Shown here piece after piece: positions 1 through 64,000 of a stretch of DNA of 64,000 nt; the stretch's first letter is position 1; each line of letters starts with the position of its first letter. The DNA comes from Ulva prolifera (taxonomy: Eukaryota; Chlorophyta; Ulvophyceae; Ulvales; Ulvaceae): contig CM041196.1 of assembly GCA_023078555.1 (NCBI GenBank), forward strand, positions 682,001 through 746,000, read 5' to 3'. Both the position numbers and the translations under genes were made by a program. The notes under the pieces are model-generated. The model did no database searches. It was not told the origin of the DNA and saw only the letters and a list, made by a program, of their open reading frames with translations.

Positions 1-16
1 GGCACGTCCTTTCATC

Positions 17-3000
17 ATGGCCCCAGTGCTCTGGATCGTTTCGGGATGTGCGGTCGTGCTGCATCGATGGCACCGCAGGCGCAAGGGGAAGGACCTGCAC
101 AAGATCCCGCTGGCGCCAGGCAGCTTTCCAGTCCTCGGGCATTTAGAGATTGTCAAGGTGCCCTTCTCACCCAGGGGTATACAAAATATTTTTGTTTGTG
201 CCGGGCTGTCAGGGCCGCTCTACAGTTGACATCGGAGTACCCGCTCTGACTTTTCAATTTACCCGGGGTGTCAGATTCCGGCGATTCGGTTTCAGTGTTT
301 GTTTTCTCCCGTTCACTCTTTTGTAACATTTACCCGGGGTGTCAGGTGCACTGTTTTTGGGTGCGCGGAGTGAGGGGCTCCTCGCAAACGCGCGGCTTAC
401 GCCGCGCATTCGCTCGTCGCTGACAGTACACAGATGAAATACGACCACATGCAACAGCACTCGGGAAAAAGCTAAACGCATATGCTTAAATCTAACACAT
501 TCAATGTAAAGTTGACAACTGTTGATAAGCACACTCACACACATCGGACGGCAAGCAGTTCAGTCAAGCGGTCAATTTCGGCCTTGAGCACACAATATTG
601 GAAGTAATTTTATGCGTTGCAGCGCATCGCCTGCTGGCACTGTCGAAATGACGTGAAGTCTAACGTTCCAGCCGCCACGTCTGTGCACAGCCACAAACCT
701 TGTGCAGAGCAAAACATTTGTCCAGCACCCCCTAAAAAAAACGCAATCCGGTTAGTTTTCTGGGACGGCGCGGAGTACACCGGTGGAGCTCCTCGCAAAC
801 GCGCGGCTCACGCCGCGCATTTTCCTCGTCGCCCACCGGAGTACCCCGGCGCCGTCCCAGAAAACTGCCCGGAATTTTGTTAAAAAAACACAAATTTTTG
901 CCCTGACTTTCCGGCGGACTGTAGACCCCTGTTCTCACCTGGCCGCTTGAGCTCGCACCACCGCTGTTCGATTGGATCCAACCTGATAGTTCTACCGCTC
1001 GTAGTTGATGCAACCTTGGTGTGGATACAAGGGGATACTTCAACTTCCGTTTACTCTTTCTGTCACAATGAATGTTGCGGTGACATTCATTTAGTATGAT
1101 CATGTCAGAGGGCAGAGGTGTAGGTGGCTGCAGCTATCGGCCGCCCACGTGGTGCCACACGCAGCCGCCAGCAGGTGAACTTGCAAGCACTTGAGTCAAT
1201 TGAGTGCCGCTGCTGCAGTGTGACTTTACTTGCCTGTGCACATGTAAGCTGTTGCGGCGCTATGTTTGTTTGAGTTCATACCCAATTGGGTTGGGCCCAA
1301 CCACCCGTCTGCATTCAATGTAAAGTTGACAACTGTTGATAAGCACACTCACACACTCGCACTCCAGCCTTGTCATTGTACCCTTACACTCCAGGTGGTT
1401 TACCCCTTCGGCCTATGTGGTCCCGTTAACTCGGAGTTGTCAATGTCCAATCGGATACGGCTCAGTAAATTTAGATTTACTTTACTTTTACACTCGCACT
1501 TGCTGCTTGCTGCTTCAAGTTGCTGCACTATGTCCGGCAAAGCTGCCCCAAGCTAGCTAGCTATCTCTAGATACAGTATGATTGCCATCAAATTAATTTA
1601 AATCAATATTGCAAGACATGTGCATCATGTTTCACACAGGAATGCAGCTGCGGCAGCTGTGACCAACACAAGTAGCTGTAGCAATCTCTCCCTGCTTCAG
1701 CTTGATTCAGCTAGCAAGCTTATTCGCCATGCATGTGGCCACAGAGAACAGGGTGACACCTGAGTGGATGACAGGACTGCAAGCAATGTGGGCTAGCTAG
1801 GTCAATGCACGTGTTGGAGCAACCTGCATGCGTTTCATTGCAAGCAACATTGTCAGAATCCTGTGGATCCTTCAGCCATAGGCCAATGGCACAGATCGGT
1901 GCATGACATTCTCTGATGCGTCAGCCTTTGGCTACAGTTCCTGCCACAGTGTTAACGTCAGCCTCTATTGTACAGAAAGAACGTGGATGCACTACTAGTA
2001 GCACGTTCAACAAGGTGCAAGTCGCGGTTGCACATGCACTGCATGCACATGCACTGCATGTGACTCTCTGCACTCTGTGGATCATCACGGCCCGTCTGCA
2101 AGTCAGTGCATATACAGATTTCTATATCTGTGCAGTCTCACAGCCATCACCGGATTTGCACCGGATTTTCCGTGTCTACAGACCACCAGGTTTGACTGGA
2201 CGCCAGGGTCTCCGATCGAGCTTCATCTCAGCTTCATCCTAGGCTTTCACGACAACTGCAGGCTGCTTTACATTTCATCATAAAGCACATTCATCACTTC
2301 TGACGAGTGGCTGCAGGCGTTTATGTCCCATGACCTGCACAAGCTGTTCACAAAGTATGCCGAGGCCACGGGGCCAAAGGGCGTGCTGCGGCTGTGCGTG
2401 GCAGGGGGAACGAGCCTCATCTGCACCGGCCCCGAGGCCTTTGCCGCCCTCCTGCGGAACAAGCCCTTCCTGCCGCGCCCTCCGGCGCTTTACGACGTGC
2501 TTTTCATGTTCGTACGTCCCTCACCAGTGTAGTCTGTGTCGCAGCCTTCATGGGCGCCGCATTCTTGTGTTGAATTGAATCCAACCGCTGGTCTGTGTTC
2601 TAGGAGGCACCACTAGTAGTGGCTGACTTACAGCATGTGTGAGCGCTGCATCTACTCACCTGCCGAGTTAAATCGATCATTGCTGAAATAAGTGAACGCG
2701 CCTGAGCAATGGCAATGCCTTTCCTGCATGTCCAGACCTGCCCGCCATGGCACTCGCGCTGTCGCTTTAGCATCGATGTTCCTCTTACCCCAATCATGAT
2801 GACGTGAAGCAACTCGGGAATACTGATGCCACTGGGTGACTCTGGTGCAGGGCATCAAGGCGCACTCGGTGTTCACGACGCCAGACGCGCAAGAGCATGC
2901 GCGGGTGCGCAACCACATGATGAAGTTCTTCAACGCTGACAACGTCGCGGCCACGATCGGCCGTCTCGAGGAGCAGATGGCCGCTTCCACCGCCGCCATC

Positions 3001-3302
3001 ATCGCCGCCTTCTCCGCAGCCTCTGCCAAATCGCAGGGCTCCCCCGGTGCACACCCTCCCACTGCGTGCGATGATCACTCGAGCTCGTAGTAGCCCAGCG
3101 TCATCTGTCCGCGCTGGCGCCATTGCTGTTTACTGCCATTGCTGTTTACTGCCACTACGTACAACATATGTTTGCAAACCCCAGCCAGAAGCCGCTGGCC
3201 TTGATACACATAGATACATATAGATACACATAGATACACATAGCCGCCGCCACCGGCAGCAGCTGCAGCTGATGACATGTACAGTGCATCCACATTGCCA
3301 GT

Positions 3303-3340
<38 letters not shown>

Positions 3341-6300
3341 GAGCAGGCGTGTAGTGTTGATGGTATATGGTATGTACATGTGTACGCAACCCCCATGAAT
3401 CTGTCTGCTCCCACCAAACTTGGCCAAGGTCCTACAAGCTTGGGATGGCTGTATACAGGGCAATCGGGCAACGGCAGCGGAGTGTTTGGGGACAGCGGAG
3501 TGTTTGAGGACGATGTCACGGATGCTGGCGTCCTTGTCGACACCTTTCAATTTTCAGCCACCAATATTCTCCGAGTCGTCTTCCAGGTGTGCCTCCGTTG
3601 AGCACGCACTATGTAGGCCAGTCGGCTGCGACGCTTTCCCTGAACCAGCTGCTTGGGATGACTGTGGCTGCAGACGATTGTGCTTGCGATGCAGTGCCGC
3701 TGATCATGAACTGGACATGCGCCCTCACAGCAAGTGAGAGACTGCGCCCGTGCATGTGGACTGGCATGGCGGTGTCACGGAAGCAGGGCATTCTCTGACA
3801 TGCGCCGCGGGTGCAGGTGTTCCTCGAGGTGGACTTGATGCCTCCCCTGGACGCCCTGAACAGCACCATGCAGCAGGCGACCACGGTGTCGGCCCACCCC
3901 GCACAGTTCCAGCTCCTCAAACGCGGCCTCTATCCGGGAGCCGGCCGGTACCGCCGCAATTGGCGCACATTGTACGAGTTCCACAGCGGTGCGGAGTTCT
4001 CGTGCTTGTGTTTGTGCTCCACAAGCAGAGCATTGCCTCCATCTGGAAGCCATGCATTCGCTCGTCTCACAATTGAATGCCATTGCTGCAAGGACTGCTG
4101 AAAGTGGATTAGGCGACGAAGCTGCCTCGACAGCCACTGTTCGTGTACTACATCAATCAGTGACATTTGCATCGTCGGCAATCATCGCACTCTAGAACAG
4201 CACATAGCCCGCACGTTCGACTCAGGCATCTTTGTAAAGCACAAGCAAAGATGCATGGGGCACATGCATTCTCCAAGGGCATCCTATTGCAACCCTTTCT
4301 GTTTGATCGCCAGTCTTATGATCCGTTCTCTAGCCTACCTGAAATTGTGTATGCTTGCTTACGCCTGGCCATGGTTCACATAATACAGCATCAACCAGTG
4401 AACTTTCTACCTCAGTTAGTATACATGGTTCACAAAGTCCATGTGACCACAGGTGGCACAGGGGCAATCATGAGCCAGCATGCGTGCAGAGCTACTGAAG
4501 CAGACCTATGCAAAGCCGCCACCGGGCAACAGCACCGCCTTCTGGGCCACCATCCGCAACGCCTTCCCAGACGCAATGTCCGACGACGTTCAGCGTGAGG
4601 CAGCCATATCTAACCTGGCGTTCGTATTCTGTGCCGGCTACGAGACGACCGCGAACGCCACACGCCACACGCTCGCCGCGCTCGCCATCGACCAGGACTC
4701 GCAGGAGGCCCTCTCAGAGGAGCTGCGGGACGCCGGCCTCCTCGCCACCCCTGACATCCCCTCTCCCCCGGCGATCACAGCGGAGCAGCTTGCGGGCCTG
4801 TCTGTGCTGGACGCCATCTGCCACGAGAGCCTCCGCGTCTTCACGCCGGCGCCAGGTGGCGGGCTGAGGGTTCTGACGAAGGACACTGATGTGCGGGGCT
4901 GCTCGAATTCCCTTGTGAGATCTGCCCGCGCATGGTGCACACGCAACAACTGTCAGATTTGCAGGGCTGGCCATGTTCCTGCTAATTTCTGGCGGTGCAT
5001 GCAAGCTGAAGGTATGAGAGTTGTTCGATTAATATCAATATTTTACCATGTATGCTGCCAGCGTGTGTGGTATGTACCACATACACGGGTCTGACAGAGA
5101 TGGCTGCAGCCATGGGTCACGCGGGAAGTAGCTGTAGGCTGTCAGACTAGTCTGAGTACTCTCGGAGTGGAGGTGGAGGTGTGGGTGTTAATGCAGGTTT
5201 GTGGGTATCGTGTTCCCAGGGGCACAACAGTGATGTTCCCAGTGTGGGCTCTACATCGTAACCGCCACGTCTGGGGCGAAGACGCTCTGGAGTGGAATCC
5301 CGATCGGTGGCTACAGGGGGGAACAGTGGCAGCTGTGAAGAAGGCAGCGGATGGCAACCCACGGTTCCTGCCGTTCCTCGATGGCCCCTCCAACTGCATC
5401 GGGCAGCACCTCGCGCTGGTGCGTATGACCTGACCACTGGAACGCTTGAAACATGCTACTGGCGATTTCATTGTAGACCGCCACGTTTGAAGGCTAGAGG
5501 TTCGAATTCCACAGCATGCGGAGAACAGAGCCGGAATCATTGATCTCAACGTCCAGAAAACTCGCATGCCTGCCGTAACGATAACCGACGCATTTCATCT
5601 GTGAGTGTTGGGTGTAGCAATGTCGGCAGCAGGTACTTGTATGTTGGATCTGTGTTCAAACGTCTTACGAATGAGTTCTGCTCAAGTTCAGCTGAGGGTC
5701 TTGTACCGCATGTTTGCGTGAAGCACCTCTGATCAGAGATGAACTCTCAGGTGCGTGCACATGTATGCAGCTGTATATTACAAGGACAAAGCCGGAGGGG
5801 CCGGTAGTGCCGCCAGGACAACGAGGAAGCACACGAACAACGCACAGCACCCGTGCCATGAGAGCAACAGCCACGTCGAATCCGCCCGAACTCAGGGCCG
5901 AGTCACAACAAACAACCCGCACACGGTACCCCGCCTCAGCCCGACAGGAACCCACTGAACACGCACCCACACCACCCCACACCACACCCACACCAACACG
6001 CTCGTCCCCGCTCAACGTCCCACCACACGCACCCCCACGCCCGCACGCAACACACCCCCGACGCCCGTGCGGCCGCGGCGGCCCAAGCCGTATGCAGCTG
6101 TGTGTGTTACAAGGACAAAGGCAGCTGTGTTACAAGGACAAAGGCAGCTGTGTGTGTCACAGCACAGCGCCTGCCCCTGGCGCCCACACTAGCAAGGTCT
6201 TCCACCTAGCTATATATGGATGCAGATATCTAGCTATAGCTAGATAGCTATCTGGCTATAGATGCAGATCGCTTGGCGTGTGGCTATGTCACAGCACCAT

Positions 6301-6585
6301 TTAATAATGATACAGCCGCAGACACGTACCACCGGCTCTGTGTGTATTCACCCATCATCGACGGCTGCTCCGCAACTGTAGGTTGAGGTCAAGATGATGG
6401 TGGCTGCGGTGGTCAGCCGCATGCATGTAACTCTGGATGCGTGCATGGCGCACCTGCGCAGCGTGGAGGACTACGTCGCCACCACTGCCACCCACGTGAC
6501 GCTGCAGACGGAGGGCCCCACATGGCTCCGCAGGCGGCCACGCGCCGCGGCCGTTGATGCCGGCATCGCATCTGTAGCGGCGTAG
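17..6585 (+). CDS. Cytochrome P450, tandem copy A (8 exons)
   Basis: Haem-thiolate monooxygenase, probably anchored in the ER; the substrate cannot be read from sequence. Modelled exons: 17-157, 2317-2511, 2851-3046, 3459-3586, 3817-3988, 4490-4890, 5197-5418, 6382-6585 (552 aa). Every junction has GT/AG ends and the phases fit (0,0,1,0,1,0,0). Seen in order: short hydrophobic N-terminus, basic stretch and proline hinge PLAPGSFPVLGH (about residues 31-42); I-helix AGYETT (326-331); K-helix ESLR (390-393); NPDRW (445-449); haem loop FLDGPSNCIG with the ligand Cys478. The loop has Ser where most P450s have Arg two residues before Cys. Exon 4 holds a small internal repeat (GSGVFG/DSGVFE) absent from copy B. 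ATG at 17 is the only start in view and matches copy B. A further small exon between exons 5 and 6 cannot be excluded. The promoter lies left of the window. Family assignment is firm; the CYP subfamily is unknown. Confidence 0.92.
257..345. repeat. 18-bp direct repeats bracketing half of a foldback
   Basis: ATTTACCCGGGGTGTCAG occurs at 257-274 and again at 328-345. Between them lies one arm (about 283-320) of the foldback found intact at 38,154-38,231. The arrangement lies inside intron 1 of P450 copy A and looks like a degraded small mobile element with duplicated flanks. Confidence 0.5.
372..426. repeat. GC-rich hairpin repeat, copy 1
   Basis: Holds GCGCGGCTTACGCCGCGC, a 7-bp stem around TTAC, within a stretch of about 50 bp (GGCTCCTCGCAAAC...CTCGTCGC) that recurs at about 785-839. 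It is intronic and non-coding. Confidence 0.5.
498..1357. repeat. Pair of ~45-bp direct repeats in P450-A intron 1
   Basis: The stretch starting CATTCAATGTAAAGTTGACA is repeated almost perfectly at 498-543 and 1312-1357. The repeats bracket about 770 bp that include the hairpin element at 754-866. They could be the long target duplication or terminal direct repeats of an inserted element, or a simple local duplication. Confidence 0.5.
754..866. repeat. 113-nt foldback (MITE-like) element
   Basis: The outer arms AGTTTTCTGGGACGGCG (754-770) and CGCCGTCCCAGAAAACT (850-866) are perfect inverted repeats. Inside, GGAGTACACCGGTGG faces CCACCGGAGTACC, and the centre is copy 2 of the GC-rich hairpin seen at 372-426. 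The whole could fold into one long hairpin. No coding capacity. Confidence 0.6.
5778..6165 (-). mobile_element. Stacked LINE 3' ends in P450-A intron 7
   Basis: From about 5778 the sequence TACAAGGACAAAGCCGGAGG and the following ~300 bp match, with divergence, the 3' UTR that follows the LINE reading frames at 57,701-58,256 and 59,831-60,391. Two further 3' termini, each GCAGCTGTG..TTACAAGGACAAAG, follow at about 6090-6119 and 6121-6143. Read on the - strand each ends CTTTGTCCTTGTAA plus a short CA run. These are short 5'-truncated LINE tails stacked in one intron. Confidence 0.6.
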
Positions 6586-7241
6586 CAAATCCAGCAAGCG
6601 AACACGCTTCAAGAGTGAAATGATCAGACGGGGCGCTCAGGGGGTTTCCATGAGCATGCATTTGTCGCCAGGTTCTGCGGCAGCACGAGCTCGCCATTGC
6701 AGAGTGATCATAATTTGGTCGAAAGCTGAAGCCAGTAACTACATATGTCACATATGTGTCACACTGTAGAGCTGCTTGCCGCAGCTGCAAAGAGATTGCG
6801 GCCGTGAAAATGTACTGTCTTGGCATAACAGGCGCTCCCTCGAAGCTCCCTCGGGATTCTCCTGGTTATTATTATTGCTCGCGGTGATACCTGCCTCGCT
6901 CGCTTCGTCCTTGTAACAAATGTCGTGTGAATGCGAGCCGTGACGCGGTAGACACGGTGGCGACAGGCAGCACTCAGGAATCGTCGAAGATGCATCGGCA
7001 GTTCCAGCGATGGCAGGTCTGTGTGCCAGTTCGGCTCGCCACAGCTGCATCACATGGAATTCTGACATACCGTGTGTTTGATGGTGTCAAGCCATGCGGT
7101 GTCAGCGTCGCACTCACATCGAACAGCCTTTGCATACATGCCAAATTCCCAGGGCGACGGTTGCGTTGAGTCTAGGACGTTGCCACGCTTAAAGTAGCGT
7201 CATTGGCATATTTTATGTGATTTAGCCGGCGTGCTGTAGTC
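6586..7241. other. Spacer between the P450 copies
   Basis: 656 bp between the stop of copy A and the start of copy B. It must carry the 3' UTR of A and the promoter of B. A plus-strand LINE-like 3' end (about 6870-6916, ending CGTCCTTGTAACAA) lies here and includes the only nearby TGTAA (6912-6916), a chlorophyte-type poly(A) signal. No clear TATA box was found; CATATTTTATG about 35 bp before the copy B ATG is a weak candidate. Confidence 0.4.
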
Positions 7242-10200
7242 ATGCCGGTAGTCTTCTGGATTGTTTCGGGATGTGCGGTCGTGCTGCACAGATGGCACCG
7301 CAGGCGCAAAGGGAAGGACCTACACAAGATCCCAATGGCTCCAGGCAGCTTTCCCATCCTCGGCCATGTAGAAATTGCCAAGGTGATTCTCTCTCCTGCA
7401 TCTAGCTGCAGGCACCGGCTTTGCTAATCGCTAGTCCGACAGCAGCTCTTCGCGGAACGCAAATGCTTGGAGGACGATTTAGCCAGCTGACCAGTCCATG
7501 ATTACACACAGCGCCTCAACGCATTCCTCGATGCTGTAGCTAGAGGCACGGCGCCACCTGCATGCTGCATGTCACAAGGAATCTCCTCGTCGGTGCTGCT
7601 GTGCACACTGCATTCGCGAATGCCACCGCGATGTCCGTCCATGGCAAGCCTTGCTTCAGCAAAAACTTGTTCCGACGAGGAAAGGTGCAAACAGTACAAA
7701 TAGAAGGGTCTCGTTCACGTTGACTCAAGATCCACGAGCTGTCCCGGAGGATCGCGGTTCAGCTGCAGCCCAAACCTCCCACCGAGTGCAGCTGCGGCCG
7801 CGGGCGAATGTGAGATAACTCTGCTGCACAGCACACCTGACGTCTCGAATGAAGGCGCTTGCCTCTTGCTATGTTAGACGTTCAAGCGTGAGATGCCACC
7901 TGCACATCAGCGTCTGACCTGGTGGTGCTTTGCTAAAGCAATTGAGAAGCTCTGTGGCACGACAGCGCCGCATCCCGACATGGTATGCACAGTCAGACAT
8001 ATCTGCGTGATTTCTCCAGCTATCTTTAAGCCACCCCTATACGATAGCCTTGCTTGTTGGCCATCACATACTCATGCGGACATGGCATGACGAGCAGTCA
8101 GTCTCGACTCCGAATTCCCATCTGAACCAGGCATGACACGCAGCTGAATCCTGGGACATATGACCTGCATCGGTGGATGTATGCAACTCTCTCGCAAGTT
8201 TATTTTTTATTTTTTATTTAATGCAGATGTCGTTGCGCGGCTAGAGGCTACGTGTCCTTGTGTCCCTCGAGTGAGCTCAGGAGCTCACCACGTCACTTCA
8301 ACTTGCACGAATCAAGAACCCCGATGTGATACTCTGTAAGTCCCCTCTGATGGCACGCATGAAATGTAATTGTGGCCATAGAGAACTACCCCACGGCGCC
8401 CCGCCCCATGCATGTGATTGTGATCCGTGCGGGCAGCAGGCAGCCCCTCAATATGCAGTACCTGCCTGTTGCATGTATGCATTTCTGTCAGATCTTTTCG
8501 GATATCGGCCACAGTCCGTGTTTGGCGTTCCGTGACGCCCCAAGCTGTTGATGCTTGTGACATGGTAGGCACACCAGCACTGCGCCAGACTGCTCTGTCC
8601 GCGTCCTGCATTACTTCTTCAACCTCCCACGCCGCGAGGGTGCCCTGCGTGCACTTCAGCCTGTCGAAAACAGGATGTATGTGCGTTCAGGGCGCTGCAG
8701 GAGGCCGATCGATCGGGATCCCGTTCCCTCTGCCAGTCAGTGCATTCATGCAATCATCTAGCTGGCCGCTGGACCCCAGTGCTCCTACGATCCACTCTGT
8801 TTGATAGACCCTAGATAGACCAGGGATCATTTTCGAGCCCGCGCCACCATGGCCATGGCTGCTGCGCCCATTATTCATTCTGCAGCCTAGGCACCCCTCA
8901 CCTGCAACATTTAGGAATGCATGGTGCAGGTAACGGCCCTAAAACCTGTTCAGGCTGTTTGTTGGCCATGTAGCAGTGACTTGGTAGACACAACGCTCCC
9001 GTGGCCCCTCCGCCTCCAATGAACAGCGAGCTGTGCAGACACTGCGACCCGCTAGCACTGCACCATCCATTCGTCAAGGCAAATGACATTGATGTCCTCC
9101 ATCTGCAGGCGTTGGCGACGAATGAGCTGCACAAGCTGTACACAAAGTACGCCGAGGCAGCAGGGCCACAAGGCCTGATCAGGCTGTGCGTGGCCGGGGA
9201 CACGCGCCTCATCTGCACCGGCCCGGAGGCCTTTGCCGCCCTCCTGCGGAACAAGCCCTTCCTGCCGCGGCCCTCGTCCCTCTACAACGTCTTCTTCATG
9301 TTTGTGCGTTGCCTGCAGCTGCTCCCCGCCGGTGAGGCCGCCGTGGAACTGTGCTGTGCTCAGCGTTGTGTCCGGAGTCTGCATCTGTGTGAAGCCATGT
9401 CGAATCGCCTTGCAGCAGTTTTCAGGGCTGCCATCCGGAAGATAGATCTGACTGCTTGGAACTGTTCCGTGTGATCGGTCAGGGCGATGCAACCCTGGCG
9501 TGATGTCAAGCATGAGTGTCCGCAAGTCCATCACAGTGTTGCCCTGCCCGGGCGGTTGCGTTTCAAGCAATACCCTGCACCTCGCGCGGCTCCATTGCTT
9601 CGTCGTTGCGAGTCCGGGGGGACGCCCCCGGACTCGCAACAGCTCAGGGGCAGCTTGATATTGGCGGCGCCATGAGAGTGTGAGCCATCGCACATCCCCG
9701 ACTGATCTGCTGACCAGCCAGTATAGGATCACTGCCAGCCACCGGCAGCTCTTGTCAATGTGGTCACGGCATGCGACCCTGCCGTGCCGTTCCATCTTCC
9801 CTGAGGCTTCCTCAGCCACATGTTGCCCCATGCCTCCGGTACATGCATGTGTGCGTGTATCCAACGTTGTGTGTGTCTGGTGCAGGGCATAAAGGCTCAC
9901 TCGATGTTCACAACACCGGATGAGGTCGAGCATGCGCGGGTGCGGAAGCACATGATGCGGTTCTTCAATGCCGAGAACGTCGCGGCCACCATCGGCCGCC
10001 TCGAGGAGGAGATGGCCGCCTCCACCGCCGCCATCACCGCCGCCTTCTCCGCAGCCTCCGGCTCATCTGCGGCCGCCCCCGGTCCGCACCCCTATTGCGT
10101 GCGGCGTAGCTGCCAGTCGCCGTAGCCCAGCTCTTCCTGTTGATGCGCGTCTGTAGCTGTTGCCGATACAGTGCACCTGCAGAACCTATTGGCTACGAAT

Positions 10201-12788
10201 GTATCCCAGCAATGCGAATGTTGGCTGGCGTGCTGTGCTGTGCTGTGCTGTGTGCCCACGCTGTGCTGTGGTGTGCTGTGCTGTGTGTCCACGCTGTGCT
10301 GTGCTGTGCTGTGCTGTGTGTCCACGCTGTGCTGTGGTGTGCTGTGCCCTAAAGCTGTTCTGTGCCGTGCTGCGTGCTCGTCCTTGTCATGTGCTGACCT
10401 CGGGCAGTCCTTCTCCAGCTGCCAACTTGTGACTTGAATTGTCGAGAACCTGTGCGCGGGCAGGCGTGGCCACGCGCAACGCCCCATGAGTCGTCATATT
10501 TGAGTCAGCTTTGGGGTGGCTACAGGGGACTCAGCAGGCGACAGCGGTGTCTGTGCTGATGACGTGACTGCCGAGGGCGTCCTGGTGGACACTTTCAAGT
10601 TTACAGCCGTTAACATTCTCCGAGTCGTCTTCAAGGTATCCTCCCCGAGACCCCACACACGTGTATCCTTGTTGCTGGATCACCGGGTCGCCTCCAGATG
10701 CAACACAAGCGCGCTTCTGTTCTGCACAGCACTGGCCTGAAGTCACCGGTGGTTCTGAAAGGCTTCGGGTGCAGGTCTTTCTTGAGGTGGACATGATGCC
10801 TCCCCTGGACGCCCTCAACGATGCCCTGCAGCAGGCGAGCGTGGTGTCGGCTCACCCCGCTCAGTACCAGCTCCTCAAGCGGGGTCTCTACCCGGGGGCT
10901 CGCCGCTACCGCCGCAACTGGAAGGCGCTGTATGACTTCCACTACGGTGTGTGGCACGAGCTCCATTCAATGAATCTGCAGTCGTCAAAGCACTGAGCAT
11001 CCGGACTCCATGCGGACAGGCTGTCTCGGCAACTCTGCATACATTTCCTGCCGCAATGACTTGGTGCCGTCGCAGCTTGCAGTAGAGACCGGCAGGGACG
11101 CGTGCTCAACCAGCTGTTGCTGCCATGGGATTCACCAAGTTGTTTGCAATGCGGCATAACTTGCTTGCAATCGAGCCCCGCGGTTCAAGCGCCACGAGAA
11201 AAAATGCATGGGGCAAGTCAGAACCCGATGGACAGTGACCACTCTGTGTGCCACGGTTTGTGGACGCCGCTGTGAGTTGTCGATTTCCACTTCATCAATC
11301 CTTGCTCATGTACGTGGAGCCCTGGCTACAGGCTCATACCCTGCATCCCTACTAGCAGTCACGGCTCATGAGGCGCCGTCCATGCAGAGCTGGCGGAGCG
11401 GATCTTTGCAAAGCCGCCGCCGGGTGACAGCACCGCCTTCTGGGCCACCGTACACAACGCCTTCCCCGACGCGATGACCGACGAATCTCAGCGCCAGGCG
11501 GCCATGTCCAACCTGTCGTTTGTGTACGCCGCGGGCTACGAGACGACCGCAAACGCGACACGCCACACGCTCGCCGCGCTCGCCATCGACCAGGACTCGC
11601 AGGAGGCCCTCGTGGAGGAGCTGCGGGACGCCGGCCTCCTCGCCACCCCTGACAACCCCTCTCCCCCGGCGATCACCGCCGAGGCCCTCGCCGGCCTGAC
11701 CGTGCTGGACGCTGTCTGCCACGAGAGCCTCCGCGTCTTCACGCCGGCGCCGAGTGGCGGGATCAGGGTTCTGACAAAGGACACTGACGTGCGCATCTGC
11801 TTGAGCCAGCCTCCGATGCTCCTGCACATGCATGATGCCCAGGCGCTTACGGCGAGTCCGCTCGGAGCCGGGTTCTTGAGCGGCGGTGCACGTTAAACCC
11901 ATGTGACTGCCTATGTTGTCATCTATGCATGCTGTAAATGCATTTCGTGTGGGCTACCTGTATTGTCCCATGCAACTGGGCCCAGTCAGCTGGGCGGACA
12001 GTATGAAGTCTGACTGTTCATCGCCGATGCAGGTTTGTGGCTACCGTGTTCCCAAGGGCACGACTGTGATGTTCCCAGCGTGGGCTCTGCACCACAATCG
12101 CCATGTTTGGGGCGAAGACGCTCTACAGTGGCAGCCCGATCGGTGGCTACAGGGGGGATCTGTGGCGGCCACGAAGAAGGCGCCGGACGGCCATCCCCGC
12201 TTCCTGCCGTTCCTCGACGGCCCCTCCAACTGCATCGGCCAACACCTCGCACTGGTGCGCTGCAGATGAACGCTCCACATGGGCATGGCCCACTGCATAA
12301 CTGCTGCATGGGGCACACGTACCATGCGTTACCGGTACTGACCCCCGGCCATTGCAGACATGCCGGCAGCTGCTTCCTGAAATTTCCGATCACCCTCCTC
12401 TGTGCAACGGTCGGGATTATTTTTTTGTCCATGCGGGCTTGCCGGACGTAAGCATACCTTTTCGCGCACAGCTTCTTGCAAGCCTCGCATGGGCAGCGGC
12501 CGTCCGCGCTACCGGAGCAAAGTACACTGTCACGGCTCCACAAGACCGTCTACTAACATGCATCGATTTGTCACATGTGCCTTTGCTCATCCCAGGCGGC
12601 CGTGGCTGCAGGTGGAGATGAAGATGATGGTGGCGGCGGTGGTCAGCCGCATGCATGTTACCCTCGACGCCCGAATGGCGCACCTGCGCAGCGTGGAAGA
12701 CTACGTGGCCACCACCGCCACGCGCCTGACGCTGCAGACGGAAGGCCCCACGTGGCTCCGCATGCGGCCACACACCGCGGCCACGTGA
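7242..12788 (+). CDS. Cytochrome P450, tandem copy B (8 exons)
   Basis: Close paralogue of copy A, same predicted haem monooxygenase role. Exons: 7242-7382, 9109-9303, 9886-10081, 10526-10635, 10775-10946, 11388-11788, 12033-12254, 12612-12788 (537 aa). Six of eight exons have exactly the length of their copy A partner; exon 4 is 18 nt shorter and exon 8 is 27 nt shorter. Motifs: APGSFPILGH hinge, AAGYETT I-helix (GYETT near 321-325), ESLR (384-387), QPDRW, and FLDGPSNCIG with Cys472, again with Ser in the usual Arg position. An in-frame TGA at 7218-7220 sits just upstream of the ATG, supporting this start. Introns are unrelated in sequence to those of copy A, so the duplication is old or the introns turn over fast. 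All exons are open, so both copies look functional. Confidence 0.92.
9605..9640. repeat. 16-bp perfect hairpin in P450-B intron 2
   Basis: GTTGCGAGTCCGGGGG and its exact reverse complement are separated by 4 nt. It resembles a terminator hairpin, but it lies inside an intron of a nuclear gene, so an inserted small repeat is likelier. Confidence 0.6.
10231..10350 (+). repeat. GCTGT minisatellite in P450-B intron 3
   Basis: Runs of GTGCTGTGCTGTGCTGTG are interrupted by CCCACGCTGTG or TCCACGCTGTG about every 40-50 bp. Reading frames across it are low-complexity Cys/Val/Ala and not genes. Confidence 0.8.
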
Positions 12789-12890
12789 GGGCGCCGCGGC
12801 CGCTACGCAGACACAGGGCCCCGCGTTGCTCCATGCATGCGGCGCTGCAACGCGGTGTGTGTGAGGTCTCTGTACATCACGTGTCCTCCC

Positions 12891-12895
12891 TGTAA
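12891..12895 (+). promoter_or_regulatory. Candidate TGTAA poly(A) signal of P450 copy B
   Basis: TGTAA, the usual green-algal polyadenylation element, lies about 100 bp after the stop codon of copy B. This position suits a short 3' UTR. The element is short enough to occur by chance. Confidence 0.35.
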
Positions 12896-14238
12896 ATCAG
12901 GTGTTGTGACATGATCGGGGCATCGTAAAGGCAGCGCGGTACTGCTTGGAAGTGGATGGGTGTTGCCATGCGTTGAAGCATGTTGTGATGGTGCGGGCAC
13001 AGCTGCGTGTAGCTATGTCCAGTCGATATAGCTGAAATTTGAAATCGGAAGAAAAGGGAAGTGCATCCTCTGCATGCCTGCTAGCGGCGGTATCAGCAGC
13101 ATGACAGCGTCGTGTGCACCGATGTATGGGGGCACTCCCCATTGCATGGACGAGCTCGAAACAGCAGGTTTTGGACTAGCGCAGTTCCCTGTGTCATGCA
13201 AGCGGTGCATATGTGCATTCTGAACAGTCGTAGGTTACATCGGTAACTGCAGCTGTAGCTACACCAGTCTCGACTCTTTGGTGCAAGGGAAAACTTGTCA
13301 AGTCGTCGAGCGTAACGAAGAACAGCCGATCGATGACCTTCTTGGTTCTATATGAGAGCGCGTAGCCCAGAGTGTCTGCAAGCACTTATTTGCACACGAA
13401 TGTGGCCAGTGGCGTTATGATAAATCACGTCTCGGCCTCAAACAGAAAAATTCAAACAAGGCATTGTTCACACAGCTAGCCCAAAAGCAACAGCCTTGCA
13501 TGCACTTGGTAGCTACTTCTGCGGCACCTATCATTCCTCGCGCCCTTGCCATCATGGACACCACGGGCCGCACTAGCGATGCGACCGCAGCAGCTTGCGG
13601 CACTGCGCCGTTGCGCACAGCTCCAGAAGTGTCCGAGGAGACAGATGTGCACCCAGAAATTATCTCCGAATCAAAGGTGACTCTGCACATGACATCACAA
13701 TGTTTCTTGTGATTTTGGGCTTTAAAAAAATGCGCAGGCGTTGTGTCTTGAGCTGAAGTTGCATGCAGAAGTTACGTCACCACCGAGTTCATGAACTGAA
13801 GCCACCTGCAGCCACACCCGCTGGCATGATTCGGAAGCCACTGCATGAAAAGTGTCCGCATGAGCGAGTCGCAGCATAAGGGTAACAACAGGTAGCGTGC
13901 TTAGGAGAACTCTCCCGCACCTCGCAACGGCACCTGAATACGGGTGTGACCGGGGTCACTGGTAGCATGCACTTGATGAACCGCCATGCCGATGCATCGG
14001 CATCAACAATGCACAATTTGGACGGTTTCGAGATCGTGCGCAGGCGTGGACGCGTATCGGCTGTTGCTTTGCCCATGATCTATATGGCTCATCCAGAAGC
14101 CTGACCATGATGACATACCGGGTTACAAGCACAACGCCGCCCAGGCAGGTAGCCCTTCAGGTATTGCACAGGAACACCTCGCACCCCAGTCACAATACCA
14201 GTTGCTGCCAGGCAGTTTGTACAAGCATGCATGCGCAC
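12896..14238. other. Intergenic region with no confident gene
   Basis: About 1.3 kb between P450 copy B and the last exon of the decayed SRCR gene on the - strand. No SRCR-like exon could be found here on either strand, so the - strand SRCR gene appears to lack its 3' half. One weak two-exon candidate lies at 13,554-13,794. Confidence 0.4.
13554..13794 (+). CDS. Possible small two-exon gene, unknown function
   Basis: ATG at 13,554 opens a frame rich in Ala, Thr, Ser and Glu. A donor at 13,677 (AAG|GTGACT) and an acceptor ending TGCGCAG at 13,737 would remove 61 bp and keep the frame to a TGA at 13,792-13,794, giving about 60 residues. The composition stays consistent across the junction, which is the only support. 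The frame is open upstream to about 13,464, so the start is uncertain. Not recognised; may be chance. Confidence 0.15.
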
Positions 14239-16565
14239 CAGGGCCTGGATCTGAAAGCCCTGCTAGAAGCCCAGCTGTCGGCAGGCCACGTCTGCCGCCC
14301 CGCGGCTGAACTGCGGGACGTCGCGGCCGCTGCGGAGGATGTCGTCGTTGATGTCTCAGACGGTGCCCCAGCCGCCGTGGTGGAAGACCTCGAGGCGGCC
14401 GTACCCCGCAGCGCCATCCTCTGAGGCCACTGCCGTGGCCGAAGACAGCCGCACCTCGCCCTCGCCTGCACTGCCACCACACCCTGGCGCTCATGGCCAC
14501 TGCTCTGTGAACACATATGCATGATGTGCAAATGATAGTCTGCGCAGGGGCTCATTGTCCCCATGTCGCAAGAATCTCAAGGCTGATCCAGCGTCGGCCA
14601 CTATCCTGGCACCAGCCTAGGCGTATCCTCAACACTAGTACTTTGATAGCAGGACTGACGATACTGGCGCACACCATTAGCAGGGTAAGGACAACAACTT
14701 TACCCAGCTTTGACGCATGGTCACATATGCATGCACGTACTGAGGTACTGGGACCCAAGCAGCTTGCTACCCAAGCGGCTTGCCACGCAGTTGGACGTAT
14801 GTGGGCCCCATGTGGCCAGTGGCAGCGGCACTGGGGCCCACGTTCGTTGTCAGCTGGCCCATCTGCGCACAGCGCGTGCGAACGATGCTGTGAAAGAACA
14901 CGCAGATCACGGAATTCGAAGCTTCAACTAATGCATGTACATCCCTTTGAGGTGGGTGGTAGCGGCGCTGGGATGAAGAAACACCTGCGGCGACCGCCAT
15001 GCCACACGCGACGCGCGCGAAGGTGGCCGTCGAGTGATCGCACGCCCTGCTGCCCTCGTAAACACGCGATTGGTAGTAAAAGCTGTAGTCGAGGGCGGCG
15101 GCTGGCTCCTCGCTGAGCAGGAACAGCGGGCAGTCCAGCAGGCTCGCCTCGTCCCCGGAGCAGCCCAGATTCTCCAGCACAAATGGCGCCAGCTCCTCCT
15201 GCAGAGTCACACCACTCACGCTTGCGCAATTTGTGTATAATCGTCACAGACATGTGAACGTTCAATCCTTGGAGTACCGTGACGGGCGGCCTTTATCTAA
15301 GGGCTACTAGCAGGCCCGGTGCTGCGTCAACCAGGCCTTTGCATCCTGCATCACGTTCCCGCAACACGGATATGCACGTACAACTGTAGCCCGGACTCTA
15401 AGGAATGAATTCCAACACGTGGCAATGCAGATGCTGCACACAATCCGTGCAACATGAGCTAAGGATGCCACGCGACGGTATGCACATGCTGACGCACGGC
15501 CATACCTCGGGAACCTCACAGAGACTGCGCCGCTCCCTGAGGTTAATGCCAGTTGTGAAGCCGAGCTGGCGGCAAGCCACGAGGACGTCGCGGTCGTCAA
15601 AGTTGGTGTCGCACACCACGCCCCAGGCGCCGTCGCAGAAGACCTGCAGCGTGCCGATGGCGTAGCCGTTGACATCCACCCGGGCCACCACTGGCTCTGA
15701 CTTCTCGGCTGGCAGCCTCACCGTACCCTCCTCGCCTGTGCCAGAGCAGACGTGCTTGTTCTGAAATCAGGTCGCTACAGTGTTTCTCCTGACAGACATG
15801 GCGAACGACAGTGGCTGGTTGGAACCAGCTCTGGGAGGTGGCGCTCCCGTCTGAATGCATGCAGCACCGCAGCGGTAGTCAGCTTCAGACAGCGACCCAA
15901 TTGATTGCGGATGACTTCAACGTAACATGCCTGATGAGTGCACCACCGTCGTTTTTGGTGGACATTGTTGCCTGCGCCAGGCCCAAAGGTTGGTATACGT
16001 ACAACAGGGCAGCAGCTGAGCTTCTCAACAGAAGCTTCCAGCAGCAGTCTATTCTGCAGAACATTCTGATGCACGGGCGACTGAGAGCCGTACCGCCACC
16101 GGCGTCACCAGCAGGCTCTGGAGCTGTTGCGCCGGGAGGGCTCGCATGAATCAGCCCAGACGGGTCGTCCACAGTGGGCTCAAATCCAGACTCCGGCTCC
16201 GGCTCCGATACAGGCTCCGGGCCAGACACCATGGGGAAGCGTCCCGTCTCTGGGCCGTCCGCGAGCTCGTCCAGGGTCGATTTCACAGCGTTGAAGCCTC
16301 GGGGACCAGAACTACCGGCACGCACGGGCTGCGCCCTGTCGCCGCTGCTCACGGTCGCGGAGGTGTTGGAGCTCCCGAATGTCGTGAGGTCGACCTGGCC
16401 CGCCCCCGGGTCCGAGCTGGAGAATTCGAAGCGCGCGGTCGCGACGGCGGACGAGCCGCTGCGGCCCCGCTGCGCCATGGCGCCATATGCATGGAGCGAG
16501 GCGAGGCCCAGCAGCAGTAGCGCAGCATGCGTCAGGCCCTGCACGCATCGGCTCACACAACTCAC
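14239..16565 (-). pseudogene. SRCR-domain secreted protein, decayed and 3'-truncated
   Basis: Four exons read right to left: about 16,565-16,109, 15,735-15,506, 15,198-14,985, 14,465-14,239, all with consensus splice ends and phases 1,0,1,0. Exon 1 encodes a hydrophobic stretch (LTHAALLLLGLASLHAYGA) like a signal peptide, then a Ser/Gly/Pro/Glu-rich linker. Exons 2 and 3 make one complete SRCR domain (ARVDVNGYAIGTLQVFCDG ... FDDRDVLVACRQLGF, then ENLGCSGDEASLLDCPLF ... VACGM). Exon 4 is the first half of a second SRCR but has TGA at 14,356-14,358 where Cys is expected (GWGTV*D) and TAG at 14,263-14,265 where Gln is expected. No second-half exon follows. No ATG precedes the signal-like stretch in frame; the first in-frame ATG is at 16,478, so a 5' exon is missed or the start is lost. 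Either a pseudogene or a one-domain truncated protein. Confidence 0.75.
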
Positions 16566-16701
16566 GCTGCTGCTGTTTCGCCGCGGCCTCTGCGCAAATT
16601 CATGAATTCATGATATCAGTATCACATCTGGGCAGGCCGCCTTGAGCATGGCGCTTCCTGTGTAATGAGAGGAAGGGCACCAGAGCACATCAAGTCTGAC
16701 G

Positions 16702-16713
16702 CTTTTATATATA
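16702..16713 (-). promoter_or_regulatory. Possible TATA box upstream of the - strand SRCR gene
   Basis: On the - strand this reads TATATATAAAAG and lies about 140 bp before the signal-peptide-like exon. The area is locally AT-rich, so the match may be incidental. Confidence 0.25.
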
Positions 16714-19700
16714 TGGCTTCACTTTGATATATATAGCTCTATAGAGCTGCACATGCTGGTCATGAACGGGCATGGGGCCACTCTGTATACAATTGGATAA
16801 TGGCTGTCAGTCATACCCAGGACAGGACCATGGCTGTGCTGCCACAACTTTGCCGTTTCGCTTGAGGCAGGCACGTACGTCCACAACTTGCCAGTGCAGA
16901 CAAGCCGTATCCGGCCTAGAGATACCACTGGTCAGGATTGCAGAATTCTGGACATTCGAATGTGCGTGCGCCGCTGTGGTTTAACAATTTTTTTGTGTGC
17001 GTGGGGGTGGTTAACTCTGGACGGTACGTGGTTGAAGTGGGTGCACATATCAGCAGCTGGCATGCATGGCCACAGAAAGTACATAGAAGACCGCATATAC
17101 CCAAAAGCATCAGCAACATGTGGATACTTACTGTGTGGGTGTGGTGGCTGACTGGCAAAAGCGTCTTTGTGCTTGCCCCCGCCGGGCAGCCGTAGCTCTG
17201 GACATGCTACTACGTGCACACGTGAACAGGACACCCCCCCCCCCCCCCCCCCCCCCACTACAAGAAACACGGCAGCCCCAAGGTTCAACAAGGTGCCCCA
17301 TATGGATTAGGGGCTGTTGGGTTGAGAGGTGAACAGCCCCAGTCTTCATTTGGGGCTGTTTCGCTGGCTGGCGTCCACGGGCGCTTTGATCACATGCCGC
17401 ACCAAGGCAATAAGGTAGACATTTGGCACACCACAGCTACGGGGCCTTTAAACGGCGAACACCCAAGTGGGACATATGGGGCACATTCGTGAACGCTCCA
17501 AGGGGCGCTTTTGGTCGACTCGCACTGTCCTCTAAGCTACGCACATCTAATGCAGCAGGGTGAATTGCCACTGGTATGGTCTACACATTGTTTGACTGGC
17601 ATGCGCGTGCTGCGAAGCGTGGTCCTTTGAAGTGCTGGCTCGTTTTCACGCACTTGTATGGACAGACCCGCCCACGCGCTGAGCGCGCGGTCCATAGCCC
17701 TACTATGACTAGTACTGGATACAAAAGCAGAGCGCTGAGTTTTGTGCGACTTGATCGCTGTTCCAGTGGCCGTCGTCGAGAGGGAGGCATGCCTTCACGC
17801 ACACTCGTCACCACTTACGATGTCGCCCTCAAGTGAAGGGTCTCGGTCTCGCAGCTGAGTTGGCTCAGTAGATTCAAGCGGTTAACAAAGCCTCCAGCAC
17901 CCTCATGCACATTGAATCACCTTCAGTAGCCTTCTGAAGTTCGTGCTTATTCAGCGACTGTTGCGTGTACGTACACTGTCTCGAAGTACTACAGCGCTTA
18001 GTAGCTACAGCGCTTGCTAGCCGATCACTTCAGGGCGTCGACAGTAAGCTTCGCAAGATCAGACTCTGTTATAGAATACGGTGTTCGAATCATCAGGTTT
18101 TGGCAATGTTCGGCTCTGCTGTAGACACACTACGGCGGTACCACCGTCGCTGGCAACTAGGCGTGGACGTATCACCGCCATCAAGGCCTCGATGAAGACG
18201 TTCATACAATCGTGTTCGCTTTGATTGGTGTGTTCTCTCTGTGCGGGATTGCTTCAGAACGTCAACAGATTATGTGAGCGCCGATTGCAGAAGTCTGGAT
18301 GGCCTCCCCATGTAGCCTACGCTGCTCACTGTAGCGACATGGGCATTCTCCATGGAGCTACTCTCGAGAAGAGTGCAATGACATCGACTTCTGTGCAGGG
18401 ATGCTGGCATACCAGCGTTCGGACTTGACCACCGGACATTGGGCCTTCTCAATGATTTAGTTGCAGTCCAACAAAGCCAGCTCGGACGATTTTTTGTGTC
18501 AGGTGCAATCAACCACCTCCAGGTAGATTCTGCTGGTCTTCACACTCGATACTGATTCATGCCAAGAGCACTGGGGCATTGAAGCATGTTGCTGCAGCCA
18601 TGTCAGATAAGCTGCCCCGGGGTGCAGCAAATCACGAGCAGCTCCGCTGCAATTCAGCAAATCCAACGCACCCTCTCGTAGGTACGTGAATCCTTATCAC
18701 ACTTTCGGCCAGTACAGAGTCTGTGTTTTCTGTGAGCGCTAGCTATGCACTTGTTGATGCCTCGGCTCTGCTACCACTGACCGTGCGTGAGAGTGTGTGC
18801 ACATGTTTTGCGACAAAGTGCGCCATGTCAGCTACGACAGACAGTTGCATTGTTGCCTACTCTTTCATTCATGGCTGCTTCAGCAATGATGGGACACATT
18901 TGCCGTCCATAGTGCGCCATGCCAGCTACGGTAGACAGTTGCATCGTTTCCCACTTCTTCATTCGCAGCTGCTTCAGCAATGCTGAGACATAGACTAGCA
19001 TGCAGGTCAGCCGCATACAAACACTGTCGGGATGCCGGACACTGATTTCAACCTGCCATGTGCAAAGGTATGCTGCCCATCAGTGCAGAGACCATTGCAG
19101 ATAGAGCCCATTGCTATTTCAGCTGTGAACCATAGCCTACCTCGGTATATCAAGACTGAGCTCCTCTGAGTGTGCAGAGATTGAGAACTACGCGGCATCA
19201 ACACAAGAAGTAAGACGCCCCACGTGTTCCAGTGCCAGACATGCACGCAGATGCACAATGCTGCATGTTTTTGCAGGTCATTCTTCTCTTTTGGTTATGG
19301 TAGCATTTATCTGCCTTATGCAGGCCCTACCAGCGTACGGTTTTGATGAGAAGGCCAACTCAGGCCAGCTGAGTACAGTGTAATCTGAAGCAGCTTCAAT
19401 ATAGTCTGATGCTCTGATGATCATGCCTGTACAGCCGTGCTGTAGCAGGCTATGCCATAATGTAGTGCTTGCTGATCCTCACCATTGCAGTGCATTGTTT
19501 TCTGCCCCAAATAGTATTATGTGATGTTTCTGCCCCATTTTCGGGATATGTGCCCCATATTCGAGCAAAAGTGTCAGTATGCCATGTACTCTTGCATCCC
19601 ACAATTCATTAAGGACACAATCATGCTCCTCTTGGTGCTCAATCACACAGGGCTGCCACAGCCTTTACAAGCCTGTAAAAAGCTCATTTGCGCAGTACAA

Positions 19701-20334
19701 ACGCAAGCAAACACGCAAGTGTTGTCAAAGTAATGATGTGACAGTACAACAACTTATTGGGCAAGATTGTGGCCGCTGTCGCCGTCCAGATCTATGGCAT
19801 CGTTGCATGTACCAGCCGCGAGCAACCGATGCATCTCTCGGCATGATCAGAAGATGCGAGACAACGCTGCGTACAAAGCCTGGTAGTGTGCATACACTTT
19901 GCTATCATCTGTATCAATACCGTGCGTCGAAACCAGGTCGCAATCGTCCTCCTGCCACAAGTGCTGTTCACCAAACATGCTTGGTGCTGTTCGTCACGCA
20001 CCGCCCAATGCGCCGAGCCAGCGCCGTTTCACGCACTTTGTCCTGCTACAAGCAAGACAGTATATTTATTAGTTGAATGGCGTTCGCGTTACTGAAGTCT
20101 ATCCCGTATTGGGCTGGATCGCGCAGTTGATCGCATCTGCCCCATGCCAGGAGCAGCCCAAGGGCGCTAGCATTAGTGCCCATATATCTAGACAGATCTG
20201 TCCCATACGTCCGAGATCAGCACCAAGCTCCCAGTCAAAAACTGCCCCAACTGCACGCACAGGGCAGTCGAGATTCTTGTAGTGCCCCCCCCCCCCCCCC
20301 CCCCCCCCAACGCCAAGAACGAATGCACTTGCAG
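16714..20334. other. Spacer between two divergent SRCR genes
   Basis: 3.6 kb with no exon I can support. It probably contains both promoters and the unseen 5' exon(s) of the + strand SRCR gene. It holds a poly-C run (about 17,235-17,257), a ~94-bp tandem duplication (18,821-19,008) and a second poly-C run (about 20,285-20,308) just before the first visible exon of the + gene. Confidence 0.5.
18821..19008 (+). repeat. ~94-bp tandem duplication (two copies)
   Basis: The block beginning CGCCATGTCAGCTACGACAG is repeated 94 bp later as CGCCATGCCAGCTACGGTAG with scattered substitutions. Both copies hold AGACAGTTGCAT and GCTGCTTCAGCAATG. No coding role is seen. Confidence 0.6.
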
Positions 20335-23300
20335 ACGGTTCGGTGAGGCTTGTGGCGAGGGAGGACGTCAACGGCTACGCCACCGGCGCTGTGCAAGTGT
20401 TTGTGGACGGTCGGTGGGGCGCGGTGTGCAGCGAGCGCTTTGATGACCGCGACGCTGCAGTAGCGTGCCGACAGCTGGGCTTCGGCGCCGGCACTGAGGC
20501 GGTCGGAAACCCTGTCTTCCAGCAGCTGCTGCAGAACAGCGGCGCTGCCATGGCGGAGATCACTGCCGTGCGCTCCCCTCCACCTCCAACTGCTGGCCCC
20601 CTCGCAGCTATAGATCACCGCTGCACATTTAGCCTCCAGTATGTTTGAGTGGCATTCCAACGCGATTCTTATTTCAACGTGCATTAGCGTTCAACACGCA
20701 AGTTTGTCTCGGACTCGAACGTGTTTGGATAGCCTGCGGGTCCGCTCTGCGGTGCAACCCTTGCCACAAACCATATGCAGGCCTTGAGCACCCTTTGCAT
20801 TGCAGTGCTGGTAAGGGATGCACTCCTGCGCGTGGACAATCTATCACAGTCATCAATGGCAAAGACACGCTGTGGCAAGCATCCTGTTTGGGAAATTCAA
20901 CATTGGCGACAAAGTATGCAGCTAGCGCCACACATATGTATTGTACTGATGTCAGTGCCAGCATTGCAATCATTCAGCACATTCCATAGCACCTCCGCCC
21001 TGACAATCCGATTGACTGGTACCGCACTGCATTGGAATTTGATTCAGTGTGCTTGAGCAGAGATTACATTGCCCGTTGCGTAAGGCAATTCATGCACATA
21101 AGTTGGCTTGGCGCCTGCGGCTCCTCGCTAGTGATGTGGCCTGCACGACGCATTTTCCAAGCGTCCCAAATCGTACCCTGCATTTCATTCCAGTATTTGC
21201 TTCATGTGATTGATAAGCAAACGTTTGAATGCAACTCTGCCCTCAACTCACCTGAGCTTGTGACCGGTGGAGTCCACGATTGACAGTGTGGAGCCAATGC
21301 CTTGTGTTGCTGAAACATTGTCAGTGTCAAGCGCGGCTTGCGAGAGGGGCCAAGGTACCGCAGTGCTGGCGGCGGAAGCCCACTGGCAGCCTGGGACCTG
21401 CCACAGCGTGGTTTGATGCGTGCAAGCTGAGGTACGCATGTACATGTGGCGTCAGTCTGACAGCCGTGTCCCACCATGGAGGTTTATAGCCGGTGTATGG
21501 ACTGTCCTATGCCGCGGCCTCCGGTCTGACGTAGCGCAGTGAATCACGCCGGTACAGCTGGGCTCTTGTGAACCATATTCAAGTTTGGTTCAAAACCCAT
21601 GCCATTGAAAGTCGAGCACCACAATTTAAAACACGCCACCAGAAGCATGGATTCGGACATCCGCCTGAATGGACCCCTCCTCAACGTGATGAGTTGGTCT
21701 CGTGCACACTACAGACACCACCTCAGGGCAGACCACCGTAGCCACCACCCTTCGAACGGCAACGAATGTGTTTGCAGGCGCCGTTTGTGTTGGAGAACCT
21801 GGGGTGCTCTGGGGACGAAGGCCGCCTCGTGGACTGTCCCCCACAGGCCATGCCAGAAAGCACCCGCGGCAGAAACGCGGGCTGCACGCCCTTCGAAGAC
21901 AACTATGCCTTCGTTGTCTGCGGCGCCACCTCCGGCCCCGGTGCGGCCCCACCACCCGCAGCAGCAGGCCCGCCTCATCCTGGACGCATACCCGCTGGCT
22001 CAGATCATGTGGGGCCTCACCTAAACAGGCCGCGCCCGGCCACCTTGCAAGCTGTGCTGATCGGTACATTTGCCGTAACTGCGAAATTCCTCAACATCTT
22101 CCTCGATTGCTAGGACAACTCGACCACTGTAGGGTAGGAAAGAGTTCAAACGTGACACTCACATAAGCGTCGTGGCAGGTTCTGTGCGAGCCTCCTTAAG
22201 GAGCGCTAAGCTTTGTTCATATTGTTGCGCCGGTCAATGTGCCCACTCGTCGTAGTTGCAGTAGTAGTTGTTTGTGTGAAGATTCATCAATGCTTGTACA
22301 ATTCGCGCCAGCGCTGATGCGGCGCCGCACCTGCTCCGCGATTGGCGCAGGCCTCTATAGCTATCATCCCATACAGGCACACGCGTTTGCAAATGGGTGG
22401 CACATGCCTTATTCTCACCAAACCTCCGAATGCATGAGTGCACCTGAATTAAGCCATGCGTAAGTGGAGCTTACAACAGACATGGGGCTTGCAGAGGAGG
22501 GCAGTGTGCGGCTGGCCGGCGGGGCCGAGGCGGAGGGAGGCGGGGCGCGCTTCGGGCGCCTGGAGGTGTTCTTCCGCGGCGGCTGGGGCACCGTCTGCGG
22601 CAGAGACCCCGACAACGGCTTCTCCACCTCGCTGCCTGCAGCCTTCACGCCCGCCTCCGCACGGGTCGCGTGCCGCGAGCTCGGCTACTCTAGCGCCTTT
22701 GTGCAGCAGCCCGTAGGCCAGGTGCGCGGCACCGCAGCATCATGATGCCTCTGTCACATGCATGGCAGCCATGAGGGTCGACTGTCTGCATGCACAAACA
22801 GCGCACGTTCTGGACTTCTTGCTTGTCCAGATTTGGCATCTGCCATGCCTGTACCTTGGAACTCTGCTGGGGCGGCATCGACAGGGGCGCTGGGCGCACT
22901 GTCTCCCGCGATGCACATGCACCGTCTATCGCTGCTCATTGGCATGGGCCACTGCACAGTGGATACACTGCACGTATGTCACAACAACCGCTTCACATAC
23001 GTGAATATATATATATATATATGCCCGCGACACTGATCTGATACTCCATCTTCTCGTGAGCAAGACCCACCACCTCACACACCGCACGCTGGGTGTCAAT
23101 TGCCACAAGGACGCAGTCAGAGGGGCAGGGATCACCGCAATGTGCCATGCATGGGTGCTGTGTGTGTAGGAACGTTTGGCTGAGGCCGATCTCGTACGGG
23201 TGCCCGTCTGGCTCGGGGGCGCCGCTTGTGGCGGCTTCGAGGCTACCCTGGCCGACTGCCCCGGCGTGACCCTCGAGAACCTGTCCCAGCAGTGCAGACA

Positions 23301-26300
23301 CAGCGACGACCTCACCGTCCTGTGCTACAACGGCGATGACCCTGGTGCGCTCTCATCTTGTGCATGTGTGGCATGCACGGGCAGCTTCTAGAATATTGCT
23401 GGAGTCGCATGGTCCAGTTGCATGCATCGTCAGTTTCTTGACTAGAGATTGGGGCCACCCGGGACCTTGGTGCATCCTTTTGGGTGAACCACAATTCAAA
23501 ATCTCGGACATAGCAGAGATCATACTCCCAGATTCATGCCACAGTTGCATGTGTTCTTGTATGCTTCAGTGGCACGCAACCCTACTCCACCACTGGCATA
23601 GACATGAAACCTCCACGGTGCAGGCATGGACGGCTCGCTGCGGCTTCAGGGCGGGGGATCGGGCGCCGCGTTTGAATATGGCCGCCTCGAGATGTTCCTG
23701 CGGGGCTTCTGGAGCGACATTTGCAGCACCGAGGCATTCACTCCCGATTCCGCACAGGTAGCGTGCAAAGTGCTCGGCTACGACGGCGGCGTGTCGCTGG
23801 AGTTCCCTGAGCCTTTCCATGGAGCACAGAGCGAGGTGCTTCCTTGACCTCCGCCTGCATGCTGAACACCAGGCCGCCCAACACTGTAGCTGCCTTGAAA
23901 AGTCGATGGCGTCATCCAGATAGCGCCAGCTGCTTGAGCGTACGAGTGAGGCAGCGAAACCAAAGTTGAAGAATTAGGACACGCCACGGGAACAGTGCTA
24001 GAGTGGTGTTTCTGAGTGTGATAACATGGATCCGTGGCACTCGAGTCATTCTCGTTTGTTGCCGTGTCACATTGGGCTATGGCAGCGCCTAGCTAGCTAT
24101 AGCCTCCCGCGGGCTACGACCCAGGCTGCCACTCAGGTAGCACTAGCTATGCATCCCATCCACATCAGTTGACAATAAATTATTGCCAATGGTCCCTCTG
24201 GGGTTGGCGCATTCAGCTCAGCACCACATGTGCACCGATGCTGTGCAGGTGCTGCTGGGCGGCGCTCTGCCGGTGGCGGTGGCAGAGGTGGACTGCAATG
24301 GCAGTGAGACGTCCCTGCTAGAGTGTCCTAGCAGCAATGCAGCGATCCGCTTCTGTGGCCGGGATAACACCGTGCTCGCGTGCGTCGACACCGTCGCTGG
24401 TGCGTTGCCACACACACACGACAGCACAGCTGATGCCGCCCCAGGATACGGCTCAGTAAACTCAGATTTACTTTACTTCACTTTACCCCGCGATCAAGTG
24501 GGGCTAGCGCTGGAGCTGGATCACATGTCACTGAGGTGCAACTTGCGATCTCAAGGATGCAGGCCATGCACACGGCTGCAAAGTGGCCATCGCAGTGTTT
24601 CTACCAAATGCGCTACACGCTGCGTCATACTGGCCGCTAGGCACTCAGGTGCCATGCGCAGATGGCCCTGACGCACTGCGGCTGCTGTGCTGTGCTGTGC
24701 TGTTCTGGTGTGATGATGTGCTGTAAGCCCAATTCATGCATCTAGGGCCGGCGAGACACCAGCTGAGCGCAGTTCCGTAGCTGTGACGCTTCATGCAAAC
24801 CCTCCTCGCCGCTGTGCAGATTGTGACTCAGATCCGCAGGAGGAGCAGGGTGCGCTGCGCCTAATTGACGGCGTTGGCTCGCCGTGCGACCCCCTGTACA
24901 GCGGCGTGGTAGAGATCTTCAACGCCGGCCGCTGGGGGACCATCTGCCGCAACAGCGCAGTGGATGCGGTCACCGCCGATGTCGTGTGCCGCCAGCTTGG
25001 CTTTGCCCAAGGCACACCCATCAATGGCGGCGAGCCAGAGGTGGACAACAACATTGCTGAGGAGTCGGAAGTGCCCTCAGAGACAACATGGCTGGCTAGC
25101 TTGCGGTGCCGCGGCCCGGAGGCGACGCTGACGGAATGTCTCGAGAATGACGAACAAACCTTCTTGGGCGGCAGCGGCGGCGACATCTGCGGGAGTCGAC
25201 TGCACGTTGCTTGTCGGCAGTTTGCGGTTCTGGAGGCTCTTGAGCAGCCCGCGCCTGCTGCAGGTGAGCACATCTCTTCTGTCAAAGCACTCCTTCAGCT
25301 TCTGGCGCTCTTCAATAAGGCAAGCTCAGCTCTCAGCCACATCCTTGTCAGTTCCGGCACGGCCGCGTATTCAACACGTACTCAAAGTGCCAAAGAGATC
25401 GAAACCTCAAGTACCCCACGAGCGGACCTTGAGCACACAGGGCCTGCTCAGGCGGCCACACACGCACCGTCGCGAGCAGAGCCTGAATGTTTCCGGATTT
25501 GCACCATGTTCATCTCATCGGAACACCGCATCAGACTGACCAGATCGCATTCCCGATGATTTGTGGGCCGGAGGCGCAAGGAGACACTGCTTAGGGACTG
25601 CATGCCGTTCTTTCTGATATCTTGCCTCTGCGATTAAGCTATGAGAGGAAATCTGTGTTGAGCCGGCAACAATGACTTCGCCAGGAACAGCAATTGTGGT
25701 AGCGTGCTCAGTCTGGTTGGCCTGCTTCGTCAAGTGATGTGCCGCAAATCATGAAGCCATGCACTGGGTGCAGCGGAGGGAGACGTGCGGCTGGTGCAGC
25801 AGCGCAGCATCGCCAACTGGGCGCTCGGCCACCTCGAGGTCGTCGTCGGCGGCTCCTGGCGGCAGGTCTGCACGGCGGGCTTTGACGACAAGGAGGCCAC
25901 CGTTGCGTGCCGGCAGCTGGGGTACGGCGCCGGCACCATCGCCCCATTCTTTCAGGTCGCCGACCCTCCAGGTGCGGACGCTCTCGTGTTCCCGGACGTC
26001 GGTGTGACGCTGCCCGGCTGCGACGGTAGCGAGACGACGCTGCTAGAGTGCGGCGCTGAGGAGCAGAACCGTCCGTTCTTCACCAACCAGCAGATGATAT
26101 TTGGCTGCCGGGACAGCCGCGAGCCGGGGCTGACGCTGGCGTGTGTGGTGGAGGAGGCCGCCGGTGCGCTGCCCCCGCGTGGGTATCTACTGTAAACGAT
26201 TGTGCAAACACAGTCTCTCAGGCGGCATCTCAGGCCCTGTCAGCACAGGCTCCAATGAGGTGGCCTCGCTTATCACACGTGGACCTGCTGTTCCGGGCGT

Positions 26301-28918
26301 GTGCGATGGGTATGAGGGGAAGTCTGATGCCGCTCTTGGCCGGGCCCCGGTTAGACTCCTTAAGACTTCAGGCCCCTCTGGCGCAGCAACGGACTGTGCA
26401 TGTATTGAGGCTGCAGAATGTTGCGTGTCCACTCTCCCATCACTCAGAGAAGCACGGCCACGCTTCAGATTGCATCGTTGGCGTGAGCCGGGTATGCTTA
26501 AGACATGGCAGCACGCAATACAGAACGCGATGTGATGCCAAGTGCAGGGGAGGAAGGCGCCTTCCGGCTGGTCGGTGGAGAAGTGTCCGCGGATTTTGGC
26601 TTCGGCGTGCCGCAGATCTTCCACGCAGGCGCGTGGGGAACGTTCTGCAACGGCGACGACAACCGCTATGACTACTTCGAGGGCTCGCAGTACCTCGGCC
26701 TCTCCACCTTTGATGACGTGCGCGGCCCCTCCCCATGCATACGTTCATGTGTGAAGATCACCAGCTGCAGCTGCATCATGGGCGATGCTGTGGGTCATGT
26801 TGGCATGCAGCTGTGCCAACGCTGTCAGAAATCAGTCTGACTCAAACCTGCTAATTCTGCGGCATTCAAGCTGAGCTCAACTCCTGGCTGGAGCTGTGCT
26901 TTGTTACAAAAGAGAGTGAGCTGGTGCTGCGCTACATTAACATGGAGTAGTAGCTTTCTCCTTTGGTGTTCACCAAAAATGCCTTCCTTCCCAGCTTTCA
27001 TGCTGCAATCGCTACACTCCAGCTGTGCTAATCGCTGTGGAAATGGCTGTTTGCTCTCCCGCTGTATGTTCACATGGATCCTGTGTGGCTGCAGGCCACA
27101 GCCCGGGTCGCATGCACGGGCCTCGGCTTCACAAGTGGCTTCTTCCAGTTTGGCGGCCCCGACACGCAGGCCGCCCCGCTGCCGCCGCCATGGATTGGCG
27201 TCGCCTTCTGTGACGATGACGACACGGAACTCGCTGACTGTGCCCGTGCCACCTTTGGCGACACCGCAGCGTGCGGCGTGACGGTCGAGCTCTTCTGCTC
27301 CAATGCCGCCGCCAGTGCGCGTTCGGGCCGCATATATGCAATGTTGCCTCAGGTCATAGGCAAGGAGACGTGGGCGGCTGTGGCACTTGATCATGTACAG
27401 TGGATGCATTGTGCTCTGGGGAACGCTGCCCTTCTTGCATGGCTTATCTAGAACCATGCATTCAGCTGATGCCTTTACACAGGGGGAACTTGGTAAATGG
27501 CACAAAGTACGGCCTGGAAGCTATGGGTGATGCTTTGCAGGGGCGCTGGACGGCGAGGCACGGCTGGTGGGCGGCCGCGCCGACCCCGGCGGAGTGTGGG
27601 AGTACGGCCGCCTCGAGGTTCGTGACCGCGGCGTCTTTGTGCGGCTGCGGGACCCCGCGTTCAGCGATTCACTTGGACGTCGCGGTGCACTGGTGGCGTG
27701 CCGGCAGCTTGGGTATGCTGTGGGCGCTGAGGTCACCATGGGCGACAGCTCGGCGTTGCCAGGGCCCGCGGGCGCGACGTTCGCAGTCAGCGGGATCCTG
27801 TGCGACGGCAACGAGGAGCAGCTCGGCGACTGCGAGGTGTTTCGGCAGAGTGCCGACAGGTTTTGCAGCACCGCTGATGCCTGCAATGTTGCAGTTCTGT
27901 GCTCAAACCCCAGCAGTGCGGCCCAAGACCAGTCTCAGACAGGCGCAACGCCTTTGCATGCAGCGGCTGCTGCAAACTACCCAGTCACACATCCCAAGCG
28001 CCCTTAAGCACAATTGCTTGCACATAAATGATATCTTATGGATAACATATTTGCAGCATGGCCTGCACTGCACTTGGCAAGCAGCGAGTCCTGAATATCT
28101 GGGCCGACCTCCGACGCTCTTGCGTGCAGACTGCACCGTGCCAGGTGGCACACCCGCAGCCGGCGACTTGCGGCTCGTGCCGCTTGCCGACACTCCGGCG
28201 CCGTCCGCCTGTGACGAGGTCCACTTTGGCGGCGTTGAGATCTTCAACAGCGGCCGTTGGGGTGCCGTCTGTGTCGGCTTCGGCGCGACGGACCAATACG
28301 TTCTCGACGCGAAAGTAGTCTGCCGCCAGCTCGGCTTCCCCTTCGGACGCATGTATGATGTGGCTGAGGTGACCGGGGAACCCTACGACTACAGCCCCTT
28401 CCCCGCGGACGACGCGCGGCCGAGCGACTTTGTGTGGGCGACGGAGATCGTGTGCACCGGCCCGGAGGCGCGCCTGGACGAGTGCCTGTTCACGGAGAGC
28501 GAAGATAATAACCTTTTCGGACTTCCCGAAGCCGGTGCTGCGAGTAGCTGCTTCCGCATCCTCGGCGTCGTATGCAGCCAGTTTGACCTCGTCGGTGCGA
28601 TCTCTGATAATGGCAAGGCTTATGCTTCGCGTCCACAAGCTGCATCTGCAACGTTGAACAACGTGTACACAACGTTTGCTGATGTGCATGCCATAGCTAT
28701 GCTATACTATGATGTGCCTGCATCTACATCAGATCTAGATATGGCAATGTGATGGTCGCGATGTGCATGATGTATGCATATATGACACAATCTACCACCA
28801 TCTCAATTGTGATGTAGCATTGCGGCATGCCTATGGCCATGCAAATTCGTGTAAGTTTCACCGTTTTCAGCACAATGCCTGAATCTTCTCGGCTGTGTTT
28901 GCAGAAACCGAAGGGTGA
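20335..28918 (+). CDS. Multi-domain SRCR protein, 8 SRCR domains (5' end not found)
   Basis: Scavenger receptor cysteine-rich domains are extracellular ligand-binding modules; here they probably form a secreted or surface protein. Exons: 20335-20567, 21778-21940, 22495-22721, 23170-23344, 23624-23835, 24249-24399, 24820-25263, 25774-26163, 26548-26717, 27095-27314, 27541-27915, 28130-28594, and a tiny last exon 28905-28918 (ETEG then TGA). All phases agree and give at least 1,079 residues. Domains 1-3 and 6 are each split by a phase-0 intron (for example RWGAVCSERFDDRDAAVACR in one exon, then ENLGCSGDEGRLVDC in the next). Domains 4, 5, 7 and 8 are single exons, and every domain boundary is a phase-1 intron. 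Domain 7 lacks the first canonical Cys (RGVFVRLRDPAF). No transmembrane segment is visible. A 5' exon ending in phase 1, with the signal peptide, must lie upstream of 20,335 but was not identified. The last exon is the least certain part. Confidence 0.88.
24447..24487 (+). repeat. Dispersed ~40-bp repeat, copy 2
   Basis: GATACGGCTCAGTAAACTCAGATTTACTTTACTT-like sequence also occurs at about 1452-1491 in P450-A intron 1. Both copies are intronic and contain AGTAAA..ATTTACT, a small inverted repeat. Probably remnants of one repeat family. Confidence 0.45.
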
Positions 28919-29864
28919 CACCCTGCACCACCCTCACTGCACCCCCTACAAAGGATGTCCTGGTGGGGAAGGGGCTGAGGTGGCCGCGCCATATACATTG
29001 GGCACGGCGGTCTCACAACAGCGTCCCCAGCCAACACCGGTGCAACCACCGTTGTGGCTGTACCCTACGGCCCTTTCACAAGCCCCCATAGATGCCCCCG
29101 CCATACACCGGTACGCATGGCCCTACAGACAGCATTAGCCTCAAGCTAGCGCTGGATATTCGCGAGCCGTCTGTATGGTGAAAGTGTTTGGCCAGCGCCG
29201 CCTGAAGATGATGCAGAAGATGTGACATGGCCCACCATTCAAAATTGTTTCTGCCAATAGATACTGCAGTCTGAGACCAGCATGCACACGCGGCGGCTTG
29301 CCTCCAAATCTAGATTGTCAGCCCTGACAAGGAATACTAGTGGGTGCTAGCGCAACCGGCATGCTGTGTGACTGATGGGCACTAGGGCCCAATCGATAGT
29401 GTCATATTGTGACCATGTCGACGGATGCAGCAGAAGCCTCTCCATCATAGTAGTGTAATTCACCTTCCATCAAGTGCAATACAACAGATCTCCAGGACAA
29501 GCAATAGCAGCAGCTGCCAGTGCCCTCCTTGCTTCGCTGCCTGAGCAGGCGCAGCCGCTGGTTCTGATTGCAGGCACGGGGGCGGTCCTTGCCAATTTAT
29601 GGGACGGCAGGTGTACGTACCAGGGACTGGAAGCGGTACCGCGGCGCACACGGCTAGCGTGGACAGCAGCTGAGGAGCATGTGTACATCACCCACCCGGG
29701 GGGGCTCTGACCAGGTTTGAAATACATATGGGGGCAACCCTGATGCAACTGCAATCACGATCGCTTGCGAGGTATTCCGGTGCAAACCCTGCGGGCCCCC
29801 GATAGCTAGTGTCCTACGTATCTCAGGTACGGGGCGGTCATCTTTGTGACACAGTCCCCTACGG
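28919..29864. other. Downstream of the SRCR gene, no recognised gene
   Basis: Likely 3' UTR and spacer; TGTAA occurs at 29,454-29,458. A frame at about 29,474-29,710 (+) is Ala/Leu-rich (AIAAAASALLASLPEQAQPL) and could be a coding relic, but I do not recognise it. Confidence 0.35.
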
Positions 29865-30045
29865 AAAAGGCTGTTCTGACGGGCCTAGCGCTCCTGTGCA
29901 ATGGCGTCTCGCCGCTCGCTGCGGCGCTGCCAGTGGCGCTGCCAGTGGCCATACGGCCTGAGCGGCAAGCCGCCCGCCGCAGCCCAGCTGTCCCTCCTCT
30001 CGCTGGCCTTCGGATCCGGGCGCGTTTGCTATGCCGGTCGCAATG
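29865..30045 (+). mobile_element. LINE 3'-terminal coding remnant
   Basis: The frame reading KAVLTGLALLCNGVSPL and then AIRPERQAARR matches the C-terminal codons and early 3' UTR of the LINE fragments at 58,257-59,113 and 60,392-61,086 (KAVLTGLAVPCDDLSPL..., AIRPERRAARG in the shifted frame). The nucleotide match extends through the stop region, with a short insertion. A diverged fragment in the opposite orientation to the 58-61 kb copies. Confidence 0.6.
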
Positions 30046-33000
30046 CGCTGTCTTCAGAGTTGCATTAGTACCTTTCGTGATATAGTACGTTAAGCAAAAA
30101 TACGCGTATGGTACGTTGGCTCCAATCTTGGGGGGTTGAAAAGTACGCTGTATAGGCTACATGACTGGCTTGGCGCCTGAGGTGATGGCCAGACTTGGTA
30201 GTGCCACGGTCACTGTCATCTATGCTCAGGCACACTATTGCAGAGAACAGTACAATATACTAACAGTCAGTTAGTTTATCAGGTTACTCAGGCTCATCAT
30301 GCAATGCAAGGGATGTTAAAAACCTCCTTTGGCCTTGTGGCTAGAGGTGCACCACAGTGCAGAGCTCTAGGTATCTCAAAACGCGTAGGTCCGAAACGTA
30401 CGCGCGTACTATACGCTGATAAAGTACGTTGGAATAAAATGCGTGTATTAAACGTACCGAAATCGAAAGATACGCGTATTAATGCAACTCTGGCTGTCTT
30501 CATCGCAGGCTTCTCAGCCATGTGATGGGGCGCCCCTCCGCAGCCGGAAACAGCCCAGGTGCGCTGCCACTTGTGCTGTGGCTTGGGCATGCTTTGCTTG
30601 CCTATAGCCTCGCCGTGCTGCAAGGTAACGGCGCTGTTGTGTTGCCATGCCACACTGGGGCTGGCCTGGTTGTGCGTAGGGGCTGGCTATGAGGGGCGTC
30701 GAGGGGAGCTCTAGGGAGGGTCTGGGGGCTGGCCTAGGGGCACCCCAGGATTCTTAGGGGGCCAGTGGAGGCCGGGCTGCAAGCATCATGATGGGCCAGA
30801 GCCGCCGCGCGGGCGGTGGGTCTCTGTGAGTGGGCTCGAAGCTGCGTGATTTTGTGGGCGTGTAAGTGTGAGTGTGTGTCGGGCTTGTAGGTCTGTGTTA
30901 CAAGACAAAGCAAGCAAGACAGTCAACACCACGGACAGTCACATGGCTGACAGGTCGCTTGCTTTGCCTGCCCATTGTGCTGCCGTTTCTCCTAGGCTGC
31001 AAGGCGCTAGACTGCTTGACCTGCAGCTTACGCCCCAGGCACAGACATGTTGCATCACGTGTGTCAGGTAATAGTGAACGCTGCTCCGCAAGTCAGTGAT
31101 GCGGGCTTTGGCGGTGCACAGGCACTCCGGGTGTGGCTCAGTGCTCCTGCAGCCACGCACGGATGCATGAACTATCAGTTCGAACGGAATTCCAGGCGGG
31201 ACTTAACATCAGCTGCCAGGGCATACAGGGAAGAGGGGCGTACACTCAGCTACCTCGGCATACTGGGCACATGGCGGGATTCGCAAGTCGTACTGTCCAG
31301 GAGCAACTGATGCACTCATTGTTGCACTTTGGGTTGAAATTCTGAGTTGATCAGCTGGTCATCTCCGATGCCAGATAGCCAGACCTGAGCAGGCAATGCA
31401 CGTCACACCGTGGAGATGAGGTCTTCGTATGTTGTCAAACAGATAGCTGGCCATGTAACATTCTGGGCCATGCGAAGACAGGAGCACTGCAACAGCTCGC
31501 CTACCAGCGGGCAAATCTGGGACCATGGTCACCTGGAGAACCACTGTGCACGACAATGAGGCTGTAAAGCATTAGTGTGGGCTCTAGTGTGGAGCTCTAG
31601 TGTGGAGCACAGCTACTATGAACCTGAAGCTACTGGAGCAGTGGCTCAGGAGATGTGAATGCTTGCCAAACGACTTGAATGATCTGTCCTGCAGTGACCA
31701 TGTGTATGCAGGTCAACCTTATCAACAGGTCCCATTGGCACGCCTGACCCGCTTTGCATTGCGAGACTTAATGCCTGCTGCCAACGTGACAGTTCCAGGG
31801 TGTATTGACAAATTCCCTAACGGATACGCCAGATTGTCGTAGAGCTACAACGCTCCAGCAACCAGCCAATGCAGTTGTGCTCACACAGCCCAGTGAGCCA
31901 CGTAGACACCGGCCCGAGGTCGAATTCATGGCCAGTTAAGAAAAGCACAAACGACATACTTGGCGCAGTTGATGGATACACACTGGCATTTGGAGCCCTA
32001 GTGCAGTTGCTGTGGTCTAGTAGCTTGGGCGGGCCATCGGAGCACAGCACCGAGTCAATCGCATGGGTATGGGAGAACTGCAGTCTGCCCTCAAGATCGT
32101 CTACTCTATGAAAGGCACAATCAGGAAAGGCCGTGGCCAGGAGAGCGATCCAGGCAATAGACGTGGACGAGCTCTCGGACGAGGTCTCGAATTCTGCTCG
32201 GCAAAACGCCGCTGCGTAATGACGCTGAACATTGCTGAGCTGCGGAATTGAATGTGATATGGACCAATATCTACTACCATTCAGCAGCAGGACCGGGTGC
32301 GTGAGGGGTGACCATCTCACAGGAATGTGCTAGTCATGTCGCCAGGACTCTGCTTCCAGATCGCCAGGGCGTACCGATCCCAAGCCCAACGCAGCAGTGT
32401 CGTCAGGTCGCGCCACGTGCAAAATTGCACTCGCCTCGCGAAGTTTCGCAGTCAATTGTCTCGAGCTCCACCAAGCACACCATCGTATTCTTGGCCAAGC
32501 TTGGGATCGGAGCTTCTTTCATGCAGATGCAGGACCACCCTTGACCGCACACGGAGTGCCCAGCATGTGAAGCCAGGTGTACGAGCGGTGCATGTGTCTT
32601 CGCAAATTTTTCGCTTTCAAGTGTATACTGTGGACTCACACGCCATGCTTTTCCTGCGTCCGCGGCGTCGATTTTGTGAAAGGGCCCAGTATCGAGATGC
32701 ACGTGTCTGCGGGACTTGGAATCGGTCTTGGGCGCTGGGTGAGAGCATCTCGTGAGAGCCACGTGTACGAATGGCGTGCTGTGCGCTCACGCGAGGTCTC
32801 TGTCTGACCGTCTGATGGCCTGCGTGCTGCATGCATATGGCAAAATGCACAGGTGAATTCCGAGCGGCCGAAGTGCGCAAGGCACATCACTCAGTCCAGA
32901 GCTCAAGAGAAAACCTGCCCGATGCGCTTTTGCAGGGCGTTCCATGCATCCGTTCATTTCTCGGTAGGATCGTCTCCGCACACGAGTGCACAGGCCCGGA

Positions 33001-36000
33001 TGCAGGCCAGCTTTGAAGAACAGTGCTTTGCGCCACAGGCCTGCGTAGCTTCATTTGCCAGTTCATGAATTTATACGAATTGTCTTCTCGGTCATGCTAT
33101 CGACCGTATCTGCCTCCAGGTGTATCGTGGGATAGGGAATGTGGCTTACTATCGGCGGCACACGCCGTTGTATCCTGGCGTGCGTTTCGAATGCTCGCAG
33201 GTCTGGATCGTCATGATATCTGCAGCTGATTCGGTGCTTTGCCAGTCCTCCTTACGATGGAACCGCTTTGCGAACCTGGGGGAAGCAGTCACCGTACCAA
33301 GCTCATGCTCAATTGTCAATACTCAAGCTCGTTCTATGCACGCGGAAAAGCATCTACAGTATTATGTATTTCGAGCATACTAGCGGTGGCTCTTCTTGTG
33401 TCAACAGCTCGAGCAGCCCGTGGCGAAGGGCATTGCTGCTGGTCTCGTTCCAGGATCTATGTCGAATTCAGAACAAACGCAAGTTCAGCCACCTAACGCT
33501 CACTACACTAACGCTCACTACCAGCTTTATATCACCATACTAACATCTTGGCTGTAGATTGGCGCCAATACGTTCAGGTAGTGGTTAGTGCATGAGTGGA
33601 GGCAGCCATGAGGCTTCTCTGTCAATTGCTATGCGAGATGACAACAAGTGAAAGCTTTGCAAGTTGAAAGCATGAACTTGCTGTCTTGCAACAGTGTGTC
33701 ACCTCCAATAGACGACCTCGAATGGCCACTTGTACGTACAAGTCACTCCCACAACTGCAAATCAGTCTCCAACAAGCACCAGAACAACCTGTCCGCCTCA
33801 GCCTGTACAGGCAATGAGCGCGGGATTTTGAGGCTACTGCATGTCTGTCATGCAAATTTGGCTTGACCTACGCCTCTGCCCGTCTAGGCTTCCATAGCGA
33901 CAAGTACAGGACATGCCATGTGTCCAATTCACGGTAGACTGTACATAGACACACCAGTCTTGACCTCTACGCCCCGCACTGCGACTCTAAAGATCATGCC
34001 TCGACCTCAGCACAGCCATTGCAATTGAGAACGTGCAGCAAGACTACCAACAGCCCGTTCTCACGGCAAGCGGGCGGCTCAGGCAATACCCTCGCACCTT
34101 GACCCACACCACATCTCCACAGAATTAGCGTGTGTGAGAGCAGCGTGCCTGAGGTACAGTTTGACAGCATCGCACAGAAACCATCCATGGAGATCTGGGA
34201 CCCATCCATGGAACTAGAGCATCATCGCCAATTTCTCAGACCTGAGGCTCGCTCTGCCCAGTCATGGCTTCAGGTGTGGTATGCAAGCGAGGTGCTACTC
34301 CCCTGCTACTGCTGTCTGATCTGGCTGATGACTGGGCACAGCTAGCCTGAGGTCTGGGTGATTGGGCACATTGCACTCAAGCCGAAATTGTGCCTCATGC
34401 AGATAACCCCCATGTAGACACAGCCCTGCAGGGCCTGTGCGTCTGAGGCGGCGATCCCACAGACAATCTCAACACTGTATAACAATGAGCAAAGTCGAGT
34501 GTGTGCACAGTTCAGAATATCTGCCTTCCTGCTGCCAAGCACATGCACGCTGTATGCCAGCTCGGGGCTTTCTGCAATGCATGATGTACACGCTCAGCAG
34601 GAATGGCGCCAGATTGGTGCCAGTTCCAATTCATGACCAGACTGCCTTGTACATGGGCAAGCTTACCAATGACGAGTTGCCTGTACTGACTGTATGCGTG
34701 ATGGAGATCATGAGGACTCATGGTAGTCTGCATTACCTTTCCACATTGAGTTCCCAGTCCAGTGTACTGGTCCTTGCTTACTTCTCACTTCCACAGCCCT
34801 GCCTTTCACAAAAGGGGGACAATCCTGAACAACAGAGACAACAAACCAGGACTGCTCCAGGAGAACCGGTTCACTCTGAAGCTGGAACAGTCGTCACGTG
34901 TCACGCGTAGATCAACCAGTCAGCCGAATCAGCTGAATGCAGGTATCCTGAACCAGGTGCAAGCATCACACTTGATGCAAGTGGGTTCTGTCGTCAGCCC
35001 AAGCTATGACGAGGCAGCAAACCCTGTGCAGGGACTGGTGCGGCACAGCAAGCAAAGCGGAGCAGAGGGACTGAAGCCCCAATTGTGCTCACTCCGAGTG
35101 AGTCATGGATGCTTGTCAAACGGTGCAGCCTTGGGTGATCGGGCAGTCTAGATCGCTGCTGCTGGGACTTCGCACCGGCTGCATCCCTAGGGATGTGTGC
35201 AGGCCTTTACAACCCGATCGGATGCAGATACTCTGTGAAGAAAAATGACACAGTTGGTTTTCCACTGACTCGAGGGGCGGCCGCTCATGTCAAAGGGTAT
35301 TAGTAGGGAAGCCGGCCAGTGGGTGTGCACAATATGGAAGACGGCCGTGCACGCCCACGCGCCCCTGCACGGCCCACGCCATAGGCTCCATAGGCATGGC
35401 AGCCTTCATCCCCAGGAGGCGGTCAACATGCAGCCAGGAAGCGTTCTCTTGCCTTAGTGTTTGAGAATGGTACCTGGGACAATCGCGAGGCCGACCCGAT
35501 TCAGCACACTCCTTCCCTTTAGCAATTGGCCATTTCATGCCCACAGGAGCTCCCCGACGCCTTCTCCGCTTTGGCCATTAATAGTATATGACACCATCGA
35601 AGTGACAGCCCGGGCGACCGGTGGTGAAAGCCCAAAGCCTGTAGCGCGGTCAAGGTGGACAAGGTGGACGCTGCGGAACCAAGAGGACGCTGCGGGTGCA
35701 GTGATGCAGTGGGAATTCGTGTGAGAACAGTGAGCTGACTCGCAAGGCTGGGTCCGGCACAAAAGAGCTGTCATTGGCTTCTTCGGGATACAGTAAATCC
35801 AGGTTTTCTTTGCACAAATCGCCACTGCCTCACACAGCTGCATGCTGGACATACACATACATTTTCACTCTACATACTACGCAGATCTAGTGGCTCTACA
35901 TGCCAGTCTCCATCAGTCACACACGTTGCACTCGCCAGTTTGACCAGTGCGGCGTCTCGTCAACACGGAAGAATCATGAATGAATCCGGATCGAATCTGG

Positions 36001-37127
36001 AGCGGAGTTCCGCCCTGCCAAAAGTTAAGACTGTGAGATTTAGTGCTGTCCACCGGACCTGCTCCAAGTGTCGCGCTACGGAAGACACGCGTGGTGCGCG
36101 CGATCAACAGCATCCAGCACTGATGCCCATTTTTCTGTGAGCGTGACTCCAGGAATTATCAGGCTGACCTCGGCGCCACCCCGACAGCACAAGTGACATT
36201 CAGACCGCCGTTTACATCAATCACACTGCCCGCGAGCATGCATGCAGTGAAGGCAGCGCATACATGCCAGGTGCAATGGACCATCGGTGCGCGGTACAGG
36301 TGGAGGGGCGCCCCATGCATGCATGTCAGTGGGGATGAAGAGGGACATGTCTATGTCTGATCGCCCAACACGCTGGCTACAATTCGGCGGTGCATCTGGT
36401 TTGGCCTTTGTGCATGCGGAGTGCAAAATAAAAGCTCGCGTGAGGCGATGCAGATGCGTGATCACTCGAGGCCCGGAGGCGAGTGGACCTTCACGCGCTG
36501 GCTCGGAGCCCTCCGGTCGCCTTGGTCGTACTGCATCTCTGACAGGCTGTGGCAATCCAGTGACATGACCGCCATACCTCTGGATTCCCACAGTATCCGA
36601 ACCCTGCCAGCAATGATTAGGGGACTGAGGAGCTGTTTCCCTGCCAAGAATAGGCCCGCCAAAAGTACTGTCCGTGTGCACATGCGGCGGTGTCACGTGC
36701 CTCACCGACGTCGCCCTTGTCAGACACATGTACAGACGCTTCCAGCTCAGGCGCAGGCACGCCAGCCAAGACCACCCGCACGTGAACTGCCCTACGCTGT
36801 AGTGGATGCGAGATACAGAGACGCACCGTGCTTACTAATATGCAGGAGTACTGCATCTGTCCCCGTGCTGTTGGTGGAACATACCTGAAGGCGCACCGCT
36901 CGAACCAGGTACCTGATATGGACGTCCATGCATGGACATGGCCATGCCTCCTACACTGCCCTTGGATCACACAGCGCAGATGCCCCGGAGAGTTCCTGAG
37001 GACCACTACCGTGAACTGCAACAGTTCGCTTGCCAATGAAGGGCCAACATCACATACCTCAAGCAGCCCGTAACAAATCAGGTGTGTGCAAACCCACTCT
37101 GTGCAACCTGAAGCAGCACACCTCCCG
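30046..37127. other. Seven kilobases without a recognisable gene
   Basis: No family motif or consistent exon chain was seen on either strand. The part at 30,085-30,150 and 30,370-30,480 repeats TACGCGTAT and GTACGTTGG words. About 30,890-30,915 carries another CTGTGTTACAAGACAAAG LINE-like 3' terminus. Medium open frames exist at 31,817-32,320 (-), 33,120-33,383 (+) and 34,437-34,910 (+), but none has recognisable domains. Average GC is lower than in the exons. Probably intergenic, with decayed repeats. Confidence 0.4.
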
Positions 37128-37170
37128 GCATGCCCCACAAGCCACCACCGCGGTGGCTTGTGGGGCATGC
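37128..37170. repeat. 19-bp perfect hairpin
   Basis: GCATGCCCCACAAGCCACC and its exact complement GGTGGCTTGTGGGGCATGC flank a 5-nt loop. It is isolated and non-coding, and may be a small foldback or a structured transcript end. Confidence 0.65.
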
Positions 37171-38153
37171 GGTGGTACACGCGTTTATCACCAGATGAAC
37201 AGGTACTACTTAGTAAGGCCTGCAGATTCAGCTGAATGATGGTTTGGTTGGTGTTAATGATGCACCACCGCACCTGTTGGCATCTGTGTGTCACAAGGAC
37301 AAAGGCAGCAAGGCGGCAAGGCTGTTGGCATCTGTGTGCAGCACCTGCGTCCTTCCTGCGTCCTTCCCTTGCAACCATGGAAACAAAAAGATTCTGTAGG
37401 AAACCCACGATGCAAATGAAGGACCTACCTCAGGACGTAGCCCTGAACTGCAGCGCCCAAAGCGTTGCTATGTGTGGTGCGAGATCTCTCGTGCGACAAC
37501 GCAGCTGTAGGCGGCCAGAAAAGGAGCTCAGCAGGCACGCACTCGCAGTGGACCAGTCCAGCAGACTCCGTCAGGTCATCAGGTTTGTGGTTGCGGCAGA
37601 AATTCCCAGTATGCCGGTACAGCTCAGCGCGAGCTCGCTGAAATCGGCTGCAGCTGCAGACACGGCTCTGCTCTGCCAATTTCCCCGCTTGCGAAATGAG
37701 CCATGGCTCACCTCGACTTTCACTCTCATCTATGGGTTGGTCAGATCTAGAGTGTGGGCTGCTGAGGTAGCTACCGCTGGCGGGCAGAGCACACGCGAAA
37801 GGCACGCGCTCAACGTGGACGTGCTTGCGAACGTCGGCAGCAAAGAACGGTGCGGCCTCTGTAAACAGACAACACTGCAGCTCCATCTCGAAACGCGAAT
37901 GTGGTACCGGTGGATGTGGGTAAAATGCACTGTTGCTGATCACTGGCGAAATCGTCTGCCCGTATACAAGATCTTGTAGAGTCAGCAGGCGCAAATGTGA
38001 ACACCTGCCGCCTTCCCCTGACGAACACATCGCAGTGAACACGGTGGTGGGCAAGTGGTGTGCCGATCCGACCGTTTGTGTGGTGGTGGGCTCAGCCTGC
38101 ACAGTTACTGCTTTGCTTGCGCTGAGAATCCATTCGGACACCCGAACGCGAAA
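37171..38153. other. Overlapping open frames, no recognised product
   Basis: Frames of about 250 residues lie open on both strands (37,236-37,979 + and 37,425-38,183 -; 36,617-37,408 - extends in from the left). At about 37,281-37,310 the + frame begins in a LINE-like TCACAAGGACAAAGGCAGC terminus. Neither protein has recognisable motifs. They may be a decayed element or chance openings. Confidence 0.3.
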
Positions 38154-38231
38154 CGGTTTCAGTGTTTGTTTTCTCCCGTTCACTCTTATGTTTTACAAAA
38201 GGGTGAACGGGAGAAAACAACACTGAAACCG
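38154..38231. repeat. Foldback element with ~30-bp arms
   Basis: CGGTTTCAGTGTTTGTTTTC at the left (arm 38,154-38,183) faces its complement on the right (38,203-38,231), with one extra T and a loop of about 19 nt. One arm of the same family occurs in P450-A intron 1 at about 283-320, so this is a dispersed MITE-like repeat. Confidence 0.7.
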
Positions 38232-39740
38232 AATCACTCTTTGGTAATATCCCGATCGCGAGACCATGCATGCTACATGACCGCTCCACAGAAGAGTGGA
38301 CGGACCCAAATGTGGGTCCTAAAACAGTACAGCGCAATGCAATACGTCAAGGTAGGGCTGACCCATGCTCGAGCTCGCCTATGCCATTGCGCGGCCCAGC
38401 ACACGATATTAAAAAAATTCTCTGGATATCGTGCTTCATGTGGGATACACAGATTGCAGAGCGGTAGGCGGGCTCAAGCGATGACACATAGGATTCTCTT
38501 ACGAAGCGACTTCTCATGTGTACACTCACCCTAACAGCATGATCACCGATGCCACGATCAGTCAGTGAACCGCAGTGGCGACTCGGTACCGACGTCGGAC
38601 AGCATGCATGCGAGTGCCCGCCATGCGCACGTGTCACCTGTGCCCAGTGGGATCGAGAAGCTCGCCAGGCCCCGCGTGCACACCCTCCGTGAGTCTGCAG
38701 CTTCAGTGCATGGACGTTGGCGGGCCCACAAGGAGCCGAGCTCAACCGAATCCCCTGTTGAAGAGATTGCCTCACTGCAGCTGATTATCGGGCGAATGCA
38801 TGCAGCTGCAAGCCGACTGGTGCCTTGGAACTCCGAATCGTGAAGTGGCCCGATCGGGAGGCTCTCAGACGGGCGGTATATAAACAGCCTCGCGGGAGGC
38901 AGTCAACACTCGTGATGACACTTGTGTGACACAGCCAAAACAAACTCACCTCCCCGACGTCACTGCTGCCAGTGCTGCGTATACCGGTGAAAGCCTGGGA
39001 CATATACTAGTATTAGCTTGTGTCAAGGGCCACCAGCTGCTTTGGGGCTTCATTGATAGCTTCCATTGCCAAGAACAAAGGCACAGTGGCTTCTCACATT
39101 TCTGAACGTGCGCCGCTATGCATTAATATTGGCACAATGGTGCACATGGAATTGTTTGCTTTCACTGGCATCCTTTGCTGCTGGTCTTTGTTTCACGTCC
39201 ATCAGCTGTTCAAAGCCGCTGACAGCCAAATTTAGCAGCCATAATTGTGCTGTGTTGCAATGGTGATGACTCACTGGACAGTCTGTTGCTGGTCCATGCA
39301 TGCATACATATGTGGACCTGAGCAGAGGTGATGGGCATGCTGCAGAAGCAATCTCAGGTATCCAACAGCCAGTATGCATGGTGCTCATGTGGCAGCCGTA
39401 TGCATCCGATTTGTGCCGCACAGTGACTCCGGTAATCCAAGTAATTGGAACTCATGTGGTTAGACCATGAGTTCAATTGCGGGTAGCGCTTGTGTGGTGT
39501 GTGGGGCGGCGATAGTCTCAGGCTGCAGTGAGCACCAGTGAGCATGCTCAGTGAGTCAGTGAGCATCAGTGAGCATCAGTGAGCATGCTGGCTTGCTATC
39601 AGCACGACAACCTCCAACATGAAGTGAAGGCCCACGCTTCCATTGCAGTGCACCAGTGTGGCTGTAGCGCTGACGGCTGTACCTGGTGCAGGCTGACAGC
39701 TTGAAGGATCGCCCCAGCGCTGCCCCAAGGCCAGAAAACA
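38232..39740. other. Upstream region of the cysteine-rich gene
   Basis: No gene recognised. A short array of CAGTGAGCAT-type units lies at about 39,530-39,590, roughly 150 bp before the next start codon. The promoter of the cysteine-rich gene must lie here, but no clear TATA box was found. Confidence 0.35.
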
Positions 39741-40760
39741 ATGATGCGCCTATGGAGTAACGTCCTCGCAATTGCAGCAATGCATGGCACGGCCGCAGCC
39801 TCACTCCAGGCAGACCACATCACAGGCCTCCCTACCCTGGATGGTACCGGCCTGGCAGTGGACGGCATGTATGCCGCGGGTATCGCGCACCGACACCTCC
39901 AAGACGCGACCACCAGTGCAAGCGCTGACTGCGGAGGGGTGGGCAGACGCGCCTGCGCAACGGACTTCCCAGACAATGGGGGGTGTAGGCCTGGGCTTGA
40001 AGCAAACAAAGACACCATCTGCCTGCCAGACCTCGACCTCCCAGTCTTTCCATGCGCACTGGACGGCCAGCGTTGCTGCTTGGGCACCTGTGCCCGGAAC
40101 CTCAACTGCAATGCAGAAGACAGATGCGTGAGGTGTGGCGGTCTGAACGAGCCCGTGTGCACTCAGGAAGGGCCTCCGTGCGTCGACGGTTTGCTGGATG
40201 TTGACGGCGAGTGCACCTCGGAGCCGGCCGAGGGGCTGTGCGGGGGCACTGGGATGCAGTGCTGCGGAGGCGACGTCTGCATGCATCGCAACACGTGCGA
40301 CGGCGGGCGGTGCCGGCGCTGCGGCGGCCGGCGGCAGGGCTTCTGCGCGGAGGAGCTCGGCTGCAACGGCCGCCTCCGCGTCGAAAACGGCACGTGCGAG
40401 CGGGTCACCGGCAGTGCCGACACCGACCAGCCTGACTGCGGGAAGGTGGGGGAAGCGGTCTGTACCACCGGCCGGGGCTGCGACGATGGGCTCCAGGCGT
40501 ACAACAGCCGATGCGTGCCGGCGCTGAACAACCGCCGCCCGTGCGGTGTGGAGGGCCAGGCGTGCTGCGTGGGACGGACCTGCCCCCGAAGCCTCGAGTG
40601 CCAGGAGAACATATGCGCGCGGCCGCCTATAGACACACCCGCTGGAGGGGTGGCGGCTGAGCCAGCTTCGCCTGCTGCTCCGGCCGGTCCGAATGCTCCC
40701 CGTCCCCGCGGCCCGCGCCCTCGGCGCACGCGGGTTGCAGCGCAGACGCAAGCAGTGTAG
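39741..40760 (+). CDS. Secreted cysteine-rich protein of two alternating modules
   Basis: Single-exon frame of 339 residues, ATG to TAG. Residues 1-20 form a signal peptide ending in AAA. Cysteine modules start at Cys64. Type A is CG(G/K)x5-6 C ... C x2 G(L/R) ... C, at about 64-104, 132-166, 194-232 and 233-267. Type B is C x3 G x2 CC x3-4 C x4-5 C x4 C, for example CALDGQRCCLGTCARNLNC, at about 105-131, 167-193 and 268-295. The order is A-B-A-B-A-A-B. The tail (296-339) is rich in Ala, Pro and Arg without cysteine. Even numbers of Cys per module suggest internal disulphides and an extracellular role, such as matrix, wall or ligand binding. No named family is recognised with certainty. No intron is needed, unlike its neighbours. 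The antisense strand is also open over most of the gene, an effect of its GC-rich codons. Confidence 0.8.
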   Translation: MMRLWSNVLAIAAMHGTAAASLQADHITGLPTLDGTGLAVDGMYAAGIAHRHLQDATTSASADCGGVGRRACATDFPDNGGCRPGLEANKDTICLPDLDLPVFPCALDGQRCCLGTCARNLNCNAEDRCVRCGGLNEPVCTQEGPPCVDGLLDVDGECTSEPAEGLCGGTGMQCCGGDVCMHRNTCDGGRCRRCGGRRQGFCAEELGCNGRLRVENGTCERVTGSADTDQPDCGKVGEAVCTTGRGCDDGLQAYNSRCVPALNNRRPCGVEGQACCVGRTCPRSLECQENICARPPIDTPAGGVAAEPASPAAPAGPNAPRPRGPRPRRTRVAAQTQAV

Positions 40761-41262
40761 ATCGGCGCAAGGCAACAATCATGAAGCTGCAGGACTAGCT
40801 ATAGTCCTCAGCAGTGGCTACACTGCATTTTGTCCATTTGCGTATTTTGGCGTTGTAGCCTGTGATTGAAGAGCGAGGAGGTTAGCGGCCGGGGGGCCAG
40901 CATACTTGTGAAGTTTAACACACAAGGGCGTTCTTGGCCTGGAGATTTGTACAACGGCTGTTTTTTTTTCAGTGGAGGTATACATAGCCGCCGGCGTTTG
41001 TGGGAGGGGATATATGATGTTTCCTTTCAGTGAGACACTGGCTGAGTGTTCACCACCTTGTCGTTTTCTTTACAGTAGATCTACAGACTGTATAGCAGGT
41101 GCTGTATACTACCATTTTGTAATGTTTACAGCTTTGCTGCCTAACACAACACACTACGCATGGGTATTAAACCCTGAAAACAACAGTACGGGCGATCAGA
41201 ACAGCTCCATCAGCGTAATCGTGTCCGCCGCTGTTAACAAAACCGTGGCCTACTACTACAGT

Positions 41263-41296
<34 letters not shown>

Positions 41297-41496
41297 GGGG
41301 GGGGGGGGGGGGGGGTACCACATGTACATCAACCTGCCTGAGCAGCGCACATAGTCCATATGTGACATGCTGTTGTCCAAAATTGGTATTCGATTGACTC
41401 AAACGACTCACTTTGGGTATTTGACGGCTATCACAGCTGGCAGGTACAAAAAGCCCTTTTAGCCATTAGCAGCCTGCAGTCACTAGCATTGCTAGC
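40761..41496. other. Downstream of the cysteine-rich gene; poly-G tract
   Basis: TGTAA at 41,118-41,122 may serve as a poly(A) signal. A frame at about 40,972-41,262 (+) with Asn-Ser/Thr sites runs into a G tract of about 50 nt (41,263-41,316, interrupted once by TT). The frame is not recognised. Long G tracts also occur at 3305-3339 and, as C, near 17,235 and 20,285. Confidence 0.4.
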
Positions 41497-41539
41497 GTGG
41501 CAAGAAAAACAAACAGCCAACTACCAGCGGAGGAGGGCT

Positions 41540-41847
41540 CGAGCGGAACAGGAGGAGGGACTTCAATGACCGCAACAACAGACACTGCAATTCCGACTCC
41601 AATTCGTACGCATATGTCGTGTGTGGCGTCAGCAGCACTGCAGATGTGCCTAGGATCGTCTGACGGCGACCCCTTGGCAGATGGCAGTGCGGAGTTCGGC
41701 CGCCTCAAGGTCTTCCACAGCGGCGGCTGGGGCACTGTCTGCGACCGCAACGCTCTCAGGTTCCAAGGACCTGCCTTCACGAGCTGCTGTGGCACAGCCG
41801 CATGCAACGGGCCCGGCTGCCAGCAAGGATGCCAAACCCAGACACTG
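41540..41847 (+). pseudogene. Decayed SRCR fragment (two half-exons)
   Basis: 41,681-41,847 has the exact shape of an SRCR first-half exon (acceptor TTGGCAG, phase 1 in, phase 0 out, donor CTG|GTACGG). It encodes GRLKVFHSGGWGTVCDRN, then a degraded cysteine-rich end. Just upstream, about 41,563-41,634 in another frame reads CNSDSNSYAYVVCG, the end of an SRCR second half. The two are only about 50 bp apart and frame-shifted, with no partner exons nearby. Its end (QQGCQTQTL) aligns with exon 4 of the 14-16 kb gene, showing that the TAG there replaced a Gln codon. Confidence 0.6.
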
Positions 41848-42155
41848 GTACGGCAGCTGCACCGCCACCCCGTCCTGCCGCTATTTACGTGGCCGTAGGG
41901 CTCCCAGGTCTCATCTGAGGGCATGAGCTCAAGTGACACTTCCGCCAGGTCAGACACATGTTTACAAAAACCTTGTTAGCGGCGGCCAGCTGGCCGGAGC
42001 AGCACCCTTCTGTACTCATCCATCCTCAAATAATCTCACAATGCATGTCTCACCAATTCTGCACTTTCGTCAGGAAATCCAGCCCTATGAGGTAACTATG
42101 AGGTAACTTCCCTTGTGTTGAACTGTACGCATGGCCAACATAAAACAGCTGGGCT

Positions 42156-45100
42156 TCAGCGCCGGATAACATTAGACTCTGCACAGGTATCGCACAGGTA
42201 TCACATTGCGGGTCAGAGCTGGTACAATATTGAATTTATTCCCCAAAGATAAGTGGAATGTCAAAGGTGAGAGTCCATGAGCAACAGCGCTTCGTAGCAG
42301 AATGGAGCGCGCTGTATTGTGTTGGGATCTCATGGGCTGTCACATAATATTGGCTGCCAGTGTGACACAGTGTGACACCAGACACAAAATGTGTGGTTGA
42401 GCTCTTAGCACGGTTGCGCCTAATCGACAGGGTGTATGATAGCACCGGTGCAGGTTTATGTTCCTACAAATATCCCGCTTCAGTCCTTAGCGACAGGGGT
42501 AGCTGCATTCGGACGGCGCCCTAGCATCAGTTCACCGGCACGTGGTCTAACACGGTGATCATTGCAACTCTGCACGCGGACAACCAGTCCATTCATGCAG
42601 GCCAAATCAAGACGCCTACGATGCTGCTGAAACGCATTGTGAGAGCGCACTGTGTAGCCTGCACTGTGATGAATAAATCCTGCGCCGGCACTCCGGTCAA
42701 AGACAGGACACGTTGCCACGAGGGGTGCATGCGCATAGCACGCTTCAGGCAGTGCGGGGCATCAAATGTTATAAAGTGAATGGCATCTGGACGACCTATC
42801 CACCGCCGCCATGACGTTGCATGCGGAGCGGAACAAGTGACTTTGACATCTATACAATCACTCCAGCTTGTACATTCTTTCCATCGTGACGACAGCTGTG
42901 AACTAGCGATGCCTTCAGAACGGGGGCATCGCTCAGCATCTACCAGCAGCGATCAGACGGTGGTACACACAGGCACAGATAGCAACTTGGCGGCGCAAAT
43001 AGCACTAGTACTAGACTTTCTACGCTGCCCTTCTGCCCGTGCTGCCGCCTGTGCAGCGTCAAGGTCCCTCACAATTGTGGCAAGTGCTGCAACACGTAAA
43101 TTCTCAGCTTGCTAGCATCAGTTCACCGCTGCATAGCTATGCAGCGGTAAGACGTTGGTCCGAGGGTCCCGCATTCATGTAGGCTAGCCTACATGAATGC
43201 GGGACCCTCGGACCAACGTCTTATCACCTACACTGCGTGCATGCGGGACCCTCGGACCAACATCTGATCACCTCTACATGCAGTGTAGGTGATAAGACGT
43301 GAGGCCAAGGTCCTCGCAGGCATGCAAGACTCCCAGCGCACCTGTAGCCACAAATTGCACAGACCCCAAGAATACACACCGGTGATCTCAAACTGGCGGC
43401 AGACGACGGCGAAGCGGTTGTTGTCTACGCGGCTGCACTTTTCATTGCGGATGCCTTCGTCCGGTGAGGGGGCGGCACCGTCATCGCCATAGTAGGTGTC
43501 GAAGCCCTGCGGGAAGTCGCAGTGCAAGAGGCGGTCCTCCTTGCCCGCGCACACCACCTGTAGCCATATATCAAGTCTAAGCATACAGGTGTACTCCGAG
43601 AGTCTGCACAGCACCCTAGTCTGCTAGCAGCGCTTAAGGGGGTGCTCCACTACATAGCTATAGCATGTGCTATATATATAGACACATAGCTCACAGCACT
43701 GATGTCTACATCCGCAGCTCCTTCGGAAGTCAATGGTGGTTTCTAGAATTGGGTTACCATGTGAAGTATCCACAACTTGAAGACCGGGTCCGATTCGCGA
43801 ATCGCGTGCATCAAATCGTGACCGCGCACACTCGATTGCATAATGGTCTCATTCTCTAGCCGGGAAACCAACGCCTACGACTTGCAGATCAGTGTCCACA
43901 ATGCATGCTCTCTGAACACGTTGCGGAAGCAATGTGGCCGCACCGCCGGAGTGCCTCGAGGCTCCAATGCCTGGTTGTCACGAAAAATGCACACATATGA
44001 GGATGCCTTGAAGGTAGCACAACCGTAGAACAGAGGTGACCAATTCTCCATACCAAAGCATGTAGCTGACAATGTTGAATACTACAGCATTGGCCCAAGC
44101 TGCTGACGTGCATTGCCGTTGTGATGTTCCAAACAGGTCTGCGTTTCCACCTACATGTATAGGGGTGCTGCGCAAGGGCAGGTGCCTCACCGTCGTGACC
44201 CAGACCAGGCCGGCCTCATCATCATAGTCATTGTCCTGGCTGCCATATGCATCTCTGACCTCGTCCACATCCATGACCCCACCAAAGGGGAAGCCAAGGT
44301 GCCGGCACACAACCTGCGCGTCGAGCATAAACTCCTCTGCTCTCGTATAGAAGAGGTCGCTGCAGATGCGGCCCCACCGGCCGTCATGGCAGATTTCGAC
44401 ACCCCCGATGTGGACGTCATCGCAGAGTGCGGTTGCGGCGGTAGTGCCGTTGAGGGGCACGGGGCGACGTAGCCTTCAGACGGGTCCGTGTTGGCGGTGT
44501 CAGAAAGGCTATCCTTCGTACAGGTCAGACACGCAGTCTTACGTCAGGTCAGGTCAGGAGGCCAGCATCTCATACCTACTGCGTACAGTGGTAGAACCGG
44601 AGAGATGCTGAGGGAGAGACAGGATACTGCTAGTACCGTGCAACAGTGAGAATAATGGTTACAGCTCTCTGTGTGCACAGCCATATATGCACACTGAATA
44701 GTCAAGATTACGGCCGGAGATCCTCGCAGGATCTCCCTCACTACTCCGGGACAATCCTACTGGCGGCTTACCCTGCACCTGATCCGCAGACCGATCGTGC
44801 ATGGGTGCACCTGTCACCACGCTGCTGCACGCAGGCGCATGCATTGTGACAAGCGGGAGACGTGCAGCCTGTACACAAGACGCATGTGGTGTCACGGGCC
44901 CAGGCTGAGCCATTTGTGGCGAGCCTGAAATACAGTCTACAAGTACACAACGTCTCCTGCTATGATGCAGAATCCGACATCCACTCAGTCCACAAAAACC
45001 CTTGCTGATGAGTCCAGACGGCAGCTGAGAGCGCACCAGAGGGATTTGTGCACACGAGCGCGACGGCACCGACACCAACAGTATAGTCATCGCCATACCC

Positions 45101-45432
45101 ATCCACCGCAAACTCGATGTCGCAGTCCGTCAAAACCTCCTCTGAGCTATCGCACGAGACACGGCTCACACCGAAAGGTTGCATGTCATCCGCAGGTAGC
45201 GCAGAGGTGGCTCCAGCGAGGAGTTGCGCGCCGGTAGCGTAGCCGAGCTAGCGGCAGGCCACGAGCGCGCCGCGGCGGCCGAGGTCCTTGCCAAAGCGGC
45301 CCTCGTCGATGATGGACCAGAAGCCGTTGATGAGAACCTCGAGCTCGAGGTGGCCGTACTCCCAGGCACCGTCTGGGGTTAACCACAACGTTGTGCTGCC
45401 GCCCACCAGCCGCACCATGCCGGTGTCATCAC
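42156..45432 (-). pseudogene. SRCR gene end, pseudogene copy of the 61.5-63.6 kb gene
   Basis: Exons right to left: 45,432-45,037 (one SRCR), about 44,477-44,191 and 43,557-43,380 (a split SRCR), 42,178-42,156 (last 7 codons, ESNVIRR and TGA). The layout matches the intact copy at 61,536-63,583. Lesions: TAG at 45,248-45,250 in place of the Gln codon of ACRQLGY, and a net 1-nt deletion near 44,462-44,476 relative to the intact copy, which shifts the frame at the start of the second exon. The first domain (GGSTTLWLTPDGAWEYGHLE) lacks its first Cys, as in the paralogues. The 5' part is absent; the unit stops before the LINE at 46,091. Not expected to make a full protein. Confidence 0.75.
43148..43301. 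repeat. Nested perfect palindromes
   Basis: 43,148-43,223 is a 76-nt perfect inverted repeat without a loop, centred on GGCTAGCC. Immediately beyond, TTATCACCTACACTGC (about 43,221-43,236) and GCAGTGTAGGTGATAA (about 43,281-43,297) form a second inverted pair enclosing a third copy of GCGGGACCCTCGGACCAAC. A smaller hairpin, CCGCTGCATAGCTATGCAGCGG, lies just left (about 43,126-43,147). Confidence 0.8.
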
Positions 45433-46090
45433 CTGCATGAAACTTGCACCTCAGACGACCGCTGCGGTGCTCTGACGCGGTGATCTTGCCCTTGCATGCA
45501 TGTACAGTTACCCAGGTGGCAGAGAGACCAGAGACGCTGCAGCGCTGGGCAAAGTGATCACCGGCGCAGAGATTCATGTATCTCTGCAGTGCCTCATGTG
45601 CAGGTCGATCCCTGGCCATGGCAAGCAACGTTAACTACCGATTGTGTATCTCACAATGAATTTGACAGCAGACCATTGTGAGTGCGTCGTGTATACACAC
45701 GGTCATTGCCTCAACAAGCACGCCTTGCCACTCCCTAGCAGCAGGCGCCTAGGCGCATGTAAAGCCTCCCACCCAACACCCACAAGCACGCTGCTTGTCT
45801 GACGCACACGGTAGTTGTTGGGAATGGCCCCTCGCACAGAGTGTACCATGCCTGTGGTGTATACCATCAGTGTTGACTGGTCGGGTAGCGCAGGGGGCTG
45901 GCACCGTAGCGAGCGTACAGAAACAACAGGAGAGCATGACAGGAGTAACAATGCGGCACACTATGGGGTCGTGGTCTGTTGCTGGTCGTGTCGATTGACC
46001 TCGTCCACGGCATGGCAGTCGAGCCCCCGGAGGCTCGGCGCTTGGCATTTGATAATACTTGTTAGGCCAAATCTGCAATGCTAGGGCCCC
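45433..46090. other. Spacer before the LINE, nothing recognised
   Basis: About 650 bp between the SRCR pseudogene and the LINE. No further SRCR exon is visible upstream of the pseudogene on the - strand, although the intact paralogue appears to continue. Confidence 0.4.
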
Positions 46091-47534
46091 ATGGGCAAGC
46101 CGAAGCGGAAGGAGCCGTCAAGGGCAAAGCTGAGCGACCTGAACCGCCAGCACGCTTCGCAGTCGCCCGTGCGACCTAGCCTATTGATTACAGACCAACG
46201 TAGCATCCTAGATACTAATGAAGTTGTTAACTGTCACCGCGCGGGTCTCCACAGCCCAAGCGCCGGCGCGCAGCACCTGCCAGCGGGACAGCTACCAAGG
46301 CTCATCTCTCTGCAGATACAAGCAAACAGGTAAAATCGGCGCTGAATGTGGTGCCTGGTGAGACTCAGCTCGCCACGGCTGCCCCTCAGCAGCCGCCAGC
46401 CACCAGCAACGACCAGCACGGCACTGCACGGTGCCACCATCCACCCCCGCCCGCTTCCGCCGACACCCCTTCTCCGCCTCTTCCCCCACCTCCTGGCCTC
46501 GCAGCAACCAAGCAGTCTGCTACCCGCCGGCCACATCGCCAAGCCGCAGCGGCCGCCGGCGCTCCCCCCCCTGCGCAGGCCAGTGGGGGCACGGGCGGCA
46601 GCGCCAAGCAGCAACGTGCCCGGCGGGGCGGTAAGAAGAAAGGCAAGGGACGGGGAGCAGGTAGCCAGTCGCAGCGGGCGGGCCCCCGCAGACAGGCCGG
46701 GCTCCGTGCGGCTGCATCGGCCCCGCCAGTGCAGCGGGCCAACGCGGCCCCACGGCTGCGCCTGCCGCAGCATGTCCCCCCAGCCGCCCGGCTGGGGTGG
46801 GCCGAGTGGTGCACAAGGGCGTGGGAGCTGGTGGCCGACGCGTGCACGCATGCGCGCGGCGACAGCGCGCGAGAGGAGGTTGTTGCCGCCTTCGAGGAGC
46901 TCATGCGCCTGCCCATGCGCCTGCTAGCGTACAGCAGGGGGCGGCGCTCTGGGAAAGCGGCGGTAGGGCGGTGCCGCGACTACGCCCTCGGGCTGCCCGT
47001 GGAGATGTGGGAGGACACGCCGCCCGGCCGCTGGCCCGGGAGGCGCAAAGCTCCCATGTCTGCAGATCAGCTGCAGGCGCAACACATCGACAGATGCTTT
47101 CGCACCAAGCGCTCCATTCACAAAGCTGGCCGCGGATTGCAGGATGGCAAGCCCGCAGATGCACGGTCCCCGGAGGTCCGAGCCGGTCTGCGCGCATTGT
47201 TCCCGCCAGCAGATCCGCCGGCCCCTCTGGAGCCGAACCCGGATGTCCCCGCTCTGTGCCTGACACGGGAGGCGCTGGTGGCGGCGGTGGCCGCCGTGAG
47301 CGCACACCATCGAGGGTCATCGGCCGGCCCGTCCGGCTGGACGTTCGAGATGATCTGCGCAGCATGCCAATCCTCGGACGCAGCCACCGACGCGCTGCTG
47401 GCGGTCGTCAACCACATGCTGTCCGGCATGCTGCCACGGGAGACGTTCCTACTGGACGGGCTCCTCATCGGCCTGGAGAAGCCGGACGGTGGCACGCGGC
47501 CGATCGCGGTGGGGGAGACCTGGTACCGGCCGCA
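46091..47534 (+). mobile_element. LINE retrotransposon, N-terminal and early RT region, truncated
   Basis: An ATG at 46,091 opens a basic N-terminus (MGKPKRKEPSRAKLSDL). A second frame, about 46,348-47,534, encodes a Pro/Ala-rich stretch, a basic block (RRGGKKKGKGRG), and then the conserved run-up to reverse transcriptase: SSAGPSGWTFEMI, LLIGLEKPDGGTRPIAVGE and WYR. That region is typical of non-LTR retrotransposons of green algae. The catalytic palm is missing because the reading frame ends where the giant palindrome begins. The frame change near 46,335 may be an intron or a lesion. Confidence 0.75.
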
Positions 47535-48438
47535 ATTGGCATTTCAATACTCGCAAAGCACCTTGACACTTCACCACAGCTAGTCTACACGAAACACTGT
47601 ATACAATATCAAACTTAAGTATGCCGTACAGAGAGCATGCGTGGTGAGTGTGCGTGTCCATTTTCGATAGAGACACGCAGCCGACGAGCTACATTGTTGC
47701 ATGCTGACAACGACAGCGGCATTCTGGGAGATACAAGATCAGCAGAAACATAACATGTGCCTTTCATAACTTGGTTACTCTGTCGGTTACGGGGCTGTGA
47801 TTGACGGCGATGATGTTTGACTTCCGACGAAACCATCACCGTGAAACTTCATCCCACGATTGGCAGCTACTAAAAATATGGATCACAACCGATGCGCAGT
47901 TTGATATGAGTTGCTAGTAATCATAACTCAGGATGCTGAGAGACCGTGTGGAACTCGGGCAGTTCTTTAACATCGAAAGGTCATGTGCGCTTTTGCGCCG
48001 CAACATTGCACGGATCTTTGCCAATCTGTTATACGTAGGAATCATACCTTTCTCTGTAGTTTTCTGGCTGAAGATTGGCTGCCTAGGCAACAGCCAAGAG
48101 TTCGTGTTGCTGCTGCTACCAAACGTGTAAGTTCGCACGGACAATGAGCCCTACGCCTGCAGTGCGCCACATTGTACTTGCTTATCAACAATGTGTAAAG
48201 AAGTGACATGAGTACCGAAGCCGTATAGACATGGTCGCTGCGCATGAAACTTCGGGAACCGGCCCTGCAGAACGTATACCGCAGGCATAAGAATACTTGC
48301 CATCACTGCGCACATGCGATGACCACAATGTCAGTGTTGGTACACGTCAGCGCTCATAAGAGTTTCTTCTGCGCAGTACAACGTTGTCTGCACGCTTCAG
48401 CGATGAGTAGCTGGGACAGAGCGGTGTATGCATGCGTA

Positions 48439-49776
48439 CTGGGTGCCGCAAAAACATAGCAGTTGCCGCGATCGACATTCTGCAATGATCACCCGGACGT
48501 TACGCATCCAGACGTGGGCAAGATATCGGCAAGGCCTATCCCGAACTATTTGTGCTCCCGCTTGAACAATGCTCGAGTGTACTGCTTGATTTTGCTCAGC
48601 TGCGGTAACGCATTTCGTGGCGTGCGGGGAAACTCACGGTTTGAACGTGACGCCTGAAAAGCTACTTTATGCAGTAAGATCCACCTGCAGCCGCAAGGCA
48701 GCCTTGACTGCGGCGTAACAACCGATGAATTTCGACAACGTGATCGTGTCAGCCGCACTTGAGCTGCTGTCATGACAACGTGTTGCTCAATACATGTGGC
48801 ATGCATGGGCCACCTGCCATATGCTCAGGGAAATCAGTATGGTCACCATTACAGTGTGGCAGTCAACATTCCACTTCCCGAGGCACCAGGAATATGTGTT
48901 GGCACTTGGCTGACAGAGTTGGAGGCAGCGCAGGGCTGGCATGCCTCACCCATGGCCTTGAACAAGGGCTACCTTTGAGTGGCTGTATCTCTCTGCTGGA
49001 GCCTGCAGTGACGAAAAAGCAGTTTTTTGGGCCTAGACAGTGCCTAGTACCTTTTCCTTAGCGCCAGCTAAGTGGGAGGATCCAGGGAACCAAAAATTAC
49101 CGCAATCCGAGAAGTATGCACTGAGATATGGATTGTTGAGTGCACTTGGTCTTGGGCCCCACTTGGAGCTGCATCGAGAGCCCGACTACACGAGCACGCA
49201 GATCTGCGGCTGCGTCGCGACGAGGCGCGCTCCTGCGCAGATGATTAGACCTTTATCTATAGATGCTCTGCGATCAGTTTTGTCTCCTGAATTCTTGGAT
49301 GTGTTACGTGCTGCATGTCCTTCCGTGACCCATGCATGTGGGGACCTTCAGTCCGGTTGAGATGCACCACGTCAGCTCGACACTGAGACTCGGACGTCCA
49401 CCGCTACGCCGACAAATGTCCCAGCATGGATTCCTGGCACGGCTGTCGGTATCCTCGCGGCGCTGGTAGTATAGTCTACGCCGCCGCCGGCTGTAAGGGC
49501 GTATCTCTGACGAGGCCGATGATTCACGTGCTATGTTTTTGCGGGAGCCTGTGCGTTGGGCTGCCAAGCATCACACAACGTTGGCTGCCGCCATATAAAC
49601 GAGCCAACGTACTCATATATATTCAAAAATCTGATCCCGAGAGTCTTGACGCACATGCATGAGCCATGCCAGCTTTACCGCTCGAGCAGCGAGTCGCTAT
49701 TCAGCAGCTCCACCGCCTGGGAATCGCACACGGCAAGATTGCGAAGGAACTCGTCGTGCGTTTTTGCGGGAGCCTG
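48439..49776. mobile_element. Tc1/mariner-like insertion nested in the left arm
   Basis: Left end CTGGGTGCCGCAAAAAC and right end GTTTTTGCGGGAGCCTG are imperfect 17-bp inverted repeats. TA flanks both sides (48,437-48,438 and 49,777-49,778). The opposite palindrome arm shows the uninterrupted site GCATGCG-TA-TGTGGCC (TA at 54,147-54,148), proving an insertion of 1,338 bp with TA duplication. A second, better matching right end (23 bp, TGCTATGTTTTTGCGGGAGC...) lies inside at 49,529-49,551, so the element is compound or rearranged. Only a short transposase-like fragment was recognised. Confidence 0.8.
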
Positions 49777-49848
49777 TACGTGGCCACCAGGGCAGCCAAC
49801 GTGACAACGGTGAGAGACATGACAGATGGGCCTCGCAGCAGGCATTGA
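49666..49848 (+). pseudogene. Transposase helix-turn-helix fragment
   Basis: 60-codon frame from ATG. Residues about 5-31 (LEQRVAIQQLHRLG, IAHGKIAKELVV) have the pattern of the N-terminal HTH of Tc1/mariner and related transposases: an EQR start, a helix, a glycine turn, then IAKxL. The frame then runs straight into the terminal inverted repeat and out of the element, so the catalytic DDE domain is absent. It binds no function of its own as it stands; it supports the element's identity. Confidence 0.45.
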
Positions 49849-50289
49849 ACCACATAGGTATCATCAGGCAGCCCCATCAGAGCGACACTGCCCCTACATG
49901 CTTAACAATCCGGTGTCATGATGTTGCAACGCAGATTCACAGGAACACATTGAGGCCTAGGATGTGGCCACAAAGTCTAGAAGCTTCGTCACAACTATGC
50001 ACTGCACATTAGCTTAACATCCATATTGGCCCTACCAAAGGCATGACATAGAACAGTGAGCCGGTCTTGCATGCGATCAGGATTGGAGTCAACTAGTGCC
50101 TTATGCATTAAAGATTAAGCTTTTTAGGCTTGAGGAGGTTTAATCAGCCCCATCACTGATGGCATGACCAAGCACTGGGGTGCCCGCATACAGTGTTGAG
50201 CTCCTAGGGCACGGAGGAGACTCCGTACACGCCAGACGCAACAACACTGCGCTGAGCGATTCTCACAGTTAAGCGCAGTTTTGTGTTGG

Positions 50290-50935
50290 CATACCCTCTG
50301 TCTTCGCTCGCAGTGCAGAGGGCGTGGCACCGATCATGTATACGTCGGGGGCAGCAGCGCTGTGGTGACAGTGTCTTTGCTGGCATACCCTCTGTCTTCG
50401 CTCGCAGTGCAGAGGGCGTGGCACCGAATATGCACACGTTGGGGGCAGCAGCGCTGTGGTGACAGTGTCTTTGCTGGCATGCCCTCTGTCTCCGCTCGCA
50501 GTTCAAAGGGCGTGGCACCAAACATGCACACATTGAGGGCAGCAGCACTGTGGTGACAGTGTCTTTGCTGGAATGCCCTCTGTCTTCGCTCGCAGTGCAG
50601 AGGGCGTGGCACCGATCATGTATCCGTCGGGGGCAGCAGCACTGTGGTGACAGTGGCTTTGTTGGCATACCCTCTGTCTTCGCTCGCAGTGCAGAGGGCG
50701 TGGCACCGATCATGTATACGTCGGGGGCAGCAGCGCTGTGGTGACAGTGTCTTTGCTGGCATACCCTCTGTCTTCGCTCGCAGTGCAGAGGGCGTGGCAC
50801 CGAATATGCACACGTTGGGGGCAGCAGCGCTGTGGTGACAGTGTCTTTGCTGGAATGCCATCTGTCTCCACTCGCAGTTCAAAGGGCGTGGCACCGAACA
50901 TGCACACATTGGGGGCAGCAGCACTGCAACGAGGC
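50290..50935 (+). repeat. 94-bp tandem repeat, about seven copies
   Basis: CCCTCTG starts recur at 50,294, 50,388, 50,482 and onward every 94 bp. Each unit has a hairpin (CCCTCTG...CAGAGGG, varied in some copies to CCCTCTG...CAAAGGG), then GCGTGGCACCGA, then GGGGGCAGCAGC. Neighbouring units alternate in small variants, suggesting amplification of two-unit blocks. Frames across it repeat CERRQR-type peptides and are not genes. Confidence 0.9.
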
Positions 50936-50939
50936 TGGT

Positions 50940-51365
50940 GACTAGGTGGAAGCATCTCTGCTGGCCAGAATACCAGCGGCTGCATGTGATCACATCACTG
51001 ACATCCACAAGAGGGCTATCTCAGCGCACCGACAGGCACGAGCACTGGCATCACCAGCCCAGCTGTACTCGTGGCCAGTTAGCGTGACAACCCCTTTGCA
51101 AAGAGGCTGGTAAATAGTGTGAAGCATCTCTGCTGGCCAGAATAACAGCGGCTGCATGTGATCACATCACTGACATCCACAGGAAGGCTATCTGAGCACA
51201 CCGTCAGGCACGAGCACTGGCATCACCAGCCCAGCTGTACTGGTGGCCAGTTAGCGTGACAATCCCTTTGCAAAGAGGCTGGTAAATAGTGTTAACCATC
51301 TCTGCTGGCCAGAATACCAGCGGCTGCATGTGATCACATCACTGACATCCACAGGAGGGCTATCT
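50940..51365 (+). repeat. ~172-bp tandem repeat, about 2.5 copies
   Basis: CTCTGCTGGCCAGAATA recurs near 50,955, 51,127 and 51,299, followed each time by GCGGCTGCATGTGATCACAT. The right arm has about 1.3 copies (53,225-53,460). Confidence 0.8.
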
Positions 51366-52268
51366 CAGCACACCGACAGGCATGGGCACTTGCATCATCT
51401 GCACAGCCGTCCTCGTGTCCAGCCGGTGTTTCCATAACCACATGGCCAGGGAGACTGACCTCCAAAGCGGCCGCAGTGGCACTTTCATTTAGTACGAAGA
51501 GCACAGGCATCACTTGCCGTAAGCAGTGTCGCAAGACGTCTGCAACTGTCCGTAGCCGTAGACGCTCGCGCCTGTGGTTCATACAGTTTCCAAAGTCGCC
51601 ATTGCAGATTGGTGAAGCATGATGTGCCCGAGCTTCCAAATGTCATTGTAGCAGCGATGGTTTGCCCTGCTCGTCCCTGAACACCGTTGCAGCTGTACAT
51701 TGCCGATTTTCTCATACACATTATTCGCGCTGTAGAATCAGATCGTGGCGCGATCTGTGCGTGTGGGGCCTATTCATAGACCAGATGCTCCCGTAGCCCG
51801 CTTCGTGATGGCGCCTGATGAGCTCCCCTAGAGACAACACGTCATAAAACTTTGAACAAATTGGTAAACATGTTCAAAACAGGTTTAATTTTGTATCACT
51901 GACGGATTAGCTTCTAGCGGTGACACGCAGCCGTCCTAAGCTCTGCCCAAGTGTGTCCTCAGGCTGATTGACCTCCAGAAAGGCCGCGAGTCTCCAGAGC
52001 CCAAGTGAAGCCTGAATGTAACCAAATAAGTTCCTGTGAAAGGATATACACGCTTTTATCGCGCTGTTCGTGAGCATCGTAACAGCGCTGGCCGACCGAG
52101 TCATCCTCGAACACAGGCACAGTGCAACTGCGTCCGTAGACCACAACGAACCGGATAAAGCATATCATGCGTCAATATCATATTTCACATGGTCATTTCG
52201 GTTGAAATCACATCAAAAGGCGACTGTTTCTGCTCTGTCCTATCCGCCCTCGACAGGCCCGCCCTTGT

Positions 52269-52295
52269 CCGTCTGTACACGTCCTGGCTCATGTT
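52269..52295. repeat. Central loop of the palindrome
   Basis: 27 nt between GCCCTTGT (ending 52,268) and ACAAGGGC (starting 52,296). On the - strand it reads ACATGAGCCAGGACGTGTAC, nearly the same as 56,055-56,074, so the centre may itself be a small repeat shared with that region. Confidence 0.7.
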
Positions 52296-55037
52296 ACAAG
52301 GGCGGGCCTGACAAGGGCGGATAGGTCGGAGCAGAAACAGTCGCCTTTTGATGTGATTTCAACCGAAATGACCATGTTCAATATGATATTGACGCATGAT
52401 ATGCTTTATCCGGTTCGTTGTGGTCTACGGACGCAGTTGCACTGTGCCTGTCTTCGAGGATGACTCGGTCGGCCAGCGCTGTTACGATGCTCACGAACAG
52501 CGCGATAAAAGCGTGTATATCCTTTCACGGGAACATATTTGGTTACATTCAGGCTTAACTTGGGCTCTGGAGACTCGCGGCCTTTCTGGAGGTCAATCAG
52601 CCTGAGGACACACTTGGGCAGAGCTTAGGACGGCTGCGTGTCACCGCTAGAAGCTAATCCGTCAGTGATACAAAATTAAACCTACCATGAACATGTTTAC
52701 CAATTTGCTCAAAGTTTTATGACGTGTTGTCTCTAGCGGAGCTCATCATGCGCCATCGCGAAGCGGGCTACTGGAGCATCTGGTCTATGAACAGGCCCCA
52801 CACGCACAGATCGCGCCACGATCTGATTCTACAGCGCAAATTATATGTATGTGAAAATCGGCAATATACGGCTGCAACGGTGTTCAGGGACGAGCAGGGC
52901 AAACCATCGCTGCTACATAGCCATTTGGAAGCTCGGGCACATCATGCTTCACCAATCTGCAATGGAGATTTTGGAAACTGTATGAACCACAGGCGCGAGC
53001 GTCTACGGCTACGGACAGTTGCAGACTTCTTACGACACTGCTTGCGGCAAGTGATGCCTGTGCTCTTCGTACTAAATGAGAGTGCCACTGCGGGCGCTTT
53101 GGAGATCAGTCCCCCTGGCCATGTGGTTATGGAAACACCGGCTGGACACGAGGACGGCTGTGCAGATGATGCAAGTGCTTGTCGGTGTGCTGAGATAGCC
53201 CTCCTGTGGATGTCAGTGATGTGATCACATGCAGCCGCTGGTATTCTGGCCAGCAGAGATGCTTCACACGATTTACCAGCCTCTTTGCAAAGGAGTTGTC
53301 ACGCTAACTGGCCACGAGTACAGCTGGGCTGGTGATGCCAGTGCTCGTGCCTGACAGTGTGCTGAGATAGCCCTCCTGTGGATGTCAGTGATGTGATCAC
53401 ATGCAGCCACTGGCACTCTGGCCAGCAGAGATGCTTCCACCTAGTAACCAGCCTCGTTGCAGCGCTGCTGCCCCCAATGTTAGCATGTTCGGTGTCACGC
53501 CCTCTGCACTGCGAGGTAAGACAGAGGGCATGCCAGCAAAGACACTGTCACCACAGCACTGCTGCCCCCGACGTGTGCACGTTCGGTGCCACGCCCTCTG
53601 CACTGCGTGTGAAGGCAGAGGGTATGCCAACACAGAATCGCGCAGCACTGTGAGAATCGCTCAGCGCAGTGTTGTTGCGTCTGGCGTGTACGGAGTCTCC
53701 TCGAGGAGTCTCCTCAGATCTGTGCCCTCAACACTGTATGCGGGCACCCCTGCCCATTTGCATCAGTGCTTGGTCATGATGGGACTGATTAAACCTCCTC
53801 AAGCCTAAAAAGCTCAATCTTTAATGCACAAGGCACTGGTTGACTCCAATCCTGATCGCATGCAAGATCGGCTCACTGCTCTATGTCATGCCTTTGGTAG
53901 GGCCAATATGGATGTTAAGCTAATGTGCAGTGCATAGTTGTGACGAAGACTTTGTGGCCACATCCTAGGCCTCAATGTGTTCCTGTGAATCTGCGTTGCA
54001 ACATCATGCCACCGGATTGTTAAGCATTTATGGGCAGTGTCGCTCTGATGGGGCTGCCGGATGATACCTATGTGGTTCAATGCCTGCTGCGAGGCCCGTC
54101 TGTCATGTGTCTCACTGTTGTCACGTTGGCTGCCCTGGTGGCCACATACGCATGCATACTCCGCTCTGCCCCAGCTACTCATCGCTGCAGCGTGCACACA
54201 ACTTTGTACTGCGCAGAAGAAACTCTTATCAGCGCTGACGTGTACCAACACTGACATCATGGTCATCGCATGTGCGCAGTGATGGCACGTATTCTTATGC
54301 CTGCGGTACGTTCTGGAGGGCCGGTTCCCGAAGTTTCATGCGCAGCGACCATGTCTATACGGCTTCGGTACTCATGTCACTTGTTTACACATCGTTGATA
54401 AGCAAGTACAATGTGGCTCACTGTAGGTGTAGGGCTCGTTGTCCGTGCGAACTTACACGTTTGTTAGCAGCAGCAACACGACCGCTTGGCTGCTGCCTAG
54501 GCAGCCAATCTTCCGCCAGAAAACAACAGAGAAAGGTATGATTCCTACGTGTAACAGATTGACACAGATTCGTGCAATGTTGTGGCGCAAAAGCGCACAT
54601 GGCCTTGCGATGTTAACGAACTGCCCGAGTTCCACACGGTCTCTCAGCATCCTGATTTGTGATTACTAGCAACTCATATCAAACTGCGCATCGGTTGTGA
54701 TCCATGTGTTTAGTAGCTGCCAATCGTGGGATGAAGTTTCACGCTGATGGTTTCGTCGGAAGTCAAACATCATCGCCGTCAATCATAGCCCCGTAGCCGA
54801 CGGAGTAACCACGTAATGAATGGCACATGCTATGTTTCTGCTGATCTTGTATCTCCCAGCATGCCTCTATCGTTGTCAGCATGCAACAATGTAGCTCGTC
54901 GGCTGCATGTCTCCATCGAAAATGGACACGCACACTCACCACGCATGCTCTCAGTAAGTTTCATATTGTATACAGTGTTTCGTGTAGACTAGCTGTGGTG
55001 AAGTGTCAAGGTGTTTTGCGAGTATTGAAATGCCAAT
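52296..55037 (-). repeat. Palindrome right arm
   Basis: 2.74 kb, the reverse complement of the left arm without the nested element and with fewer tandem repeats. It therefore gives the pre-insertion state of the arm. Confidence 0.85.
52724..53224 (+). CDS. Unrecognised 166-codon frame in the right arm
   Basis: Open frame in the inner right arm; the region ASPICNGDFGNCMNHRRERL and VMETPAGHEDGCADDAS is repeated in the left arm on the - strand (51,334-51,639) with few changes, but the left copy is split between two frames. No known motif. The first codon is not ATG at 52,724 (TTG), so the earliest ATG start is 52,748. It may be a relic coding sequence of the element or simply an open stretch. 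Confidence 0.2.
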   Translation: MLSLAELIMRHREAGYWSIWSMNRPHTHRSRHDLILQRKLYVCENRQYTAATVFRDEQGKPSLLHSHLEARAHHASPICNGDFGNCMNHRRERLRLRTVADFLRHCLRQVMPVLFVLNESATAGALEISPPGHVVMETPAGHEDGCADDASACRCAEIALLWMSVM

Positions 55038-61237
<6,200 letters not shown>

Positions 61238-61267
61238 CAACCATATACGGACGACAATTCTTAAACG

Positions 61268-61272
61268 TTACA
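61268..61272 (-). promoter_or_regulatory. Candidate TGTAA poly(A) signal of the SRCR gene
   Basis: TGTAA on the - strand about 265 bp after the stop at 61,536. It is the nearest such signal and lies between the gene and the repeat array. Confidence 0.3.
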
Positions 61273-61535
61273 CAACAAGTAAACTACAAGTCAAACATCT
61301 CTACTGCCAAAAATATGACAGCCTTGGTTCACAAAACATCTTGGCCAACAGCGGAGGTGGTGACACCTCGCCATGCCACCTATGACACAAATTTTGCTAA
61401 GGCCGGTCCTCTACCAGCCCAGTAATCTTACTATCGACAGCTCATGAACACTGGTGAAAGGGATGAATCCTTCCAGGCCACTAAAAGCTCGCATTCTGTC
61501 AGCCTGCTTGCGGCGCCAAGATCGACAGCAAGGCT

Positions 61536-63583
61536 TCAGCGCCGGATGACATCAGACTCTGCACACATCTCACAGCCTGCGTCAGAGACCCACCTGTGCT
61601 TCAACACTGCATAGGAGTGCATGGTACGAGTGCCGAAAAATCACCAGCAGCACCGGAAGCGACACACAACGAACAGCAGAATCCCAAAATGAAACAGTCT
61701 AGAGCGCGGCGTGTTGGCGCTTGCAGCGATTCACACGTGCTTCAACACTGAATACAACAAGAGTGTAGGATGGTGCGGTGCTCTCAATGGGGCCCTTTCC
61801 AGCAATCTCTCAAGCGCTGCATGCTTAAGGTCTCGGGCACGCGTGAACCTGATCTGCATGAAGGCTTCTCCCGGCATCTGCGGCATCCACAGGCTGAAAA
61901 GACGCGCACCGGTAATCTCAAACTGGCGGCAGACAACGCTGAGGCGGTTGTTGTCAATGCGTCTGCAGCGGGCGCGGCCGATGCCTTCGTCTGGAGGCGG
62001 GGGCGCTGTTGAGGGGAGGCCGTAGTAATAGTCGTAGTTGTTGTAGGAGTCAAAGTCCTCCGGGAAGCCGCACTCCAGGATGCGGTCCTCCTTGCCCGTG
62101 CACACCAACTGCAGCCGTGTGTCCGCACATGTCTGCTTTACAATGCAAATGCCCTCCCGACAGCGTGACCTTCCAATGAGGTAGGATCACTGTTCTAGAC
62201 ATCCTTTCATCGGTAGCTCCTCCCAAACGCATTCCCGGTCGCTAGGAGTCTGTAACAGTATGAAGGACACAGAGAACTAGCAATTGACCTCTGCGCCACA
62301 TCGTGACGTCACTGCCAGCAGTGCTTCATGCTGTCATCTTCTCCCCAGTATCTGAGGGAATCCATTTCATTCACATGTTTCATCCGCAGTACGCGTTCTG
62401 AGAACAATGACAATGCAAGTGGGATGCATGTCTTATTGACACAAGTGCATGCAACGCCTGGTCGATCCGCAGGCTTGACACAAATAGGAGATACCATGCA
62501 GCATACGAAGCCGCACCGATGTGGCCCAGACAAGCTCAGGTGCACGCTCATCATTAAATCGGTAATCCTGGCCATCGTACGCGTTCCTGATCTCATCCGC
62601 GTCCATGACTCCACCAAAGCGGAAGCCAAGCTGCCGGCAGATGACCTGCGCGTCCAGCGTGAACTCCTCCGGGGATGAACTGAAGCGATCATTGCAGATT
62701 CGGCCCCAGCGGCCGTCGTGAAAGATTTCGACCCCCCCGAAGTGCACGTCATCGCATGCCGCGGTCGGGGAGGTGGTGCCGTTGAGGGGCACGAGGCGGA
62801 GGTCGCCTTCAGTTGGGGATGTGTTGGCCGGGGCTTCGCAGCCTGCATGCAAGCAGCGCACTGTGTTCCAGGGAAAGGCGGAGCGACCAGTAGCACGGCC
62901 ATGCATGCAACCCAACTGTTGGGCCCAACAGCATGCAGTCCGACATGCATGAACTGTAACATGGTCGCCACCGGCAACCACTGCGACGCGGTACTTCATA
63001 CAGGCAATGTAAAACAACACAATTATGGAGCCTTAATGAATACGGCCTTGCAATACAATCCATTGCGAGTGCTGAAGCACAGACGCCCTCCCGGGTCGCC
63101 CGCACGTGCCTCAGAAGTTCTGAGAATGTCCATGCAGAGACCGACACACAGCGTACTATACACACTGTGTCCGATGAGCCCACAAAGCGGCTTGAAGCGC
63201 ACCAGAGGGGTTGCTGCACACGAGCGCGACAGCGCCAACACCGCTGGAGTAGTCATAGCCATATCCATCCATCGAGAACTCAATGTCGCAGTCAGTCAGC
63301 ATGTCTTCCGTGCCGTCGCATGAGACGCTGCGGATGCCGACTGGCGGGGGGTCCGCCACAGGAAGTGCGGAGGTGCGGCCGGCGAGGAGCTGCGCGCCGG
63401 TGGCGTAGCCGAGCTGGCGGCAGGCAACGAGGGCGCCACGGCGGCCGAGGTCCTCACCGCCGAAACGGCCCTCATCGATGATCGACCAGAAGCCGTTGAC
63501 AAGGACCTCGATGCGGCCGTACTCCCAGGCTCCTCCAGGCTCAGCGTTGCCGCCTACCAGCCGCACATCGCCTGTGTCATCAT
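61536..63583 (-). CDS. SRCR protein, C-terminal part (continues beyond the window)
   Basis: Exons right to left: 63,583-63,203 (complete SRCR), 62,842-62,517 and 62,108-61,910 (one SRCR split by a phase-0 intron), 61,558-61,536 (ESDVIRR, TGA). Phases 1,0,1 agree and give at least 309 residues. The first exon enters in phase 1, so more exons lie right of 63,583, probably outside the window. Domain one (NGFWSIIDEGRF ... GALVACRQLGYATG ... VSCDGTEDMLTDC) lacks the first canonical Cys. Domain two has DDVHFGGVEIFHDGRWGRIC and ends VVCRQFEITG. Both correspond in order to domains 7 and 8 of the 20-29 kb gene. The micro-exon is conserved in the pseudogene at 42,156. Probably secreted or surface-exposed. 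No lesion seen. Confidence 0.85.
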
Positions 63584-64000
63584 CTGCATGCCTAGCCAAC
63601 ATCAGACATATCTGACAATCTGCCGGGATGTCTATACAGTGATCTTGCCATGACGGTTGCGCAACTAGTCGGAAAACTGGCGATGCTTTTCTAGATCTGT
63701 GAGGGGTGACAGGAAACTGCAATGCATAGCATCGACGATTCGCGGTGTGACGTCACAGGGACGCTGAGATAGACGCACTGAGTCCAGGAGGCCGATGGTG
63801 CGTGCACTCAACTGTGGACACGGCACAAACTGCTCAAAGCGGCATCAACCAAGAGGGGTGAGTCACCATGACTGCAGAAAGCGCTGCCACTATTCCACAA
63901 ACCCGCCAGCTGGCACATGCATATATGAATGGGGGGGGGAGGGAGCTTTGAGTGGAGGTGCGCACCCCCTGACGAGCAGAAGAGGCGGAGGGAGGCCCCA
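63584..64000. other. Intron/upstream of the partial SRCR gene, nothing recognised
   Basis: Expected to be the intron before the first visible exon of the - strand SRCR gene. No SRCR coding similarity was found. A short G run lies near 63,931. Confidence 0.4.

Follow-up and report, generated by a model that had tools for sequence, protein, structure and literature searches.

The window analysed here, a stretch of 64,000 nucleotides of Ulva prolifera, covers positions 682001-746000 of contig C1 in an 88.9-Mb genome of 44 contigs. It contains a long imperfect inverted repeat at 47535-55037, built of two unequal reverse-complement arms that measure 4735 and 2768 bp (the second counted from 52270), as a preliminary description of the locus had recognized. 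Among the matches listed in a self-BLAST of the window, the outer parts of the arms (47535-48438 against 55037-54147) agree at ~93%, the middle parts (49776-50456 against 54149-53460) at ~90%, and the central stretch 51097-53461 matches its own reverse at 94%; E-values print as 0 for all three, which excludes chance. A repeat finder returned the same arms together with an asymmetric 27-nt centre at 52269-52295 and direct repeat families with units of 94 and 172 bp, in agreement with the tandem repeats that had been described inside the arms. The original extent holds for the inverted repeat, but the feature itself reaches 56081. Similarly, the 27-nt centre is present but does not act as a spacer, being the right copy's own terminus. 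A terminus pattern of the transposon family described below matches at 52270-52297 and again at 56054-56081, with 0 matches expected by chance. The features of the locus are collected in Table 1.

Table 1. Coordinates of the transposon copies, inserts and repeats at the locus, as positions in the window.
Feature	Position	Strand	Remarks
Left copy, probably the older	47535..52269	+	~1.0 kb of left end missing, broken at 47535
Displaced last 25 bp of left copy (right terminus ...GTGTACAGACG)	56057..56081	+	Terminus-pattern match, restored site
Right copy, probably the younger, both ends present, 3785 bp	52270..56054	-	Both family termini
Target-site duplication TC, left side	52268..52269		Flank comparison
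Target-site duplication TC, right side	56055..56056		Flank comparison
Right terminal inverted repeat of nested copy (CGTCTGTAC on + strand)	52270..52278	-	Termini
Left terminal inverted repeat of nested copy (GTACAGACG on + strand)	56046..56054	-	Termini
Third transposon-like insert, 1336 bp, imperfect ends TGGGTGCCGCAAAAAC / GTTTTTGCGGGAGCCT	48440..49775		In left copy
GTAC target-site duplication of 1336-bp insert, left	48436..48439		Sequence flanks
GTAC target-site duplication of 1336-bp insert, right	49776..49779		Sequence flanks
Arrays of left copy: 94-bp-spaced (7 members) and 172-bp (3 members)	50190..51440	+	Families D1, D2
Arrays of right copy, two members of each unit	53170..53636	-	Families D3, D4
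Fragment of reverse-transcriptase element adjoining broken left end	46231..47529	+	At least 44 genome matches, own included

The two arms share an outer 20-bp edge, ATTGGCATTTCAATACTCGC (ATTGGC...), which the preliminary description had taken for the end of the element. This edge occurs at least 17 times in the genome at ≤2 mismatches (15 of them exact), with two occurrences lying in the window, and a 906-bp outer segment likewise identifies at least 17 places. When the central 1748 bp served as the query, nearly the whole arm was matched at at least 23 places outside the window (all genome search counts given here are lower bounds). At 23 of 23 such places, both halves of the query match one and the same place on opposite strands, which indicates that the other copies are single-armed. 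Sequence was read around each of the 15 outside places that have the outer end, and also around 11 central-query places without a nearby outer end, nine of them nearly full and two partial. Upstream of ATTGGC, homology continues in the right window copy as well as in every one of these 15 outside copies, and in 12 of the latter it extends for ~1 kb, up to CGTCTGTACCTACCCCCGCCC; this left end was not found for the copies at C9:1.74M, C9:2.12M and C3:4.765M. The genome-wide search that had been proposed for the 20-bp edge located copies elsewhere, but the edge is the truncation point of the left copy and not an element terminus, as homology runs past it in the right copy and in all 15 outside ones.

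The ends of the element are CGTCTGTAC...GTACAGACG, the right end of the family reading ...CATGAGCCAGGACGTGTACAGACG, and the terminal inverted repeat of a single copy is only 9 bp long. At ≤3 mismatches, the left-end pattern matches the genome at least 26 times and the right-end pattern at least 29 times, while control patterns written backwards gave 1 and 0 matches for the left and right ends, respectively. Comparison of the other copies for common ends and target duplications, which had been suggested as a check, revealed both shared termini and duplications of 2 bp. The 2-bp flanks are identical at 15 of the 16 loci with both ends scored, and they comprise varied dinucleotides (AT at four loci, GT at three, TA at two, AG at two, GC at one, and TC or its complement GA at three); the lone mismatching flanks are those of C7:1.049M. 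The chance of a flank match, given the dinucleotide make-up of the window, is 0.068 per locus, and P(≥15 of 16) is ~4e-17, a value that is optimistic because 12 of these loci had already served to derive the 2-bp rule. All four loci scored after the rule was set (L034, L037, C9:2.52M and C4:8.26M) also match. Four rows with a missing end were unscored (C9:1.74M, C9:2.12M, C3:4.765M and C1:9.31M, the far end of the last lying in another stretch), as were the right-end loci L027, L030-L033, L035 and L036, which were read without their left flanks. The 16 scored loci range from 1.8 to 12.1 kb in length, and the sources of variation seen are tandem-array size, alternative interiors and nested copia-type retrotransposons (two copies).

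Read with these termini, the palindrome is almost certainly the outcome of a nested self-insertion, in which a terminal-inverted-repeat DNA transposon lies within a copy of its own family in the opposite orientation. The flanks of the right copy join ...CCCTTGTC to CGTCTGTAC... on one side and ...GTACAGACG to TCACATGAGCC... on the other. Once the right copy and a single TC are removed, so that 52210-52269 adjoins 56057-56081, the resulting 85-bp sequence departs at three positions from the corresponding right end in C3:5.837M (L037) and at five positions from the one in C7:1.049M. This restored family right end indicates that the right copy entered the right terminus of the left copy. An older copy on the plus strand would thus have been entered, 25-27 bp inside its right terminus and with duplication of TC, by a younger member of the family on the minus strand, and movement would have been of the cut-and-paste type, with transposase presumably supplied in trans. 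Insertion at the very end and in the opposite orientation would place the bodies of the two copies tail to tail, so that they read as one long palindrome. Sequence comparison establishes both termini, the duplications, the empty site as restored and how the copies are related, and on this reading an ordinary mechanism, the nesting of a transposon in its own kind, has given a striking product.

The arms would have become unequal through loss of ~1 kb from the left end of the left copy, arrival of the 1336-bp transposon, and differing numbers of 94- and 172-bp units. The site of the 1336-bp insert is empty in 15 of 15 outside copies and in the right copy, and 48440-49776 used as a query finds at least 42 genome matches, its own locus included. 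At the left edge, the reverse-transcriptase gene runs beyond the break in the two other copies of the retroelement that were read, which marks 47535 as a break. A search of the window with 1.5 kb of another copy, aimed at the rest of the retroelement, matched only 47399-47529. Perhaps one deletion took the rest of both the retroelement and the left copy, an event whose manner and timing we infer.

The relationships between copies bear on the origin of the two arms. Over the left-end region (17 rows), identity of the right copy is 99.9% to C2:8.64M and 94.4% to the left copy; over the right-end region (24 rows), it is 100 and 95.4%, respectively. The left copy, compared over the left-end region, is 94.0-95.1% identical to 15 of the 16 other rows and 91.3% identical to one. 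The two window copies were grouped in 0% of 200 bootstrap trees for each of the two regions. Because the nearest relative of the right copy lies on another contig, these comparisons speak against duplication in place, and they fit two separate insertions, of which the right one would be recent.

Long inverted arms, tandem repeats inside them and a short centre are the features that would recommend a Foldback/Galileo-type element, in which the arms are the element's own terminal inverted repeats, and this was a reading proposed in the preliminary description. It is now highly improbable, as the other copies are single-armed at 23 of 23 places, the supposed terminus is internal in all 15 outside copies, and the target duplication is 2 bp; no further two-armed copy with common outer ends and duplications was seen. 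Moreover, the complete single copy at 52270-56054 has a 9-bp terminal inverted repeat, without long inverted arms or any inverted repeat above 30 nt, and among the 25 of 33 pairs listed for L034 there are only internal inverted repeats, the longest being a local 82-nt hairpin.

Two inverted copies meeting head-on at a short centre could also be expected if one transposon copy had undergone a one-off local inverted duplication, a possibility that had likewise been raised, or had given rise to a repair product. This explanation is very improbable: the arms are different family members, which differ by ~5-6% over both regions compared, and under a duplication the right copy, whose closest relative lies on another contig, would have to have been overwritten from there along its length. 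Also against duplication stand the exact insertion junction, marked by a 2-bp target duplication, and the 25 bp of the left copy that lie displaced beyond the right one. The same junction bears on the suggestion that two separate loci were joined in assembly. Long inverted repeats are difficult to assemble, and the structure is read here from the assembly, but the arms stand 5-6% apart and carry private features (the 1336-bp insert and the array sizes), and an exact duplication with a displaced terminus is not expected from a misjoin, which makes an artefact scarcely credible. As to the nested insertion, the points that can be held against it are the differing flanks of C7:1.049M, the missing left end of the left copy and the lack of a recognized transposase.

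The preliminary description had further noted transposon-like sequence without a transposase gene, and the present results agree; the sequence is of DNA-transposon type and has copies elsewhere in the genome. Two kinds of member, that of the window and a longer one, have a 123-bp left end and a ~1.2-kb right end in common; the longer members have another interior, and those read end to end, two in number, measure 8977 and 8806 bp. L031 and L033 match the 8977-bp member at ≥99.9% over 5.0 kb, a near-identity that points to probably recent movement. The open frames of the longer members include a 276-aa piece that occurs in at least eight places (11 matched stretches), each of which lies inside or beside a family member by its coordinates; the right end was not found for the place at C1:3.98M. 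For a second protein piece of the longer members there is, in addition, a relative in an open frame at C3:4829454, with 41% identity.

The search for a transposase covered 28 of the 39 listed open frames of ≥75 aa in C9:2.52M, where none was recognized and introns could hide one; the best domain match in the frames of this locus was DUF6381 at 1.8e-4, below the curated cut-off. No transposase was recognized either in the 29-kb stretch C1:9.29-9.32M (without its middle 9.3 kb), in which five open frames were scanned, and inside C2:8.64M and C3:45k, both with long interiors, lie nested copia-type retrotransposons and no DNA transposase. The models for KDZ (Kyakuja-Dileera-Zisupton) transposase (PF18758), the Transposase_21 of CACTA/EnSpm (PF02992) and Plavaka transposase (PF18759) had no match in the genome, and each likewise matched 0 of 14 control genomes, a silence that carries no information on absence. 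Literature searches found no report naming the family; the terminal sequence was not queried and subscription literature lay mostly outside these searches, so that the family is not claimed to be unpublished. It is rather unlikely that the family represents an undescribed DNA-transposon lineage, with 2-bp duplications of free sequence and a transposase in its longer members that is beyond the Pfam models. Were the lineage undescribed, the window would hold its natural double-Ds-like structure.

The nest may plausibly be a site of local instability or fragility, by analogy with the nested Ds of maize (PMC3260210) and with alternative transposition (PMC8225341). More generally, an apparently exotic palindrome becomes an ordinary nested transposon insertion, and the true ends of the family, a prerequisite for all repeat annotation in this genome, are supplied. 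The locus also serves as a warning that the common outer edges of a palindrome may be no element termini, one edge here being a truncation.

Foldback/Galileo elements have very long terminal inverted repeats in each element, and their complete copies encode a P-superfamily transposase. The terminal repeats of Galileo are described as long and internally repetitive, with 7-bp duplications in most copies (PMC3573991). At first sight the window is alike, its inverted arms being long and containing tandem repeats, whereas in single copies of its family the terminal repeats measure 9 bp and the duplications 2 bp. CACTA/EnSpm termini are CAC..GTG, unlike the CGTCTG..CAGACG found here. For the CACTA/EnSpm-Mirage-Chapaev-Transib (CMCT) group, duplications of 2-5 bp are reported (2 bp in PlavakaA, 2-3 bp in PlavakaB), with termini that are mostly CA..TG, TGT..ACA in PlavakaA and CATCA..TGATG in PlavakaB (PMC12730594). 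The window family has the 2-bp duplication length of Plavaka, but its CGTCTG..CAGACG ends are neither TGT..ACA nor CATCA..TGATG. By duplication length the family could be placed near the CMCT clade, but with termini that differ from the reported ones, and no assignment is made here.

Autointegration resembles the present case in that a transposon that lacks self-avoidance enters DNA of its own kind; there, however, the target is the same excised molecule and the products are circles or inversions, whereas here the target would have been a different, older copy. The double Ds of maize, a nested Ds of the Ac/Ds system (hAT family), comprises two Ds copies in inverted orientation and shares with the window the presence of a transposon copy inside its own kind. 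Ac/Ds elements are described with 11-bp terminal inverted repeats and 8-bp duplications (PMC3260210), as against the 9-bp ends (CGTCTGTAC) and 2-bp duplications of the window family. The outer copy here differs from that of double Ds in being without its left end. As in a nest within a single family, the inner copy has its own target duplication (TC/TC), and the outer copy's end is displaced to the far side.

The first part of a reverse-transcriptase element, which adjoins the broken left end of the left family copy, has more than 20 nearly full-length matches in the genome, and in another genomic copy of the element the open frame runs on, with a YLDD motif; a Pfam scan of the fragment in the window named no family. 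A genome search with the sequence of the transposon-like insert inside the left copy located four relatives at C2:6.49-6.52M, spaced 5954-5956 bp apart, as if they were components of a bigger tandem unit.

Mobile-element sequences at and within the left family copy
Feature	Position	Length	Basis
Reverse-transcriptase element, first part	46231-47529		genome matches
Transposon-like insert	48440-49775	1336 bp	GTAC duplication; ends TGGGTGCCGCAAAAAC/GTTTTTGCGGGAGCCT

Elsewhere in the genome, the right flanks of the family copies at loci L020 (C9:1.74M) and L021 (C9:2.12M) are alike for the first ~100 bases and then diverge, and both copies therefore lie in a duplicated segment or repeat. At L025/L026 (C1:9285923-9315199), 29 kb extend from a family left end to a damaged family right end, with flanks compatible with GC; the middle of this stretch could hold further genes. 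Copia-type retrotransposons, recognized by RVT_2 matches, are nested in the two family copies at L011 and L013.

BLAST comparison of the window with itself revealed long GT dinucleotide tracts in 57139-61236. Among the matches listed were a 1.8-kb direct duplication (57139-58951 and 59269-61086, 98%) and, in 30-12782, piecewise matches of 76-89% between stretches 6-7 kb apart (e.g., 4468-4906 and 11366-11804), perhaps reflecting an old tandem duplication. The matches listed also included a diverged direct duplicate (43377-45439 and 61907-63590, 71-78%). At 43.2-44.5 kb, the reading frames resemble, as judged by eye, scavenger-receptor cysteine-rich domains.
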